DNA of 64,000 nucleotides, from contig NZ_CP136051.1 of the NCBI RefSeq assembly GCF_032999765.1, positions 5,722,501-5,786,500 on the forward strand, read 5' to 3'. Origin of the DNA: Imperialibacter roseus (lineage in GTDB: Bacteria > Bacteroidota > Bacteroidia > Cytophagales > Cyclobacteriaceae). The translations under genes and the position numbers were made by a program. Position 1 is the first letter of the stretch, and every line of letters starts with the position of its first letter. A model generated the notes under the pieces. The model did not search any database, had not been told where the DNA came from, and saw only the letters and a program-made list of their open reading frames with translations. Shown here one piece after another: positions 1 through 64,000 of this stretch.

Positions 1-233
1 TCGCCCTTATGGAACATTTTGACTGCCGGAATGCCCTTGATGCCATACGCTGCAGACAAGTGCTGGTTTTCGTCCGAGTTCACCTTCACCAATTCCCAGG
101 CACCGTTGGCCTCACCGGCCAGTTCTTCTATGATCGGCCCTAAAAACTGACAGGGGCCACACCAGGGTGCCCAAAAGTCGACAACAACGGGCACGTTTTT
201 ACTTTTTGCTATTACTTCTTTATCAAAATCCAT
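1..233 (-). CDS. Thioredoxin-domain protein, 3' part cut by window edge
   Basis: This is the N-terminal part (about 77 residues) of a thioredoxin-fold protein; the gene runs off the left edge. The reading frame starts at an ATG at 233 (MDFDKEVIAKSKN) and shows the classical redox-active site WCGPC in the context FWAPWCGPCQF, followed by the typical thioredoxin stretch ending in GIKGIPAVKMF, with the conserved cis-proline. No signal peptide is visible, so a cytoplasmic thiol-disulfide role is expected. The N-terminal wording (KEVIAKSKNVPVVVDFWAPW) resembles CnoX/YbbN-type thioredoxins, which carry TPRs after the thioredoxin domain; whether TPRs follow cannot be seen here. It is either plain trxA or such a thioredoxin-TPR co-chaperone. 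Confidence 0.9.
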   Translation of the reverse strand, partial: MDFDKEVIAKSKNVPVVVDFWAPWCGPCQFLGPIIEELAGEANGAWELVKVNSDENQHLSAAYGIKGIPAVKMFHKG

Positions 234-309
234 GGTTTAATTATTTCCAGCCATTTAACAAAAAGGTGGGCGCTAGCAGTTCCTAAAAACAACACTTTTG
301 AAGACTGCT

Positions 310-735
310 CTACGTGTTTCCCCAGGCGTTCAGCACCAGGTGGCGGCTTCCTCCATAGTTCCTGTGCTCGCAAAGGTAAATGCCCTGCCAGGTGCCAGTG
401 TTGAGGCTGCCATTGGTAACCGGAAGCTGTACGGATGCTCCCAGCAACGATGCTTTGATGTGTGCCGGCATGTCGTCGGGGCCTTCCATGGTATGCCGAT
501 AGTAAGGTGCATTTTCAGGTACCATTTTATTGAAGTGACTTTCGAAGTCAACCCTAACGGTCGGGTCTGCATTTTCATTGATCGTGAGGCTGGCCGATGT
601 GTGCTGAATAAACACCTGTAGCACACCTTGCTTGATTTTTTGCAGCTCAGGAAACTGTTCCAACACCTCTCTGGTAATAAGATGAAACCCCCTTGGCTAG
701 GGCTTTAGCGTTATCTTTTTCTGAAAAAATTCCAT
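310..735 (-). pseudogene. yjbQ: YjbQ family protein (UPF0047), interrupted by an in-frame amber codon
   Basis: Reading on the minus strand from the ATG at 735 gives MEFFQKKITLKP, then TAG (699-697), then PRGFHLITREV and the rest of the protein in the same frame. This matches the usual YjbQ start, where a K, R or Q normally sits at the stop position. The remainder carries the family motifs QHTSASLTINENADP and GTWQGIYLCEHRNYGGSR. YjbQ proteins are small cytoplasmic enzymes reported to have weak thiamine-phosphate synthase activity. A shorter product could start at a GTG at 666 (118 residues) but would lack the first beta strand. It may be a nonsense-mutated pseudogene, a sequencing error, or a truncated functional form. 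Confidence 0.75.
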
Positions 736-805
736 GACTAATAGTAACGATTGGGTACCTGATTTGCAACCTGTGCAAAGGGCAAACGCATTTAAAGCTG
801 CTTAA

Positions 806-2203
806 TTACCCCTCGTCGTTTTCCTTTTGTCCAGGAACCCATTCGTAAGCCCCGATGTCAGGAAGGCTGTCTCTTTGGTGCCCAAGGTTATCGAGATCGA
901 TATTGAGGTATTTTGCCTTGTTGATAAGAGGCGATAAACTATCAGGGCGATAGTCGTACAAAAATTCGTTGAAGAATTTTGGCGGCGTGTTGATCAGGTT
1001 GTTGTTGGCGTTCAGTAGCGAGTTGGTCGTTTTCAATAAGCTGTTGCCGACCTGGTAAATGAAGCTGGCGCCTCCCCCGGTATTGAACTCGATCTCCTCC
1101 TTCTGCGTACCCCAAATCACACTGTTGAATACCCGTGCCTCTAACGGTGCTGCAAGCAGCTCTTCATTTGCCAGCAAAATATTGTCTGAGAAAATGACCG
1201 AAGGGTCTTCCCGAAAGAAGTCGGAGGGGTAATTGGAAAAAGTGCAGTGCTCGTAGCGGTAGTTGCCGCCAGCCACGTTCGCTACCAGATAACGAGCCGC
1301 ATTGTACACGACAGTGTTGTAGGCGTATACATCACTCGTCAAGGCCAGAATGCCATCGGACGACATGTTGCCAATGGTACTATTGGCAATCACTACATCA
1401 GGAATGTCGTCATCGTCGGGCGTACCTATTCTCAAACCTACCTCCCCATTTTTGATCACGGTATGATTAAGGAAGTTGTCTTTACTCCCCTCCAGGAAAT
1501 AAATGCCAACCCATTGGCCAGGAGCTTCCCGATAGTCTCGGTCGTTACGGGTATTTCTAAAGATCACTTTTTTGTCTGGCGTTCCCCCGGTAATAAGCGT
1601 GCCCAGTACAAACAAATGAGCTCCCGGTTGCATAAGCACTTCAACACCCGCCTTAATAGTTAAAGTTACACCAGGGGCAACAACCAGTGAGTCTGAAACA
1701 ACATAGGGCATACCAGCTTCCCAGGTTTGATCCTCTTCGATAATACTGAGCCCCTTGTAGTATGACGCATCCTGCGCCCAGGCATCCAGCACCACATTGG
1801 TACGGGTGGTGCCTACCACTTCCAGGTAGTCCAGCACTCTCTTCGCTTCGACCTCACCCGTAACGGGTAGCCTGCCATTGACCAACACGAGCAGGCTATC
1901 CTTGCCCAGGATTTTGATGTTGTTGAATGCCTTTCCCGACAAGCCATTGATGGTCAACTCAAATGGAGAGCCTTCCAGCTGTTTGAGTCTGATCCCAGGC
2001 ACTATAACTCCACTCTTGTTGGGGTTGTAAAGCAGCAGCCTGTACGACGGGCTCAACTGGGTGGTCAGCAGCGTGTCGAAGTACAGCGTGTCGGTAGAAA
2101 AGTAAAGAGACTCATCAGAAAGCTCAGAAAAAACCTCTTCGTCGGGTGTGCATGCCCACCAAAGGGGAAGAATGAGCAGCCATACGAGTCGACGGGTCAA
2201 CAT
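806..2203 (-). CDS. Surface lipoprotein with right-handed beta-helix repeats
   Basis: The 465-residue product begins with a lipoprotein signal (MLTRRLVWLLILPLWWAC, lipobox ending at Cys18), so it is probably anchored in a membrane. The middle (about residues 160-380) is rich in short turns typical of parallel beta-helix or polymorphic outer-membrane repeats: VVAPGVTLTIKAGVEV, NHTVIKNGEVGLRIG, VVIANSTIGNMSSDGI, AYNTVVYNAARYLVAN. Near the C-terminus, NKAKYLNIDLDNLGHQRDS followed by PDIGAYEW is a signature of bacteroidotal choice-of-anchor or beta-helix proteins. No catalytic residues can be assigned. It ends before the yjbQ remnant and lies 31 bases downstream of prfA on the same strand. Confidence 0.8.
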   Translation of the reverse strand: MLTRRLVWLLILPLWWACTPDEEVFSELSDESLYFSTDTLYFDTLLTTQLSPSYRLLLYNPNKSGVIVPGIRLKQLEGSPFELTINGLSGKAFNNIKILGKDSLLVLVNGRLPVTGEVEAKRVLDYLEVVGTTRTNVVLDAWAQDASYYKGLSIIEEDQTWEAGMPYVVSDSLVVAPGVTLTIKAGVEVLMQPGAHLFVLGTLITGGTPDKKVIFRNTRNDRDYREAPGQWVGIYFLEGSKDNFLNHTVIKNGEVGLRIGTPDDDDIPDVVIANSTIGNMSSDGILALTSDVYAYNTVVYNAARYLVANVAGGNYRYEHCTFSNYPSDFFREDPSVIFSDNILLANEELLAAPLEARVFNSVIWGTQKEEIEFNTGGGASFIYQVGNSLLKTTNSLLNANNNLINTPPKFFNEFLYDYRPDSLSPLINKAKYLNIDLDNLGHQRDSLPDIGAYEWVPGQKENDEG

Positions 2204-2233
2204 AAGTGCATTTTGAACGATGGAAGTGTGGAA

Positions 2234-3301
2234 TTATTCTCCATCCTTCAGCTTCTCCGAGTGGTCGGCAATCCGCAATTGCTCAATAAACTCACCCACA
2301 TCGCCATCCATAACTGCGGGTAGGTTGTAAACCGTTAACCCTATCCTGTGGTCGGTTACCCGGCTTTGGGGATAGTTGTAGGTGCGGATTTTATCAGAAC
2401 GGTCGCCGCTACCCACCATCGACTTGCGCTGGGCGCCTACTTCATCGTTGTGTTTTTTCAGCTCTACTTCGTAAATCCTTGACCGCAATACCTTCAGGGC
2501 TTTTTCGAAGTTTTTGATCTGCGACTTTTCGTCCTGGCAGCTTACGACAATACCAGTGGGGATGTGAGTCAGGCGAATAGCCGAATAAGTGGTGTTCACC
2601 GACTGGCCGCCAGGGCCTGAAGAACAGAAAGTGTCCTTCCGAACGTCGTTCATGTCGATGTTTACCTCCACTTCCTCCATTTCGGGCAGCACGGCCACAG
2701 TAGCGGCGGAAGTGTGCACCCTCCCCTGAGTTTCGGTGGCCGGCACCCTTTGCACCCTGTGCACGCCCGACTCAAACTTAAGCATGCCGTAAACGTCTTC
2801 ACCTGAAACGGTGGCGATAATCTCTTTGTAGCCACCTGACGTGCCTTCGGTCAGATCGAGCACATTCATTTTCCAGCCTTTTTCCTCAGCAAAGCGCTGG
2901 TACATACGGAAAAGATCACCGGCAAAAATAGCTGCCTCGTCGCCGCCGGTACCACCTCTTATTTCCAAAATGACGTTTTTGCTGTCATTAGGGTCTCTGG
3001 GAATCAGTAGTTGTTTGAGCTCTTCCTCCAGCTCCTCCTCTTTTGGCTCAAGCTCTTCAATCTCCATCTTGGCCATTTCCCGGAGTTCCGGATCCTTCTC
3101 TTTGTTGAGCAGTTCTTTGGCTCCCTTCAGGTCGTTCTTTACCTTCTTATATTCCTCCAGCTTAGCAACAATGCGGCTAAGCTCCTTGTATTCCTTGTGC
3201 AGTTTGGTGTATTGTGCCATGTCAGCCATGGCATCGGGCTGAACAATAAGGTCGCTTACTTCCTCAAAGCGCTTTTTGATGGCCTCTAGTTTATCGAGCA
3301 T
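2234..3301 (-). CDS. prfA: Peptide chain release factor 1
   Basis: The product is release factor 1, which recognises UAA and UAG in the ribosomal A site and triggers peptidyl-tRNA hydrolysis. The peptidyl-transferase motif [10 protein letters not shown] places GGQ at residues 231-233, and the codon-recognition tripeptide PAT is at 187-189 ([10 protein letters not shown]), both nearly identical in position to E. coli RF1. The N-terminal part is a long charged helical region. I chose the ATG at 3301 ([12 protein letters not shown]) because it gives the standard RF1 N-terminus; an ATG at 3322 would add seven residues. No frameshift is present, as expected for RF1 rather than RF2. The gene is divergent from the heme lipoprotein gene. 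Confidence 0.97.
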
Positions 3302-3391
3302 TCCTGAAAAATTAAGCTGCAAAATTAATAAACCGCTGATCTTTTTTCGATTAAGTGTGGTTATTTTAACAGATCATTAGATAACCCGCCT

Positions 3392-4048
3392 ATGAGAACG
3401 CCAATAATCCTTTGCTTGTCCGTGTGTCTGATTGCTGCTGGCTGTGGCCCTATGGACAAAGGGAATAGCGAGGCAGTAAAAAAAGAAATGGAAGACCGAA
3501 AAGTGAAGCACGTGCTTCCGTCGCAAATTACTGACAAAGCCAAAGAAAGGGGACTGGCCATTACCGACGCAGCACAAAAGGTTTTGCTTCAAACCCTGAT
3601 AAAAAAGATTGAGTCGGAGGGCATACTGGGAGCGGTAGAGTATTGCAATTTGAATGCTTTTCCGCTGGTAGACTCGCTATCCAAGGCTAACCATGTTGCC
3701 ATCAGGCGAGTGAGCAACAAATGGCGCAACCCAAAAGACGCACCCACTGACGATGAAGTAGCCATTATGGAAGCTTACACCTACAGTGTGGAGCAGGGAC
3801 AAGCCCCGAGGGAAGAAGTATTTATGGAAGACAATTCCACACAAGTAGTTTACACCCGACCCATCATGATGGGCGCTGCGCTGTGCCTCCAATGCCATGG
3901 CACACCGGGTAAAGAGCTTACCCAGGAAGTAGCAGACAAAATCAAGGGCCTTTACCCTGAGGACAAAGCCACCGGCTACGAGCTGGGCGAGTGGCGGGGT
4001 ATATGGAAAGTGGTGTTCGAGAAGAAGGAGTTGGTGTTGGAGTTGTGA
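3392..4048 (+). CDS. Tll0287-like (DUF3365) heme-binding lipoprotein
   Basis: The 218-residue product has a lipoprotein signal peptide (MRTPIILCLSVCLIAAGC, Cys18) and a single c-type heme motif CLQCH at residues 165-169, followed by GTPG. The surrounding sequence (EYCNLNAFPLVDSLS, IRRVSNKWRNPKDAPTDDE, YTRPIMMGAALCLQCHG) is characteristic of the Tll0287-like or DUF3365 domain, a heme-binding PAS-like fold found in periplasmic sensors and stand-alone proteins. Here there is no signalling domain, so it is probably a stand-alone periplasmic heme protein. The gene is monocistronic, divergent from prfA, with a hairpin before the convergent gene downstream. Confidence 0.85.
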   Translation: MRTPIILCLSVCLIAAGCGPMDKGNSEAVKKEMEDRKVKHVLPSQITDKAKERGLAITDAAQKVLLQTLIKKIESEGILGAVEYCNLNAFPLVDSLSKANHVAIRRVSNKWRNPKDAPTDDEVAIMEAYTYSVEQGQAPREEVFMEDNSTQVVYTRPIMMGAALCLQCHGTPGKELTQEVADKIKGLYPEDKATGYELGEWRGIWKVVFEKKELVLEL

Positions 4049-4186
4049 GGAATAGTGATTGAGAGGGTAACTGGTTCAACATAGAATCTGAAAATGTGCA
4101 TTTTTTTTACCCATAATACGGCTGGATCAAAAGAGCTAAGATCTTTATTTGCCGGCTCAGTAAAGAAGAGGTGGAGAACGGGAAAA

Positions 4187-4214
4187 GAGTAGCCTGTTTG
4201 GGCTACTCTCGCAC
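4187..4214 (-). terminator. Intrinsic terminator for the unknown exported protein gene
   Basis: Arms GAGTAGCC (4187-4194) and GGCTACTC (4201-4208) pair perfectly over a six-base loop. On the minus strand the stem is followed by TTTT. It lies just past the stop of the 4220-4936 gene and before the end of the convergent heme lipoprotein gene. Confidence 0.6.
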
Positions 4215-4219
4215 CGAGT

Positions 4220-4936
4220 TTATAGTTTTTTTGCCGATTTGGACACTACTTTTTTCAATGTTCCCTCAAGCTCCTTCAGCAACTGATCGGCAGCGTCCTC
4301 GCACATAGGCTGCACCTTTTCTTTGTCCATGATTGGAATTCCAGCAACAAGCGGAAGGCTCTTTTTGGAAATCCCTTTCTCGTTGATGTCGAACACTTTT
4401 TTCCCCTCCTTGTCGTAGCAAATCATGTTGTAGAAGGCCTTAATTTTGACCACCCCGACCCCCATCACTGCCATTTTCTCAAGCTCAAAGCCAATGAACA
4501 CCATCAAAACTCCGTCAGCTGAAGTCTTAAAAATAGAAGCCATCGCATCTTTGTCGGCCTTACCCATTCCCAGCAATGGCCTGGCGAGATTCTTATACCC
4601 TTGCTTTGACAAAACATACATTGCCTTGTCATATTTAGGGTCATAGGCCTGGTACTCAGCGTTGTTCAACACATCATTTTCCGGAAGCAGCTGAAACGGA
4701 AATCCTTTGGCAAAGTCGTCGTTAAACGATTTGTAGAAGCTATCGAATACTGATTGAAGATCAAAGTTGTTATTGGCGGCCAAAACGGTGATCTCACTAA
4801 CAAGACCAGCATTGGTGCCAAAGTCGCCAGGCCCAATTTCTTTGTTCACTGAAAAATTAACGAGAGCCACTTTTTTCTGCGCTTGTGCCTCAGAGCAAAA
4901 GATGATTACAAGAAGGATAAAAATAGTTTTTTTCAT
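4220..4936 (-). CDS. Exported protein of unknown function
   Basis: The 238-residue product has a clear Sec signal peptide (MKKTIFILLVIIFCSEAQAQ, cleavage after AQA) and a mature region rich in Lys and Asp. I do not recognise a domain. Visible elements are an N-terminal strand KKVALVNFSVNKEI, a Gly/Val-rich hydrophobic stretch VFIGFELEKMAVMGVGVVKIKAFYNM, and a helical, Lys-rich C-terminus that may be a coiled coil. The start VALVNFSVNKEI and the later ADGVLMVFIGFEL could suggest a distant relation to periplasmic CsgG/LptE-type proteins, but this is guesswork. A periplasmic or outer-membrane-associated location is the only firm inference. Confidence 0.7.
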   Translation of the reverse strand: MKKTIFILLVIIFCSEAQAQKKVALVNFSVNKEIGPGDFGTNAGLVSEITVLAANNNFDLQSVFDSFYKSFNDDFAKGFPFQLLPENDVLNNAEYQAYDPKYDKAMYVLSKQGYKNLARPLLGMGKADKDAMASIFKTSADGVLMVFIGFELEKMAVMGVGVVKIKAFYNMICYDKEGKKVFDINEKGISKKSLPLVAGIPIMDKEKVQPMCEDAADQLLKELEGTLKKVVSKSAKKL

Positions 4937-5113
4937 TTTGTTGGCTGTTAAAAATAAAAGATCACTGAATATTGTCCTTTATTACAACTCAACAAAATTT
5001 AATTGCCATTTTATTTAAAAAAACATTATAAAATTGATGCTATCTCTTTCAAAATCATGGTAGAAACATTGGTGTTCGTTGGTCTGTGGGTCATCGAATG
5101 TTGAGTTTTATTA

Positions 5114-5225
5114 CACCTCCCCATACCTAAAACAATCCACCACGTGTCATTCGCAAGCTTGTGTGTGGGCGTAAATAGCAGCAATGCCCCAAACTTCGTA
5201 CCACACCTATTCAAAAGTCTATACA
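5114..5225 (-). pseudogene. Degraded duplicate of the 3' end of tag
   Basis: This stretch aligns with the 3' end of the intact tag gene 1.1 kb downstream (about 6240-6360), beginning with a nearly perfect block of about 30 bases (CACCTCCCCATACCTAAA then RCAATCCACCAC) and continuing with gaps through GTGGGCGTAAAT and TTCAAAAGTCT versus TTTCAGGTCT. Read on the minus strand it no longer encodes the Tag C-terminus: the zinc-ligand region NDHVVDC is frameshifted. It ends where the promoter region of the Fic gene begins. The whole 4937-5261 interval otherwise holds only an AT-rich segment (4950-5035) without recognisable features. Confidence 0.8.
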
Positions 5226-5240
5226 AATACCTTACCTTTA

Positions 5241-5260
5241 ATGCTATCAAATGATAGCAT
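5241..5260. promoter_or_regulatory. Perfect 9-bp inverted repeat at the Fic gene start, possible operator
   Basis: ATGCTATCA and TGATAGCAT form perfect arms around a central AA, ending one base before the preferred ATG of the Fic gene. A TAnnTTTG-like -7 element (TACCTTTA, 5232-5239) lies immediately upstream. The symmetry and position suit an operator for autoregulation, perhaps by the winged-helix domain at the C-terminus of the Fic protein itself. Confidence 0.5.
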
Positions 5261-5261
5261 C

Positions 5262-6227
5262 ATGAAGCCTCCCTATCAGATCAATTCGGAAATACTTCGC
5301 CTGCTTACTGAGGTGTCGGAGAAAATTGGGGCCGTCAACGCCAGCTTTCTGATCAAACCGTCCCCAACCCTGCGGAAGCAAAACCAGATCAAAACAATTC
5401 ACTCTTCCTTGAAAATAGAAGGTAATACATTGTCAGAAGATCAGATAACAGCACTGATTGAAAACAAGCGGGTGATTGGCCCTGAAAGAGATATTATGGA
5501 GGTTCGGAACGCCATTGAGGTCTACGATAAAATCGAGAGCTTCAGGTTTGATTCCGAAAAATCGTTCCTGGCTGCACACAAAATGCTTATGAAGTCGCTT
5601 GAGAAAGATGCTGGCTCCTACCGGAAAAAAGGAGTGGGCATTGTGAAGGGCTCAAAAGTTCAACACCTTGCCCCACCGGCCGAAAACGTTGCTTTTTTGA
5701 TGAAGAATCTTTTTCACTATCTCAAAACCGACACTGATATCGCCCTGATCAAAAGTTGTGTTTTTCACTATGAGATAGAGTTTATTCACCCGTTTATGGA
5801 TGGTAATGGAAGAATGGGAAGACTTTGGCAAACTGTGATCCTGATTAGCAAATTTCCCGTCTTTCAGTTTCTTCCTTTTGAAACGCTCATTTCGGCCAAT
5901 CAATCAGCCTATTACAAAGCCCTTTCTGATAGCGACAAGGCCGGTCATTCAACTCCATTCATCGCCTACATGCTCGGCGTCATTAGCCTGGCGCTGGACA
6001 ATGTTCTTCAAACCAAAGGAGCGAGTCAATCGCAAGTTGATCGGCTCCAGTATTTCCTGTCTCTGAAGATTAAGTCATTTACCCGAAAAGATTACATGAA
6101 TGTTTTCAAGACACTTTCAACTGCCACCGCCAGCCGTGACTTAAAAAAAGGAGTTGAATTGGGGCATTTCAGCGTCCTCGGTATGAATCGCTTGACAACC
6201 TACAAGGTGATAGAAAAGAAAATATAG
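5262..6227 (+). CDS. Fic family protein with N-terminal inhibitory motif and C-terminal winged helix
   Basis: Fic enzymes transfer AMP or other nucleotide groups to hydroxyl side chains of target proteins. The catalytic loop HPFMDGNGRMGR starts at His176 and is complete (HxFxDGNGRxxR). An N-terminal SLKIEGN at residues 49-55 matches the inhibitory [S/T]xxxE[G/N] helix, making this an N-terminally autoinhibited (class II) Fic protein. The C-terminus (SRDLKKGVELGHFSVLGMN) looks like the recognition part of a winged-helix DNA-binding domain. I chose the ATG at 5262 (321 residues); ATGs at 5241 and 5184 are in frame, but the added residues are not Fic-like and the first would sit in the palindrome. 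The gene lies between a scrambled copy of the tag 3' end and tag itself, suggesting acquisition by insertion. Confidence 0.9.
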   Translation: MKPPYQINSEILRLLTEVSEKIGAVNASFLIKPSPTLRKQNQIKTIHSSLKIEGNTLSEDQITALIENKRVIGPERDIMEVRNAIEVYDKIESFRFDSEKSFLAAHKMLMKSLEKDAGSYRKKGVGIVKGSKVQHLAPPAENVAFLMKNLFHYLKTDTDIALIKSCVFHYEIEFIHPFMDGNGRMGRLWQTVILISKFPVFQFLPFETLISANQSAYYKALSDSDKAGHSTPFIAYMLGVISLALDNVLQTKGASQSQVDRLQYFLSLKIKSFTRKDYMNVFKTLSTATASRDLKKGVELGHFSVLGMNRLTTYKVIEKKI

Positions 6228-6237
6228 CCCAGCTTAC

Positions 6238-6807
6238 TCACACCTCCCCATACCTAAAGCAATCCACCACATGGTCGTTCACCAGGCCGCAGGCTTGCAT
6301 GTGGGCGTAAATGACGGTGCTGCCGACGAACTTGAAGCCCCGCTTTTTCAGGTCTTTGCTCAAGGCGTCCGACTCTTTGGTGGTTGGTGGAGCTGTTTTG
6401 TAGTCTTTCCATTGGTTCACAATGGGCTTGTTGTCCACAAACTGCCAGATGTACTTGTCGAAGCTGCCGAATTCCTCCTGCACTTTAAGAAACTGCTGTG
6501 CGTTGGTTACGGCACTTTGCACCTTGAGCCGGTTGCGGATGATGCCCGGAAAAAGGAGCAGCTCTTCCACAATCTGAGGAGTAAACTGTGCCACTTTCTC
6601 AGGGTCGAAATCGGCGAATGACTCACGGTAGCCAACCCGCTTCTTCAGAATGGTGCTCCAGCTTAAACCGGCCTGCGCTCCTTCGAGGATTAAAAATTCG
6701 AAATGCTTGCGGTCGTCATGCACCGGCACTCCCCACTCCTCGTCGTGGTACTTCACATAGTCATCGAAGCCGAGGCACCAGGCACAGCGTTTCTTGTTGT
6801 CATTCAT
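6238..6807 (-). CDS. tag: DNA-3-methyladenine glycosylase I
   Basis: Tag removes 3-methyladenine from alkylated DNA to start base excision repair. The 189-residue product shows the family's N-terminus RCAWCLGFDDYVKYHDEEWGV, the motif EGAQAGLSWSTIL, and the C-terminal VNDHVVDCF. The zinc snap can be read as Cys8, His21, His179 and Cys183, with the same spacings as Cys4, His17, His175 and Cys179 in E. coli. The ATG at 6807 overlaps the TGA of the upstream M28 peptidase gene (ATGA), implying translational coupling and fixing the start; an upstream ATG at 6834 would add nine unlike residues. A damaged copy of its 3' end lies beyond the Fic gene. Confidence 0.95.
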   Translation of the reverse strand: MNDNKKRCAWCLGFDDYVKYHDEEWGVPVHDDRKHFEFLILEGAQAGLSWSTILKKRVGYRESFADFDPEKVAQFTPQIVEELLLFPGIIRNRLKVQSAVTNAQQFLKVQEEFGSFDKYIWQFVDNKPIVNQWKDYKTAPPTTKESDALSKDLKKRGFKFVGSTVIYAHMQACGLVNDHVVDCFRYGEV

Positions 6808-7727
6808 TGGTAGAGGTAATCGTTTAAAAAGCATGTGATGGTTTCCGCCGCATGATAGAAGAAGCTGAACGGTGTTGTTTCAAAAGTATCCGTCGGCTGA
6901 TGGTAGTACTTATGGTCTTCTACCCCAAAATAAAGAAAGGGGATTTTCTGCTTGTGAAAAGGCCCATGGTCGGACGACATCGTCCAGTCGTCGTGACCGC
7001 TGCCAGGAATATCGTGCCCAAGTTTCAGCACCACCTTAGCGTAACGTTTGCCAATTAAATCGACCAATGGCTTCAGCTGCGGGTAATGATAAGTGCCACA
7101 AACATACAGCTCGTTCTTATAGCCTTTACTCACCATATCCATATTCACATTCAGCTTTACTGGGATATTGGCCTTTTGCAGGTATTCAACCAGGGCATAA
7201 CCTCCCAGCAAGCCGGTTTCCTCCGCATCCAGCGCAGCAAAAATGATGGTGTACTTTGGCGCCGTTTTCTTTGCGACAAAAAGCCAGGCGGCCTCCAGCA
7301 GCACGCTCACCCCAGATGCATTGTCGTCCGCACCAAAATAAATCTCTTTGTTCTTGACGCCGAGATGATCATAGTGGGCGGTAACAACAACGGCCGAATC
7401 ACTTTCTCCCTTCAAAAATCCAACTACATTCACTCCCTGAGAGGGGTAGTTCTTTGCCTTCATATCGAACGGAATGAACCAGTTGCTCTCAAGTGGGTGA
7501 AGTCCGGCGTAGTTAAAATTGTTTTTAATAAAAATACGGGCCCTACTAATGCCGTTGGTGCCACTCAACCGCCCGGCCATTTCCTGAGACGAAAGCGCTT
7601 TTAAGGCATTCATCAGTCTCGTGGAGTCAACGCTGACCTGAGCATGGCTCATGAACCCACAGAAAAGCAGCAGGCATATGAAAGCATACCCTGTGCGGTG
7701 TGTTATGATTTTTGCTCTGACTTGCAT
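6804..7727 (-). CDS. Exported M28 family zinc metallopeptidase
   Basis: The 307-residue product has an N-terminal signal sequence (GYAFICLLLFCGFMSHAQ) and a complete M28 di-zinc aminopeptidase domain. Ligands are readable as His118 (AHYDH), Asp134 (GADDNASG), Glu170 in DAEETGL with Glu169 as general base, Asp198 (NMDMV) and His277 (YHQPTDT). It should release N-terminal amino acids from peptides in the periplasm or outside the cell. It is translationally coupled to tag by a four-base overlap, an unusual pairing of a secreted peptidase with a DNA repair enzyme, probably just co-transcription. Confidence 0.92.
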   Translation of the reverse strand: MQVRAKIITHRTGYAFICLLLFCGFMSHAQVSVDSTRLMNALKALSSQEMAGRLSGTNGISRARIFIKNNFNYAGLHPLESNWFIPFDMKAKNYPSQGVNVVGFLKGESDSAVVVTAHYDHLGVKNKEIYFGADDNASGVSVLLEAAWLFVAKKTAPKYTIIFAALDAEETGLLGGYALVEYLQKANIPVKLNVNMDMVSKGYKNELYVCGTYHYPQLKPLVDLIGKRYAKVVLKLGHDIPGSGHDDWTMSSDHGPFHKQKIPFLYFGVEDHKYYHQPTDTFETTPFSFFYHAAETITCFLNDYLYQ

Positions 7728-7887
7728 TTCTTCCGAAAATATCTTGTTTTACAAAGCCGGAGGGAATCCCGAAGGAATCGCCGGGCTTCCTTTCGATCTA
7801 TTGTCCGTTTTTTCCGTAAATAGCTATTGTTCCTACAATAATAGAAACTTATCCCTGTTGAATATGATAGTAATCCGAAATATCCCC

Positions 7888-9021
7888 ATGAGACATTTGT
7901 TAAAATTCACATTTGCCCTTTGCCTGATTGGTTTTACTGCCCAGGCACAGGAAGAAGAAATAAATATAGCAGGTTTTCGGTTTCTGGACTACACCAACGA
8001 CCTGCCTGCTGATCTTTTGTCGAGTCGTTCTGCAGTGCTGGTGAGCGTACCACCCAAAAGCAGAGGCACTTCTGAGAGGGGCGACTGGAGGGGTTTTTCA
8101 ACCGAAATGCACCAGGAGTTTCGCAAAATGGGCATTGATGCTGTTGCCTACCTGAATATCGACGACGTGATGGCTGGCACAGATGTAACCGGAGCATTTT
8201 CGGACTTCCTCAACTCCCGTCAGATCAAAAACCTGATTCTCCTGAGCAAGGTGAATCTTAAAATTGCTGGAAAAGAAAGTGAAAGAGTGGTGGTGGTAAT
8301 CACTCCCTACAACGGCACGAAAACCTATATGTCGAACGGTCAGCAGGCCTGGAAAGATCAGGACAAAGACCTTGAAAAGGTGGTGAAAAACCTGGGCAAG
8401 GCGGTTTACAAATCGAAGCAGGAAAACAAGAACTTCCTGATCACGGAAAAGCCCGAGTTCTTTACAGATGTGGATATTATCACAAAAAGGCGGTTCCCAT
8501 CTTTTGCCGGTGACTTGAAAATTGACAAGCTGGCGGTACCCATGTATACCAAGGTGGAAATTCCAGCCGATAAGCCCGGAGGCATTGTCAACAACAATGT
8601 GGAAAAGGAAATACAGAAGTACAACGCTAAAGTAGCGAGCTCCAATAATGTGCTGAAAGGTGCTATGCAGGATTACCCCTTCAAGTATGAGTTGGTGGAA
8701 TATGACGGTGACGACAAGAAGCTGTACAATGCGGGTTATCAGTATGTGCTGCTCAACCTCAACACTACCGGGTACACCATCAGGGAGATGCTGAACTATG
8801 AGGTGGACAAGAATGAAACCGACTACATTACCATGAAGACCAGCAATGGGAAGGCCATTCTGAGAACTATTCCTGTGAATGCCCCGGTGTATAAATTTTA
8901 TGTGAAGCACCTGGTGACGGGCGATGTGTACCTGGGCACGAAGTGGGATGCTGATGAAACAATGGACGAGGCGCTGAGCAATTATATCCAGAATTTTAAA
9001 GATGAGCTGAAGATCAGGTAG
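7888..9021 (+). CDS. Exported protein of unknown function
   Basis: I take the ATG at 7888, which begins a Sec signal peptide (MRHLLKFTFALCLIGFTAQAQ); frames further upstream are not signal-like. The 377-residue product has no domain I recognise. It starts FRFLDYTNDLPADLLSSRSAVLVSVP, includes a segment that could be a Rossmann-like strand-helix (VDAVAYLN-like, FSDFLNSRQIKNLILLSKVNLKI), and contains KPEFFTDVDIITKRRFPSFAGDL in the middle. It ends with VYLGTKWDADETMDEALSNYIQNFK. Location is likely periplasmic. It is divergent from the M28 gene and followed by a strong bidirectional terminator. Confidence 0.8.
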   Translation: MRHLLKFTFALCLIGFTAQAQEEEINIAGFRFLDYTNDLPADLLSSRSAVLVSVPPKSRGTSERGDWRGFSTEMHQEFRKMGIDAVAYLNIDDVMAGTDVTGAFSDFLNSRQIKNLILLSKVNLKIAGKESERVVVVITPYNGTKTYMSNGQQAWKDQDKDLEKVVKNLGKAVYKSKQENKNFLITEKPEFFTDVDIITKRRFPSFAGDLKIDKLAVPMYTKVEIPADKPGGIVNNNVEKEIQKYNAKVASSNNVLKGAMQDYPFKYELVEYDGDDKKLYNAGYQYVLLNLNTTGYTIREMLNYEVDKNETDYITMKTSNGKAILRTIPVNAPVYKFYVKHLVTGDVYLGTKWDADETMDEALSNYIQNFKDELKIR

Positions 9022-9092
9022 GTTTTTAGGATTGCAATGGGCTGCACCCATTGCAAGTGAATATCACCCCTTCAGAGCTTGGGCTGGTAAAG

Positions 9093-9129
9093 AAAAAAGG
9101 CCCTGACGTCGAGCGTCAGGGCCTTTTTT
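9093..9129. terminator. Bidirectional intrinsic terminator
   Basis: Perfect 10-bp arms GGCCCTGACG (9099-9108) and CGTCAGGGCC (9114-9123) flank a five-base loop, with six A's before and six T's after. It therefore works on both strands and separates the converging 7888-9021 and M1 peptidase genes. Confidence 0.92.
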
Positions 9130-9209
9130 AATGCACACTGGGGCTAGGCAAGCTATAATCTATTTTTGTCGTGCCACCAGCCTGGCTATCGCCTTCGCTG
9201 TGGGCACGA

Positions 9210-11441
9210 CTATTTCGAGCCGTCTTTGAATTTGTCAAACCTGCTCTTACTGTCTACCCTTGGATACACATTGTTGCTTTGCTGAATGTCAGGAATCTCG
9301 TTTTTAGGGTCCAGCTTGATGCCAATTACCTGCTTGTCTTTAGCAAACACCTTGGTTACCTGCTGTTCGTTGAGTCTCCATATTTCTGCCGGAATCTTCT
9401 CCACCTCTTTGGTACCGTCGGCATAAGACCACTCGATGATGATAGGCATCATCAGCCCTCCTTCATTTTTGAAAGTGACCTCATAGAAGTTCTTTTCAGC
9501 ATTTCTTTTCTGGATGGCTTTATCGTCGACGGCGTTTTTGAACTCGCCGTATTCCGAGCTTTTGGTGTTAGCCATGGTGAACGGTTTTGGCGCAGCAAGG
9601 CCATTTTCTACTGAAGCATCACCTCCTCCAAGTGTGCCATCACCACTTACTTTTACCTGATTTTCGAAGCCTTTGGCGTCAATGTTCATCTTGTACCAGG
9701 TCACTTTATCCACAGCTATGTCGCAGGCATCCACACTATAAAACCAGCCTTTCCAAAACCAGTCAAGATCTACAGCCGAAGCGTCTTCCATCGTTCTGAA
9801 GAAGTCGGCAGGTGAGGGGTGCTTAAATGCCCATCGCTGCGCATATTCTTTGAAGGCTGCATCGAAAAGCTCGGGGCCCATTACTGTTTCACGCAATAGT
9901 ACGAGACCAGCTGACGGCTTGCCGTACGCTTCGTAGCCCAAGGATCTTCCGTTTTCAGGGTTGGTCATGATGGGGCGAAGGTTGTTTTTGTCTCCCTTCA
10001 TATAATTTACAACTCCCGCAGGCGTACCCCAGGTGGTATCAAAGGAAGAATAGTTTTCAACGATTGTTTGATGCTCAAGAAAAGTGTTGATACCCTCATC
10101 CATCCAGGCCCACTGGCGTTCGTCGTTGTTAATGATCATCGGGAAATAGTTGTGCCCAACCTCATGCACAATTACGCCTACCATGCCTTCAAGTGTCCTT
10201 TGCGAATAAGTGCCATCGGGGTTCGGACGGCCAAAGTTGAAGCAAATCATTGGGTACTCCATGCCAATGGAAGCTGTATGAATCGACTGAGCTACAGGAT
10301 AAGGATAGTCGATGGTGTATTTCGAATAGGTCTTCAATGTGTTTACCACTGCTTTAGTTGACTCTTTTTCCCAAAGTGGATTTCCTTCTTTTGGATAAAA
10401 GCTCATTGCCAACGGTGTATTGTTTTCGAACTTCACAGCCTGAGCATCCCAGATAAACTTGCGGGAAGAAACAAAGGCAAAGTCACGCACGTTTTCCGCC
10501 TTATAAACCCACGTCTTCGTTCCTTTTGCCCGGGATTTTTCGTTTTGAATAGCCTCCTCCTGTGTAATGATGATCACCGGTTTGTCGAAGCTTTTCTTTG
10601 CCTTCTCAAAACGTTCCAATTGCGTAGCGGTAAGCACTTCCTTTGGGTTCTGCAAAACGCCTGTTGAAGCCACCACATGATCAGCCGCAGTAGTGATACG
10701 CACGGTGTAGTCACCAAAAGCAAGGGCAAACTCACCAGACCCAAGGAACTGCTTATTTTGCCAGCCATTCACGTCGTCGTACACCGCCATGCGTGGAAAC
10801 CACTGGGCAATCGTGTACAAATAGTTGCCATCCTTAGGGAAATATTCATAGCCGGAGCGGCCGCCCAGCTGCATACGGTCGTTGATGGTGTATGACCAGG
10901 CCACTTTGAAAGAAACTTCAGCGCCCGACTTGAGCGGCTGCGGAAGATCTACCCGCATCATGGTTTTGTTGATGGTATAGGGAATGGCTTTGCCGTCTAC
11001 CGTCTTAACAGAGGCGATTTTGAAGCCTCCATCGAAGTCCTGATCTCTGGTGATCCGCTGCTGTAGCGACTTGCCCGAAATGGTGTCAGGCATGCTGCTG
11101 GAAGACACCAGCGGAGTGTTGGAGTCCTTCGCCCTCATGTTCTGGTCGAGTTGCAACCAAAGATACTTGAGCTGGTCAGGTGACTGGTTGTGATAAGTGA
11201 TTGTTTCTTCACCAGTCACCGACTGGTTGTTGTCGTTAAGGGTTACCGAAATATCGTAGTCGGCTTTTTGCTGCCAGTACTCCCGTCCGGGAGCTCCTGA
11301 GGCAGTTCGGTACGTATTTGGCGTGGGCAGCATGGTGCCCATTTGCTCAAACTTTTGGCCCCACTCTCCCTGGGCGTTAACATTTTCTGCTGTGATGATG
11401 CCCGCTGCAATGGCCAGGCAACTTAAAAGAATCCTTTTCAT
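9210..11441 (-). CDS. Exported M1 family metallopeptidase (first of two tandem paralogs)
   Basis: This is an aminopeptidase N-like zinc metallopeptidase with a signal peptide (MKRILLSCLAIAAGIITAENVNAQ). The zinc motif HEVGH is at about residues 426-430 with the third ligand Glu449 in WMDEGINTF, the HExxH-x18-E arrangement of the M1 family. An upstream GMEYP corresponds to the exopeptidase GxMEN-like substrate loop. The C-terminal part ends in KSRFDKFKDGSK without a T9SS signal I can recognise. The product is about 743 residues. An ATG six bases upstream is equally possible. It is very similar along its full length to the next gene upstream, so the pair arose by tandem duplication. Confidence 0.93.
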   Translation of the reverse strand: MKRILLSCLAIAAGIITAENVNAQGEWGQKFEQMGTMLPTPNTYRTASGAPGREYWQQKADYDISVTLNDNNQSVTGEETITYHNQSPDQLKYLWLQLDQNMRAKDSNTPLVSSSSMPDTISGKSLQQRITRDQDFDGGFKIASVKTVDGKAIPYTINKTMMRVDLPQPLKSGAEVSFKVAWSYTINDRMQLGGRSGYEYFPKDGNYLYTIAQWFPRMAVYDDVNGWQNKQFLGSGEFALAFGDYTVRITTAADHVVASTGVLQNPKEVLTATQLERFEKAKKSFDKPVIIITQEEAIQNEKSRAKGTKTWVYKAENVRDFAFVSSRKFIWDAQAVKFENNTPLAMSFYPKEGNPLWEKESTKAVVNTLKTYSKYTIDYPYPVAQSIHTASIGMEYPMICFNFGRPNPDGTYSQRTLEGMVGVIVHEVGHNYFPMIINNDERQWAWMDEGINTFLEHQTIVENYSSFDTTWGTPAGVVNYMKGDKNNLRPIMTNPENGRSLGYEAYGKPSAGLVLLRETVMGPELFDAAFKEYAQRWAFKHPSPADFFRTMEDASAVDLDWFWKGWFYSVDACDIAVDKVTWYKMNIDAKGFENQVKVSGDGTLGGGDASVENGLAAPKPFTMANTKSSEYGEFKNAVDDKAIQKRNAEKNFYEVTFKNEGGLMMPIIIEWSYADGTKEVEKIPAEIWRLNEQQVTKVFAKDKQVIGIKLDPKNEIPDIQQSNNVYPRVDSKSRFDKFKDGSK

Positions 11442-11501
11442 AAACATTGAGTATTTGATAATCAGTCTTTGGGTTTTTGTCGTTCATTTTTCTACCAAAT
11501 A

Positions 11502-11526
11502 AGCCCGGAAAACACTTTCCCGGGCT
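11502..11526. terminator. Hairpin between the two M1 peptidase genes
   Basis: Arms AGCCCGG (11502-11508) and CCGGGCT (11520-11526) can be extended by A-T pairs with a one-base bulge. On the minus strand it is followed by a short, interrupted T-run. It may attenuate or process the transcript between the paralogs rather than terminate it fully. Confidence 0.5.
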
Positions 11527-11557
11527 CACTTACAGTATGTTTTACTTTTCTATTTTC

Positions 11558-13777
11558 TTAGTTCTTCTTTTCCTTGAACTGGTCAAAGCGGGTTTTTACA
11601 TCCTGGCGAGGGAACACATTATTGTCCAGCTCCACATCGGCTGTTTCTTTGTCCGGATCAAGCTGAATATTTACCACTTCCTTGTTTTTGGCAAACACCT
11701 TGGTCACTTCGTGCTCATTGTGTCTCCAGATTTCGGCAGGGATATACTCCTTTTCTTTGGTGCCGTCGGCGTAAGTCCATTCAATAATAACGGGAGTTAC
11801 AAGGCCGCCAGCATTTTTCAGGGTCAATTCATAAAAATTGGTGTTGATATGCTTTTGCTTAATCGCCTCATCATCCACTTTGTTCATAAACTCTCTGTAT
11901 GAGTCGTCGGAAGTGCCGCTGAACACGAAAGTCTCTGCAGCCTCCTGAAAGTTCGTGGCTGGCGCTTTCTTGCCATCGGCTCCCATCACTTCGCCTGAAG
12001 CCGTTACCTGGTTTTCGAAGCCTTTTTCGTTGGTGGCCATTTTGTACCACTTCACATTATCAACCGCCACGTCCACATGGTCCGTCGTGTAAAACCAGCC
12101 TCTCCAAAACCAGTCGAGGTCCATGGCCGAAGCGTCTTCCATTGTGCGAAAAAAGTCGGCGGGTGATGGATGCTTGAATGCCCACCTGTCTGCGTATTCT
12201 TTGAAAGCATAGTCGAAAAGCTCGGGGCCCATAATGGTTTCCCTTAATACGCTGAGCGCTGCAGCAGGCTTTGCGTAGGCATTGTTGCCGAACTGGAGGA
12301 TTTGCTCAGAGTTGGTCATGATCGGGCGAATGCCCTCTTTATCACCTTTCATGTAGTCGACAATGCAGGCAGCGCAACCACGGCGGATTGGCATGTCAGG
12401 GTAATGCTCTTTTTGCGTAAGCGACTGCACAAAAGTATTCAGGCCTTCGTCCATCCAGGTCCACTGACGTTCGTCGGAGTTGATGATCATTGGGAAGAAG
12501 TTGTGCCCTACCTCGTGCACAATCACGCCGATCATGCCCCACTTTTTCTGGTCTGTGTAGCTGCCATCTGGATCAGGGCGGCCAAAGTTGAAGCAGATCA
12601 TTGGGTATTCCATACCGATGGAAGCCGCATGCACGGAAATCGCTTTGGGATAAGGATAGTCAATAGTATGCTTTGAATAGGTAATTAACGTGTTAGCCAC
12701 AGCTCTTGTCGACTCCTTCTCCCATAGCGGGTTGCCTTCTTTGGGGTAGTAGCTCATAGCAAGTGGCGTTTTTCCATTGATATCAACCGCCATGGCATCC
12801 CAAATGAACTTTCTGGAAGTAGCAAAGGCTACGTCACGCACATTTTCAGCTTTGAATGTCCAGGTTTTCTTTTCTTTCGACTTTGTCTTCTCAGCCTTTT
12901 CTGCTTCCTTCTGAGTAACAATAATCACTGGCTTATCGAAGGTGGTTTTCGCCTTTTCGAAGCGCTGAAGCTGCTCTTGCGTGAGCACCTGAGAGGCATT
13001 TTGCAGCGTACCTGTTGCGCCCAGAATATGATCGGCAGGCACAGTTACACTAAAAGTGAAGTCTCCGAAAGGCAGCGTAAACTCGCCTCTACCCAAAAAC
13101 TGCTTATTCTGCCAGCCATTCACGTCATCGTATACCGCCATTCTGGGGTAAAACTGTGCGACGGTATAAACGTAGTTTCCATCCTTCGGAAAGTACTCAT
13201 AACCTGAACGGGGACCTTCGAGCATCCGGTCATTGATATTGTAGGACCAGGCGATTTTGAATGAAACCTTTCCTCCCGGTTCCAGGGCTTTGGGCAAATC
13301 CACCCTCATCATGGTTTGGTTGATGGTGTATTTGAGGCCCTTGTCCGACATGTCTTTTACATAGGCAATCTTGAAGCCCCCATCGTAGTCAGCGTCATTT
13401 ATCATAGTCTGCAATGCTTTCCCTGAAACAGAATCAGACATTGCCGTGGTAGTAACCAGGGGAGTGTTTGACGATTTGGCCCTCATGTTCTGGTCCAACT
13501 GCACCCACAGGTACGAAAGGCGATCAGGCGACAAGTTGTGATAGGTGATGGTTTCGGTGCCGGTAATACTCTGATTGTTGTCGTTCAGCTCAACTGAAAT
13601 ATCGTAGTCCGCTTTTTGTTGCCAGTAGTCTTTTCCGGGTGCGCCGGAGGCGGTACGATAGCTATTGGGAGTGGGCAGCATTGTGCCAAGCTGCTCAAAT
13701 TTCTGGCCCCATTCTCCCTGGGCTTTTACTAAATAACTTGTGCAAAGGGTCAATGCTACAATGAGTAGTTTCTTCAT
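11558..13777 (-). CDS. Exported M1 family metallopeptidase (second paralog)
   Basis: The product (739 residues from the ATG at 13777, MKKLLIVALTLCTSYLVKAQ) is an M1 zinc peptidase with HEVGHNFFPMI and the downstream zinc ligand in WMDEGLNTF, and the substrate-loop sequence GMEYPM. The mature N-terminus (GEWGQKFEQLGTMLPTP) is almost the same as in the downstream paralog, and similarity runs to the C-terminus (VDSK/DVKTRFDQF). The main differences are around the metal site's downstream insert (CAACIVDYM here versus PAGVVNYM there) and in the C-terminal loop. A start at 13798 would overlap the end of the HupE-like gene and spoil the signal peptide. Confidence 0.93.
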   Translation of the reverse strand: MKKLLIVALTLCTSYLVKAQGEWGQKFEQLGTMLPTPNSYRTASGAPGKDYWQQKADYDISVELNDNNQSITGTETITYHNLSPDRLSYLWVQLDQNMRAKSSNTPLVTTTAMSDSVSGKALQTMINDADYDGGFKIAYVKDMSDKGLKYTINQTMMRVDLPKALEPGGKVSFKIAWSYNINDRMLEGPRSGYEYFPKDGNYVYTVAQFYPRMAVYDDVNGWQNKQFLGRGEFTLPFGDFTFSVTVPADHILGATGTLQNASQVLTQEQLQRFEKAKTTFDKPVIIVTQKEAEKAEKTKSKEKKTWTFKAENVRDVAFATSRKFIWDAMAVDINGKTPLAMSYYPKEGNPLWEKESTRAVANTLITYSKHTIDYPYPKAISVHAASIGMEYPMICFNFGRPDPDGSYTDQKKWGMIGVIVHEVGHNFFPMIINSDERQWTWMDEGLNTFVQSLTQKEHYPDMPIRRGCAACIVDYMKGDKEGIRPIMTNSEQILQFGNNAYAKPAAALSVLRETIMGPELFDYAFKEYADRWAFKHPSPADFFRTMEDASAMDLDWFWRGWFYTTDHVDVAVDNVKWYKMATNEKGFENQVTASGEVMGADGKKAPATNFQEAAETFVFSGTSDDSYREFMNKVDDEAIKQKHINTNFYELTLKNAGGLVTPVIIEWTYADGTKEKEYIPAEIWRHNEHEVTKVFAKNKEVVNIQLDPDKETADVELDNNVFPRQDVKTRFDQFKEKKN

Positions 13778-13791
13778 ATCAGTTTCACTTT

Positions 13792-14376
13792 TTACCAAAA
13801 TTTACTTTCTATAATCATTGTTAGTGATATGCCCGCCACAGCCGACGAAATCACCAAAATCCAGTCTCTTTTCTTTACGCTTCCCAAAGACATAAAAAGG
13901 AATGCTGCCACCATCACTGCCAAAACGATCACAATCTGACCCACCTCAAGGCCCAAATTGAAGGCGAGAAGCTGTGTGACAATGGATTCGTCTTTGCCCA
14001 GCAGGCTTTTTAGGTAGTTAGAAAAACCCATGCCGTGAATGAGTCCGAAAAACGCCGCAAACCAATAGTTGAGTTTCACACTTTTGTTGCTCACTTCAGC
14101 GTCTTTTTTGTAAATATTGGCCGCTGCCGTTACAAATATTGTAATCGGAATGAGAAACTCCACAAGCCCTGAGTCCACCTTGATAATGTCCAGCGTAGAA
14201 AGCGCCAATGTTAACGAATGACCCAAAGTGAAAGCGGTCACTAAAACAAGGACGTTTTTCCACTGTTGGGCCGAATAAATGGCGCACAGGGCAATAACAA
14301 ACAATATGTGGTCGTAACCATTGATATCAAGAATGTGTTCCATTCCTAATCCAAAAAAGAGGCTAAACTCCGACAT
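13792..14376 (-). CDS. HupE/UreJ-like integral membrane protein
   Basis: The product of about 194 residues is highly hydrophobic, with six or so predicted membrane spans (for example VLVLVTAFTLGHSLTLAL, LVEFLIPITIFVTAAANIY, IVIVLAVMVAAFLFMSL). Conserved His/Asp motifs GYDHILFVIAL, FTLGHSLTLAL and GLIHGMGFSNYL are those of the HupE/UreJ_2 family, proposed metal (often nickel or cobalt) permeases, though the substrate here is unknown. The ATG at 14376 (MSEFSLFFGLGMEHI) is preferred; the longer frame begins with TTG. It ends 14 bases before the M1 peptidase start and is divergent from a DUF6702 gene. Confidence 0.88.
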   Translation of the reverse strand: MSEFSLFFGLGMEHILDINGYDHILFVIALCAIYSAQQWKNVLVLVTAFTLGHSLTLALSTLDIIKVDSGLVEFLIPITIFVTAAANIYKKDAEVSNKSVKLNYWFAAFFGLIHGMGFSNYLKSLLGKDESIVTQLLAFNLGLEVGQIVIVLAVMVAAFLFMSLGSVKKRDWILVISSAVAGISLTMIIESKFW

Positions 14377-14454
14377 AGTTTTCTTAAGTTGCTGCCACAA
14401 AAAAGGTTGTAAGTATACATCTTAAATTTTGTACTTGCAGTAAATGTTGTTTCT

Positions 14455-14943
14455 ATGGCAATGATTGTACAGATCTTCCTCATATTCGTTACGTGGTTGG
14501 CTCACCCTTTTCATGTAAGTGTATGTGATGTGGAATTCAATGAAAAAACGAAGTCTCTGGAGATTTCCCAGCGCATTTTTCTTGACGATCTGGAAGAAGC
14601 TTTGAGAAAGAAAAGTGGCTGGACGACGCTGGACGTGGTGAACCCCTCAGATAAAAAGCGGTTTGATGCGCTTATGAAAGAGTTTGTGATAGAAAATCTT
14701 TCAATAGAAATAAATAATAAACCCGTAAAGCTCTCCTATCTCGGCCATGAGCTGGAATCGGATGCTATCTGGTGCTACCTCGAAGTGACCGGCGTGAACA
14801 ATTTGACTACGATAGGGGTTGCAAATAGTGTGCTCATTGACACTTTTCCCGATCAGGTCAACTTGATCCACGTCAAAAAAGAAGGCAAAATACGATCGCT
14901 AAAATTATACAGGGATAACGCAAAGGGTAGTATCAGCTACTAG
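14455..14943 (+). CDS. DUF6702 family protein
   Basis: The 162-residue product starts with a hydrophobic segment (MIVQIFLIFVTWLAHPFHVSV) that is either a signal peptide or anchor. The stretch HPFHVSVCDVEFNEKTKSLEISQRIFLDDLEEAL is typical of DUF6702, small exported proteins of Bacteroidota. Function is unknown. I recall this family commonly lying beside HupE/UreJ and M1 peptidase genes, as here, which suggests a shared envelope role. Next comes an mscS gene 41 bases downstream on the same strand. Confidence 0.8.
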   Translation: MAMIVQIFLIFVTWLAHPFHVSVCDVEFNEKTKSLEISQRIFLDDLEEALRKKSGWTTLDVVNPSDKKRFDALMKEFVIENLSIEINNKPVKLSYLGHELESDAIWCYLEVTGVNNLTTIGVANSVLIDTFPDQVNLIHVKKEGKIRSLKLYRDNAKGSISY

Positions 14944-14984
14944 TTCTCCCGCTAATCTAAATTAATAATCACGTAAATTCTATT

Positions 14985-15803
14985 ATGGACAAATTGGATC
15001 AATACCAGGAAGGTCTCATTCAACTATTATTTGACTACGCTCCCAAGCTAGTGGCTGCCATCGTCATTCTTATCATTGGCTTTTATCTCATTGGCTTTTT
15101 CACCCGGTCTCTAAAAAAGCTAATGAAGAAAAGGGACGTCGATCCAACTCTCATTCCTTTCCTTTCCAATATTTTTAATGTCGTCCTGAAGGCCATGGTG
15201 CTCATTTCGGTGGCTTCCATGGTGGGTATTCAAACGACTAGCTTTGTGGCCGTTATAGGCGCCGCAGGTTTGGCAATTGGCCTGGCCATGCAAGGCAGCC
15301 TTTCCAACTTTGCCGGTGGTGTTTTGATCATCATGTTTCGCCCCTACAGGGTGGGCGATTTTGTCGAAATGCAAGGGCAGGCAGGCACCGTGAACGCTAT
15401 CCAAATTCTCTACACAGTGCTCAAGTCACCAGACAACAAAACAATTGTTATTCCCAACAGTGCCGTAATGGGAGGCACCATTACCAATTATTCAGTGGAA
15501 GACAATAGAAGGCTTGACCTCGTTTTCGGCGTGAGCTATTCAGATGACATCAAAAAGGTAAAAGAATTGCTTACTCAAATGGCGATGGATGATGAAAGAG
15601 TAATCAAAGATCCGGCACCGTTTATTGCCATTAAAGAAATGGCCGACAGCTCTGTAAATTTCCTTTTCAGGGTATGGGTGAAGAAAGAGGACTACTGGCC
15701 AATGACATTTGATATGCAGGAACGGGTGAAAAGCACGTTCGACAAAGAAGGTATTTCTATTCCGTTTCCTCAGAGGGACGTTCACCTTTTTCAGCAGAAA
15801 TAA
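14985..15803 (+). CDS. mscS: Small-conductance mechanosensitive channel
   Basis: The 272-residue protein is an MscS-type channel that opens under membrane tension to release solutes in hypo-osmotic shock. It has three N-terminal membrane helices, the third being the Gly/Ala-rich pore helix (IGAAGLAIGLAMQGSLSNFAGGVLI, about residues 92-117), followed by the beta domain motif FRPYRVGDFVEM and IPNSAVMGGTITNYS, and the C-terminal alpha/beta vestibule domain. Length is near that of E. coli MscS (286). Its last 47 bases overlap the convergent 2H phosphoesterase gene. Confidence 0.95.
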   Translation: MDKLDQYQEGLIQLLFDYAPKLVAAIVILIIGFYLIGFFTRSLKKLMKKRDVDPTLIPFLSNIFNVVLKAMVLISVASMVGIQTTSFVAVIGAAGLAIGLAMQGSLSNFAGGVLIIMFRPYRVGDFVEMQGQAGTVNAIQILYTVLKSPDNKTIVIPNSAVMGGTITNYSVEDNRRLDLVFGVSYSDDIKKVKELLTQMAMDDERVIKDPAPFIAIKEMADSSVNFLFRVWVKKEDYWPMTFDMQERVKSTFDKEGISIPFPQRDVHLFQQK

Positions 15804-16368
15804 AGTTGCCAAAGGGTAGCTCCTGGAAAATATCCCAGGTGCTGCCATTGTGCTTGAGCAAACAAATATTGTCAACAAGAAATGAAGCCTTCAGTGGCTT
15901 GTTTTCAAATTCCTGCCAAGCCTCGTGAAAGCGAGGCTTTTTTAAATCTCTAAAAGCGAGTGTGATGTGCGGGTGAAAACCTCTGCCCTGATAGTCGGCA
16001 TTGAACAAATTGAGCGATAAGCGCATAGCTCGGGCCACTGTTTTCTGTAAATCGTGTAATTGAGGCGATTCAACCGGCTCAGCATAGATCACTCTCGGAG
16101 GAAAAGCTGCAAATCCCTTCAATGCCACCTCAAACGGGGTCAGCGGCAAACAGCATTCTTCCAGCGCACTAAGAAGCTTTTTCTCCTTGCTCTCCCGCCA
16201 TTTAAAGGGCATGTGCAACGTAATGTGCGGTGGAGAATTAAGCGATTTGGAAGAATTATATTTATCCCTGAAGTACTCTTTCAGTTGGTGAAGTTCCGCC
16301 CCCAACGGCTCCGGCGGCACCACTGCCACAAAGTACAATTTCTCATCCCGAAGTAGGTTTTTTACCAT
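15757..16368 (-). CDS. 2H phosphoesterase (2'-5' RNA ligase / RNA 2',3'-cyclic phosphodiesterase family)
   Basis: The 203-residue product has the two HxTx motifs of the 2H superfamily, HITLHMPF (near residue 48) and HITLAF (near residue 138), within PPHITLHM and GFHPHITLAFRD. Such cytoplasmic enzymes hydrolyse 2',3'-cyclic phosphates of RNA or ligate 2'-5' bonds in vitro; the natural substrate is often unknown. I chose the ATG at 16368 (MVKNLLRDEKLYFVAVVPP), since upstream codons add an unlike sequence. The C-terminal codons overlap the 3' end of mscS, transcribed from the other strand. Confidence 0.88.
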   Translation of the reverse strand: MVKNLLRDEKLYFVAVVPPEPLGAELHQLKEYFRDKYNSSKSLNSPPHITLHMPFKWRESKEKKLLSALEECCLPLTPFEVALKGFAAFPPRVIYAEPVESPQLHDLQKTVARAMRLSLNLFNADYQGRGFHPHITLAFRDLKKPRFHEAWQEFENKPLKASFLVDNICLLKHNGSTWDIFQELPFGNFISAEKGERPSEETE

Positions 16369-16437
16369 TAAGCACTTAATAATTACTGAATTAGAGATTA
16401 AGCTATATTTTAGCAAATCTTTCGAAAACCATTCATT

Positions 16438-18930
16438 ATGAGAAAAATTTACCTCTTTATTTTGGGCTTTGTATTGGCATCGTGCACAGCCTCCCAGGCC
16501 CCCGTGGCCACTACCCCTGCTTCAGGGGCGAGCGTCGCCTCCGCTACCAAGGACATTGCTGGTTTTACATCAGGGATGGAAAAGTATGAAGGCTTTTTTC
16601 CTTTTTACTGGGACTCCAAAAAAGGCAAAGTATACCTTGAAGTAAACAAACTAAATTTTGAGTTTTTATACATCAGCTCCCTGCCTGCCGGAATTGGCTC
16701 CAACGACATAGGGCTCGACAGAGGACAGCTTGGTGGTGAAAAAGTTGTGAAGTTTGTCAGAAGCGGACCAAAAATACTGATGATTCAGCCCAACTACGAC
16801 TACCGTGCCATCAGCAACGACGCACTTGAAAGAAAGTCGGTGGAGCAAGCATTTGCACAGTCGGCTATCTGGGGTTTTGATGTGCTGGCCGAAGAAGACT
16901 GGTCAGCGCTGGTAGACTTTACCGATTTTCTTCTCAGAGATTCGCATGGAGTAAGTCAGCGACTAAGCAGAGCCAAACAAGGCAATTATAGCCTGGACAA
17001 AAGCAGGTCAATGATTTACACCGAAATGACCAAAAACTTTCCTGAAAACAGCGAGTTTGAAGCCACCATTACCTTCACCGGCACACCTGCTGGGGCTTGG
17101 ATCAGATCCGTGGTTCCTTCTCCGGAAGCCGTAACAGTCAGGATGCACCATTCTATGGTACAATTACCTGACTCAAGGTTCAAAACAAGGGCATTTGACC
17201 CAAGGTCGGGCTACTACGGCACCACTTATATGGACTACGCCACGCCGATTGACGAACCCATCACGAAAAGGACTATCAATCGTCACCGATTAGAAAAGGT
17301 TGATCCCAATGCCGCAGTGAGTGAGGCGGTTGAGCCTATCATCTACTACCTCGACCCAGGCACACCAGAGCCTATTCGCTCAGCGCTGCTTGAAGGAGCA
17401 GCTTGGTGGAACCAGGCGTTCGAAGCGGCAGGTTACAAAGATGCCTTCCAGGTGAAAATGCTGCCTGAAGACGCTGACCCGATGGATGTTAGATACAACC
17501 TGATTCAATGGATCCACCGGTCAACCAGGGGGTGGTCGTACGGAGCATCTGTTGCCGACCCAAGAACGGGCGAAATTATTAAAGGGCATGTGAGCCTCGG
17601 CTCATTGAGAGCACGCCAAGATTTTCTGATAGCAGAAGGGCTTTTGTCTCCGTATGAAGACGGCAAGCCGGTTTCCGATGAAATGATGAAAATGGTGCTG
17701 GCCCGTATCCGTCAGCTCTCAGCACATGAAGTGGGGCACACGCTAGGCATTGTTCACAGTTATGCATCCAGTGTTAATAACAGAGCGTCGGTGATGGACT
17801 ATCCACACCCGTATGTGAAAATGGATGAGAATGGGAATATTGATCTTTCCGAAGCCTATGCGGTTGGCATTGGCGAGCTGGATAAGCAAATAATTAAATA
17901 CGGTTATTCTGACTTTCCCGACGGAACCGACGAAGCAGCGGCGCTTGATAAAATCATCAAAGAAACTTTCAGCAAAGGATTGATGCATATTACCGATCAG
18001 GACTCAAGGCCCGTCGGTGGAGCCCATCCTTACTCCCACTTGTGGGACAACGGCACTGATGCTGCCGACGAACTGAATCGAATGATGGCGGTGAGAAGAA
18101 AAATACTTGATGATTTTTCCGAAAAGACCATTCGCCCCGATGCCCCCATGGCACTGATAGAAGAGGCGCTGGCTCCCATGTACTTGTTCCATCGCTATCA
18201 GGTAGACGCCACATCGAAAGTGGTTGGCGGGCTTAATTACAACTACGCCATAAAAGGAGACGGGCAATTCACTACCAAATACCTGGAGCCTGCCATGCAG
18301 ATGAAGGCATTCGATGCGCTGTTGGCTACGATGACTCCAGAAGCTTTGGCCTTGCCCGAAAAGCTCATTCAGCAAATTCCTCCCAGGCCTTACGGCTATC
18401 CGAGAACGAGGGAAACGTTTGAGGCACGAACAGGTGTTGCGTTTGACCCATTGTCGGCTGCTGAAACTGCCGCCGACCTTACGCTGTCTTACCTGATCCA
18501 CCCGGAAAGAGCGACCAGACTTGTTGAGCACCATGCCCGCAACGCTGCGCAACCTGACTTCAGCGCACTTCTCAACAAGTTGACAGCCAGTACATGGAAG
18601 AAGGCACATCCTGCCGGCTATCATGGAGAAATCATGCGCACTGTCGACAAGCTGGTGATGTACCACCTGATGAACCTCAGTATCAATACCGGCGCCAGCG
18701 ATCAGGCAAGAGCTATTACCTACTTGCAATTGAAAGACCTGAAAAGCTGGATCGATGCAAAGGTGAAGTCTGAAAGTGATTCAGATCAAAAGGCGCATTT
18801 GACCATGGCCTCTGCTCAGCTTGGTCTGTTTTTCGAGAAGCCAGAAGTTGTCAAAGAATACTACAAAGAAACGAAAGCGCCTGACGGCTCTCCTATTGGC
18901 ATGGACGAGGGAATGGCGTGCGGATTTTGA
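16438..18930 (+). CDS. Zinc-dependent metalloprotease lipoprotein (DUF5117/DUF5118 type)
   Basis: The 830-residue product has a lipoprotein signal (MRKIYLFILGFVLASC, Cys16). The extended metzincin-type motif HEVGHTLGIVH is at residues 430-440, giving three zinc His and Glu431 as the general base. Upstream, SGMEKYEGFFPFYWDSKKGKV and VEQAFAQSAIWGFDV are typical of bacteroidotal zinc-dependent metalloproteases with DUF5117/DUF5118 domains. It probably degrades peptides at the cell surface or periplasm. The gene stands alone, followed by a strong hairpin. Confidence 0.92.
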   Translation: MRKIYLFILGFVLASCTASQAPVATTPASGASVASATKDIAGFTSGMEKYEGFFPFYWDSKKGKVYLEVNKLNFEFLYISSLPAGIGSNDIGLDRGQLGGEKVVKFVRSGPKILMIQPNYDYRAISNDALERKSVEQAFAQSAIWGFDVLAEEDWSALVDFTDFLLRDSHGVSQRLSRAKQGNYSLDKSRSMIYTEMTKNFPENSEFEATITFTGTPAGAWIRSVVPSPEAVTVRMHHSMVQLPDSRFKTRAFDPRSGYYGTTYMDYATPIDEPITKRTINRHRLEKVDPNAAVSEAVEPIIYYLDPGTPEPIRSALLEGAAWWNQAFEAAGYKDAFQVKMLPEDADPMDVRYNLIQWIHRSTRGWSYGASVADPRTGEIIKGHVSLGSLRARQDFLIAEGLLSPYEDGKPVSDEMMKMVLARIRQLSAHEVGHTLGIVHSYASSVNNRASVMDYPHPYVKMDENGNIDLSEAYAVGIGELDKQIIKYGYSDFPDGTDEAAALDKIIKETFSKGLMHITDQDSRPVGGAHPYSHLWDNGTDAADELNRMMAVRRKILDDFSEKTIRPDAPMALIEEALAPMYLFHRYQVDATSKVVGGLNYNYAIKGDGQFTTKYLEPAMQMKAFDALLATMTPEALALPEKLIQQIPPRPYGYPRTRETFEARTGVAFDPLSAAETAADLTLSYLIHPERATRLVEHHARNAAQPDFSALLNKLTASTWKKAHPAGYHGEIMRTVDKLVMYHLMNLSINTGASDQARAITYLQLKDLKSWIDAKVKSESDSDQKAHLTMASAQLGLFFEKPEVVKEYYKETKAPDGSPIGMDEGMACGF

Positions 18931-18940
18931 GCAAAAAGAA

Positions 18941-18977
18941 AAGTTCCGGGGTGCGTGGCACCCCGGAACTTCCTTTA
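18941..18977. terminator. Strong hairpin between convergent genes
   Basis: Perfect 14-bp arms AAGTTCCGGGGTGC (18941-18954) and GCACCCCGGAACTT (18958-18971) around a GTG loop. The stem lies between the metalloprotease gene and the end of the PorP-OmpA gene. A-rich sequence on the left gives a T-run for minus-strand transcripts, so it should stop both. Confidence 0.85.
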
Positions 18978-18993
18978 CTCCGATTGTCTTAAA

Positions 18994-20535
18994 CTACCTG
19001 TGAATAATCAATTCAACTCTTCTGTTCTGGCTTCTTCCCTCGGCCGTGTCGTTTGAGCTAACTGGCTCCAATTCTCCTTTGCCTTCTGTTGTGAGCCGCT
19101 CTCTGGCAATGCCTTTGCTCAGCAGATAGGCCTCCACTGCCGCTGCTCGGGCAACAGAAAGTGCCTCATTGGCGGCCTCACTTCCTACATTATCCGTATG
19201 GCCCACAATATCAACTTTCAGCCACGGTTCCCTTTCAAGTCGGTCAGCCAGCTCGTCCAGTTTTTGTTTAAAGTTGGCATTGATGCTTGTTTTGTTGGTT
19301 TCGAAACCTAACTCTTCGGTAATTTTTTCCGGTTTAAAATTCTCAAACTCTACTTGCTCAACGCCCGTTTTTACATCGGGTGAGGCGGCAATGTTGGTAT
19401 CAGCCTCCTCTGTCGGCACATCGGCAGTGCCGGTGTCTGCCGCAGCGGTTTCTTCCACCTTTTCTTTCGGAACAGCCGGTCGCTTTGCCTCGTTGGTAGG
19501 TGAAGGTCGCTTGCTCTTACTCTTCGCTGTTTTCTGTTTTTTCCGTCTTTTGGTTTTTGATTTGGCGGCCCTGGTCACAAGCCCTTTCAACTCGAAGCCA
19601 AATTCAAAGGCACCCTGGTTGGCGGTATTACTCCCATTCGTCGGCACATCGTAACTGACCCCCATGCGAAACTCGTCCCGGCCAAATTGAAATCCGGCCA
19701 AAAAAAGCCCCCCAGACAAATAGGCTCCTTTCAACTCGACGAAACCTTTGCTGGCCAGCATATACCGCCAGTTGATGCCAGCGTTGAGCTGATTGTTTCT
19801 TCCGTTGTAGGTATAAAGCACCTCCGGGTAAAGACTCATCGACCCCGATTGATAAAGTTGGAAACCACCATTGAGCATGAATGAGGTTCGGATTCGGTAG
19901 TCCGAGTCGATAAATGCCTCCCTGGGCTGGTTAATGTCAAAACTCGACAACCCAAAATGGGCAAGCCTGGAGTTGTTCTTGTCTCGCTTTTCCCACTGCA
20001 AACCAATGCTCAACCTACCAAAAGAGCGGCGCAACTCGTCGAAGCTCTCGCCATTGTCAATCGAGCGATCATAACCCCGGTTGGGTATGTATTGTTGGCT
20101 CGTGAAGAAATCGTCGTAGCTGAATTTTCTTGTTTGGGCGAAAAGACCCACGCCAAGAGCCAGCTGCTGGTTTCTGGCTGTGCGCACTTGCATGGCATAG
20201 CTCAGCCCAACTTCCTGTGTTTTAAACGCCTTCCCTTCTCCAGCCTTGTCGTCCAAAAAAGTTACTCCAATACCTCCCAAAGTTCGGCCCCTCCCCGGTG
20301 CAACCAATGGGTAGCTGGCGGACAGTGAGGTACTCTTTATATCGAATTGAGGCCCCGTGTTCTGCTGGCGGTGCACTCCGCCTACCTTCCAGTAATTCCC
20401 AATACCCACCAGCGCCGGATTGACTCGCTGGTCAGTGAAGCCATACTGTGAAAAATTGAATTGTTGGGCCAACATTGTTTGGCCGCAAAGCATCAAAAGA
20501 AAGTAAACTAAAAACCGGAGCCTCCACCTCATCAT
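18994..20535 (-). CDS. PorP/SprF family type IX secretion protein fused to an OmpA domain
   Basis: The 513-residue product has a signal peptide (FLVYFLLMLCGQTMLAQ) and a PorP/SprF barrel of about 300 residues (QFNFSQYGFTDQRVNPALVG, GGIGVTFLDDKAGEGK, MLNGGFQLYQSGSMSLYPEVLY, FQFGRDEFRMGVSYDVPT). A basic linker (KSKTKRRKKQKTAKSKSK) and an acidic, low-complexity stretch lead to a C-terminal OmpA peptidoglycan-binding domain (LGFETNKTSINANF, DIVGHTDNVGS, EGRSQNRRVELIIHR; about residues 395-513). SprF-like proteins are needed for export and surface attachment of partner T9SS substrates with type-B C-terminal domains, and the adjacent gene encodes one. The OmpA part would tie the complex to the cell wall. 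It is last in the sigma factor operon. Confidence 0.88.
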   Translation of the reverse strand: MMRWRLRFLVYFLLMLCGQTMLAQQFNFSQYGFTDQRVNPALVGIGNYWKVGGVHRQQNTGPQFDIKSTSLSASYPLVAPGRGRTLGGIGVTFLDDKAGEGKAFKTQEVGLSYAMQVRTARNQQLALGVGLFAQTRKFSYDDFFTSQQYIPNRGYDRSIDNGESFDELRRSFGRLSIGLQWEKRDKNNSRLAHFGLSSFDINQPREAFIDSDYRIRTSFMLNGGFQLYQSGSMSLYPEVLYTYNGRNNQLNAGINWRYMLASKGFVELKGAYLSGGLFLAGFQFGRDEFRMGVSYDVPTNGSNTANQGAFEFGFELKGLVTRAAKSKTKRRKKQKTAKSKSKRPSPTNEAKRPAVPKEKVEETAAADTGTADVPTEEADTNIAASPDVKTGVEQVEFENFKPEKITEELGFETNKTSINANFKQKLDELADRLEREPWLKVDIVGHTDNVGSEAANEALSVARAAAVEAYLLSKGIARERLTTEGKGELEPVSSNDTAEGRSQNRRVELIIHR

Positions 20536-20545
20536 TAGCCGTGAT

Positions 20546-23065
20546 CTATCTTACGAGGTTAATTTTTCCAGATTTCTTTCCGTTGAGCAGCACCGGGCGG
20601 CCATCGCTATATGTCCCTTCCACACGCCAGTAGTATACTCCGGGAGGCATCTTTTCACCTTTGTGTGTGCCATCCCATCCTTCACTGACAGCCCTTGCGA
20701 CGTCCAACTCCTGGTAGATCAGTCCTCCCGACCTGGCATATACCCGAAAATCGATAGTTGCCGGAACGGTAGAAAGCTGAAGGAAAAACTGGTCGTTTCG
20801 GTTGTCGCCATTAGGAGAAAAAAGGTTCGCTACTCCGCCGAGCTGCCCAACCTCCACCCTGATGTTGAACAGGCGTTCGCAACCTGCGTCATTTTTGACC
20901 AGCACTTGATAATCCGTTGTTTCGTCGGGAGAAACTGTCTGCTTTTGATTAAACGGGTCGTCAAATTCATTAGCAGGACTCCATTCATAAGCCTGACCAC
21001 CGAAGGCAGTGATGTCGGCTGATTCACCGGGAGATATCGTGATCAAAGTATCTGACACTTGCGGATCGAAGAAAGCGATGACGCTCTCGGCTCTGTCAAA
21101 ACAGCCAAACTCGTTGGCTGCCACTACGGATATTGTATCTGCCTGCGTAACAGCGAATGTGAGGCTTGATCCTTCGCCAATAGTGCCCAAAGCCGCCGAG
21201 CTCCAAATAACGTTTGTCCATGTGTCGGGCAGCTCGTAAGTAATTTCCGATTCCTCACATACTTGAACGAGGTCGTCAATATCCGCTGATAGGGAATCCA
21301 GTGGTTTGGTGGTTATGTTATAAACCAACTGCCCGCTCCCGCAATCCGCTACATCGGCAACAGTACCATAAAGCACATCGGCACCAATGGGCGAATAAGC
21401 TAACAAATCTGTCTGGCCAAGAGCACCATACAAATCTGAATACCAGTTTCTTTTGATGCCCTGCTCACCAAATAGCTCCGGTGTACCAGGGCACAGCTCT
21501 ACTGAACTGGCAACCAATTCGGCGTCGCAAATCGCAAAGTTGAATAGTTGAAGGGTTCCTGTGCCGAGCGCATTGTAGGCATTGTCCACCGCAATAACGA
21601 GGAAGAGATAGTTGCCCTGCGCCAAATCATTAAAGTTAAGGTGATCGGCATACAAAGCTTTCCCGTGGTTGGGCTGCTGAAGGCTGAAGGTTTTGGCGCT
21701 CATGTTCGAGTCAAATAAAGCTGCAGTATCAGCATCTGTTAGCAGGACATCATAAGAAAGAGAAGTGCTATCTGTTAATGAATCGAGCGCTGCTTGCCAG
21801 CTTATTTTCACTTCTCCGGCGGCTGTTTGCACGGCAGATTGAGGAAACGGAAGCGACGGAGCCTTATTAATAGAGTCTGCTTGATTCTCAAAAAAGATCA
21901 AGCTCATGCCTTCACGGGCCTGCCTCAACTCTACAAAATCCAGGTTGAAATCCTGGTCCCAATCGGCAAATTCAGTAAGAAGGAGAGAGTCCCGGTAAAC
22001 AGGCTCAGCCTCCGCAAATGCATTTAAGTTGTTGTACCAAAAAACAAAGGTCGAGTCGTTTCGGGAAGCACTTAGCCAAAGATCCGTTTTGCCATCCGAG
22101 TCGAAATCTGCCATATGTGAGGCCTGAATTTTATAGTTACGTAACATACTGTCCTGATCTGCCACTATCCGACCCCCATTGTTTCGGTAAAGAACATTTA
22201 AATCCTCCCCCATGGAGCTTTTTCCTCTCACAAAAACATCAGGCCTGCGATTGCCATCATACTCACCCAAGGCGATCGCCTCTACCTGATGATCCACGGC
22301 CACAAAAAATGACGTATCAGATTCCTGCACAATTTGTTCGTATTCGAAGCCAAAATTGGCAGAATCAACAAACTCAAAGCTGCCGTTGTTTTTATAAAGC
22401 CTGGTAAATGACTGCCCTTGCCTGAAACCTGACAGCAACAAATCTTTTCTGGCGTCACTATCAATATCCAGGGCAAAAAATCCCCCTTCGGTAAAAAGAG
22501 GAAACTCTATCATCAGGTCCTCAAAGCCTGGTGCGGTGCCCTTCAATACTTTAAGTTCGATACTATCTTCATCGTTTCGCCGAGCGATGAGCAGGTCATT
22601 CACAGTATCATAATTCAGGTCTATAAATTGGAATGCCTCCACGGGCCCGTTCAACACTGGTGTTGGAAGCAATTCGAAAGTGAAGTTTTCCCTGGACAGC
22701 AGTACTGAAACAACGGTGTCGGCGCCGTTGACTATACCAGAAAAAGCGAGATCTATTTTTCTGTCTCTGTCATAATCGATTGGCTGTAGCTCTGAAATCC
22801 GGACATTCGGAAAGGAGGCGCTTTGTAGGGTAAACTTCCCTTGTCCTTCATTGAGGTACACCTGAAGTACTCCATTGCCCAGGGTATCGTTGCCATAAAG
22901 TATCAGATCGTAAAGCAGGTTGTTATTCAAATCAACCCACTTCATCGATACATTCTCGATACCGCTTACGCTGAGCGTATCCACTGCTTCAAATGTTTGC
23001 GCCCGGAGGTGACTAAAACAAAGCAACCCGAGGATGCTAAAACCAAGTGCTTTTAGTGTATTCAT
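20546..23065 (-). CDS. Secreted FG-GAP/VCBS-repeat protein with gliding-motility (T9SS type-B) C-terminal domain
   Basis: The 839-residue product has a signal peptide (MNTLKALGFSILGLLCFSHLRAQ). Residues about 25-400 contain repeated Asp-rich FG-GAP-like motifs (DYDRDRKIDLAFSG, DLNYDTVNDLLIAR, DIDSDARKDLLLSG, DFDSDGKTDLWLSA, DWDQDFNLDFVELR), which usually form a calcium-binding propeller. Ig-like regions follow. The last 95 residues (GGVANLFSPNGDNRNDQF through GVYYWRVEGTY) match the gliding-motility-associated C-terminal domain, a type-B T9SS sorting signal. The protein should be exported to the surface with help from the PorP/SprF protein encoded 10 bases downstream. Its role might be adhesion or motility. 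Confidence 0.9.
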   Translation of the reverse strand: MNTLKALGFSILGLLCFSHLRAQTFEAVDTLSVSGIENVSMKWVDLNNNLLYDLILYGNDTLGNGVLQVYLNEGQGKFTLQSASFPNVRISELQPIDYDRDRKIDLAFSGIVNGADTVVSVLLSRENFTFELLPTPVLNGPVEAFQFIDLNYDTVNDLLIARRNDEDSIELKVLKGTAPGFEDLMIEFPLFTEGGFFALDIDSDARKDLLLSGFRQGQSFTRLYKNNGSFEFVDSANFGFEYEQIVQESDTSFFVAVDHQVEAIALGEYDGNRRPDVFVRGKSSMGEDLNVLYRNNGGRIVADQDSMLRNYKIQASHMADFDSDGKTDLWLSASRNDSTFVFWYNNLNAFAEAEPVYRDSLLLTEFADWDQDFNLDFVELRQAREGMSLIFFENQADSINKAPSLPFPQSAVQTAAGEVKISWQAALDSLTDSTSLSYDVLLTDADTAALFDSNMSAKTFSLQQPNHGKALYADHLNFNDLAQGNYLFLVIAVDNAYNALGTGTLQLFNFAICDAELVASSVELCPGTPELFGEQGIKRNWYSDLYGALGQTDLLAYSPIGADVLYGTVADVADCGSGQLVYNITTKPLDSLSADIDDLVQVCEESEITYELPDTWTNVIWSSAALGTIGEGSSLTFAVTQADTISVVAANEFGCFDRAESVIAFFDPQVSDTLITISPGESADITAFGGQAYEWSPANEFDDPFNQKQTVSPDETTDYQVLVKNDAGCERLFNIRVEVGQLGGVANLFSPNGDNRNDQFFLQLSTVPATIDFRVYARSGGLIYQELDVARAVSEGWDGTHKGEKMPPGVYYWRVEGTYSDGRPVLLNGKKSGKINLVR

Positions 23066-23076
23066 GGTCGTTTTTA

Positions 23077-23793
23077 TTATTCTACTTTGAAGGTGAGTTT
23101 AATTGACATCCTGCTGCTGACAGGATAGCCGTTGAAGGAGGCGGGTTTCCATGCAGGGCTTCGTTTGATAATACGGATAGCCTCGTTATCAAAAAGATCT
23201 CCTAAAGACTCGACTATGGAAATGTCTTTGAGCGTGCCATCAACATCCACAGAAAACATCACCTTGACGTAGCCCTGAACGCTGTCTTTTCTTGCCAGCT
23301 CCGGGTAGGTCAGCTCGCTCTCGATAAAAGCATAAAAAAGGTCGAACCCATCCTTTGGCTCGGCATTCAGGTATACATCTTCTTTTTGTACCTGGTTAGT
23401 TTCCTGATTCTCCGATGGTTGCACGTTTTTCTTTTCAGCCGGTGTCGATGTTTTTGGTTTTGTAACCGGCTCTTGTGTTGGAGATGGTGTCTGCATTTGA
23501 TCATCGAGCCTGGTCGCCGGTGCAGCTTCAACTGGAGGGCTTGCCGAGACGGCCTCTTCCTTCACCGGCACCTCTGCCAAAGTTGGTTGTTTGTCGCTGA
23601 CTGAGGGCCTGCCAAGCGTGAGTAAATAAATAATCCCGATAGCCGGAATAACAGCCAGCCCCCACAGCAGCTTCCCGGAATACGCCAGGCCGGAAACCTG
23701 CTTACTCCCCGCCAGCACTGAGTCAAAATCCCTCAGTGAGTGGATTTGTTCTGTACTGATCTCTTGTCTCTTTTTTACAAATTGGTATTTCAT
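23077..23793 (-). CDS. TonB-like protein with a single membrane span
   Basis: The 238-residue product has a 40-residue N-terminal cytoplasmic part (MKYQFVKKRQEISTEQIHSL, basic), one membrane span (LLWGLAVIPAIGIIYLLTL, about 43-61), a Pro/Lys/Thr/Glu-rich periplasmic linker and a C-terminal TonB domain (YPELARKDSVQGYVKVMFSV, VESLGDLFDNEAIRIIKRSPAW). TonB domains carry energy from ExbBD to outer-membrane receptors, though this N-terminus is longer than usual and its gene overlaps the sigma factor gene by four bases (ATGA), the place anti-sigma factors usually occupy. It could be an energy transducer or, more speculatively, an anti-sigma-like regulator. Confidence 0.85.
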   Translation of the reverse strand: MKYQFVKKRQEISTEQIHSLRDFDSVLAGSKQVSGLAYSGKLLWGLAVIPAIGIIYLLTLGRPSVSDKQPTLAEVPVKEEAVSASPPVEAAPATRLDDQMQTPSPTQEPVTKPKTSTPAEKKNVQPSENQETNQVQKEDVYLNAEPKDGFDLFYAFIESELTYPELARKDSVQGYVKVMFSVDVDGTLKDISIVESLGDLFDNEAIRIIKRSPAWKPASFNGYPVSSRMSIKLTFKVE

Positions 23794-24338
23794 TTCACGA
23801 CAAGTTTTTTGACCTCTTTCCTCATTTTTTCCAGCAAGCGATAGCTACGTGTTTTGGCATTGTTTTCGGTAATGTCCAAAATATCTGCCGCCTCCTTAAA
23901 ACTCTTTCCTTCGAAAAACCTCATTTCTATCAACTCCAGATCTTTCGGCTCCAAAGACTCAAGCAACACCGGCAATGAGTTCATCCATACTTCCTGCTCG
24001 CTATCGCCGAATTGGAGTTCCTCCAGCAGGTTGACGCCCATGTAGTCATCGAGCGCTACAGTTCTGTGTTTCTTTCCTGACCTGAAGAAGTCGTAGCATT
24101 CATTCAGCGCAATCCGATACAGCCAGGAAGAAAAAGAAAGGCCCCGAACCTGGTATTTTTTCAAATTGGCCAGGGCCTTATAAAACACTGAAGAGGTTAC
24201 ATCCTTACTAGCCTCAAGCTGGCCAATTCGAGCATAAACAAATCGGAAAATGGGTTCGTGGTACTTCTCATAGATAGGGCCGAACCTTTTGGGGTCTTGC
24301 TTGGCTTGCTCTATAAGTGCGTGTTCGTCCAACTCCAC
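23790..24338 (-). CDS. ECF-type RNA polymerase sigma factor
   Basis: The product has sigma-70 region 2 (FGPIYEKYHEPIFRFVYARIG, then DVTSSVFYKALANLKKYQ and SFSSWLYRIALNECYDFFR) and region 4 (LELIEMRFFEGKSFKEAADILDITENNAKTRSYRLLEKMR). It should direct RNA polymerase to a small regulon, possibly its own operon. The track-length frame begins with a TTG at 24488, but the first 50 residues are not sigma-like. I prefer the GTG at 24338 (VELDEHALIEQAKQDPKRF), giving 182 residues, a usual ECF length. It is the first gene of an operon with the TonB-like, FG-GAP and PorP-OmpA genes. Confidence 0.9.
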   Translation of the reverse strand: MELDEHALIEQAKQDPKRFGPIYEKYHEPIFRFVYARIGQLEASKDVTSSVFYKALANLKKYQVRGLSFSSWLYRIALNECYDFFRSGKKHRTVALDDYMGVNLLEELQFGDSEQEVWMNSLPVLLESLEPKDLELIEMRFFEGKSFKEAADILDITENNAKTRSYRLLEKMRKEVKKLVVK

Positions 24339-24571
24339 TTTTGCGCTGTTTGATTGGTCAGAATTTTGAAACTTTCGGCCCTGTAACGGGGAAGAGTGGA
24401 AAAGATACAGAAGATGAAAAAATATTTTTCCCTGGAAACCGGGATTAGTTGGCACTGAGGTTACAGATGAAAGCAGTTTGATGTACAACGACAGCCACAG
24501 CGCCGCATATTATACCCGCCAGGAACCAGATCTTAATTCAAATGGCTTTTTAACAAAAGGAATATGTTTTT

Positions 24572-26119
24572 CTACTGATGCTGATCCTTCAGCAGATCGG
24601 TTACTTTCTTGACAGGGTTAAATGTTGAAACTGGCACTTCAACAAACACGGTGTTCCAATTGCTCATCGAACCGTTCCAAAGTCCGGGGAGCTCCTGTGC
24701 CTTCAGGGCCTTGCCATCTTTCGATTTCTCGGTAACAAAGCCCGTTTTGGGGTCGGTGAATTTCATCAGGTCGAACTTCTTCCCGCTATAGTCTTTGGTA
24801 CCACACACCAAGTCAACCGGGTTAAAGTGTGTACTTTCTTCGAAAATTTTCTTTTGCCCTGCATCCTTCAAATCAACCTGCGCACTTTCCACGATCTGTA
24901 GCGACACAGTACCGTCAGGGTTTTTGCACCAAAACGGCCCTCCTCCCGGCTCTCCTTCATTTTTCACCATGCCGCAAATGCGGATGGGTCGGTTGAATTT
25001 GCCTTTGAGGAAAGCCGATCTTTCCGCAGCCGACGCTGTTCTGGCGGTAGTATGATTGCTGGTACAAAGCTCTTTTTCCAAAAAGTCGTACATGGCGTCA
25101 AGATCGGCCGTAGTTGCACCACCAGCTTCAAGTTTTTCAAGGAACCCGAAAATCTTACTTTGGTATTCCAACAGAAGGCTGGCAATCACCTTCTTATAGA
25201 CAAATGTGTCTTCCTTGAGTCGGTCGGGCACCACATTATCTATGTTCTTAACAAATATCACGTCGGCATTAAGGTCGTTGAGGTTGGATAGCAATGCCCC
25301 ATGGCCGGCCGGCCTGAAAAGTAGCCCGCCGTCGTTTTCCCTGAAGGGTTGATTACTCATGTCCACGGCTATGGTGTCAGTAGATGCCTTCTGCTCGGAA
25401 AAGCTTACCTCGAATTTTACCCCGTACTGTTTTTCATAGCCCGCCTGCACGGCAGCCACGTGCTCTTTGAATTTGGCCCGATGTTCAGGGCTTACCGTAA
25501 AATGCAACTTTACACTACCGTCCGACGATTTAGCATAGTTGGCTCCTTCCACAAAGTGCTCCTCCGCAGGAGTTCTGGCAACACCGTTCTTTTTGTGAAA
25601 CTTCAAAAGCCCCTTTGGCAACTGGCCGTAGCCAAGTCCCCTGTCGAGCAACAGGTATTCAAGAATAGAAACATACTTTCGTTTTAAGTGAGCTTCCTCC
25701 AGCGACGTGCCTGACTTTGCATAAGCATTTTTCAAGTCATCGTAAAAAGCGAAATCCTCCAGCCGCTTGAAAAAATCAAACATGGAGCCGCTCTTCTGAT
25801 TGGCTGTGAGCTTTTGATAGTCGGCCTCTGAGCCTGTGTACTCCTCCATAAAGCTGAACAGATCCTTAAACATACGACTGGCCGCTCCGGAGGCAGGCAC
25901 AAACTTCACAATGGCTTTCGAAGCAGTTGCGCTTTCATAGCTTTTCAGCCTCGCATCAATGTCCTTTTCCGACAACTTACTAAGGCCGTCTCCAATAGTC
26001 GCTGCCTTTTCCAGCTTCAAAGGAGGAAAGTCGTCTTTGAAGTTTTGAATTTGAGCTTCCACTACGTCAGTTGAGGAGCCTCTCTTTTTTATGAAATCAA
26101 TATCGCTGCTGGAAAACAT
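24572..26119 (-). CDS. DUF4301 family protein
   Basis: The 515-residue cytoplasmic protein matches DUF4301, a family common in Bacteroidota. Visible motifs are VPASGAASRMFKDL near the N-terminus, which resembles the nucleotide-binding loop of nucleotidyltransferases, and LLFRPAGHGALLSNLNDL with ADVIFVKNIDNVVPDR, recalling UDP-sugar pyrophosphorylases. This suggests a sugar-nucleotide enzyme activity, which I infer only from motif resemblance. No signal peptide is present. It is divergent from a small TerB-like protein gene. Confidence 0.85.
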   Translation of the reverse strand: MFSSSDIDFIKKRGSSTDVVEAQIQNFKDDFPPLKLEKAATIGDGLSKLSEKDIDARLKSYESATASKAIVKFVPASGAASRMFKDLFSFMEEYTGSEADYQKLTANQKSGSMFDFFKRLEDFAFYDDLKNAYAKSGTSLEEAHLKRKYVSILEYLLLDRGLGYGQLPKGLLKFHKKNGVARTPAEEHFVEGANYAKSSDGSVKLHFTVSPEHRAKFKEHVAAVQAGYEKQYGVKFEVSFSEQKASTDTIAVDMSNQPFRENDGGLLFRPAGHGALLSNLNDLNADVIFVKNIDNVVPDRLKEDTFVYKKVIASLLLEYQSKIFGFLEKLEAGGATTADLDAMYDFLEKELCTSNHTTARTASAAERSAFLKGKFNRPIRICGMVKNEGEPGGGPFWCKNPDGTVSLQIVESAQVDLKDAGQKKIFEESTHFNPVDLVCGTKDYSGKKFDLMKFTDPKTGFVTEKSKDGKALKAQELPGLWNGSMSNWNTVFVEVPVSTFNPVKKVTDLLKDQHQ

Positions 26120-26147
26120 TTCGTAAGTCGTTTAAGTCGGCAATTAG

Positions 26148-26168
26148 CTTCACCTAATTAAGGTGAAG
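26148..26168. promoter_or_regulatory. Inverted repeat in the divergent intergenic region
   Basis: CTTCACCT (26148-26155) and AGGTGAAG (26161-26168) pair perfectly over a five-base A/T centre. It lies in the 198-base gap between divergent DUF4301 and TerB-like genes and may be an operator or a short hairpin in the leader of either gene. Confidence 0.35.
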
Positions 26169-26317
26169 GGGTCGATAAATCCAAGGTTAAAATGGATAAG
26201 AATTCTTACTATAAGCTCCTTTGTGTTATTCGCCATAGGGTCTTACGCTTTAAAAATGTTAATTCGTAAAAATCAAAAGTCTTCGTAATTTGTCTACCTA
26301 AAGCATATGTCTCCATC

Positions 26318-26773
26318 ATGAACGAATTTTTGACAATATCACCTACCTTCTACGGTATGAGCATCGTGCCGAAGAAATACTGGAAGGACTATGGCTTTGC
26401 GCTGCTCACTATTGCCGGGGCGGATGGGGATGTGTCAGACCCCGAAATGGACTGGCTTACCGAAGACCTTGGGCAGTCTTTGAAAGTAGGTACCGACCTC
26501 ATTGCTGCCTGGGAAGAGTTCGACTGGGAAAATGCTGATCTTGGCGAAATTTTCCAACGACTTAACCCCAATCAAATAGCAAACTACAGCAAGCTTATGC
26601 TTTACGACGCCATCAGGATGTCCTATGCCGATGGGGATTTTTCTGACAAGGAGCGTGAAAGCGTAGATGAATGTGCCCGAATTCTTAAAGTGAACAAGGA
26701 AACAGTAATGGCCATGGAGGCGCTTGTTGAAATGGAACGGGCAGCCGACAAACTCCGACAAACTATTCTTTAA
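26318..26773 (+). CDS. TerB-like small protein
   Basis: The 151-residue soluble protein is acidic and helical, with two repeats of a pattern seen in TerB-like domains: GADGDVSDPEMDWLTEDLG near residue 35 and YADGDFSDKERESVDECARIL near residue 108. TerB-type domains are thought to bind metal ions and occur in tellurite-resistance and envelope-stress systems. No other ter genes are here, so the link is structural only. It is followed 20 bases later by a C2-like protein gene on the same strand, and the two are likely co-transcribed. Confidence 0.75.
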   Translation: MNEFLTISPTFYGMSIVPKKYWKDYGFALLTIAGADGDVSDPEMDWLTEDLGQSLKVGTDLIAAWEEFDWENADLGEIFQRLNPNQIANYSKLMLYDAIRMSYADGDFSDKERESVDECARILKVNKETVMAMEALVEMERAADKLRQTIL

Positions 26774-26793
26774 ACTCAACATCCAATCAACCT

Positions 26794-27150
26794 ATGGAAG
26801 CGTTATCTATCAGAATCATCAACATTCACTGCTACTTTTATGAAGAAAACGATGGCGACGAAGTATTTCTGGTCATCAACAAAAAGAAAGTATGGCCCGT
26901 GGATGAGAAGTGGTACCGCATGAAGGCCGAATCACTGGAAGTTGACCATGTCATTGACGGCTTCAAGGAGAACGAAAAGGTTGATTTGGAGGTGTGGGAC
27001 TACGACTACCTCAGCCCCAACGACTATATGGGCAAAATCACTATGCTCATCGACAAGCCAGGTGGGCCCTACACCACCGATATGCAGCTGGCCGACCCCA
27101 AGCAAATCGCCCGGTACTCCATCACCTGGGAAATAATAAAACCTAAGTGA
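26794..27150 (+). CDS. Small C2-domain-like protein
   Basis: The 118-residue protein has features of a C2 fold: beta-rich, with KVDLEVWDYDYLSPNDYMG near residues 66-85, the hallmark of C2 calcium- and lipid-binding loops (a WDYD-x-x-NDxxG pattern). C2 domains usually bind membranes or Ca2+ in eukaryotic signalling proteins; bacterial stand-alone versions are little studied. There is no signal peptide, and the gene follows the TerB-like gene, so both could bind metal and act together. It ends three bases before the convergent MaoC gene. Confidence 0.65.
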   Translation: MEALSIRIINIHCYFYEENDGDEVFLVINKKKVWPVDEKWYRMKAESLEVDHVIDGFKENEKVDLEVWDYDYLSPNDYMGKITMLIDKPGGPYTTDMQLADPKQIARYSITWEIIKPK

Positions 27151-27153
27151 CCA

Positions 27154-27558
27154 CTAAGGAATAAGCTCTTTGTGCATCACCTTGGCTTCGCCCTCTATGA
27201 CGGCCTTTCCCGTGGCAACGTGCGTGAGCACTGTGGCAATGATGGCCGAATTTCTCCCGTCAAGACTTACCACCTCCACTCTCGCCTGGTAGTCCTCCCC
27301 TGGGTACACCGGCCTTTTGAATTGCAACGTCTGACCGAGATAGATGGTGCCGTCGCCAGGAAAAATGGTGCCCAGTATCCTGGAGAAAATGGCTGCGCTG
27401 AAAATTCCGTGAACGATTGGTTTCTTAAAAGAGGTATTGGCAGCAAACGCCGCATCGATGTGTACCGGGTTTTTGTCACCGCTTAGCTCGGCAAAGGCAT
27501 TGACCTGCTCCTGAGTAAGTGAAAAAGGCATTTCGTAAGTATCTCCGACTTTCAGCAT
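27154..27558 (-). CDS. MaoC family dehydratase
   Basis: The 134-residue protein is a single hot-dog fold of the MaoC/(R)-specific enoyl-CoA hydratase family, which hydrates trans-2-enoyl-CoA. The hydratase motif is complete: AFAELSGDKNPVHIDAAFA (catalytic Asp and His) and PIVHGIFSAAIFSRILG. The ATG at 27558 (MLKVGDTYEMPFSLTQ) is the natural start; the upstream extension is unlike the family. The physiological substrate is unknown, perhaps linked to fatty-acid turnover. Confidence 0.9.
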   Translation of the reverse strand: MLKVGDTYEMPFSLTQEQVNAFAELSGDKNPVHIDAAFAANTSFKKPIVHGIFSAAIFSRILGTIFPGDGTIYLGQTLQFKRPVYPGEDYQARVEVVSLDGRNSAIIATVLTHVATGKAVIEGEAKVMHKELIP

Positions 27559-27697
27559 AGTAGCTTTGTTTGCCTTAAATATAAGGGCTTTTTTACAACT
27601 ACTTCCGCACAACAAATTTTCACCACCAACGGATTATTGCTTGAATCAAAAACCATTTATGCTGTTCTTCCCGCATTAACCCGAAAACCAATCAGTC

Positions 27698-29887
27698 ATG
27701 CAAAAAAGACTCAACTACTTGTTGCTGCCGGCGTTCATCATGCTCATTCATTGGGCAGAAGCGCAAAGCGGAAAAAAGCCCATCGTCACGTCTGACCTTA
27801 TGAAAATTGTTACCTCCTCACAGCTGGAGGTATCACCCGATACCAGGAAAGCGGTGATGGTCGTCACCAAAAGAGATCAAAAAGGGGATGACTATTTTTA
27901 TAGCCACAACCTTTACATGCTCGATCTTGAAAAAGGTGGAGAGCCTATTCAGCTTACGTTCGGAAAAAAGAGCGACTCACAGCCTACCTGGGCTCCTGAC
28001 GGTGAAAAAATCGCCTTTGTGCGATCCGACGACGGAAAGTCGCAAATATGGATACTGCCGTTAACCGGGGGCGAAGCCTATCCACTTACCTCTGCCAAGC
28101 ACGGTGCTTCTGGCCCCCGCTGGGCTCCCGACGGAAAATCTATTCTCTTTTCGTCGTCCATCCCCGATTGGGACACTGAAGGCACCCCAACCTGGGCTTA
28201 TGAAAGACCAGGAAGAGCATTCAAAGACGAGCCCAACTGGAAGGCGCTAAAAGACGAAGAGAAAAAAGATATCAAGTCTACTCCTGATGGCGACCTTGGA
28301 GAGCTTCGGGCATGGCTGGCCAAAAATGCCGTCGACAAAAACCCACGGGTGTTTGTGAATCAGGATTTCCAGGCGGAACAGGGACTCAACCCCGAGATGA
28401 AGTATCGGCATTTATTCATTCAGTCGCTTGATGCCGGGAAAGCCAGCCAACTCACCAAAGGGTTCCAGGATTTTGCCGGTGGCGATTGGTCGCCGGATGG
28501 AAAAACCATTGTTTGCTCCTCTGTGGCTTACAAAGTGGAGCCCGACAAACAAAGCCACTCTGACCTTTGGAAAATTGACGTCACGTCAGGTTCTGCTACC
28601 TCCTTCCTTCATATGGAGGGTTTTTCCTTAGGCAATCCACAGTTCTCGCCCGACGGAAAGTCCATACTGTTTTACATGCGAGATGATGTAAACAGGCATG
28701 CTACGCAAAATGACCTGGGGCTTGTCAACACCGAGGGCAGCGGCGCAAAAATGATTACAGCGGAGTTTGACAGAGACGCTGGTGGGCCGGTCTTTTCTCC
28801 TGATAACAAAAAAATCTATTTTACTGCGTCGTCCGAAGGGGACATTCCTTTGTACAGCTACGACCTGAAGAAAGGCGAAATCGTTACCCTTTTGGAAGGA
28901 GACAAAGGCATCAATGACTTTGCGCTTGCAGGCAAAAAAATCATCATGACCATTACCGACTTCAACAACCCTCTGGAAGTATACAGCATGGACGTGAAGA
29001 GCGGGGCTTTGACAGCGTTAACACATTTCAACTCGGATTGGCTGAAAGACAAAATCGTCACTCCCGTTTCGGAATACTGGGTCACCCGACCCGACGGCGT
29101 AAAAGTACAGTACTGGGTGATGCAACCCGTTGGCTTCAAACAAGGAACCAAATATCCGACCATACTGGAAATCCATGGTGGGCCTTCTGCCATGTGGGGG
29201 CCGTCGGGACTCAGTATGTGGCATGAATTTCAGTTGCTTTCCAGCTGGGGTTATGGGGTGGTTTTCAGTAACCCACGGGGTAGTGGCGGCTACGGCGATG
29301 CGTTCAAAAAAGGTAATTATAGAGACTGGGGCCACGGGCCTGCCAACGACATTCTGGCAGCTTTGGATGATGCTACTTCCAAAAACAGCTGGGTGGATAC
29401 CGACCAGCTATTTGTAACAGGAGGTAGCTATGCCGGTTACATGGTGGCCTGGCTAGTGACACAAGACCAACGCTTCAAAGCAGCCAATGCGCAAAGAGGT
29501 GTATACGATCTCACTACCTTTATGGGAGAAGGAAATGCCTGGCGGCTGGTACCAACGCATTTTGGCTACCCTTGGGAAGAGGGCGTGCAGGAAATCCTTG
29601 ATGCCAACTCACCAATTACCTTCATTGACCAAATTACGACCCCTCTACTCATCATGCACTCCGATCAGGACCTGAGAACTGGCACCATCCAGTCGGAAAT
29701 GATGTACAAGAGCCTGAAAGCACTTGATAGGCCTGTGGAATATGTGCGCTATCCGGGCGAAGGGCATGAGCTAAGCAGAAGCGGCAATCCGCTGCGCATG
29801 ATGGATAGGCTCGGCCGGTTTATTGAGTTTTTTGAAAGGTATGTAAAGCACCCGGAGGCTCCTGCAGCTACTGTGGGAGAAGATTAA
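27698..29887 (+). CDS. Exported S9 family peptidase (prolyl oligopeptidase-like)
   Basis: The 729-residue product has a signal peptide (LLLPAFIMLIHWAEAQ). The N-terminal half is a WD40-like/TolB-type propeller (PTWAPDGEKIAFVRSDDGKSQIW, GPRWAPDGKSILFSSS, PQFSPDGKSILFYMR). The C-terminal alpha/beta-hydrolase domain starts around residue 460 with ILEIHGGPSAMWG and GYGVVFSNPRGSGGYG; the catalytic Ser577 is in GGSYAGYM, Asp658 in HSDQDLRTG and His690 in GEGHELS. It should cleave oligopeptides in the periplasm. A strong terminator follows. Confidence 0.94.
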   Translation: MQKRLNYLLLPAFIMLIHWAEAQSGKKPIVTSDLMKIVTSSQLEVSPDTRKAVMVVTKRDQKGDDYFYSHNLYMLDLEKGGEPIQLTFGKKSDSQPTWAPDGEKIAFVRSDDGKSQIWILPLTGGEAYPLTSAKHGASGPRWAPDGKSILFSSSIPDWDTEGTPTWAYERPGRAFKDEPNWKALKDEEKKDIKSTPDGDLGELRAWLAKNAVDKNPRVFVNQDFQAEQGLNPEMKYRHLFIQSLDAGKASQLTKGFQDFAGGDWSPDGKTIVCSSVAYKVEPDKQSHSDLWKIDVTSGSATSFLHMEGFSLGNPQFSPDGKSILFYMRDDVNRHATQNDLGLVNTEGSGAKMITAEFDRDAGGPVFSPDNKKIYFTASSEGDIPLYSYDLKKGEIVTLLEGDKGINDFALAGKKIIMTITDFNNPLEVYSMDVKSGALTALTHFNSDWLKDKIVTPVSEYWVTRPDGVKVQYWVMQPVGFKQGTKYPTILEIHGGPSAMWGPSGLSMWHEFQLLSSWGYGVVFSNPRGSGGYGDAFKKGNYRDWGHGPANDILAALDDATSKNSWVDTDQLFVTGGSYAGYMVAWLVTQDQRFKAANAQRGVYDLTTFMGEGNAWRLVPTHFGYPWEEGVQEILDANSPITFIDQITTPLLIMHSDQDLRTGTIQSEMMYKSLKALDRPVEYVRYPGEGHELSRSGNPLRMMDRLGRFIEFFERYVKHPEAPAATVGED

Positions 29888-29966
29888 AGCTAGACCTATT
29901 TTCCTCGGCCTGATTTTGTGCTTAAAGTCAAAGTCTTATGGGGTGAGAACCTATCTTCTACCTTTT

Positions 29967-29995
29967 AATAGCGCCTTACGGCGCTATTTTTTTTC
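29967..29995 (+). terminator. Intrinsic terminator after the S9 peptidase gene
   Basis: Arms AATAGCGCC (29967-29975) and GGCGCTATT (29980-29988) pair perfectly with a TTAC loop and continue into a run of T. The rest of the 29888-30436 interval is AT-rich with no other gene that I can support. Confidence 0.92.
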
Positions 29996-30342
29996 TGTGC
30001 ATTGATACTCTTCCCAAATATTCGGCAATGTCACCAACGTTTATAATCAACCAGTTGCTCTCCTCAAAAAGCACATTTTGTTAACGCTCTATAAAATAGA
30101 CCGTTATGTGCCATATATTTTTCCTGCTGTCTCTCAATGGTCAGCTGTAAATATAAGAATATTCATATTTTATGTCTCATAAAAAGTGTGCAATTAATCG
30201 ATGCAAACGATTGCTGAGGGTAGAAAACACAATGCGCTGTATAAGTTCGTATGCCCTAGTTTAAAATTTGTGCGGACACACTTTCTAGCAGCTCATGAGA
30301 GCATTATCGTTTCGTTACTCTATAAAGCCAGGTGTTTCTTCG

Positions 30343-30370
30343 TTGGTATATAAAAAATTTTATATATTTA
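30343..30370 (+). promoter_or_regulatory. Candidate Bacteroidota promoter of the SusC gene
   Basis: A TTG (30343-30345) is followed after 17 bases by TATATTTA (30363-30370), close to the TAnnTTTG -7 consensus. It lies about 67 bases upstream of the SusC ATG in a very AT-rich leader with an A/T palindrome. The spacing is a little short, so this is a suggestion. Confidence 0.4.
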
Positions 30371-30436
30371 TCCCCTCAACACCCCCTGTTGATTATACCC
30401 TTTAGTTCGAATCAATTATCTATTAAAACATTTTCT

Positions 30437-33400
30437 ATGAAGAAAAAGCTTACCCATTTATTGGTGTTTTGCTTATTGGGCTTCTATGCCCATGCGCAAA
30501 ACCGAGTGATTTCAGGTAAGGTCACCGACGAGGAAGGCGGTGGACTCCCTGGTGTTAACATTTCTGTCAAGGGCACGAGCGTCGGCACAGTTACCGATGT
30601 GGAAGGTGATTATAAAATCACTATGTCTGCCGACGGTACAACCCTCGTTTTCTCTTTTATTGGCTTCACCACACAAGAGGTAGAAGTGGGTTCAAGGTCA
30701 GTGATTGACATTTCGATGACAGCTGACTTTACCCAATTGGATGAGGTAGTAGTTACTTCCTTTGGTTTGGAAAAAGACAAAAAGTCTCTTGGTTACTCCG
30801 TTACTCAGGTAAGTGGTGACCAGTTTACCGACTCCCGTACTACCAACTTGGGAAATGCACTGACAGGTAAAATAGCCGGTGTGAATGTAAGTACGCCTGC
30901 TTCAGGAGCAGCGGGATCAAGCCGTGTGATTATCAGAGGGGGATCTTCCCTGGGTGGATCGGACCAGCCACTTTATGTGGTAAACGGTGTGCCAATGGAC
31001 AATTCTACACTTGGCTCTGCGGGTATGTGGGGTGGAAATGACGGTGGAGATGGTCTTTCTTCTATCAACCCTGATGACATCGAGAGCCTTTCGGTATTGA
31101 AAGGAAACACGGCCGCAGCACTATATGGTGCCCGTGCCGCCAATGGCGTCATTTTGATTACAACAAAGTCAGGTAAGTCAAGAAAAGGTGTCGGCGTTAG
31201 CTTTAACTCCAACTTTACCATGGACAACGTGATTGATCTTACCGACTTTCAGAAAGAGTATGGAATAGGTGTGGATGGCGAAAAGCCTGCCAACGAAACC
31301 GCTGCCCTCGATTACGGCAACTCCTCCTGGGGAGGCAAACTTGACGGATCAAGCGTTGTTCAGTTTGACGGTGTATCAAGACCTTACTCCGATACGGGAG
31401 AAACCATCAAGGACTTCTATCGCACTGGCAAAACATGGACTAATACATTGGCTCTTTCCGGTGGAAACGAAAAAGGCAACTTCCGTTTTTCGGCTTCTGA
31501 TTTGAATAATGACGATATCATGCCGAATGCAAGCTTCGACAGAAAGCTTTTCACAACAGGCTTGAATGGCGCTTTTGGAAACCTTGAGCTAAAACTGACA
31601 GGCCAGTACTCTAAGGAAAAGGCCATCAACCGACCAAGATTGTCGGACTCTCCGGGTAACGCCAACTATGCCATCCTTACAAAGCCTGCTTCTCTTTCTT
31701 ACGAGACGTTGAAGGGTGATCCTGATAAATTAGGAGCAAAAGAGGATGGAACAGAATTCCGTTATCAGGGAAGCAATTATATACAGAACCCTTACTGGGC
31801 AGCTTATCAGTTCAATAGAGAGGATAATAAGGACCGTGTTCTGGGCAACATCGCATTGAAGTACAACTTCTTTGAGTGGCTGTATGTGCAAGGCCGTGTC
31901 GGCACCGACTTTGTGTCCGTAGCTTCTGACAACTACGAGCCTTATGGCACAGCCTACGCTACTACCGGAAGCTTCAACCAGAACATGAGAACCATTAGAG
32001 AAGACAATGCCGATATGTTCATTGGCGTTAACAAAACTTTCGGTGACATTTCGGTAGACGGTCTGGTTGGTGGAAACCGAATGAGAAAAACAGCTGAGCA
32101 GCTAAACGCTGGTGGCTCTGGCTTGAACATTCCCTTTTTCCACAGCGTAACCAACGTTACAAATCAGGCTTACAGCTACAGTTTTTCTGAATACGGTATC
32201 AACTCCATCTTCGGATCAGCAAACATCGGATTCAGAAATTACCTGTTCCTAAACGTGACTGGTCGTCAGGACAAGTTTTCGACCCTTGCGGACGAAAACA
32301 ACTCTCTTTTCTATCCTTCTGCCGGTTTGAGCTTCGTTTTCTCGGACGTGTTTACGATGCCTGAGTTCTTCACCTTTGGAAAGGTGAGAGCGTCGTGGGC
32401 CCAGGTGGGCGGTGGTGCACCAGATCCCTATTCACTTAACCTGACCTACGGACTTGTAGGGCAAGGCCACCAGGGAGCAGTTTTAGGATCCATCAGCAAC
32501 GGTTCCATTCCTAACGCTGCCCTTCAACCATATATTTCCAGCGAAATTGAAGTTGGGTTTGATGTAAGATTGCTGGACAACAGGATTGGTATTGACCTTG
32601 CCTACTATGACAGGACCACAACAGACGACATCCTGAATACAACTATTTCGGGGACATCTGGCTTTGGCTCCACTACGATCAACGTCGGTGAGCTGAGCAA
32701 CAAGGGTGTGGAACTGCTGTTAAAAGGAACGCCAATAGTTGCCAATGGCTTCAGGTGGGATGTTTCCTTCAACTACGCTCACAACATAAGCAACGTGATC
32801 AATCTTGGCACGAACGCACTGGGTGAGCCCATCGAGTTCCTTAACCTTGACGAAGCGAGAACACAACAGGAGAGAATTCGTCACTATGTAGGCCAGCCTT
32901 TGGGAGCCATTGCAGGTTACAAGCAAATGGAAATCGACGGCCAAAAAGTATATGACGCCGACGGATATCCAGTGAGAGGAGACTTCGACCTTATCGCACC
33001 GGGACGTCACCCTGTCAGCGCCGGCATTAGCAATACATTCACCTATAAAAACTTTACGCTCGACTTCCTGATCGATATCCGCAGTGGTGGTTATCTGGCA
33101 TCAAGTACAAACGTAGTAGCCTACAACCTTGGCCTGCACAAAGAAACCCTCCCAGGTCGTGAAAACGGGCTGAGCATTTCCGGAGTGGATGAAGAAGGAC
33201 AAGCACAGACCTGGAACATTGCTCCTGAAAATGTAGACAACTACTACAGCCGCTATTCTCAAATCACTGACAATTTCGTGTACAATGCGTCTTTCGGTAA
33301 ACTCAGGTCGCTGTCTTTGGGTTATAGCCTGCCTTCTACGCTATTGGCGAAGACCCCAATTGAGTCGCTTCGGTTCTCAATAGTTGGTAGAAACCTGGCT

Positions 33401-33532
33401 TTGCTTTGGTCAAGTGTTCCAAATATTGACCCTGAGTCTGCTTACAACAATAGCGGAAATGCGCAGGGGCTTGACTTCTTCGCCATGCCGACAACAAGAA
33501 ACTTTGGTTTCAACCTGTCGGCGTCATTCTAA
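30437..33532 (+). CDS. SusC/RagA family TonB-linked outer-membrane receptor
   Basis: The 1031-residue protein is a TonB-dependent transporter. From the ATG at 30437 it has a signal peptide (LLVFCLLGFYAHAQ), a carboxypeptidase-like regulatory domain (VISGKVTDEEGGGLPGVNI through MTADFTQLDEVVVTSFG), then a plug with VIIRGGSSLGGSDQPLYVVNGVPM, and a long beta barrel ending in NFGFNLSASF, the aromatic terminus typical of outer-membrane barrels. With its SusD partner it imports a large nutrient, probably an oligosaccharide or peptide. No glycoside hydrolase lies nearby, so the substrate cannot be read from context. Longer frames upstream (ATG at 30332) lack a signal peptide. Confidence 0.96.
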   Translation: MKKKLTHLLVFCLLGFYAHAQNRVISGKVTDEEGGGLPGVNISVKGTSVGTVTDVEGDYKITMSADGTTLVFSFIGFTTQEVEVGSRSVIDISMTADFTQLDEVVVTSFGLEKDKKSLGYSVTQVSGDQFTDSRTTNLGNALTGKIAGVNVSTPASGAAGSSRVIIRGGSSLGGSDQPLYVVNGVPMDNSTLGSAGMWGGNDGGDGLSSINPDDIESLSVLKGNTAAALYGARAANGVILITTKSGKSRKGVGVSFNSNFTMDNVIDLTDFQKEYGIGVDGEKPANETAALDYGNSSWGGKLDGSSVVQFDGVSRPYSDTGETIKDFYRTGKTWTNTLALSGGNEKGNFRFSASDLNNDDIMPNASFDRKLFTTGLNGAFGNLELKLTGQYSKEKAINRPRLSDSPGNANYAILTKPASLSYETLKGDPDKLGAKEDGTEFRYQGSNYIQNPYWAAYQFNREDNKDRVLGNIALKYNFFEWLYVQGRVGTDFVSVASDNYEPYGTAYATTGSFNQNMRTIREDNADMFIGVNKTFGDISVDGLVGGNRMRKTAEQLNAGGSGLNIPFFHSVTNVTNQAYSYSFSEYGINSIFGSANIGFRNYLFLNVTGRQDKFSTLADENNSLFYPSAGLSFVFSDVFTMPEFFTFGKVRASWAQVGGGAPDPYSLNLTYGLVGQGHQGAVLGSISNGSIPNAALQPYISSEIEVGFDVRLLDNRIGIDLAYYDRTTTDDILNTTISGTSGFGSTTINVGELSNKGVELLLKGTPIVANGFRWDVSFNYAHNISNVINLGTNALGEPIEFLNLDEARTQQERIRHYVGQPLGAIAGYKQMEIDGQKVYDADGYPVRGDFDLIAPGRHPVSAGISNTFTYKNFTLDFLIDIRSGGYLASSTNVVAYNLGLHKETLPGRENGLSISGVDEEGQAQTWNIAPENVDNYYSRYSQITDNFVYNASFGKLRSLSLGYSLPSTLLAKTPIESLRFSIVGRNLALLWSSVPNIDPESAYNNSGNAQGLDFFAMPTTRNFGFNLSASF

Positions 33533-33539
33533 ACTTTAA

Positions 33540-35108
33540 ATGAAGAGAAATATGAAGAATATAAAGAAATATTTAAGCGCCGCATTGGTGCTCGTCTTCA
33601 TCATGAGTTCATGTAACGAAGACAACCTGATTGAGCTCAACATAAACAAAAATGCCTCCGAAGAAATAGACCTTTCGTATCTGCTGGCATATGGACAGTT
33701 GAGGGTAGCTGGTGCCCGCTACGAAAACTGGAGAACGAACTTGATTTATTGCTCTACTATGATCCAACACAACGCCTCGTTGCAAGGTTACTGGAGTGGC
33801 GATAAATACTACTACAACGCACAATACAGCGGTGCTTTTATGGAAAGTCACTATACCGACGCCATCAAAACACTGACTCATGTAGTGGATCAAACAGCGG
33901 ACGTGCCAGAGTTGGTTAACCTGCATGGTGCGGCCACTATCATGCGTTCTTTCGATCTTCACAAAATGACTGATCTTTATGGAAACGTTCCTTTCTTCCA
34001 GGCTGGAAGGGGGCTCGACGGAGCCGAAAACTGGTTCCCAAAGTACGATGCTCAATCTGAAATCTATGCGGCCCTGATAAGCGATATTAAAGCAGCAAGA
34101 GACGGATTTGACCCAAGCATTAACAATTTGGGCTCTCAGGACATCCTGTTTAAGGGAGATACTGAGAAGTGGGTGAAGTTTGCGAATTCATTACTAATGA
34201 GAATAGCGCTTCGTATGAGCAAAGTGAATCCTACAGAAGCGCAAGCTGTGTTTGTTGAAGCAGCTGGCGGTGCAATGACATCAAATGATGACAACGCATT
34301 TTTGGCTCAACAAAACGGTCCTGCTGGTGATACCAACCAGAACGGCACTTCACTTGTGCTTTCCAATGCCGGCGGTGGCGGTGGCGATGCCAGCAATGGC
34401 CGTGTCAGTGAATTCCTTGTAAATTGGCTAACGGACAACAATGACCCACGTAAAATGATCATTGTAGGTGGTACCGGTGACCCGTATAATAGCACTACCT
34501 GGAACACCGATCCCGATAGTCAACAAGGCTTGCCCAATGGTTACACTTCGCAAACCATAACGGCCATCAATCCTGATTTTGAAAGCGTAAATGAGTACTC
34601 TTTCATCAATCGTGAGATTTTAGATCTGGATGATCCTTATCCATTCCTTAGCTACGCTGAAGTAGAACTGATGAAAGCTGAGGCAGCGGTGAAGGGTTGG
34701 TTGTCATCTGATCCTGAAGCACATTTTGTGGCTGGAGTTACAGCAGCCATCCAGTCATGGGAGGCATTTGGCATCTCAAATGCAGCAAGTGCTTCGGAAA
34801 TCAGCACATACATCGCCGGGCTTGACTTTGCGGGAGCATCAGACGCTGCTAAACTGGAATTGATTGGCGAGCAATACTGGGCCGCCACTTACCTGAACCA
34901 CGTTGAGGCATGGAACAACTGGAGAAGAACAGGATTTCCTGCCTTCACTCCTACAAGCGACCCGAACAACATCACTGGCGGAACTGTGCCAAGAAGGTTG
35001 AGGTACTATGAGTCAGAAGCTGGCAGCAACCCTGACAACTACCAAAGCGCCGTTCAGGCCCAGGGGCCAGACCTTCTTACCACAAGAATGTGGTGGGATG
35101 TTGAATAA
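33540..35108 (+). CDS. SusD/RagB family nutrient-binding lipoprotein
   Basis: The 522-residue product starts seven bases after the SusC stop and is a lipoprotein (FIMSSCNEDN, Cys after MSS) that caps the SusC barrel and binds substrate at the surface. SusD-like motifs include TDLYGNVPFFQAGRG and PFLSYAEVELMKAEAAVKGW, matching the SusD/RagB imelysin-like subfamily. The ATG at 33540 is used; an ATG at 33552 (MKNIKKYL) is also possible. A terminator follows, so the pair may be one transcription unit, with the PSCyt genes starting from their own promoter. Confidence 0.94.
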   Translation: MKRNMKNIKKYLSAALVLVFIMSSCNEDNLIELNINKNASEEIDLSYLLAYGQLRVAGARYENWRTNLIYCSTMIQHNASLQGYWSGDKYYYNAQYSGAFMESHYTDAIKTLTHVVDQTADVPELVNLHGAATIMRSFDLHKMTDLYGNVPFFQAGRGLDGAENWFPKYDAQSEIYAALISDIKAARDGFDPSINNLGSQDILFKGDTEKWVKFANSLLMRIALRMSKVNPTEAQAVFVEAAGGAMTSNDDNAFLAQQNGPAGDTNQNGTSLVLSNAGGGGGDASNGRVSEFLVNWLTDNNDPRKMIIVGGTGDPYNSTTWNTDPDSQQGLPNGYTSQTITAINPDFESVNEYSFINREILDLDDPYPFLSYAEVELMKAEAAVKGWLSSDPEAHFVAGVTAAIQSWEAFGISNAASASEISTYIAGLDFAGASDAAKLELIGEQYWAATYLNHVEAWNNWRRTGFPAFTPTSDPNNITGGTVPRRLRYYESEAGSNPDNYQSAVQAQGPDLLTTRMWWDVE

Positions 35109-35148
35109 ATTCTCTTTCCATTGATATTTCAAATACTCATCTATTGAT

Positions 35149-35177
35149 AAGGGCACCTTCGGGTGCCTTTATTTTTC
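35149..35177 (+). terminator. Intrinsic terminator after susD
   Basis: AAGGGCACC (35149-35157) pairs with GGTGCCTTT (35162-35170), one G-U pair, over a TTCG-type loop and is followed by ATTTTT. This would separate the SusCD pair from the PSCyt genes, at least partly. Confidence 0.75.
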
Positions 35178-35214
35178 CACTCTTCCCAGCCACAACTTAT
35201 TAATGGACTATGCA

Positions 35215-35246
35215 TTGTTATCCTTGCCAAACCTTCTTAAATTTTG
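35215..35246 (+). promoter_or_regulatory. Candidate promoter of the PSCyt/DUF1549 cluster
   Basis: TTG (35215-35217) and, after 20 bases, TAAATTTTG (35238-35246), close to the Bacteroidota pattern TTG-N19-21-TAnnTTTG with one extra base. It lies about 24 bases upstream of the ATG. If real, the four following genes have their own transcript. Confidence 0.4.
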
Positions 35247-35269
35247 ATTTTACATAACCCTACTTGAAC

Positions 35270-37588
35270 ATGTATACCAGGCTCATCACCGGGCTTCTGT
35301 CCATTGCCTTTGCGGGATTAATTATTTCCCTGCCTGGATGCAAAGACTCAACATCTTCAGGAGACCTGCCCGAAACCGTCAGCTACAATTTTCATATCCG
35401 CCCTTTGATGAGCGACAGGTGCTTCGCTTGCCATGGTCCCGATAAAAACAAAGTGAAAGCCGGCCTAAGGCTTGATATTCCTGAGCTGGCTCTCGGTGAA
35501 TTGAAAGAGAATAAAGGGAAATTTGCCATCGTCCCTGGAAAGCCAGAGGAGTCGGAGTTGGTGAAGCGCATTTCTTCTACCGACCCTACCTACCAAATGC
35601 CGTCGCCTGAGTCGCACCTGCCTCTTTTGACTGAAAATGAAATAGCGCTTGTTAAAAAATGGATCAGGCAGGGCGCAAAATTTGAAAAGCTTTGGTCCTT
35701 CACGTCTCCCAAAAAAGCGGTCCTTCCAAAAGTGAAGGGCGAAGACTGGCCTAAAACCGACCTTGACCTTTTCGTCGTGAAAAAAATGGAGGAAAAAGGA
35801 CTGAAACCCAACGAAGAGGCGGACAAAGAACGCTTGCTGAAAAGGGTTTCTCTCGATCTGACCGGGCTGCCTCCGTCGCTTGATCTCATGGATCGCTTTA
35901 TGGCCGACAAAAGCGATGAGGCTTATGAAAAGGTTGTGGACGAATTGATGAACAGCCCTGCTTATGGAGAAAGAATGGCCGTTCACTGGCTGGACGTCGG
36001 CCGCTATTCCGATTCCTACGGCTATCAGGACGATAATATCCGCACGCAATGGCCCTGGCGGGATTGGGTGATCCATGCCTTCAACGACAACCTTCCTTAC
36101 GACAAATTTCTCACCTGGCAGTTGGCTGGAGACATGCTTCCCGACGCCGATAAAGAGAAAATCCTTGCTACCGGCTTTTTGAGAAACCATAAATACACAG
36201 AGGAAGGTGGTGTGATAGAAGAGGAGTATAGAATCGAGTACCTCCTCGACAAAACCAAGACATATAGTAAAGGAATTATTGGTCTTACGGTAGAATGTGC
36301 CCAGTGCCACGATCACAAATACGATCCGATTTCGCAAAAGGACTACTATAAAATGTTGGCCTTCTTTAACAATACACCTGAAGTCGGGTACGAGGGCGAC
36401 ATATCCGTTTCGAAACCAGCTAAAGCACCAAGGCTTGAAATTACAACGGCCGATCTTGATGGAGTACTTTCATTTATCAGACAGCTGGAAAAAGACACCA
36501 TGATGGTGTCAGTGATGGACGAGCTTGACACCCTGCGCAAAACTTACGTGCTCAACCGGGGGCAGTACGATTCGCCAACAGATGAAGTGAAACCACAACC
36601 TCTGTCAGAAGTCATGGTTTTTGATACCACTGCCTACCCAAGAAACCGCTTAGGCTTGGCCAAATGGACCGTCGACAAAAACAATCCTTTGACAGCCAGG
36701 GTATTTGTGAATCAGGTATGGCAAATGATCTTCGGCCAGGGAATTGTAAAAACCGCCGGCGACTTTGGTATGCAGGGCGACCTACCTTCACACCCTGAGC
36801 TGCTCGACTGGCTGGCGGTCGACTTTATGGAAAATGACTGGGACATCAAATACCTGGTCAAGCAAATCGTGACATCGGCTACGTACAGGCAATCCAGCAG
36901 CGTTTCGAAAGAAAAGCTGGCCATCGACCCCGACAATATTTACCTCAGCCATGGGCCTCGCTTCCGGTTACCGGCTGAGTTCGTAAAAGACCTCATTCTG
37001 GCTAGCAGTGGACTTTTGGTGAACAAAATCGGTGGCCCCAGTGTGAAGGCTTATCAACCCGACGGCCTTTGGGAGGCTGCCACTTCGGGCAGAGGTGTTT
37101 TAGCAACTTACCAGCAAGACCATGGGGAAGATTTGTACCGCCGGGGTATGTACACTTTCATCAAACTCACACTGCCTCCTCCCTCTCTGATGATTTTCGA
37201 TGGCAGCAACAGAGACCAATGTGAGGTAAAACGACCTCAGACCAACACGCCTCTCCAAGCACTTGTCATGATGAACGATCCAACCATGTTAGAAGCTTCA
37301 CGGGTGCTGGCCGAAAAGCTGGTCAAGGAGCAGACGGGCACAGAAGACAAAATAACAAAAGCCTTCAGGCTGATTGTGTGCCGGGTGCCGAAGGAGTCTG
37401 AGAAAGATTTGCTGAACAGTTATTTTTCAGAACAACTGGGCATTTACCAAAGCCAGGCTATTGACCCTTCGGAGGTGCTAAATGTGGGTGAATTTCCTCA
37501 TTTGGAAGTAGAGAAAAGTGAGGCGGCAGCGCTTGCCAACGTGATTCAACTGATCTATAACATGGAGGAATCCATTACAAAGACATAA
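35270..37588 (+). CDS. PSCyt1-DUF1549-DUF1553 lipoprotein with c-type heme
   Basis: The 772-residue product has a lipoprotein signal (FAGLIISLPGC). An N-terminal cytochrome domain of the planctomycete type carries the heme motif CFACH at residues 51-55 (RPLMSDRCFACHGPD). DUF1549 follows (WPKTDLDLFVVKKMEEKGL, RVSLDLTGLPPSLDLMDRF, AVHWLDVGRYSDSYGYQDD), and then a second CAQCH at 343-347 (VECAQCHDHKYDPISQKDYY), and DUF1553 (RVFVNQVWQMIFGQGIVKTAGDFG, RDQCEVKRPQTNTPLQALVMMNDP). These proteins are abundant in Planctomycetes and of unknown function. The next gene encodes DUF1501, their usual partner. I start at the ATG at 35270; the frame's first codon is a TTG two codons upstream. Confidence 0.93.
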   Translation: MYTRLITGLLSIAFAGLIISLPGCKDSTSSGDLPETVSYNFHIRPLMSDRCFACHGPDKNKVKAGLRLDIPELALGELKENKGKFAIVPGKPEESELVKRISSTDPTYQMPSPESHLPLLTENEIALVKKWIRQGAKFEKLWSFTSPKKAVLPKVKGEDWPKTDLDLFVVKKMEEKGLKPNEEADKERLLKRVSLDLTGLPPSLDLMDRFMADKSDEAYEKVVDELMNSPAYGERMAVHWLDVGRYSDSYGYQDDNIRTQWPWRDWVIHAFNDNLPYDKFLTWQLAGDMLPDADKEKILATGFLRNHKYTEEGGVIEEEYRIEYLLDKTKTYSKGIIGLTVECAQCHDHKYDPISQKDYYKMLAFFNNTPEVGYEGDISVSKPAKAPRLEITTADLDGVLSFIRQLEKDTMMVSVMDELDTLRKTYVLNRGQYDSPTDEVKPQPLSEVMVFDTTAYPRNRLGLAKWTVDKNNPLTARVFVNQVWQMIFGQGIVKTAGDFGMQGDLPSHPELLDWLAVDFMENDWDIKYLVKQIVTSATYRQSSSVSKEKLAIDPDNIYLSHGPRFRLPAEFVKDLILASSGLLVNKIGGPSVKAYQPDGLWEAATSGRGVLATYQQDHGEDLYRRGMYTFIKLTLPPPSLMIFDGSNRDQCEVKRPQTNTPLQALVMMNDPTMLEASRVLAEKLVKEQTGTEDKITKAFRLIVCRVPKESEKDLLNSYFSEQLGIYQSQAIDPSEVLNVGEFPHLEVEKSEAAALANVIQLIYNMEESITKT

Positions 37589-37591
37589 GCC

Positions 37592-39046
37592 ATGGAAAAA
37601 GAACAACTGGAAAACGGCTTAAACCAAAACAGGCGAAAATTTCTTTCGAAGTTAAGTCTCGGCATTGGTAGTGCGGCACTGGGTTCGCTGCTGATTCCTG
37701 ATTTATTCAAGGGAGGCTCTAGTCCGGAAGAAGAGCTTTTTGCACAGCTCCCCCATTTTGCGCCAAAGGCCAAACGGATCATTTACCTCTTCCAAAATGG
37801 TGCCCCCTCTCAGCTTGACCTTTTCGACTACAAACCCATGCTGCAAAAAATGCACGGGGAAGACTTGCCAGAGTCGATTCGTCAGGGTCAGCGATTGACA
37901 GGCATGACGTCCGGGCAGTCCAAATTTCCACTGGCCGGAACAATTTTCGACTTTAAACAATACGGCCAGTCTCGTGCCTGGATCAGCGACTTGCTGCCCC
38001 ACACCGCCAGCATAGCTGACGAACTCTGCTTCGTAAAAAGCATTTATACCGAGGCCATCAACCACGACCCGGCACTCACCTTTTTCCAGACCGGTGCCCA
38101 GGTAGGCAACCGCCCAAGCATGGGGGCATGGCTGAGTTACGGGCTGGGAAGTGAAAACAAAAACCTCCCCGCTTTCTGCGTTTTGCTTTCAAAAGGAAAA
38201 GGTAATGGCCAGGGAGTTTACTCAAAGCTTTGGACCAACGGCTTCCTCGACTCCGTTCATCAGGGTGTCCAGTTCTCCAGTGGCGACGACCCTGTGCTCT
38301 ACCTCAACAACCCCGAGGGAATGGACAGGGCGGAAAGAAGAAAAATGCTCGATCACCTGGCAGCGTTGAATCAGGAAAACTACGAAGAGTTCGGGGATCC
38401 TGAGATTGCTGCCAAAATTCAACAATACGAGTTGGCTTACCGAATGCAGACTTCGGTGCCAGAGCTTACAAATTTAAAAAATGAGCCGGAGTCAATTGTG
38501 AAAATGTACGGCCCCGAATGCATGGTGCCCGGTACCTATGCCGCCAACTGCCTGCTGGCCCGCAAGCTCAGCGAAGGTGGCGTTCGGTTTGTGCAACTCT
38601 ACCATCAGGGGTGGGATGCCCACGATAACCTGCCTGGCCAAATTGTTGGCCAGTGCAAAGATGTGGATCAATCGTCGGCAGCACTCGTAATGGATTTGAA
38701 GCAAAGAGGCCTCCTCGACGAAACCCTCGTAATTTGGGGCGGTGAGTTTGGCAGAACCAACTATTGCCAGGGCAAGCTCACTGGCGACAACTACGGCCGT
38801 GACCACCATCCCCGGTGCTTCACTATATGGATGGCAGGTGGGGGCATCAAGCCTGGAATGGTCTACGGGGAAACTGACGAGTTTGGCTATAATATCACCG
38901 AAAACCCCGTGCATGTCAACGATTTTCATGCGACCGTGCTCAACCAAATGGGGCTTGATCATGAGAAGCTGATCTACAAGCATTTGGGAAGAAGGTACCG
39001 GTTGACTGATGTAGCCGGAAAGGTAGTGAAAGGAATTATTGCTTAG
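37592..39046 (+). CDS. DUF1501 protein with twin-arginine-like leader
   Basis: The 484-residue product has a leader RRKFLSKLSLGIGSAALGSLL, which looks like a Tat signal. The body is a sulfatase/alkaline-phosphatase-like fold of DUF1501: AKRIIYLFQNGAPSQLDLFDYKP, HDPALTFFQTGAQVGNRPSMGAWLSYGLG, GVRFVQLYHQGWDAHDNLP, LVIWGGEFGRTNYCQG and GRDHHPRCFTIWMAGGGIKPGM, with His and Asp residues that could bind metals. It starts three bases after the PSCyt1 gene stop. Function is unknown; in Planctomycetes it always accompanies DUF1549/DUF1553 genes, and they are thought to work together on some exported substrate. Confidence 0.92.
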   Translation: MEKEQLENGLNQNRRKFLSKLSLGIGSAALGSLLIPDLFKGGSSPEEELFAQLPHFAPKAKRIIYLFQNGAPSQLDLFDYKPMLQKMHGEDLPESIRQGQRLTGMTSGQSKFPLAGTIFDFKQYGQSRAWISDLLPHTASIADELCFVKSIYTEAINHDPALTFFQTGAQVGNRPSMGAWLSYGLGSENKNLPAFCVLLSKGKGNGQGVYSKLWTNGFLDSVHQGVQFSSGDDPVLYLNNPEGMDRAERRKMLDHLAALNQENYEEFGDPEIAAKIQQYELAYRMQTSVPELTNLKNEPESIVKMYGPECMVPGTYAANCLLARKLSEGGVRFVQLYHQGWDAHDNLPGQIVGQCKDVDQSSAALVMDLKQRGLLDETLVIWGGEFGRTNYCQGKLTGDNYGRDHHPRCFTIWMAGGGIKPGMVYGETDEFGYNITENPVHVNDFHATVLNQMGLDHEKLIYKHLGRRYRLTDVAGKVVKGIIA

Positions 39047-39062
39047 CAAGAACACCCGAAAA

Positions 39063-40100
39063 ATGAAAAGAAGAACTTTTGTAAAAAACAGTGCCCTTGC
39101 CGCTTCGGCTGTTATGGCTGGGCCTTCTCTGTTAGCCAGAAATCCGAAGCAAGACATCATCCTCGGCCACGGAAAAAAGCGCTACAAGCTCGACACCAAA
39201 TGGAGCCAGGCCGACATCACCAAATACCCGGTGAAAGACTGCCACGAAATGGTGCAGGACAGCAAAGGCCGCATCCTGCTCCTCACCAACGAGACCAAAA
39301 ACAATGTCATTATCTACGACAAAAAAGGGAAGCTGCTTTCAACGTGGGGATCGGAATACCCCGGGGCTCATGGGTTGACTTTGTTTGACGAAAATGGCAC
39401 CGAAGTGCTCTTCATCTGCGACAACAACCGCCATCAGGTAATTAAAACAGACATGAACGGGCGAGTACTTTTGACGCTCGACTATCCAAAAGAAACGGGC
39501 GAATACACAAAGGCCGACGAATATGTGCCAACTGAAACGGCCATTGCTCCCAACGGGGATATCTTTGTTGCAGATGGCTACGGCAAAGACTTTATCACGC
39601 AGTACGACAGCAAAGGCAACTACATCCGTCACTTTGGCGGCCGGGGAGAAACTAATGCCCACCTCCTCAATGCCCATGGCGTTTGCATGGATTTCCGTGA
39701 TCCAGCCAATCCATCATTGGTTATCAGCTCCCGTCAGCAAATGGCTTTCAAGCGCTATACGCTTGACGGCAAATACTTGTCGACCATTTCTCTACCCGGC
39801 GCCTGGGTTTGCAGGCCGGTTATTAAAGGCGACTATTTGTATGCTGCGGTGCTTATGAGCGCCAGTCAACCATGGAAGCAATCTGGGTTTGTAACGATTC
39901 TCGACAAGAAAGACAAAGTCGTTTCCAACATCGCTGCGAATGCCCCGGAATATGAAGCCGGCCAATTGAAAGAACTTTTCCAAACCGATGCCGTTTTTGC
40001 CTACCCCCACGATGTGTGCATCGACGATGAAGAAAATCTTTATGTAGCTCAGTGGAATTCGGGCCAGGTATACCCTTATAAACTAACGCCTGTTTCATGA
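39063..40100 (+). CDS. Exported NHL-type six-bladed beta-propeller protein
   Basis: The 345-residue product starts at the ATG at 39063 with a Tat-like leader (MKRRTFVKNSALAASAVMAG). Its body is built of repeats of a propeller type (DCHEMVQDSKGRILLLTN, ETAIAPNGDIFVADGYGKDF, FAYPHDVCIDDEENLYVAQW), similar to NHL repeats or peptidyl-alpha-hydroxyglycine lyases. It could bind a ligand or process a substrate together with the DUF1501 and cytochrome proteins. It follows the DUF1501 gene by 16 bases and shares four bases with the next gene (ATGA). Confidence 0.85.
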   Translation: MKRRTFVKNSALAASAVMAGPSLLARNPKQDIILGHGKKRYKLDTKWSQADITKYPVKDCHEMVQDSKGRILLLTNETKNNVIIYDKKGKLLSTWGSEYPGAHGLTLFDENGTEVLFICDNNRHQVIKTDMNGRVLLTLDYPKETGEYTKADEYVPTETAIAPNGDIFVADGYGKDFITQYDSKGNYIRHFGGRGETNAHLLNAHGVCMDFRDPANPSLVISSRQQMAFKRYTLDGKYLSTISLPGAWVCRPVIKGDYLYAAVLMSASQPWKQSGFVTILDKKDKVVSNIAANAPEYEAGQLKELFQTDAVFAYPHDVCIDDEENLYVAQWNSGQVYPYKLTPVS

Positions 40101-42238
40101 GCAAGCTTCGGGGCTTGATCAGCAATGGCAGCTTCTTTGTTTGCTGCTTGCTGGCGTTTCTTCTCGTATTCGAAAACAGTTTTACTACACCCGCCTGGCT
40201 TCAGGTGATAGGGAGGATGCACCCTTTACTCCTGCATTTTCCCATAGCCTTATTGGTTGTTTATGCCCTGCTGGTTTTTTTAAGCAAAACACCAGCCGAG
40301 TCGCCAGCTGATGAATCACTTCGAGCAGACGACCTGCTTCTTCTGGGAAGTTTTACCGCTGCTCTTTCAGCACTCATGGGTTTATTGCTCTCAAAAGAGG
40401 GCGGCTATGCTGAAGGAAGCCTGACCTGGCACAAATGGGGTGGAGCGCTGGTCGCTTTTTCATCTTATGGATGGTATACCTTCAGAAAGAAGACGAATCT
40501 ACAGCCTATGCTGTCAAAAGGTATTCCCGTGGGAATGTTGGTGCTGATCACTTTTGCCGGTCACCAGGGCGCCAACATTACACACGGAGACAATTTTGTG
40601 CTGGCGCCCATCACCCCTGACGCAAGTTTCGAAGATGTTCCTTTCGCTGAGGCCGTAATTTACGATCACATGGTGCAGCCTATTCTGAAAGAAAAGTGCA
40701 TGGGCTGCCACAACAGCCGCAAAGCCAAAGGTGAGCTGGTGATGGAAAGTCCGGAAACTATTTTGGCTGGTGGTAAAAACGGACTGCTATGGGACTCTCT
40801 GAATTATGAAGCCAGCCTGCTTCTCAAACGCATTCACTTGCCGGAATCGGTAGAAGAACATATGCCGCCCGAGGGTAAAAACCAGCTCACAGATGAAGAG
40901 AAGGAAGTACTTGAAGCCTGGATTGCCGCTGGTGCGCCTTTCGACGCTTTGGCAGTCGAAACTGCTCCGGATCAACCCCTTTACCAAATAGCACAGGCAA
41001 AATTCAACGCCACCAAAAGCTATGATTTTGAGGCCGCCGACCCCGTACTGGTTGAATCGCTGAACTCCAACTACCGGATCATCAGTCCTATTGCCCTCAA
41101 CTCACCAGCACTCACGGTCAGCTTTTTTTCTAGCGAAGCGTTCGAACCAGCGCAACTAAAAGAACTCGACAAAATCCGCACACAGGTAGTTGAACTGAGC
41201 CTCAACAAAATTCCGGTCAAAGATGAAGACCTGGCTTTGTTGGCGGCTTTTGAAAACCTGAAAAAACTTCATCTGAACTTCACCAATGTTTCGGACAAAG
41301 GACTGTCTTCATTGGCGAAACTTTCGAACCTGCGAGAACTATCACTATCAGGAACGGCCGTTACTGCGGCGGGCGTCTCTGAGCTGAGGCCTCTCTCCAC
41401 TCTTCAAAAAATATTTATCTGGAATACAGGGATTGATGCAGGGCAGGTTGCTGAGTTAAAGGAAGTTTTTCCCAATGTCTCCTTTGAGTCGGGCTTCGAT
41501 GACAAAGGCGCCGTTATTCAGCTATCGGCTCCGGTAATTGTTGGCAACGATGCCTTCTTCACCGACCCCATTTCCGTGAAGGTGAAGCATTACCTCAACG
41601 GAGTTACTCTGCGATATACGCTCGATGAATCCGCACCCGACAGCATCAGTTCCCCAATCTACGAAGATGGAATTCCTTTGGATGGCAATGCAACCATTAA
41701 TGTCAAAGCATTCAAAGACGGATGGTACAGCAGCGAAATGGTGTCGAAATCATTTCTGAGAAGTTCGATTACACCAGGCAGTGTTAGTCTGTTGACTCCG
41801 CCGAACCCGAAATACAAAGGGAAGCTGGAACAAGCGCTTTTCGACCATATAAAAGGAACCAATATCCACACAGATGGCAACTGGCTAGGCTACCAGGGCG
41901 AACCCATGGATGTGCAAATAATGTTAGGTGAAGAGATTCCTCAAAAGTCAATCACCGTGAGCTGCCTCAATAACACAGGAGGTTGGATCATGCCTCCCGC
42001 CAGTATCGACATCTGGTACGGTGACCATGAAAAAAATCTGAAACTTTGGAAGAAAAACAAAGTGGATCAGCCAACCAAAAACTTACCGGTTGGCCCCGCT
42101 TTCTACACTTTCGATTTGCCTAAAGAAAAATACAAGATGCTTAAGATTCATATCATGCCCGTTACCAAACTTCCAGCCTGGCACGATGCCAAGGGAAACC
42201 CCGGGTGGGTATTTGTCGATGAGGTTCTTTTGAATTAA
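40097..42238 (+). CDS. Membrane protein with DUF2231, cytochrome c (PSCyt1), leucine-rich repeats and chitobiase-like C-terminal domain
   Basis: The 713-residue product combines, in order: an N-terminal membrane domain of DUF2231 type (about 1-155; helices such as LLHFPIALLVVYALLVFL and AGHQGANITHGDNF with possible heme-b His), a cytochrome c domain with CMGCH at 201-205 (VQPILKEKCMGCHNSRKAKGELVM, MPPEGKNQLTDEEKEVLEAW), leucine-rich repeats (about 360-460; LKKLHLNFTNVSDKGLSSLAKL), and a chitobiase/hexosaminidase C-terminal-like domain (LRYTLDESAPDSISSPIYEDG). The last part looks like a discoidin or carbohydrate-binding module. It probably sits in the cytoplasmic membrane facing the periplasm and could pass electrons to the PSCyt1 protein. 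Confidence 0.88.
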   Translation: MSKLRGLISNGSFFVCCLLAFLLVFENSFTTPAWLQVIGRMHPLLLHFPIALLVVYALLVFLSKTPAESPADESLRADDLLLLGSFTAALSALMGLLLSKEGGYAEGSLTWHKWGGALVAFSSYGWYTFRKKTNLQPMLSKGIPVGMLVLITFAGHQGANITHGDNFVLAPITPDASFEDVPFAEAVIYDHMVQPILKEKCMGCHNSRKAKGELVMESPETILAGGKNGLLWDSLNYEASLLLKRIHLPESVEEHMPPEGKNQLTDEEKEVLEAWIAAGAPFDALAVETAPDQPLYQIAQAKFNATKSYDFEAADPVLVESLNSNYRIISPIALNSPALTVSFFSSEAFEPAQLKELDKIRTQVVELSLNKIPVKDEDLALLAAFENLKKLHLNFTNVSDKGLSSLAKLSNLRELSLSGTAVTAAGVSELRPLSTLQKIFIWNTGIDAGQVAELKEVFPNVSFESGFDDKGAVIQLSAPVIVGNDAFFTDPISVKVKHYLNGVTLRYTLDESAPDSISSPIYEDGIPLDGNATINVKAFKDGWYSSEMVSKSFLRSSITPGSVSLLTPPNPKYKGKLEQALFDHIKGTNIHTDGNWLGYQGEPMDVQIMLGEEIPQKSITVSCLNNTGGWIMPPASIDIWYGDHEKNLKLWKKNKVDQPTKNLPVGPAFYTFDLPKEKYKMLKIHIMPVTKLPAWHDAKGNPGWVFVDEVLLN

Positions 42239-42360
42239 TCCAATTTTGACAGGTTAAGTAGCGTATGATTTTTCTCCTGATTTACCCCTACCCTTCTATG
42301 TTGTAATCCAAGAAGTGGCCAGCAATACTTTGCCTCCATGTTCCTTGTTAGTCATGATAA

Positions 42361-42519
42361 ATCATCATAAAAACATCCTTCTATCAACGGACTAGTAAGC
42401 CGCATTTCCTTGTTTAATTTCTATGAATGAAAGCAGCAGCCTAAAGGAAACGAATACTAAAATTTAGCATCGCAAGGGCTGAGTAGCTGTCTTTCAAGTG
42501 AAGTTTGTTTTATGATGAT
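42361..42519 (-). ncRNA. Candidate bridge RNA region of the IS110-family element
   Basis: The non-coding end downstream of the transposase holds a long-range 12-bp inverted repeat (ATCATCATAAAA at 42361-42372 and TTTTATGATGAT at 42508-42519) enclosing other stems, for example TTTCCTT (42405-42411) with AAGGAAA (42444-42450) and CTAAA/TTTAG near 42458. IS110-family elements make a structured RNA in a non-coding end that pairs with target and donor DNA; IS1111-type elements make it downstream of the transposase. The loops that would recognise target and donor cannot be assigned by eye. Confidence 0.45.
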
Positions 42520-42526
42520 AGTCTCT

Positions 42527-43606
42527 TCATTTAACCACCGCATATTCATACTCTGTTTCATTTTTCAATACAAACCTTATACGATTCAATAACTTTTTAG
42601 CTATTCGAATAATAGCTCTATTTGGCTTCATTCGCTTACACAAATTACTATAAGCCAGAGCTAGAGCAGGATCAATTCTACTGGCAACCCATGCACTTTC
42701 AATAAGTACCCCTCTCAATGGTTTATTGCTTCTGGGTGTAATGCTTCCTGTTCGATCTTTATCTCCTGAAGAATTAGTAGATGGAATCAGTCCAATATAA
42801 GCACAAAGTTTATCCAGGTTCTTGAACCGGTTGATCTGCTCGAGTTCTGTAAGCAAAGTCATCGACACAACCAGTCCTACTCCGGGAATACTTTTAAGGC
42901 AGTTAATTTTATGAGCATACGCCTCACTTTTAGCTATTGTCCTTAGCTGCTTATTGATTTTGAGTAGTGTAGACCGTAAATGATCAACTGTATCCACCGT
43001 GTCGGCTATTACGGTATGGCCGTAATCTGTCGATAGCCTTATGGTTGCTAACCATTTGGAGAAATTAGCTGACCAGTGGCGTGATGCAGAGTCCAGTTCT
43101 GCCGGAATTTCAATACCATAGAAATGTAAAGAAGCTTTGACCCTGGTCTTGTTTCTACTGATTTCCTTGACCAAAGTTTTACGGTACCTTACCAGCCCAC
43201 GAAGTTCTTCTATAGCCCTGTCTGGAACATGGATAGCTTCTAATTCTCCAGTACGTAAACAGCGTGCAATTTTTCTACTATCTCGGCTGTCCTCCTTTTG
43301 TTTCTTCTCTTTATCTGTGGTAGGAATGTCTGCTGGGTTGACTACAATATTGTGTATGCCACATGCCTCCAGAGATCGGTGAACACTGTAACCGCAAAAT
43401 CCTGCCTCATAGGCTGAATAATATTCGGCCCCTGGAAAGGTTCTCCTTAGATAGCTGGCTAAAGTCTCAGCTCTCGGATCCTGTGAAAACGTCTTATGTG
43501 TAAGCTGTTCCAATAATATGGTCACTTTCCAACTGGTTAAATGCACATCAATGCCAACGAATACCTTTTGACCTTCGAAGTTCAATTCTTTACTTTTACC
43601 TTTCAT
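42527..43606 (-). CDS. IS110 family transposase
   Basis: The 359-residue recombinase has the N-terminal RuvC-like DEDD domain (Asp20 in VGIDVHLTSW, Glu67 in SAYEAGF, Asp106 and Asp109 in KEDSRDSRKIARCL) and the C-terminal Tnp domain (LKSIPGVGLVVSMTLLTELEQINRF, LCAYIGLIPSTNSSGDKDRTG) with the likely nucleophile Ser304 in LIESAWVASRIDP. Spacing agrees with known IS110 recombinases. It appears intact. The ATG at 43606-43604 forms the end of a 13-bp inverted repeat whose other arm is 45 bases upstream, so translation may be controlled by mRNA folding. Confidence 0.95.
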   Translation of the reverse strand: MKGKSKELNFEGQKVFVGIDVHLTSWKVTILLEQLTHKTFSQDPRAETLASYLRRTFPGAEYYSAYEAGFCGYSVHRSLEACGIHNIVVNPADIPTTDKEKKQKEDSRDSRKIARCLRTGELEAIHVPDRAIEELRGLVRYRKTLVKEISRNKTRVKASLHFYGIEIPAELDSASRHWSANFSKWLATIRLSTDYGHTVIADTVDTVDHLRSTLLKINKQLRTIAKSEAYAHKINCLKSIPGVGLVVSMTLLTELEQINRFKNLDKLCAYIGLIPSTNSSGDKDRTGSITPRSNKPLRGVLIESAWVASRIDPALALAYSNLCKRMKPNRAIIRIAKKLLNRIRFVLKNETEYEYAVVK

Positions 43607-43674
43607 AAGCTTCTATCTTTTTAGTTTGACAAGTGTTGATGTCTATCCAAAACTAAATTGCATAGAAGCTTATG
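43604..43674 (-). promoter_or_regulatory. 13-bp inverted repeat sequestering the transposase start codon
   Basis: CATAAGCTTCTAT at 43604-43616 and ATAGAAGCTTATG at 43662-43674 are perfect complements separated by 45 bases. In the minus-strand transcript the start ATG is the last three bases of the second arm, so the hairpin would hide it. This fits the frequent control of transposases by mRNA secondary structure. Confidence 0.5.
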
Positions 43675-43863
43675 CTTTTACAATCATAAGGCCTAAAGGG
43701 AGTCAGGAGAAAAATCTGACTGTCCCTTTTGGGGTGCCTGGCTTAGGATTCAGGGTAAAACAGGCAGGTTTTTCGAATTAGACAAAGTAGACTTAATCCT
43801 CCTGGAAAAAAGCTATCTCTTCCAACACCAGTTTTTCCTATATTGGTACAAAACCGACCTGTC

Positions 43864-45303
43864 ATGAACAAGAGGATCCTGCTTACCCTTTTTGTCGGCC
43901 TCGCTGGCCTGACAAATTTATCCGCACAAAAGACCGCCAAACTTCCGGTTAACAAAACGGCGGTGCTCTCCTCGGTGGATGAACACACCTCCGAACTTAT
44001 TGATCTCAGCGACAAAATCTGGGAGGCAGCAGAAATCGCCTTAAAAGAAAATGTTTCCGCCAAAGCCCTGGCCGACTACGCCGAAGCTCAGGGCTTCACT
44101 GTTGAAAGGGGCGTTGCCGAAATGCCAACGGCTTTTATCGCAAGCTATGGCAGCGGCAAGCCAATTATTGGCATCATGGGTGAATACGATGCTTTGCCCG
44201 GATTGTCACAGAAAGCAGTACCGGAAAAATCTCCCCTGATTGACGGAGCCGGCGGGCATGGCTGTGGCCATAATCTATTTGGCCCCGGAAGCCTGGGAGC
44301 AGCAGTGGCCATCAAGGAGCTGATCGAGCAGGGTAAGCTGAAGGGAACAGTGCGGTTTTATGGTACGCCGGCCGAAGAGGCCATCGGCGGGAAAATCTAT
44401 ATGGCGAGGGCCGGGTTGTTCGATGACCTGGATGCCTGCTTCGACTGGCACCCCGATGCAGAAAACAAAGCCAGCACCCAAAGCAGTCAGGCCATGATCG
44501 AAGTAACTGTCGAGTTTTTTGGCCAGGCGGCCCATGCTGCTGCCGATCCGTGGAATGGCCGAAGTGCGCTGGATGGCGTGGAGGCATTTGTCAATGGATT
44601 GAACATGTTTCGTGAACACATGAAACCTTCTGTTCGCATTCACTACATCATTGAAAAAGGCGGAGAAGCTCCCAACATTGTCCCCGACTATGCAAGAGTA
44701 GGGCTGTATGTTCGTGACGCTACCCGAAAAGGCATGATGGAAGTCTACGAAAGGGTGCAACAGATTGGGGAAGGTGCCGCTCTTGTTGCTGGAGTCACAA
44801 ACAAAATGACCATCACTTCAGGCTACCACGAGCAGTTGCCCAATATCGCCGGCGCCAATGTGCTTTATAAAAATATGCAGCTGGTTGGTCCGATCAGTTA
44901 CACACCGGAAGAGCTTGAGTTTGCAAAAGGCATTCAGCGATCAGTTAAGATGGAAGAAAAAGGTCTGGATGGCAGCATCGGAGGCATTGACCCAACAGCC
45001 GAGTTCCCCACAGGCGGCTCAACCGACGTGGCCGACATCAGCTGGATTACGCCGGAAATTTCGCTTGTCGCTACTACTGCTCCTATTGGCACACCGTGGC
45101 ACTCCTGGGCCGTGGTTGCCTGCGGCGGTATGTCGATTGGGCACAAAGGAATGGCATTCGCTGCCAAAAGCCTGGCGCTGACAATGGTCGATCTTTTTGA
45201 AAACGAGTCGATCAGAAAAGCGATGCGAGATGAGTTTCTGGAAAAAAGAGGCGATTATGTGTACAAGGCCATTTTACCTGATGGGCCTCCGCCTGTGAAA
45301 TAG
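43864..45303 (+). CDS. Exported M20 family amidohydrolase (AbgB/IAA-amino acid hydrolase-like)
   Basis: The 479-residue product has a signal peptide (MNKRILLTLFVGLAGLTNLSAQ) from the ATG at 43864. The M20 catalytic motifs are visible: GEYDALPGL near residue 111, GHGCGHNLFGPGSLGA (zinc-binding Cys/His), GTPAEEAIGGK (Glu pair) and FDWHPDA, with the lid or dimerisation domain starting at AMIEVTVEFFGQAAHAA. This looks like an aminobenzoyl-glutamate or aminoacylase-type hydrolase cutting an amide bond in the periplasm. An ATG at 43843 would prepend seven residues. Confidence 0.92.
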   Translation: MNKRILLTLFVGLAGLTNLSAQKTAKLPVNKTAVLSSVDEHTSELIDLSDKIWEAAEIALKENVSAKALADYAEAQGFTVERGVAEMPTAFIASYGSGKPIIGIMGEYDALPGLSQKAVPEKSPLIDGAGGHGCGHNLFGPGSLGAAVAIKELIEQGKLKGTVRFYGTPAEEAIGGKIYMARAGLFDDLDACFDWHPDAENKASTQSSQAMIEVTVEFFGQAAHAAADPWNGRSALDGVEAFVNGLNMFREHMKPSVRIHYIIEKGGEAPNIVPDYARVGLYVRDATRKGMMEVYERVQQIGEGAALVAGVTNKMTITSGYHEQLPNIAGANVLYKNMQLVGPISYTPEELEFAKGIQRSVKMEEKGLDGSIGGIDPTAEFPTGGSTDVADISWITPEISLVATTAPIGTPWHSWAVVACGGMSIGHKGMAFAAKSLALTMVDLFENESIRKAMRDEFLEKRGDYVYKAILPDGPPPVK

Positions 45304-45366
45304 GCGCTATCACGAATGCCTGCAAATTCTTGTCAACAACTTCTGTTCACGGTTTGTTGATATTGA

Positions 45367-46791
45367 ATGGAGAAAGGAATTCATATCATTTGGTTTAGAA
45401 ATGACCTTCGTTTACTTGACAACGAGGTTCTGCTAAGTGCGATGAAGCAGTGTCAGTATCTGTATCCGGTTTTTGTTTTTGATCCGAGACAGTTCGAGGA
45501 ACAGTCGCTTGGATTCCCTAGATGCGGGCCTCTTCGAACAAATTTTCTTCTGGAGTCGCTGACTGATCTGAAAGCAAACCTTCAGAAAAAAGGCAGCAAT
45601 CTAATTGTCAGGTTTGGGCTGCCTGAAAATATCATTCCTGAATTGGCGACACAACTGGAGGCAACTGCGGTTTTTGCATCCAAGGAGGTGGCTACGGAGG
45701 AAGTGGCTATAGAGAAGTCGCTTGAGTCAACACTATTTCGAAAAAAAATTCTACTAAAGCTATTTTGGCAGAGTACACTTTGGCACGAAGATGATATTCC
45801 CTGGCCTATTCAAAATCTGCCAGAAGTGTTTACGCAATTTAGGAAAGAGAATGAGAATGCCACACCAATCCGACCAGCAAAGGATGCCCCTGCTAAGCTT
45901 CCCGCCTTCGGTAAAGTGGACGCAGGCCAGCTTCCAGACTTACGGGATTTTGGGCTTCAACATCCCGGCCTCGACGAAAGGGCAGCCATTCATTTTTCGG
46001 GCGGAGAGAACGCTGCACTAGAACGGCTTAGGGCCTACCTTTGGGATACCAAGGCTATTACACAATATAAAAATACCCGAAATGGATTGCTGGGATCAAA
46101 CTATTCAACAAAGCTGTCGGCCTGGTTGTCGCTGGGCACCATTTCACCAAGATATGTTTACTATGAGGTGAAAAAATTTGAACAAGAAGTCCTGAAGAAC
46201 GACTCCACCTACTGGTTAATTTTTGAACTGTACTGGCGAGACTACTTTAGGTTTGTGATGAAAAAGTATGGGTCTTCTATGTTTCGAACCAAGGGTATCC
46301 GTGGCCAGCCTATTTATTTCGTTCAGGATATGGTAATCTTCGAGCTTTGGCGAACCGGAAAAACTGGTGTGCCTTTCATTGACGCCAACATGAGAGAGCT
46401 CCTTCAAACAGGCTTCATGTCCAATCGGGGCAGACAAAATGTAGCCTCTTTTCTGATCAAAGACCTTCAGGTGGATTGGGTTTGGGGAGCGCAATGGTTT
46501 GAATCGCAACTGATCGACTATGACGTTTCCAGTAACTGGGGTAACTGGAATTATGTTGCAGGAGTCGGCAACGACCCCCGGGAGAACAGGTACTTTAATA
46601 TCCTCTCACAAGCCATGAAGTATGATGGAAAGGGTGACTATGTACGGCACTGGTTGCCCGAACTATCCGGCATCCCGGGTGGGAAAGTACACCGGCCAGA
46701 CGCCCTTCGAAAAGCTGATCTTTTTGAAGCTGGTGTGCAACTGCCTGAGAGCTACCCTTTGCCTATAGTCGACAGCAGCAAGTGGATATAA
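45367..46791 (+). CDS. DASH-type cryptochrome / photolyase-family protein
   Basis: The 474-residue flavoprotein belongs to the DNA photolyase/cryptochrome family and most resembles DASH cryptochromes, which use blue light to repair pyrimidine dimers mainly in single-stranded DNA. The antenna domain begins IIWFRNDLRLLDNEVLLSAM; the FAD domain shows GTISPRYVYYEV, WRDYFRFVMKKYG, GVPFIDANMRELLQTGFMSNRGRQ and the WVWGAQWFESQLIDYDVSSNWGNW region with the tryptophans that feed electrons to the flavin. The end GIPGGKVHRPDAL is a DASH hallmark. It stands alone, suggesting sunlit surface habitat. Confidence 0.92.
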   Translation: MEKGIHIIWFRNDLRLLDNEVLLSAMKQCQYLYPVFVFDPRQFEEQSLGFPRCGPLRTNFLLESLTDLKANLQKKGSNLIVRFGLPENIIPELATQLEATAVFASKEVATEEVAIEKSLESTLFRKKILLKLFWQSTLWHEDDIPWPIQNLPEVFTQFRKENENATPIRPAKDAPAKLPAFGKVDAGQLPDLRDFGLQHPGLDERAAIHFSGGENAALERLRAYLWDTKAITQYKNTRNGLLGSNYSTKLSAWLSLGTISPRYVYYEVKKFEQEVLKNDSTYWLIFELYWRDYFRFVMKKYGSSMFRTKGIRGQPIYFVQDMVIFELWRTGKTGVPFIDANMRELLQTGFMSNRGRQNVASFLIKDLQVDWVWGAQWFESQLIDYDVSSNWGNWNYVAGVGNDPRENRYFNILSQAMKYDGKGDYVRHWLPELSGIPGGKVHRPDALRKADLFEAGVQLPESYPLPIVDSSKWI

Positions 46792-46893
46792 TATGAAGTT
46801 GGAAGCATAACTGAGGAAAGGAAGTTATTGCGTCAATGTGTACAGGTGTTATCTTAGTTGCAAATAAAAAGAACAGTATGTCCACTAATTATC

Positions 46894-47733
46894 ATGGCGT
46901 CTAAAATGAAGCATCTGTATTTGGCAGGCAAATTGGTCTTAACAATCTTGTCTCTGAGCTCTGCTACTGGCTGTGCTCAAAACGATTCTTTCAAAGTCAT
47001 CTCCTTCTTCACCGCCAAAAACGACCAGGCCCATATCAGCTTTGTGGGTGAGGCCCATCCGTGGTTCAAAGAACAGGCAGCTAAGCACCGTTTCTCTTAC
47101 GACTCCACCAGCAACTGGAGCAATCTTAACAACGACTTCCTGGCCAACTACGACCTCGTGATTTTCCTCGATACCCGGCCGGAAGCGCCTGAGCAAAGGG
47201 CCGCACTTGAAAAATACATGAAAAACGGCGGGGCATGGATGGGGTTTCATTTTGCTGGGTTTGCTCTTACTCCTTCCGATTTTAATCAGGACTGGGATTG
47301 GTACCACGAAGAGTTTTTGGGTGCCGGTCAATACAGAAGCAATACCTGGCGACCAACCTCGGCCGTTCTTCGCAGCGAAGCACCCGACCATCCCGCTCTG
47401 AAAAACTTGCCGGATACTTTCAAAACGTCACCAAGCGAATGGTACCGGTGGGAAAATGACCTGACTAAAAACCCTGACATCGATATTTTGCTATCTGTCG
47501 ACTCATCAAGCTTTCCGCTCGGCACAGGACCCAAGCAGCACGAGATTTGGCACAGTGGCTACTACCCCATCGTGTGGACCAACACCAGGTACCGCATGAT
47601 CTATTTCAATTTTGGCCACAACGATATCGACTATGACGGCGGCACCAACAAGACACTTTCGGCTACTTTTCATAATCCGCTCCAGGATCAGCTTGTGATC
47701 AACGCCCTGCTTTGGCTGGGTAATAGGAAGTAA
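46894..47733 (+). CDS. ThuA-like domain lipoprotein
   Basis: The product (279 residues from the ATG at 46894; ATG at 46906 also possible) has a lipoprotein signal ending SATGC. The body matches the ThuA family, class I glutamine amidotransferase-like proteins named after a trehalose-utilisation gene: VISFFTAKNDQAHISFVGEA, YDLVIFLDTRPEAPEQRAALEKYMKNGGAWMGFHF, TNTRYRMIYFNFGHNDIDYD. The usual glutamine amidotransferase cysteine is missing. ThuA genes are common in Planctomycetes-like gene clusters, and its role is unknown. It is co-directional with DASH and M14 genes but spaced by about 100 bases. Confidence 0.85.
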   Translation: MASKMKHLYLAGKLVLTILSLSSATGCAQNDSFKVISFFTAKNDQAHISFVGEAHPWFKEQAAKHRFSYDSTSNWSNLNNDFLANYDLVIFLDTRPEAPEQRAALEKYMKNGGAWMGFHFAGFALTPSDFNQDWDWYHEEFLGAGQYRSNTWRPTSAVLRSEAPDHPALKNLPDTFKTSPSEWYRWENDLTKNPDIDILLSVDSSSFPLGTGPKQHEIWHSGYYPIVWTNTRYRMIYFNFGHNDIDYDGGTNKTLSATFHNPLQDQLVINALLWLGNRK

Positions 47734-47820
47734 GCCACCTGCGTAATTCCCAATTTGGCATTGCCGAGTTTCTCTTATCTTGGGCTCCAATTGAAAACCC
47801 AAACTCTGCATTGCATCGAT

Positions 47821-50337
47821 ATGAGAAAATTGTTACTACTTCTACTTTGTCTGGCATTTACCCAAACATGGGCACAAGTGCAAAGCCCGAAAGAATTTCT
47901 CGGCTACGAACTTGGCGAAAGATTTACCCGGCACCACCGGGTGGTGGAATATTACCAGCACGTGGCAGCCAATTCTTCTAAGGTTGTCCTCAAGGAATAC
48001 GGGCGCACCTTCGAAGATCGCCCACTGGTTTATGCCATCGCTACCAGCGAGGCCAACCATCAAAACATTGAAACTATCCGAACCGACAACCTGAAACGGG
48101 CCGGTTTGCAAAGTGGTAGCCCATCTACCAATATTCCTATCATCTGGCTCAGCTACAACGTGCATGGCAACGAGTCCGTTTCCATGGAAGCCAGCATGGC
48201 CACTATTTACGAGCTGGTCACCAACAAAGCTTCCTGGCTCGAAGAGGGTGTAGTGATCATGGATCCATGCATCAACCCAGACGGAAGAGATCGCTATGCC
48301 AACTATTACAATCAGTATGGCAACAAGGATTACAATCCCGACCCTCAAAGCAAAGAGCACAACGAAGTGTGGCCCGGCGGCAGAGCCAACCACTACCTGT
48401 TCGACCTGAACCGGGACTGGGCATGGCAGACTCAGATTGAGTCGCAGAAGCGAATCGCAGTCTACAACCAGTGGATGCCACAAATACATGTCGATTTTCA
48501 TGAGCAGGGCGTCAACAGCCCCTACTACATGGCACCTGCAGCCAAGCCCTATCATGAGCTGATTACCAAATGGCAATATGACTTCCAGGTAACTATTGGT
48601 AAGAACAATGCCAAATACTTTGATCAAAATGGGTGGCTCTATTTTACTAAAGAGCGGTTTGATTTACTGTATCCATCTTACGGTGATACCTACCCTGTGT
48701 ACAACGGAGCCATTGGCATGACCTACGAACAAGGCGGTGGCGGACGTGGTGGTTTAGGCGTACTTACAGCCGAAGGAGATACTTTAACACTGAAAGACAG
48801 AATTGCCCACCACCACAGCAATGGTGTTTCAACAGTGGAAGTTACGGTTGCCAACAAGGCGCAGGTACTTCAGGAGTACCAGAAGTTCTTCAGTAACAAC
48901 GTCAACAGCTTCCCTGGCAAATACAAAGGGTTCGTGATCAAGGGAGATAACAACCCTGACAAGCTAACTGCTCTTACTAATTGGCTCGATGCCATGGGAG
49001 TTTCCTACGGAACAGGCGCTGCCGGTAAACCGCTGAAAGGCTTTAACTATCAGACTCAGGCAACCGAATCTTTCAACCTGAATTCCAGCGACCTGGTCAT
49101 TAGCAACTATCAGCCGAGAGGCGTTTTGGCCAGCATTCTGTTTGAGCCAAGCACTTATGTGGAAGATTCTAACACCTACGACATCACGGCGTGGGGTGTT
49201 CCCTATGCCAAAGGCTTAAAAGCGTATGCTGTCTCCGAGAAAATCATGCCTGGAACTGGCAAGTACAGCGCTCCGTCAGCTGAGGTAACTTCAGCCGACA
49301 AAGCCTACGCTTATATTGCCCGCTGGCAAACGCTGGAAGATGCTAAGTTTCTAGCCCAACTGCTCAAAAACAAGGTGAAAGTTCGCTATGCTGAAACACC
49401 ATTCTCCATCGGCGGAAAAAATTACGAAAGAGGCACCCTTATCATTACCCGTCGGGGGAATGAGCAGCATGCTTCCCGTTTCGATGGATTGGTAAAAGGC
49501 CTTGCCAAAGAATATGGCCGTTCGCTGGATGCCACCACTACTGGCTTTGTTGATTCAGGCAAAGATTTCGGCAGTGGCGATGTTCACTACATCGATGCTC
49601 CTAAAGTGGCTGTGCTGGCCGGCAACGGTGTTTCCTCTTTGGCTTTTGGCGAAACCTGGCATTTCTTCGAGCGTCAGCTCGACTACCCGATCAGTGTACT
49701 CGACACTGATGACTTCGGACGTTTTGACTTATCTGGCTACGACGTGATCATTATCCAAAACGGCAGATACAATGGGCTGGGCGACGGCTCCATGAAAATG
49801 ATTGATGATTGGGTGCGAAACGGCGGAAGGCTGATACTTGTGCAAGGTGCGCTCAACAGCTTTGCTGATCGTGATGGCTATTCGCTGAAGCGCTATGCTG
49901 ATGATGATGAAAAAGCTGCCCTGAAAAAACTGAAGGAAAAATGGGACGAAGCAGACGCCAGCGTGAAGTATGCTGACCGTGAACGAAACTACATTCAGGG
50001 GATTATCCCCGGAGCTATTTACAAAGTAAGCCTCGACAATACCCATCCACTGGCTTATGGCTACGGCAACTCGTATTTTAGTTTGAAAACAGCCGAAAGC
50101 AGGTTCGGCAAATTGTCCGGCGCCTGGAACGTAGCCTATATCCCAACGGGGGCTAAACCTGTAAGTGGTTTTGCTGGCAACAGGGTACAAAAGGAACTGG
50201 AGAACTCACTGGTTTTTGGCGTTGATCGCATGGGCGGTGGCCAGGTGATCTACATGTCTGACAATCCATTGTTCCGGGCATTTTGGGACAACGGCAAACT
50301 GTTGTTTGCTAACGCTGTTTTCTTTGTGGGTCAATAA
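47821..50337 (+). CDS. Exported M14 family zinc carboxypeptidase
   Basis: The 838-residue product starts at the ATG at 47821, with a signal peptide (LLLLLLCLAFTQTWAQ). The M14 metal site is readable: His115 and Glu118 in VHGNES, His227 in HVDFHEQG (His223 nearby), and the general base Glu303 in MTYEQGG. Long C-terminal half (about residues 400-838) resembles a glutamine amidotransferase-like fold (VAVLAGNGVSSLAFGETWHFFERQLDYP and VRNGGRLILVQGALNSF), found in a subset of bacteroidotal M14 proteins. It should remove C-terminal residues of peptides. The next gene encodes a RidA-family lipoprotein 25 bases downstream. Confidence 0.93.
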   Translation: MRKLLLLLLCLAFTQTWAQVQSPKEFLGYELGERFTRHHRVVEYYQHVAANSSKVVLKEYGRTFEDRPLVYAIATSEANHQNIETIRTDNLKRAGLQSGSPSTNIPIIWLSYNVHGNESVSMEASMATIYELVTNKASWLEEGVVIMDPCINPDGRDRYANYYNQYGNKDYNPDPQSKEHNEVWPGGRANHYLFDLNRDWAWQTQIESQKRIAVYNQWMPQIHVDFHEQGVNSPYYMAPAAKPYHELITKWQYDFQVTIGKNNAKYFDQNGWLYFTKERFDLLYPSYGDTYPVYNGAIGMTYEQGGGGRGGLGVLTAEGDTLTLKDRIAHHHSNGVSTVEVTVANKAQVLQEYQKFFSNNVNSFPGKYKGFVIKGDNNPDKLTALTNWLDAMGVSYGTGAAGKPLKGFNYQTQATESFNLNSSDLVISNYQPRGVLASILFEPSTYVEDSNTYDITAWGVPYAKGLKAYAVSEKIMPGTGKYSAPSAEVTSADKAYAYIARWQTLEDAKFLAQLLKNKVKVRYAETPFSIGGKNYERGTLIITRRGNEQHASRFDGLVKGLAKEYGRSLDATTTGFVDSGKDFGSGDVHYIDAPKVAVLAGNGVSSLAFGETWHFFERQLDYPISVLDTDDFGRFDLSGYDVIIIQNGRYNGLGDGSMKMIDDWVRNGGRLILVQGALNSFADRDGYSLKRYADDDEKAALKKLKEKWDEADASVKYADRERNYIQGIIPGAIYKVSLDNTHPLAYGYGNSYFSLKTAESRFGKLSGAWNVAYIPTGAKPVSGFAGNRVQKELENSLVFGVDRMGGGQVIYMSDNPLFRAFWDNGKLLFANAVFFVGQ

Positions 50338-50362
50338 TTGATTATCAACTAACCTAAATGAT

Positions 50363-50938
50363 ATGAAAAAGCTATTGTTTATAGGATTTCTGGGGCTTAT
50401 GACTGCCTGCTCGCCGGGTACTTCCAACACAAAAGAAGGTGCCGACACACTGAAAGCTCAGGTAAGCGCTCCTTCGGATTACGATCCGGAAGCAAAACTA
50501 AAAGAGCTCGGCATCGAGTTATCAACTCCTTCGGCGCCGGTAGCCAACTATGTGAATGCCGTCCGTACGGGCAATTTGGTTTTCCTTGCCGGCAAGGGCC
50601 CATCGAAAGCTGATGGTAGCTACGTCACCGGGAAAGTGGGCGTTGATTTAACTATCGAACAAGGCTACGAGGCTGGAAGGCTTACTGCCATTAGCCAGCT
50701 TTCGGTATTGAAAGCAGAGCTTGGCGACTTAAGAAAAGTAAAACGTATTGTAAAAGTGTTGGGAATGGTGAACTGTGCACCAGACTTTACCGATCAGCCC
50801 AAAGTAGTTAATGGCTACTCTGATCTGATGGTTGCAGTGTTTGGAGAGAGAGGCAAACATGCCCGTGCCGCAGTTGGCATGGGGTCGTTGCCTAACAACA
50901 TAGCAATCGAAGTAGAAATGATCGTCGAGGTGGAGTAA
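50363..50938 (+). CDS. RidA-family lipoprotein
   Basis: The 191-residue product has a lipoprotein signal (MKKLLFIGFLGLMTAC, Cys16), then a RidA/YjgF domain (YVNAVRTGNLVFLAGKGPSK, VNGYSDLMVAVFGERGKHARAAVGMGSLPNNIAIEVEMI). RidA proteins hydrolyse reactive enamines/imines; the catalytic Arg (HARAAV) and the C-terminal Glu (AIEVEMI) are kept. A membrane-anchored, exported RidA is unusual, since the known substrates arise in the cytoplasm. It is probably co-transcribed with the M14 carboxypeptidase. A terminator follows. Confidence 0.9.
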   Translation: MKKLLFIGFLGLMTACSPGTSNTKEGADTLKAQVSAPSDYDPEAKLKELGIELSTPSAPVANYVNAVRTGNLVFLAGKGPSKADGSYVTGKVGVDLTIEQGYEAGRLTAISQLSVLKAELGDLRKVKRIVKVLGMVNCAPDFTDQPKVVNGYSDLMVAVFGERGKHARAAVGMGSLPNNIAIEVEMIVEVE

Positions 50939-50962
50939 AAACATCTCTGGTAAAGAAAATGG

Positions 50963-50997
50963 AAACCCGGTGCTATTGCTTCGGGTTTTCTTTTTTT
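50963..50997 (+). terminator. Intrinsic terminator after the RidA-like gene
   Basis: AAACCCG (50963-50969) pairs with CGGGTTT (50982-50988) across a 12-base loop and is followed by a C and seven T's. The rest of the 300-base gap to the YccF gene shows no other features I can support. Confidence 0.8.
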
Positions 50998-51241
50998 ATC
51001 ATGCTTGAGGTAGCAGCATCAACCCCATTCGCCGATTTTTGCATGCCGATAGGACCTGGCGAAAATTTATTCTTCCAAAGGAGGGCGTTTTTGCAACCGA
51101 TAACGAAAGGCGACGTCTATAGGACTGGGCAAATGATGTAACAAGTTAAGAACAATTACCTGGGGAGTATCTGCCTTCCTGGTCAACAGGTTGGTGATCG
51201 GAAGTGGTGCTTGCCAATTTTATCTCAATATACTCAACTTT

Positions 51242-51613
51242 ATGAACATCATCGGAAATTTGCTCTGGATTATTTTTGGGGGAGGCATCTTCCTGTTTTT
51301 CGGCTACGTAATCGGAGGCATTGCCCTTTGTCTTACCATCGTCGGCATCCCATTTGGCTTTCAATGCTTTAAAATCGGCATACTTGCCCTCAGTCCTTTC
51401 GGGCAAAAAGTGGTGACTACCGAAAGTAACTCCGGCTGCCTGGCCGTAATCATGAATGTAATTTGGCTTCTCACCGGAGGTCTGTGCGTGGCAGTTACTC
51501 ACCTGGTGTTTGGGCTGCTAATGTTCGTTACCATTATTGGCATTCCCTTTGCCACCCAACACATGAAATTAGCTTCGCTGGCATTGACGCCATTTGGGAA
51601 AGACCTCCGGTAA
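51242..51613 (+). CDS. YccF family membrane protein
   Basis: The 123-residue protein has two tandem copies of the YccF motif: IGNLLWIIFGGGIFLFFGYVIGG with LTIVGIPFGFQCFKIGILALSPFGQ, and MNVIWLLTGGLCVAVTHLVFGL with VTIIGIPFATQHMKLASLALTPFG. Each is a hydrophobic pair with a conserved GIPF. It is an inner-membrane protein of unknown function. The ATG at 51242 is used because the residues encoded upstream are not YccF-like. It converges with the REC-Crp regulator gene. Confidence 0.88.
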   Translation: MNIIGNLLWIIFGGGIFLFFGYVIGGIALCLTIVGIPFGFQCFKIGILALSPFGQKVVTTESNSGCLAVIMNVIWLLTGGLCVAVTHLVFGLLMFVTIIGIPFATQHMKLASLALTPFGKDLR

Positions 51614-51634
51614 ATTTCCGGATTTTGAATCAAG

Positions 51635-52696
51635 CTAGTTGCGCATCTTTCGCAGGCCCGTTGAGTTGATGATCTTGATATTGCTGCCTTTGATTTCGAT
51701 GAGCTTTTCATCTTTGAAATCAGAGAGGGTTCTGATCACGGACTCCGGAGCAGTGCCAACAATATTGGCGAGATCCTCCCGGGGAATATTCATATTGAAT
51801 TCCTCTCCTTCGTTCTTTTCTTTGAACTTATCTTCCAACATCACCAAAGCCTCAGCTACTCTTTTTCTGACCGAGTTGTAGGCAAGCTTCAGGATTCTTT
51901 CCTCCATCTCCACCAAGTTGTTGGAAATCATTTTGATGAACCTGATGGAAACATCCCGGTTGCTGTTCAGTAGTTTGTAGAAGTCTTGCTTTGGGATAAG
52001 GCAAATTTCGGAATCCTCCATGGCCATGGCCGACTCAGTGTAGTTAGAATTCTGCAAAAGATCGATGTATCCGATAAAATCACCTTCTTTAAAAAGGCCG
52101 GTGATGTATTCTTTGCCGTCGTCGTTGGTTTTGTATGTTTTAGCTTTTCCGCTGTTGACAAAAAAGAGCCCGTGTGGAAGATTGCCTTCGTAAAAGATTA
52201 TTTCTTTTTTCTTAAATTTTCTGATGGTGCGGTCGGCCGACAAATGGCTCAGCTCATTTAACGCCTTTGCGTCATTCATAAAATCCGCAATGCCATCCAC
52301 ATCATTGGAATACTCCTTTCTGGCAATCTGGTTTTTGCGAAGCCGCAGTTCAATGATATCCAGCAACTCCACATCATCAAAAGGCTTGGTCAGATAGTCG
52401 TCGGCACCCATACTCATCCCTTTCCTAAAATCCTCTTTTTCAGATTTAGCGGTAAGAAATATAAAAGGGATGCCGGCCGTCTCAGGTAATTTCCCTAAAA
52501 CACGAAGCACACCATAACCATCCAGCTCAGGCATCATGATATCACAAATGATCAGATGTGGTAATTCCTTCTTGGCCTTTTCGATTCCCTCCTTACCATT
52601 GGCAGCTGTTATCACCTCATAATTGGAGAGCTCAAGAATCTCTGCGGTATTTTCCCGCATTTCCATATTGTCCTCAATAAGCAATATTTTAGTCAT
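51635..52696 (-). CDS. Response regulator with REC, cyclic-nucleotide-binding-like and Crp-type HTH domains
   Basis: The 353-residue protein joins a receiver domain (residues 1-120; Asp52 in ICDIMMPELDG, Lys in YLTKPFDD) to a Crp/Fnr-like effector domain (about 150-260; IIFYEGNLPHGLFFVNSGKA, FKEGDFIGYIDLL) and a Crp-type helix-turn-helix (NIPREDLANIVGTAPESVIRTLSDF). Phosphorylation of Asp52 likely controls DNA binding by the C-terminal HTH. It overlaps the upstream hybrid kinase by eight bases, implying co-translation, and is the output end of this cluster. Confidence 0.93.
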   Translation of the reverse strand: MTKILLIEDNMEMRENTAEILELSNYEVITAANGKEGIEKAKKELPHLIICDIMMPELDGYGVLRVLGKLPETAGIPFIFLTAKSEKEDFRKGMSMGADDYLTKPFDDVELLDIIELRLRKNQIARKEYSNDVDGIADFMNDAKALNELSHLSADRTIRKFKKKEIIFYEGNLPHGLFFVNSGKAKTYKTNDDGKEYITGLFKEGDFIGYIDLLQNSNYTESAMAMEDSEICLIPKQDFYKLLNSNRDVSIRFIKMISNNLVEMEERILKLAYNSVRKRVAEALVMLEDKFKEKNEGEEFNMNIPREDLANIVGTAPESVIRTLSDFKDEKLIEIKGSNIKIINSTGLRKMRN

Positions 52697-54338
52697 AGCT
52701 AGGTTGTGTTATCGGTATCGCCACCCTGAATTCGGTGCCTTTGTTTTCTTCACTGCTAAATTCAATATGTCCGTTCATTAGTTCAATATATTTCTTGACA
52801 ATATTGAGCCCCAGGCCTGTTCCCTGTATATTGATGGCATTGTTGGCCCTGAAAAACCTGTCGAAAAGATGTTGCTGATCCTTCTTCGGTATGCCAATTC
52901 CCTCATCTTTAACCGTGATTTTCAGGAGCCCATTCTCTCTACCCAAACCTAGGTGAATTTTTTGCCTTTCTCCAGAATATTTCGACGCATTGTTGAGCAA
53001 ATTGATCAAGATATTCTTAGTCATTTGCTCATCAACGTAGATTTCTCCAAATGTACCTTCCGCTATACTCAGCAGTATATCCTGGTCTTCCTTTAAAGTA
53101 GGGCTTATCTGAGAAACCACCTCACTAATCATTTGTTCCAAATCAAATGATACAGGGTTAAAGGTCGTTTTCCCTTCCTCCAATTTCCCCAAAGACAAAA
53201 AGTCGTTAAGAATATAGGTCAGGTTATTTACAGAAGATTTGATACGATGGACGTGTTTGTCTATTTTTTCCTTTTGATCCGAATCTGAAATATAACGGCC
53301 TATCAGAGACACTGAAGAAAGGATAGTGCTTAGTGGGGTTCTGAATTCGTGAGACGCTGTTGTGACAAACCTGCTCTTGAGTTCATTGAGCTCCTTTTCC
53401 TGATTCAATGCTCGGAGTACTTCCTTCTCTGCTTTTTTCCTTTCTGTAATGTTTTTACAAACAATCAATAGGTTCTGTATTTTCTCTTCGTCATCGAACA
53501 AAGGGACGGCATTGATCTGGTACTCCCTTTCGCCGTTGGCTACCGTCACTTCCATATTCAATGGCACACCTTTAAGTACCTTTTTCAAATTTTTAATGAA
53601 GGCTTCTTTTTGGTCTATAAAAGTCATCGAACTGGCATACGACCCTATCCATTCCTGCTTATTCCTCATTTCAGGCTCTTCGGCTTTCCCATCTACAAGG
53701 AGGAACCTTAAATCCTTATCTAACACACACAGCATTCCATCTGGAAAATTACTGGCTATGGCGCTGTATATTTTCTGGCTTTCTCTTAGAGCCTTTTCAG
53801 CCTGCTTTCGTTCGTCTACTTCTTTTTGAAGTGATTCATTGGAATAGGAAAGTCTTTCATTCGCTCTCGCCAAATCACGAGTCCTTTCCATCACTCTTCT
53901 TTCCAATTGCTGGTTCAGCTCCTTTATTTCGTTCAGGTTGAGAACGTGCTGAATGCCGTATCTTATCGAGCGTTCCAGCTGATCTGGATTAATCGAGCCT
54001 TTGACCATGTAATCGACAGCCCCAAGCCTTCTGGCCTCCTCGTCTATTTGCAGGTCACCCTGTCCTGTAAGTAAAATGAACGGGCCCATAATTCCCCTCT
54101 CCAAAGAATAGCTAATGAGGTCAAGACCGCTTTCAGCACCAAGCCTGAAGTCGACCAAATAGGCTTCGTGCTCATTTTGAAGAATTTTCACTTTTGCCTT
54201 TTCAAAATCAGGCTCCCACGCCAAAGTGTATGCCCCGGACGGAAAATCGGCTATGATGTCCCTGGTGATTAGAAAGTCTTCCTCATCATCGTCTATCAGA
54301 AGTATACTTATCGATGACCGATGCTGATAATTAGTCAT
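52689..54338 (-). CDS. Hybrid sensor with N-terminal receiver, PAS and histidine kinase domains
   Basis: The 549-residue protein starts with a receiver domain (Asp63 in YLVDFRLGAESG), a coiled-coil linker (NQQLERRVMERTRDLARAN), a PAS domain (about 185-300; IYSAIASNFPDGMLCVLDKDLRF), and a HisKA/HATPase kinase (His330 in TASHEFRTPLSTILS, NILINLLNNASKYSGE, LFDRFFRANNAINIQGTGLGL). It has no membrane segment, so it senses an internal signal or receives phosphoryl groups from the single receiver protein. It shares eight bases with each neighbouring gene. Confidence 0.92.
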   Translation of the reverse strand: MTNYQHRSSISILLIDDDEEDFLITRDIIADFPSGAYTLAWEPDFEKAKVKILQNEHEAYLVDFRLGAESGLDLISYSLERGIMGPFILLTGQGDLQIDEEARRLGAVDYMVKGSINPDQLERSIRYGIQHVLNLNEIKELNQQLERRVMERTRDLARANERLSYSNESLQKEVDERKQAEKALRESQKIYSAIASNFPDGMLCVLDKDLRFLLVDGKAEEPEMRNKQEWIGSYASSMTFIDQKEAFIKNLKKVLKGVPLNMEVTVANGEREYQINAVPLFDDEEKIQNLLIVCKNITERKKAEKEVLRALNQEKELNELKSRFVTTASHEFRTPLSTILSSVSLIGRYISDSDQKEKIDKHVHRIKSSVNNLTYILNDFLSLGKLEEGKTTFNPVSFDLEQMISEVVSQISPTLKEDQDILLSIAEGTFGEIYVDEQMTKNILINLLNNASKYSGERQKIHLGLGRENGLLKITVKDEGIGIPKKDQQHLFDRFFRANNAINIQGTGLGLNIVKKYIELMNGHIEFSSEENKGTEFRVAIPITQPSYD

Positions 54339-54795
54339 GGTTTGCGGGAAGTTCTACGATTTCAAACCAGTAGTGGCACAATGTATTCATAATCTCAACC
54401 AGCGCCTTGAACGTAACCGGCTTAGTGATGAAAGAATTCACCCCCAAGTCGTATGTCTGCATGATGTCTTCGTCTGCCTTAGAAGTGGACAGTACTACAA
54501 CGGGGAGAGATTTAAGCAGCTTACTCGATTTTATTTCTTTCAAGGCCTCCCGGCCATCTTTCTTGGGCATGTTGAGATCCAAAATGACAAGTCCGGGAGT
54601 TGGAAACTTTTCTTTGTCGTTATACGGGGGGCGGTTAAAAAGGTAATCCATCAACTGGACGCCATTTTCAACAAACTCTACCCGGCTAACCAAACCGTTT
54701 TCATCAATTGCTTCTTTAGCCAGCAGCCTGTCCTCCGGGTCATCTTCGGCAATCAGGATAAGTATTGTATTGTTTTTTGAAGTTTTAGTTCTCAT
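54331..54795 (-). CDS. Single-domain response regulator (Rcp1-like)
   Basis: The 154-residue protein is only a receiver domain: LILIAEDDPEDRLLAKEA, Asp73 in VILDLNMPKKDG, VVVLSTSKADEDIM and FITKPVTF. It is similar in organisation to Rcp1-type regulators that take phosphoryl groups from phytochrome-like kinases, and to shuttle proteins of phosphorelays. It overlaps the kinase gene upstream by 11 bases and the hybrid kinase gene downstream by eight. Confidence 0.92.
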   Translation of the reverse strand: MRTKTSKNNTILILIAEDDPEDRLLAKEAIDENGLVSRVEFVENGVQLMDYLFNRPPYNDKEKFPTPGLVILDLNMPKKDGREALKEIKSSKLLKSLPVVVLSTSKADEDIMQTYDLGVNSFITKPVTFKALVEIMNTLCHYWFEIVELPANHD

Positions 54796-55936
54796 GTCTG
54801 GTTTGCCTTTTTGATAGAGTTAGAATAAACGTAGCACCTACTCCTGGTGTGCCTATTGCTACGATATCTCCGCCATGTCGGTTAGCCACTCGCTTGCAAA
54901 TGGCCAAGCCTATTCCGGAGCCTTCGAATTTTTGACCCTCCAGCCGTTGAAAAATATGAAAAATTCGATCCGCATATTTTTGATCAAAGCCCGTTCCGTT
55001 GTCCTGGAAGGTGACTTCAACAGTCTCGTCGCCGGGAGTAGCCGTCAGGTGAGCCTGCTCCTGAACCGCCCTGGCCGAGATCTTTATTCTTGGCTTTTCA
55101 CCATCTTTCACAAACTTGATGGCGTTTGAAATCAAGTTTTGAAAAACCTGTGCCAATTGAGTATAGTCTCCGTCTATAGTGGGCAAGTCGGAAGCCTCTA
55201 CTCTAGTTTCTGTTTGCTCTATAAGCAGCTCAAGGTCGGTGAGCACTTCTGCCAAAACCTGATTCAAATCAACCTGTACAAATTCTCGGGTCTTTGATGA
55301 AATTCTCGAGAAAGACAATAGATCATTAATAAGCCGCTGCATTCGGCCGGCGGCGTTCAGCATTCGAGCCAAATAGTCTTGCCCTTGCTCCGACAAGTTC
55401 GGAGCTTCTTTATGAAGAAGTCTGTCTCCAAATGCCTGTATTTTTCTTAAGGGCTCCTGTAAATCGTGCGACGATACATAAGCAAAATCTTGTAGCTCCC
55501 TATTACTTCTCTCAAGCTCGGCGGCATATCTCCGCAGTTTTTCCCTTGATAGCTTCAGCTCCGTGATATCGTGAATGATACCTGTGAAAATCGTTTTTCC
55601 TTCAAATTGAATTTCCGTAACACTTAAGTAAAGAGGAAATTTAGATCCATCTTTCCTCTTTCCGCTTACCTCTCTACCTATCCCAATTATTTTTTTTACA
55701 CCCGTCGTCCGGTAGTTTTCCAGGTAAGTGTCGTGTCGGCTTCTGTCAGGTTCAGGCATTAACATTTTAATATTCTGACCAAGTACTTCCACTGGTTCAT
55801 AGCCAAACAGCCGGGCCGCAGCTGGGTTCATTGACTCAACAATTCCCTTTTCGTCAATTGTGATTATTCCATCAATGGCATGATCAAAAATGGCGCTAAG
55901 CCTGGCCTCTGATTCTCCGGTGGAATAGTTTTTCAT
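54785..55936 (-). CDS. PAS-domain sensor histidine kinase
   Basis: The 383-residue soluble protein has a PAS domain (residues about 10-125; AIFDHAIDGIITIDEKGIVES, FGYEPVEVLGQNIKMLMPEPD) and a histidine kinase of the phytochrome-associated type: His157 in FAYVSSHDLQEPLRKIQ, HATPase motifs NLISNAIKFV and SGIGLAICKRVANRHGG. The PAS may bind heme, flavin or another cofactor, and it resembles FixL-type PAS domains in the MNPAAARLFGY and HDTYLENY segments. It is the first gene of the cluster, so probably the input kinase. Confidence 0.92.
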   Translation of the reverse strand: MKNYSTGESEARLSAIFDHAIDGIITIDEKGIVESMNPAAARLFGYEPVEVLGQNIKMLMPEPDRSRHDTYLENYRTTGVKKIIGIGREVSGKRKDGSKFPLYLSVTEIQFEGKTIFTGIIHDITELKLSREKLRRYAAELERSNRELQDFAYVSSHDLQEPLRKIQAFGDRLLHKEAPNLSEQGQDYLARMLNAAGRMQRLINDLLSFSRISSKTREFVQVDLNQVLAEVLTDLELLIEQTETRVEASDLPTIDGDYTQLAQVFQNLISNAIKFVKDGEKPRIKISARAVQEQAHLTATPGDETVEVTFQDNGTGFDQKYADRIFHIFQRLEGQKFEGSGIGLAICKRVANRHGGDIVAIGTPGVGATFILTLSKRQTRHEN

Positions 55937-56165
55937 GGATTAAATATTATCAAAAAAGTGCTGTTTAATAGAGTCCGCTATAAGAGTGTCCACATTTACA
56001 AATCAGTAACAACATCAATATGGATTGTAAATATTTTCTTCTTTATCGGAAGAAGGTTTCCTCAATAACTATATGCTGGATGTATTTTCTGCTCCTATTT
56101 TGTAAAGATAAAATGAATTTTGTAACCGTCTTATACAAGTTCGATCTCTTGAGGCGATAAATGAA

Positions 56166-56196
56166 AAAGCATTGGCAAATGCCAATGCTTTAATTC
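56166..56196 (-). terminator. Intrinsic terminator of the beta-oxidation operon
   Basis: AAAGCATTGGC (56166-56176) pairs with GCCAATGCTTT (56181-56191) over four bases; on the minus strand the stem runs into TTC and T-rich sequence. It lies just beyond the thiolase stop. The rest of 55937-56165, upstream of the PAS kinase gene, is AT-rich and probably contains that gene's promoter. Confidence 0.8.
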
Positions 56197-56220
56197 TTTC
56201 TCTCAAAGAGTCTTTGATGA

Positions 56221-57396
56221 TCAGTTAAGTAACTCGAAAATACCAGCTACGCCCTGTCCACCGCCTACACAGGCGGTGACCATGCCATATTTTTTCTTCT
56301 GCCTTCTCAATTCATTGAAAATCTGAACCGACAGTTTGGCTCCTGTGCAACCGAGCGGATGACCAAGCGCTACTGCACCACCATTCACATTTAATTTCGA
56401 CATGTCGAAATCCAGGTTCTTGGCAACAGCCAATGCCTGAGCTGCAAAAGCCTCATTCAATTCAATCAAGTCAATGTCTGCCATTTTCAGGCCGGCTTGT
56501 TTCAACGCCTTTGGCACTGCGGCTACCGGCCCTATCCCCATTATTCTTGGTTCCACGCCAGCTGCCGTATAGGCCAGCATTCTGGCAATTGGCTTCAGGT
56601 TATATTGCTGCACCATTTTCTCTGACATCACCATCACAAAAGCTGCGCCATCAGAAGTTTGTGAAGAGTTACCCGCAGTTACCTTTCCGCCCATTCTGAA
56701 AACAGGCTTTAGTTTTGCAAGCACTTCGAGACTCGTATCTTCTCGTGGGCCCTCGTCGGTATCTACCACAAAGTCTCTCGTCTTTTTCTTACCGTCCTTG
56801 TCCACATACGTTTCGTGAACATTGATCGGGACAATCTCATCTTTGAATTTTCCGTCCTTTATTGCCTTGATGGCTTTTTGATGAGAGTGATAAGAAAATT
56901 CGTCAGCGTCTTCCCGGCTAATGTTGTAGTCTTTTGATACTTCCTCGGCCGTTAAGCCCATGCTGATATAATAGTCAGGGTTTTCGTGCGCTATTTTCCA
57001 GTTGAGTGCGGTTTTATATCCCATCATAGGCACCATCGACATTGATTCGGTACCCCCTGCAATAATACACTCTGCAGTTCCGGCGTGAATTCTTGCCGCT
57101 GCAATGCTTATCGCCTCCAGGCCTGAGCCACAATACCGATTCACTATCAAGCCGGGCACTTCCATCGGCAAAGCCAGCAATGAAATCATTCTACCCATTT
57201 GCATGCCTTGTTCAGCTTCGGGCACAGCGTTTCCCACGATAAGGTCGTCTACCCTTTTGGCATCAAAGCCCGGAACCGAAGCAACCAGGTGTTTGATGAC
57301 ATCTGCTGCCAGGTCGTCGGGGCGGGTAAAGCGAAAGCCCCCTTTTTTCGACTTTCCAACTGCCGTTCTGTAGCCGGCCACTATATATGCATTCAT
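56221..57396 (-). CDS. fadA: Acetyl-CoA acyltransferase (thiolase)
   Basis: Thiolase performs the last step of fatty-acid beta-oxidation, cleaving 3-ketoacyl-CoA with CoA. The 391-residue protein has the nucleophile Cys89 ([13 protein letters not shown]), the base His346 ([16 protein letters not shown]) and the second Cys376 (TACVGGGQG). It is encoded 29 bases downstream of the FadN-like enzyme gene, so the two form one pathway. Standard length for the family. Confidence 0.95.
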
Positions 57397-57425
57397 AATT
57401 GTAGTCTTTTTGTGGTTAACAAAAT

Positions 57426-59828
57426 TTAGTTCCTCAACGGCTTGCCTTTGAACAAAATGCTGTGAATTCTTTCCACAGTTTTTGGCTCACCCGTCAGGCT
57501 GAGGAATGCCTCCCTTTCCAAATCAAGCAGGTATTGCTCCGACACTTCCGTCGGCGATGAAAGATCACCCCCACTCATGATGTAGCCAAGCTTTCTTGCA
57601 ATCAGGGCATCGTGCTCCGAAATATATTTTCCATACAGCATACCAGTTATGCCAGCTTCGAACAAAGCCAGTGACGATTGACCATGTACTTTGATGTCCC
57701 TTCGTTCCAAAGGCTGAGTATAGCCAGCTTCCGATAGTTCGATGGCTTTCCTTTTTGCGTCAGCCAAAAGGCGAGCTCTGTTCAGCGTGATTTCGTCAGA
57801 CGGTTTGATATAACCCAATGCCTTGCCTTCGTGTGCCGAGGTGGCCACTTTGGCTGTAGCGATCGTCATAAAATATTCCTGCAAATGATTGAGCTCCGGA
57901 TCACCGGGAGCATAAGAGTCACTGGCCCTCAGTGTCATTTCTTTTGTGCCGCCGCCCGCAGGAATCAAACCTACGCCAAATTCCACAAGGCCTATATACG
58001 TTTCGGCGTGTGCCTGAATAGCGTCACAATGAAGTGAAAGCTCGCAGCCTCCACCCAGCGCCATGCCCGAAGGGGCTGAAATTACTGGCACAGATGAAAA
58101 GCGAGCTTTCATCATCGTAGTTTGGAACTGGCGAATCATCAAATCGATTTCGTCAAACTCCTGATCGGAAGCATACATGAATAGCATAGCCAGGTTAGCA
58201 CCCGCTGAAAAGTTGGCACCCTCATTACCTATAACCAAGCCTCGATAGTTCTCCTCCGCTTTTGCAATAGCGAGATTGATTCCCTCAATTACTTCCTGAC
58301 CGAGAGAATTCATTTTTGTATGGAACTCAAGATCCAGAATACCATCACCGATGTCATAAAGTGTTGCGCCAGCATTTGACCAAACCACTTTGTTTTCTTT
58401 AAAAGCATCAAGGATAATAAGCCCTTCTTTTCCGGGAATTGGTTTGTACGACTTTGTAGGGATGTCGTAGTAAAGCTTCTGACCTTTTTCGAATTTGTAG
58501 AAGGATGTATTGCCTGTAGCTAGCATTTCATGTACCCATGGCGACACTTCCATTCCTGCTGCCTTCATCTTTTCGGCAGTCGCTTTTACCCCTACCAAAT
58601 CCCACGTCTCAAAAGGACCAAGCTCCCAGGCAAAACCAGCGCAGACAGCCTGATCGATTTTATAAAGCTCATCGGCAATTTCCGGAATTCTCATTGAGCA
58701 ATACCTGAACACATCGTAGAATGTCGCCCGATAAAACTCACCAGCTTTGTCCGTTGCATTGATCAGTTTTGGCAGGCGCTCTTTTACACTTTCAATATCT
58801 TTTACTTCTTCAAGCGATTTAAAGGAAGCCTTGGTTCTTGACCCATATTCAAATGTCTTCAGGTTCAACTCGAGAATTTCCTTCTCGCCTTTTTCGTTTA
58901 CTGTCTTTTTGAAGAAGCCTTGTTTTGTTTTGTCGCCCCACCATTTTTTATTGTAAAGCTCCTCTACAATTTTCGGTAGTTTGAATGTGTCCTTCGACTC
59001 GTCTTTTGGCAAGCCCTGCAACAAATTTCTTGATACATTAACTGTGGTGTCGAGCCCTACCACATCCATGGTTCGGAAGGTGGCCGATTTTGCCCGGCCG
59101 ATAATCGGTCCGGTCATTCTATCAACCTCACCGACAGTCAGTCCCATTTTTTCCACCACATGCATGCCCGACATCAAAGAGTAGACCCCTATCCGGTTGG
59201 CAATGAACGCAGGCGTGTCCTTACATAGCACAGTTTCTTTACCGAGGTACAAATCGCCATAGTGCATAAGGAAGTCCACCACCTTTTGGTCTGTAGCCGG
59301 AGTAGGAATGATTTCCAGCAATCTCAAATAACGAGGCGGATTGAAAAAGTGTGTTCCGGCAAAATGCTTCCTGAAATCCTCGCTTCTTCCTTCAGCCATT
59401 AGGTGGATTGGAATACCCGACGTGTTGGAAGTAACCAAGGTGCCTGGTTTGCGGAATTTCTCTACCTGATCATAGACCTTTTTCTTGATATCCAGGTTTT
59501 CAACCACAACCTCCATCACCCAATCACACTCCGCAATGGATTTCATGTCGTCATCAAAATTGCCTGTCTTTACCAGGCTTGCCTTTTTGGCGTCAAAAAG
59601 CGGAGCTGGCTTTGAAAAAATTGCTGTTTGAAGGGCGGTGTTTACAATTCGGTTACGAACAAGTGGGTGCTCCATTGTTAAGCCTTTCTTTTTCTCATCG
59701 TCCGAAAGCTCTTTCGGAACAATGTCTAAAAGCAAAACCTGAACACCAATGTTCGCAAAGTGACATGCTATTCTTGAGCCCATTACACCGGAGCCAAGAA
59801 CTGCCACCTTTTTAATAACTCTGTTCAT
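57426..59828 (-). CDS. fadN: Bifunctional 3-hydroxyacyl-CoA dehydrogenase / enoyl-CoA hydratase (FadN-type)
   Basis: The 800-residue enzyme covers two steps of beta-oxidation: hydration of enoyl-CoA and oxidation of 3-hydroxyacyl-CoA with NAD. The order is dehydrogenase first (AVLGSGVMGSRIACHFANIGV, THFFNPPRYLRLLEIIPT), then hydratase in the C-terminal half (NEGANFSAGANLAMLF, SAPSGMALGGGCELSLHCDAI, YIGLVEFGVGLIPAGGGTKEM). This order is as in Bacillus FadN, opposite to E. coli FadB. The start overlaps the end of the MarR gene by 17 bases. Confidence 0.94.
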   Translation of the reverse strand: MNRVIKKVAVLGSGVMGSRIACHFANIGVQVLLLDIVPKELSDDEKKKGLTMEHPLVRNRIVNTALQTAIFSKPAPLFDAKKASLVKTGNFDDDMKSIAECDWVMEVVVENLDIKKKVYDQVEKFRKPGTLVTSNTSGIPIHLMAEGRSEDFRKHFAGTHFFNPPRYLRLLEIIPTPATDQKVVDFLMHYGDLYLGKETVLCKDTPAFIANRIGVYSLMSGMHVVEKMGLTVGEVDRMTGPIIGRAKSATFRTMDVVGLDTTVNVSRNLLQGLPKDESKDTFKLPKIVEELYNKKWWGDKTKQGFFKKTVNEKGEKEILELNLKTFEYGSRTKASFKSLEEVKDIESVKERLPKLINATDKAGEFYRATFYDVFRYCSMRIPEIADELYKIDQAVCAGFAWELGPFETWDLVGVKATAEKMKAAGMEVSPWVHEMLATGNTSFYKFEKGQKLYYDIPTKSYKPIPGKEGLIILDAFKENKVVWSNAGATLYDIGDGILDLEFHTKMNSLGQEVIEGINLAIAKAEENYRGLVIGNEGANFSAGANLAMLFMYASDQEFDEIDLMIRQFQTTMMKARFSSVPVISAPSGMALGGGCELSLHCDAIQAHAETYIGLVEFGVGLIPAGGGTKEMTLRASDSYAPGDPELNHLQEYFMTIATAKVATSAHEGKALGYIKPSDEITLNRARLLADAKRKAIELSEAGYTQPLERRDIKVHGQSSLALFEAGITGMLYGKYISEHDALIARKLGYIMSGGDLSSPTEVSEQYLLDLEREAFLSLTGEPKTVERIHSILFKGKPLRN

Positions 59829-60288
59829 AAATTTTCTCTTCGTTAATGTAAGTATGGATCAGTTGTTTATCCTCTATGAGTTGATTGATTTGTGTGATGA
59901 CGTCAAAGAATACTTTGAGCTTTTCAGGCTCAACCTGGTCGATCACCATTTCGTTGAATGCGATAACTACCCGTTTTGAGAGCGTCTTCTGATACTTTCC
60001 CTTTTCAGTTAAAAATATCCGGACTGACCTGCCATCATTCGGGTCAGGCATTTTGTAGATGAGCTTCCGCTCTTCCATATTTTTGAGCATTCTCGTCAGG
60101 CTTCTTGCTTCCAACCCCATCAAAGGAGCTATTTTGGTGGCGGGGGTGCCCTCTTCGCTTTCTATATTGAGCAACACAAATCCAATCGATGTTGTAATAC
60201 CATCATTTTGGCCGGCCTGGTTGTACATCCTGGCAATGCTATGCCAGGCCACTTTAATATTATAGTCAATAGTTTCTTCTCTCTTCAT
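59812..60288 (-). CDS. MarR family transcriptional regulator
   Basis: The 158-residue protein has the MarR winged-helix pattern: DGITTSIGFVLLNIESEEGTPATKIAPLMGLEARSLTRMLKNMEERKLIYKMPDPNDGRSVRIFLTEKGK, with the recognition helix LEARSLTRMLKNMEE and the wing DPNDGRSVRIFLT. The ATG at 60288 (MKREETIDYNIKVAW) follows directly on a well-placed -7 box and palindrome; the upstream in-frame ATG at 60324 would lie in the operator. It likely represses its own operon, which encodes beta-oxidation enzymes, and may sense acyl-CoA. Confidence 0.92.
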   Translation of the reverse strand: MKREETIDYNIKVAWHSIARMYNQAGQNDGITTSIGFVLLNIESEEGTPATKIAPLMGLEARSLTRMLKNMEERKLIYKMPDPNDGRSVRIFLTEKGKYQKTLSKRVVIAFNEMVIDQVEPEKLKVFFDVITQINQLIEDKQLIHTYINEEKIYEQSY

Positions 60289-60312
60289 TCTAAAGGGATA
60301 ACGGGAGTATAT

Positions 60313-60334
60313 CAAATATAACAAAATTTGTTAT
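60313..60334 (-). promoter_or_regulatory. Palindromic operator overlapping the -7 box of the beta-oxidation operon
   Basis: ATAACAAA and TTTGTTAT (60318-60334) form a perfect 8-bp inverted repeat around one central base. On the minus strand TATATTTG (60320-60313) is a perfect TAnnTTTG -7 box that overlaps the palindrome by three bases. The start codon of the MarR gene lies 25 bases further. Binding of the regulator here would block RNA polymerase, so autorepression is the simplest reading. Confidence 0.6.
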
Positions 60335-60384
60335 GCATGCATACTATTTCTTGCCTGGCATTTGATCAATGCAGAAAAGTGTAT

Positions 60385-62202
60385 TTATTGATTGAGGTCG
60401 CCCCGGAGCTCCCGGAATCTTTTGCGAGCCTCGGCGGTGTAGATACTTCCGGGGTAGGTTGTAAGAAGTGCTTGAAAAGCTTCCATGGCGAGTTGCTTAT
60501 TCCCCAACTGCTTGTCGATAATTTTACCTTTTAGAAACAAGGCATCATCGCCAAGTATATCCGTAGGGTAGCTGGTGAGTATCTTGTCAAGGAGGGCAAT
60601 CGCTACTTCCGCATGGCCCAACTCCTGGTTAATTTGTGCCATTTTGTACCAAACCTCATCGGTAATTCTGTGGTTGGGAAATTGGCTAAGCAACGAGTCA
60701 AAACCTTGAAGAGCCTCAAGTTTCTTGTTTTGGAAAAGCAGCAAATCAACTGCAGCGAATTTCTTCATCGCCAGCTCGGTGGTGTCCATCAGTGTATTGT
60801 CCTGAATCAGCAGACTAAGTGCCATTGCATCATTAGATATTTCCCGTGAGGTGGCCAATTTCAAAATATCGAGATGGGCTTTGGCAAGTTCAAAGTCGCC
60901 ATTGTAATAATTGAGCTTTGCATTCTTGAGTTTTGCCTCATAGCCAATCAGGCTTTCCTTGCTGTCTTTTTCCACCTGCGAATAAAGTAATGTCGATTCC
61001 CAGGGTTCTCCTATCAGCAGATAGATGTCTCCAAGATCTAGTTTGCAGCTGGAAACCAATTGCGGCTGAGCCCTCGGAAAATTGATAATGTCTTTTAGCG
61101 TAGAAATTGCCTGATCCTTTTCATCAAGATAAAAAGCATATAACAAAGCCTTGCTTCGGAGCGCTTCCAGGGTGTTGCTGTTCAAACCCGAATCTTTGAT
61201 AAGATTATCGTAATCGGCGATCAAAGTTCTGATGGCGGTGGTGTCAACCGGATAAGTGTTTTTAACTTTTCCTTCCCTGGCCTTTATCAGCATCCTTCTT
61301 GCTAACACATAATTGGAAGACGATGGATATGTTTGAATAATCCATGAAAAAATATCTTCGGCATCTTCGAACGCTCCATTGTCAATTGCTATGATACCAA
61401 TTTCCAGTACCCTCGAGCCCTCACCTCTCTCCCGGCGGTCAATGGCTCTGGCTTGCGTAAATGCACCAAAAAAATTTTTCTGCTGAAGTTCTGCCCAAAT
61501 AAGTAATTCGCCATAGATAATATCATTGGGACTTTTCTGCACCTTTTGGATAAGGATCGTTTCAAGAGCCTCTAAGTCTTCGGGCTCCGTGAGCAGGTTC
61601 TGCAGAATATTCCTGACGTAGTTAATATTATTGGGATTTTGAATGGCGAAGTTGAGATACTCCTCCATCATTTGCTCCCTATTATTGAGAAGACGGTAGA
61701 TATTCGCCAACTCGATAGCGTATGCATACTGGTTACCGGATGATTGTCTTCCTGCCAGATAAGTTTTAAGGGCATATTCTCTGAGCTGCTTGGAGATAAA
61801 AGTTTGCGCAGTTATTCGGAGCTTGTAGTTGTCTCCCTTTATGCCTGCTATTACCGACTCAAATTGGCTATTGGCCTTATCGGCTTTTCCTGCCGCCTGA
61901 TACACCATGCCCAGGTCTATCTTATAAATTAAATTGCCATCGTCTCGCTTAATTTGTTTCTCTACGTAATCCTCTGCTTCCTTGTAGTTCTCCAGGTTGA
62001 TGAGAAGCGCCAGATAATTATTGTGAACAAAGGGGATGTTTCTGGAATCCTTTACCAGGTCTTTATAAAGATCGAGCGCCTTGTCAACATCGCCCTGCCC
62101 CAAATATTCGTTCGCCAGGTCAATTTTAGCGTTGTCCTGCCCACGCAATAGAACTGGCGCAACCAGGATGAGAATTGCTACTATTATCAGTCGTTTACTC
62201 AT
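60385..62202 (-). CDS. Exported tetratricopeptide repeat protein
   Basis: The 605-residue product starts with a signal peptide (LIIVAILILVAPVLLRG) and is otherwise built of TPR-like helix pairs: IDLANEYLGQGDVDKALDLYKDLV, YKIDLGMVYQAAGKADKANSQFESV, VWYKMAQINQELGHAEVAIALLDKIL, ALFLKGKIIDKQLGNKQLAMEAFQALL. The C-terminal pattern with TTYPGSIYTAEARKRFREL resembles outer-membrane assembly or YbgF-type TPRs. It would be a periplasmic scaffold. The start codon is directly beside a DnaA-box-like sequence. Confidence 0.88.
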   Translation of the reverse strand: MSKRLIIVAILILVAPVLLRGQDNAKIDLANEYLGQGDVDKALDLYKDLVKDSRNIPFVHNNYLALLINLENYKEAEDYVEKQIKRDDGNLIYKIDLGMVYQAAGKADKANSQFESVIAGIKGDNYKLRITAQTFISKQLREYALKTYLAGRQSSGNQYAYAIELANIYRLLNNREQMMEEYLNFAIQNPNNINYVRNILQNLLTEPEDLEALETILIQKVQKSPNDIIYGELLIWAELQQKNFFGAFTQARAIDRRERGEGSRVLEIGIIAIDNGAFEDAEDIFSWIIQTYPSSSNYVLARRMLIKAREGKVKNTYPVDTTAIRTLIADYDNLIKDSGLNSNTLEALRSKALLYAFYLDEKDQAISTLKDIINFPRAQPQLVSSCKLDLGDIYLLIGEPWESTLLYSQVEKDSKESLIGYEAKLKNAKLNYYNGDFELAKAHLDILKLATSREISNDAMALSLLIQDNTLMDTTELAMKKFAAVDLLLFQNKKLEALQGFDSLLSQFPNHRITDEVWYKMAQINQELGHAEVAIALLDKILTSYPTDILGDDALFLKGKIIDKQLGNKQLAMEAFQALLTTYPGSIYTAEARKRFRELRGDLNQ

Positions 62203-62562
62203 TTATCCACATTTTCTGTTTTGTAATATATATAACTAAATTTTTAAAAGATTAATTGAAGAGTATTATTAAGTCTGTGGATTTGTGGATAAGAAAATTA
62301 GCATAAGTCGATTGTAGATCAAATTGGAGTTTCAAACAATATGTTAACATTGAAACGCAAGCGATAGTGCAAAGGAGGGAGATTGTTGATAGATGGGGAG
62401 TTAGTGATGTGAGTATCTTTTTTGACTTAAGTTGTTGGTAAGAGGTAAGTGTAATGTGCACAAATCAGCTTAGCTGAAATTGTGTCGGATCGGTTCTGTT
62501 AGATTGAATCGAGTTGTGGAGAACTTGGGCAGTTAAGCACAGGCTTAGCTAAGTTTTCCACT
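62203..62562. other. Candidate chromosome origin: DnaA boxes and AT-rich tract
   Basis: This 358-base gene-free stretch has two perfect DnaA boxes TTATCCACA, one at 62203-62211 on the plus strand and one at 62284-62292 on the minus strand. Weaker matches lie at 62455-62463 (TTGTGCACA, minus), 62515-62523 (TTCTCCACA, minus) and 62554-62562 (TTTTCCACT, plus). Between the perfect boxes is a very AT-rich run (62212-62275) of the type unwound at origins. To the right the plus strand becomes strongly G-over-C rich, and to the left C is equal to or slightly above G, matching a switch between leading strands. No dnaA gene is in the window. Confidence 0.5.
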
Positions 62563-64000
62563 AAAAGTTGATCTCAACATTTTCAAGTGTCCAGTTTTCT
62601 CTAACGTTAAAGAATTCGGGATATATGTACACGCTTTCGGGTTCTATTCGCTTCAGGCTGTTTCCGGTAGACCACACGCCGTCGTTGTTATCATCAACTA
62701 GGATCCTGAAGGTATAGTCTCCGGGTGGGATGTTTTTGAACTCGAAAGTAGACGTTCCTGGTTGTGAGGAAACTACTTTGTACTTGTTGGTGACTAGCTG
62801 AAGTGTATAGTTTGTGTAGTCTGTTGAAATAGTTCCTCTCACTATCCCCCGCTCTTCGCTGTTTATGAATTTTAGTGGGATGTTTTCAGTGTAGGAAGTG
62901 TCTCCGTCTACAGAAAAGAAGGTTCCCTTTGGAAGTTTGACTCTGGTATAGTTGTCTTCGACTTTGTCTAATAGTTTTTTGATTCTACTGTATCGTTTAA
63001 AGTCGAGCGAAGATGTGTCTGATTGCAAAGAGTCAGTTAATTGTTGGTATCGGAGTTTTTCATTGGCAACTATCTTTTTGTCGATTTGAGTGTTGATAGT
63101 AACTTTTGTTTTGTGGTTGTTCCAAATGATGGTGTCGATCTTGACTGGATGTTGAACAAGTGTATCTATGGAAACTCTCATGGAGTCGGCGATGTAGTTT
63201 TTTGCTACTGGTTTTGTAAACGATAATGTAAATGTCGTTTTCTCGAGTATTTGCTCGTCTTTGGTAGGGATGGTGGTAAATTTAAACGGTGGAATGCTTC
63301 GCTTGCTTGATGTGAATTTTAGGTAAGTGGTATCAATGGTTTGGTTGTAGGTGCTGTCTATGGAGGTGATTGCGATTTGCAGGCTATCCTTTTTCGGATT
63401 TGAGACAGGATAGAAAACAATACCTCTCCCATCTGGTGTTAGGTTCGCTTCAATTGTCCAATTGGGAAGCTTCAAAGAATCCAGGATTTGAACGCTAAAA
63501 TCTTTGAGGGGTTTGTTATAGCGGCTTTCGAAATATATGCCCGACGTGCGGGAGGTTAGTTGTGCCAGTGGGCGTACGTCGTTGCGTGTGATAGGTATGG
63601 TTAGAGAGTCGATGTTGTATGTAAGTGCTAAAGTGTCGGCGATGAATCCATGGGGCTCGTCGTTGGGCTCGCACAAATTGTTTTTGTTCTTGTCCTGGAA
63701 GGCGTAGAGTCTGTAGTTCCCGTTTTTAAGGTTTTCTATTGAGTAGGTACCATCTTCAGCAGTTTTTGTAAAATAGAGAGGGCGCTTGTTAAATATATCA
63801 GTCGTGTCGTTGGCTTGGTAGAGGGCTACTGTGGCTTCTTTGATTGGCTCGTGGGTGAGCAGGTCGATAATGCTACCTGCTATGGATAGAGAGTCGATGT
63901 AGGTAGTGGTACTAAATGCCAGTATGATGTTTTCAGCATCGTTGTTTTCCGTGATGTCGGAGATTGTACTATTGAAGTTCAAGGTATAGGTGGTGCTGTC
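62561..64000 (-). CDS. Ig-like/choice-of-anchor repeat protein, N-terminus cut by window edge
   Basis: The frame is open to the window end (DSTTYTLNF upstream of the first in-frame codon), so the N-terminal part is missing. About 479 residues remain. The stretch IDLLTHEPIKEATVALYQANDTTDIFNKRPLYFTKTAEDGTYSIENLKNGNYRLYAFQDKNKN is a carboxypeptidase-regulatory or SpaA-like Ig fold, and GDYTFRILVDDNNDGVWSTGN near the C-terminus is a SdrD B-like repeat with Asp/Asn loops. Proteins of this kind in Cytophagales start with an Ig-like domain and are exported. Function is unknown. The DNA is unusually G/T-rich on the plus strand. Confidence 0.8.
   Translation of the reverse strand, partial: DSTTYTLNFNSTISDITENNDAENIILAFSTTTYIDSLSIAGSIIDLLTHEPIKEATVALYQANDTTDIFNKRPLYFTKTAEDGTYSIENLKNGNYRLYAFQDKNKNNLCEPNDEPHGFIADTLALTYNIDSLTIPITRNDVRPLAQLTSRTSGIYFESRYNKPLKDFSVQILDSLKLPNWTIEANLTPDGRGIVFYPVSNPKKDSLQIAITSIDSTYNQTIDTTYLKFTSSKRSIPPFKFTTIPTKDEQILEKTTFTLSFTKPVAKNYIADSMRVSIDTLVQHPVKIDTIIWNNHKTKVTINTQIDKKIVANEKLRYQQLTDSLQSDTSSLDFKRYSRIKKLLDKVEDNYTRVKLPKGTFFSVDGDTSYTENIPLKFINSEERGIVRGTISTDYTNYTLQLVTNKYKVVSSQPGTSTFEFKNIPPGDYTFRILVDDNNDGVWSTGNSLKRIEPESVYIYPEFFNVRENWTLENVEINF

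Follow-up and report, generated by a model that had tools for sequence, protein, structure and literature searches.

Gene content of the locus

The window, i.e., the whole stretch of 64,000 nucleotides of the Imperialibacter roseus genome under investigation, harbors in the segment 30437-42238 a susC/susD pair followed by four further genes, referred to below as the cassette. All the genes that a preliminary description had named were retrieved by domain searches at the positions given there, and all are co-directional. The features are as follows:

29967-29988, plus strand: terminator-like site between the upstream S9 peptidase gene and susC (terminator scan)
30437 (ATG)-33532, plus strand: SusC/RagA TonB-linked outer-membrane transporter (TIGR04056, 638 bits; TIGR04057 signature)
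33540-35108, plus strand: SusD-like_2 lipoprotein, partner of SusC (PF12771, 270 bits)
35146-35173, plus strand: terminator-like hairpin at the susD/cassette junction (12-bp stem, UUCG loop, T-rich tail; MFE -17.9 kcal/mol, z -4.0)
35270-37588, plus strand: PSCyt1-PSCyt2(DUF1549)-PSD1(DUF1553) diheme protein with a lipoprotein-like signal
35420-35434, plus strand: heme c motif 1, CxxCH, residue 53 of the PSCyt protein
36296-36310, plus strand: heme c motif 2, CxxCH, residue 345 of the PSCyt protein, within PSCyt2
37592-39046, plus strand: DUF1501 protein with a Tat-type signal, an alkaline-phosphatase-superfamily fold, and an altered motif at the metal dyad
39063-40100, plus strand: NHL-type beta-propeller with a Tat-type signal (PF01436, 34.6 bits)
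40097-42238, plus strand: DUF2231 membrane part, PSCyt1 monoheme part, LRR, and beta-hexosaminidase-type C-terminal part (PF09990, PF07635, PF13516, PF13290)
40697-40711, plus strand: heme c motif 3, CxxCH, residue 201 of the DUF2231 protein

The last four genes (PSCyt, DUF1501, NHL, and DUF2231) touch or overlap, and a gap of 161 bases, containing the strong terminator-like hairpin, separates them from susD, so that the two parts may or may not be transcribed jointly. The count of at least three heme c motifs was confirmed by the three CxxCH disclosed in the five proteins scanned, from SusD to the DUF2231 protein, as was the lack of a hydrolase for polysaccharides among the six genes (domain searches). 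The same searches detected no flavin, PQQ, or molybdopterin enzyme among these genes, which argues against an oxidative function. Moreover, the scan of ten genes, with the S9 peptidase and the photolyase at its two ends, detected no regulator of the PUL type (HTCS, ECF sigma with FecR, LacI); a sigma factor is located at 23793-24488 on the opposite strand.

The hairpin at 35146 is absent from the list of the terminator scan; it was seen in the sequence and then folded. The scan of the region 29700-43900 returned 11 promoters (15.6 in shuffles) and 19 terminators (15.6 +/- 3.4 in shuffles), and since there is no excess over the shuffles, the sites obtained in this way, including that at 29967, represent weak evidence. 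The promoter motif of Bacteroidota is TTTG/TAnnTTTG; it was not found in 29801-42300.

Proteins and distribution of the cassette

The PSCyt protein possesses all three domains of its family (PSCyt1, PSCyt2, and PSD1) and two CxxCH motifs, which are not due to chance, since exactly two are present in 205/207 homologues of at least 700 residues; C53, C56, and H57 of motif 1 and C345, C348, and H349 of motif 2 are invariant in A1. The PSCyt1 part resembles FoxE and the cytochrome domain of hydrazine synthase. PDB sequence searches with the PSCyt protein matched the cytochrome part only, and VIA-align, used for PSCyt2-PSD1, gave no matches other than those to the cytochrome part and to scattered helices. 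The profile comparison between PSD1 and DUF1800 gave an E-value of 0.022 (0.0022 with a wider alignment, at low probability), and the DUF1501 profile gave 0.24 in the same comparison. Since the PSCyt2 part alone scores alike (E 0.0026) at another place of DUF1800, the PSD1 score is not clearly specific, and the similarity may be taken as a weak lead.

The DUF1501 protein has the fold of the alkaline phosphatase superfamily. The canonical Asp-His metal pair appears to be replaced by E385-F386 in 32/32 cases, the sequence alignments that place the pair being sub-threshold (E 0.08-0.23). The NHL protein matches NHL propellers among the PDB sequences. Residues 501-713 of the DUF2231 protein are similar to the C-terminal end of a beta-hexosaminidase (6q63, E 4.9e-17), in agreement with a sugar substrate, and the genome contains cytochrome c assembly genes.

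The organization of the cassette was analyzed in 200 loci (60 + 60 + 80), picked by match score and not at random; two of them (L093 and L261) were dropped, no open frame scoring as PSCyt, and the locus counts are not independent, because seven or more of the loci with a name duplicate loci without one. The run of genes containing PSCyt includes DUF1501 in 180/198 loci, which speaks for a conserved cassette, a DUF2231-type gene in 132/198, and an NHL homologue in 47/198. SusC is missing from 187/198 runs; this counts against a coupling, and SusCD was rejected as a regular constituent of the cassette. Nevertheless, SusC or SusD lies inside the run in 13/199 rows, window included, corresponding to 11 changes on the tree, which counts in favor of a coupling, as does an odds ratio above one for SusC in the runs. 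The preliminary description had proposed a new uptake and redox degradation system, to be given up if SusCD were never found with these genes elsewhere. This ground for refutation does not apply, the association being found in other loci; a defined system, however, is not supported, given that 187 of 198 runs lack SusC, that the odds ratio of SusC in runs versus other neighbors is only 2.6 to 3.4, and that the terminator-like hairpin splits the two parts.

With the exception of the window and its congener, the SusC/SusD proteins of these runs are not orthologues of those of the window. Among the first 60 loci, SusCD of the window type adjoins the cassette in the congener only, and a different SusCD does so in two others (L051 and L090). 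Some of the runs bearing SusC/SusD hold sulfatases, GH3, fucosidase, or sugar dehydrogenases; as an example, in L253 SusCD is followed by PhoD-like and sulfatase genes, PSCyt, and then GFO/IDH/MocA oxidoreductase and sulfatase genes, and a GH3 and a fucosidase are embedded in the runs of L189 and L067, respectively. In the scan of 125 of the 179 de-duplicated run partners (very long and housekeeping ones, one long operon, and non-Bacteroidota loci being excluded), four matched sulfatase models and four short-chain dehydrogenase models, as uncontrolled raw counts. Other partners are efflux, ABC-transporter, and radical SAM proteins, and such a mixed set counts against a sugar-related role. A group with a sugar-isomerase-domain member (tested in L046) follows the cassette in 19/60 loci of the first set.

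The SusCD pair and its junction with the cassette

SusC exceeds the TIGR04056 cut-off (638 vs 368 bits) and is therefore a SusC/RagA protein, a type represented by at least 31 copies in each of 13 genomes, plus 61-158 unscored candidates. The SusD of the window and that of a GH18 locus of a relative are reciprocal best matches (597 bits; the next in the genome scores 260). In 15/20 loci, the orthologous SusD precedes a GH18-type gene, which favors a GlcNAc-containing glycan, and the orthologous SusCD of relatives is accompanied by GH18-, LacI-, ROK-, and FAD-oxidoreductase-type genes (each name relying on one Pfam-tested member per group). Judging from these related bacteria, the sequences suggest that the importer derives from a sugar-polymer locus.

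It may well be, if somewhat short of probable, that SusCD and the cassette are mere neighbors, the former having its own terminator and feeding enzymes encoded elsewhere, the latter having been acquired as a unit with its own substrate. In agreement with this, besides the hairpin between the two parts and the general absence of SusC from cassette runs, no cassette was found at the SusCD orthologues in the 20 loci examined (up to 17.6 kb each), and the clade of the window PSCyt includes few members of the host family. In addition, the identity between window and congener is 97-98% for SusCD and 80-92% for the cassette genes; this unequal divergence argues against a coupling. However, both congeners retain the junction, and further SusCD-cassette junctions are known among the loci, one of them in Dyadobacter alkalitolerans (L199). 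The hairpin, also present in the congener, follows SusD in 18/19 orthologous loci versus 24/133 other genes (the background of the simple script used as finder), and relatives have a similar one downstream of SusD, ahead of the GH18-type gene; hence it is no sign that a functional unit ends there, and it was discarded as a refutation of coupling by itself. In the genera harboring a SusD of the window type (E up to 1e-160), a strong PSCyt match (E up to 1e-180) is present in 13/13, versus 40/84 overall (p 2e-5, kinship uncorrected). This speaks for coupling, but the test counts mostly cassettes of another clade, because the window clade has few members in the family.

A second, rather unlikely possibility is that the locus serves peptide use: SusCD would import peptides, S9, M20, and M14 peptidases would digest them, and the cassette would aid the oxidation of products derived from peptides or glycopeptides. 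The solved structure nearest to SusC by sequence is 5fq6_B (BT_2264; 431 bits), which counts against sugar import; BT_2264 is a peptide binder, and a peptide ligand might thus be envisaged from the kinship with BT_2263/BT_2264. The peptidase genes lie outside the segment, S9 upstream of susC and M20 and M14 downstream, and in the congener M20 directly follows the cassette. However, an insertion sequence precedes M20 in the window, S9 is 549 bases away from susC with a terminator-like site in between, for which reasons S9 was dropped as a part of the unit, and the genes accompanying the orthologous SusCD are of the GH18, LacI, and ROK types.

Lastly, a respiratory or envelope-stress module, whose hemes would handle periplasmic electrons or oxidants with no carbon substrate of its own, is very improbable: it would fit the likeness of PSCyt1 to FoxE and to the hydrazine synthase domain, and the Rhodopirellula sigma factor proposed in PMC2754498 for a PSCyt2-PSD1 gene and up under three stresses, but not the sulfatases, glycosidases, sugar dehydrogenases, and sugar-isomerase-domain protein among the run partners, nor the hexosaminidase-type part of the DUF2231 protein.

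A possible oxidative processing of glycans and its relation to known systems

The families, the heme and signal motifs, the DUF1501 fold, the conservation of the cassette, the reciprocal match of SusD, and the hairpin were computed; what we infer is that the proteins act together, on which substrate and by what catalysis they do so, which way the electrons flow, and what role each protein has. The reading tentatively adopted here is that a glycan-type SusCD, akin to that of GH18 loci, stands beside an apparently acquired four-gene cassette, which would process sugars oxidatively in the periplasm. SusCD, whose home in relatives would be a GH18 locus of the chitin or N-glycan type, would bring into the periplasm an oligosaccharide, most likely containing N-acetylglucosamine. 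The Tat-exported DUF1501 enzyme and the diheme PSCyt1-PSCyt2-PSD1 lipoprotein would act on the imported sugar, and the monoheme DUF2231 membrane protein would relay the electrons to the respiratory chain; the hexosaminidase-type C-terminal part of the DUF2231 protein may hold the sugar. A bolder version, which we regard as unlikely, is that the cassette is a periplasmic oxidative glycan machine that repeatedly joined SusCD instead of glycosidases, here replacing GH18, DUF1501 being a new type of enzyme with the alkaline phosphatase fold and a remodeled metal site, and the diheme PSCyt taking electrons from sugar and passing them to the DUF2231 cytochrome.

On PSCyt2-PSD1 proteins, He et al. 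2017 cite Studholme 2004. The PSCyt2-PSD1 systems of Planctomycetes and Verrucomicrobia share the domains found here; according to He et al. 2017 (PMC5615132), they possess conserved neighbor genes of unknown families and nearby sulfatases, and a carbohydrate role was proposed, so that a connection between PSCyt proteins and the use of carbohydrates had already been made. The neighbor family would presumably be DUF1501. In Rhodopirellula, PSCyt2 and PSD1 are present in 41 copies each (PMC2754498, PMC5615132). Unlike those systems, the present one belongs to Bacteroidota, has two further members, namely the NHL-type propeller and the DUF2231-cytochrome-LRR protein, and lies beside SusCD. No tested function for these families is reported in the available parts of PMC5615132, PMC2754498, PMC11495043, PMC5122149, and PMC13274419, and searches of open-licence PMC papers returned none joining DUF1501, DUF1553, and SusD, nor one joining DUF1501, DUF1553, and DUF1549. 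A copy of PSCyt/PSD1 located behind SusCD offers an entry to families to which this literature, as far as available, assigns no known function.

In the DUF1800-DUF1501 pair, too, the DUF1501 homologue has an exported protein as its neighbor, but the available part of PMC5122149 reports no heme domain for it; a DUF1501 homologue stands beside DUF1800 in 15/25 short DUF1800 loci.

As in the PULs of Bacteroidota, a SusC/SusD pair is at the head and exported proteins are behind it, whereas the searches detected neither a glycosidase, a lyase, or a sulfatase nor a regulator dedicated to the locus among the genes of the segment; the carbohydrate-active enzyme by which a PUL is recognized is absent from the six genes, the orthologous loci having a GH18-type gene. 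The GH18 locus of the family shares with the window the reciprocal-best SusD, a SusC 60% identical, and the hairpin after SusD, but in the window and in the congener SusCD is followed by the cassette instead. Since the kin of this SusCD serve a GH18-type locus, only a few substrates come into consideration and the ligand of the SusD can be measured, so that the function can be tested in a well-studied type of system.

Finally, where the aligned members of the alkaline phosphatase superfamily (NPP/ENPP, sulfatases) have an Asp-His pair, DUF1501 has Glu-Phe; if confirmed in a structure, the altered motif would indicate that this large superfamily includes an active site not characterised so far.

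Gene content of the cluster

The genome of I. roseus (6.75 Mb, a single contig) harbors, in the window, a SusCD pair followed by a cassette of cytochrome-related genes; the preliminary description of this combination was right, all six genes being located there, and an insertion element follows directly.

30437-42238, six co-directional genes: SusC, SusD-like_2, PSCyt1-PSCyt2-PSD1 (the first cassette gene, hereafter PSCyt), DUF1501, NHL propeller, and DUF2231-PSCyt1-LRR with a hexosaminidase-type C-terminal part
42300-43850, IS110-family element immediately after the cassette

SusC matches TIGR04056 with 638 bits. The window PSCyt contains two CxxCH motifs and the DUF2231 protein one; exactly two are found in 205/207 PSCyt homologues of at least 700 residues, and one in 112/118 long and 23/36 shorter DUF2231-type homologues. 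A Tat-like RRx[FL] motif lies near the N-terminus of 180/187 DUF1501 and 41/49 NHL proteins, and a lipobox-like motif in only 86/207 PSCyt proteins, the start codons having been chosen mechanically. The genome also contains two cytochrome c assembly matches, two PSCyt2 matches elsewhere and four PSD1 matches in all.

Distribution and phylogeny of the cassette

Some PSCyt match is present in 129/196 Cyclobacteriaceae genomes, part of them with E-values fitting the cytochrome part only, and PSD1 in 49/395 genomes of a phylum search; matches were also obtained in contigs of Planctomycetes, Verrucomicrobia and Lentisphaerae. Two hundred loci (designated by L-numbers) were taken, 198 of which had a PSCyt frame; in their runs, i.e., co-directional genes around PSCyt with gaps <400, the partners were DUF1501 (180), the DUF2231 type (132), NHL (47) and SusC (11). 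In 19/60 loci of the first set, the cassette is followed by a protein group in which the member tested has a sugar-isomerase domain. The gene group fabH-efp-accB-accC is near the cassette in 19/60 first-set loci (e.g., L046:11282-14822), which suggests vertical inheritance of that cassette copy in part of the family. A DUF1501 homologue adjoins DUF1800 in 15/25 short loci (L268-L292); PSD1 gives a weak profile match to DUF1800, of unclear specificity, which hints at a possible kinship between these two DUF1501 partner families.

The clade that holds the window PSCyt (40 rows, support 100) includes 17 rows named Chitinophagaceae, six Spirosomataceae and, from Cyclobacteriaceae, the window, the congener (L034), L035, L076, L077 and L219; NHL is carried by 25 of the 40 rows, the window among them. 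Forks within this clade are supported at 13 and 15, which makes the closest relative beyond L035 uncertain. From these placements we infer that the cassette might have been acquired from a Chitinophagaceae/Spirosomataceae-like lineage of this clade.

Origin of SusCD and the SusD-PSCyt junction

Counterparts of the window SusD, at 50-54% identity, are present in 19 other Cyclobacteriaceae genomes, the congener not counted; the SusD of one locus (L104) finds the window SusD as best match in I. roseus (597 bits; next 260). In the 20 orthologous SusCD stretches (9.7-17.6 kb, the more distant L123 included), a group whose one tested member is GH18 follows SusD in 15, so that in relatives this SusCD is associated with a GH18-type gene; one of the other five stops right after SusD. 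LacI-type, ROK-type and FAD-oxidoreductase-type groups occur in 10/20 each, and the cassette in 0/20 within these stretches. The partner genes of this SusCD are thus different in the window's genus. A GH18 relative (42% identity) is located elsewhere in the I. roseus genome.

The 161-base gap between SusD and PSCyt (35109-35269) contains a 12-bp hairpin with a UUCG loop and a T-rich tail (-17.9 kcal/mol, z -4.0), unchanged in the congener. Window and congener share 98% identity in the gap, 97-98% in SusCD and 80-92% in the cassette genes. A hairpin with T-rich tail lies at most 130 bases past SusD in 18/19 orthologous loci (one further locus being too short); the same type is found after SusC in 1/20, after the GH18-type gene in 0/15, after other genes in 24/133 and inside genes in 6/173 cases. 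It thus looks like a feature inherited with this SusCD, also dividing SusCD from the GH18-type gene, and it may attenuate transcription rather than end it. Among the other SusD-cassette junctions examined, a hairpin is present in L189 and none in L051, L090, L144, L199 and L211. That SusCD and the cassette are mere neighbours is a quite plausible reading, short of being probable.

SusCD at other cassettes and possible functions

SusC or SusD lies within the run in 13/199 rows, window included, with 11 changes on the tree. SusD is directly or one gene upstream of PSCyt, or ahead of a doubled cassette, in the window, L034, L051, L090, L144, L189, L199 and L211; SusCD is downstream in L148, and the arrangement is looser in L067, L088 (partial SusD, four genes off), L173 and L253. 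In L144 (a same-order genome) and L211 (a Spirosoma MAG), the order is SusC-SusD-DUF2231type-DUF1501-PSCyt-DUF1501-DUF2231type, with the cassette doubled downstream of SusCD. Outside L034, SusC identity to the window's is about 25-40%, in some cases over short stretches only. SusC makes up 10/292 non-cassette genes within runs vs. 15/1461 outside (gap <200, p 0.004), or 12/465 vs. 13/1288 (gap <400, p 0.02), a weak enrichment, the loci being partly related. All 13 genera with a window-type SusD have a strong PSCyt match, vs. 40/84 genera overall (p 2e-5, uncorrected for kinship; most of the cassettes counted belong to a clade other than the window's).

The partners in SusCD runs include GH3 (L189), a fucosidase (L067), 6-phosphogluconate dehydrogenase (L199), a MacB-type protein (L173), an FG-GAP/ASPIC protein (L148) and, in L253, two sulfatases, a PhoD-like protein and a GFO/IDH/MocA oxidoreductase; here a sulfatase precedes PSCyt and no DUF1501 follows it. 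L253 (2-14297) and L235, both Cyclobacterium, have PSCyt without DUF1501 set among SusC/SusD genes. Among runs that lack SusCD, L237 has a sulfatase and a trehalase and L161 has mannitol-dehydrogenase and PfkB genes, but genes for ABC transporters, efflux and radical SAM proteins occur in such runs too. The matches of 125 partners, scanned with no control set, were distributed over 202 families, the largest counts being four sulfatase and four short-chain dehydrogenase matches. A functional coupling of SusCD and cassette for a GlcNAc-type glycan is proposed tentatively; a peptide locus seems unlikely, and that the cassette is a module without a carbon substrate is very doubtful.

The cassette-M20 interval is about 1.6 kb longer in the window than in the congener, IS110 element included. 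This element has three further near-identical copies in I. roseus and no full-length copy in the congener; its insertion is probably recent. M20, cryptochrome/photolyase, ThuA and M14 genes lie downstream. A ThuA-domain protein and then an M14 carboxypeptidase-like protein are encoded at 46858-50337; in the congener, ThuA follows M20 with no intervening photolyase. At 18997-23065, a PorP/SprF-OmpA protein adjoins a large FG-GAP protein that carries a type IX secretion signal domain.

The new uptake and redox degradation system first proposed for this locus is plausible but unproven. In the open-licence PMC literature, no paper was found joining SusD with DUF1501 and DUF1553; already known are the domains, the conservation of their neighbour genes and the suspicion that they act in carbohydrate use (PMC5615132).
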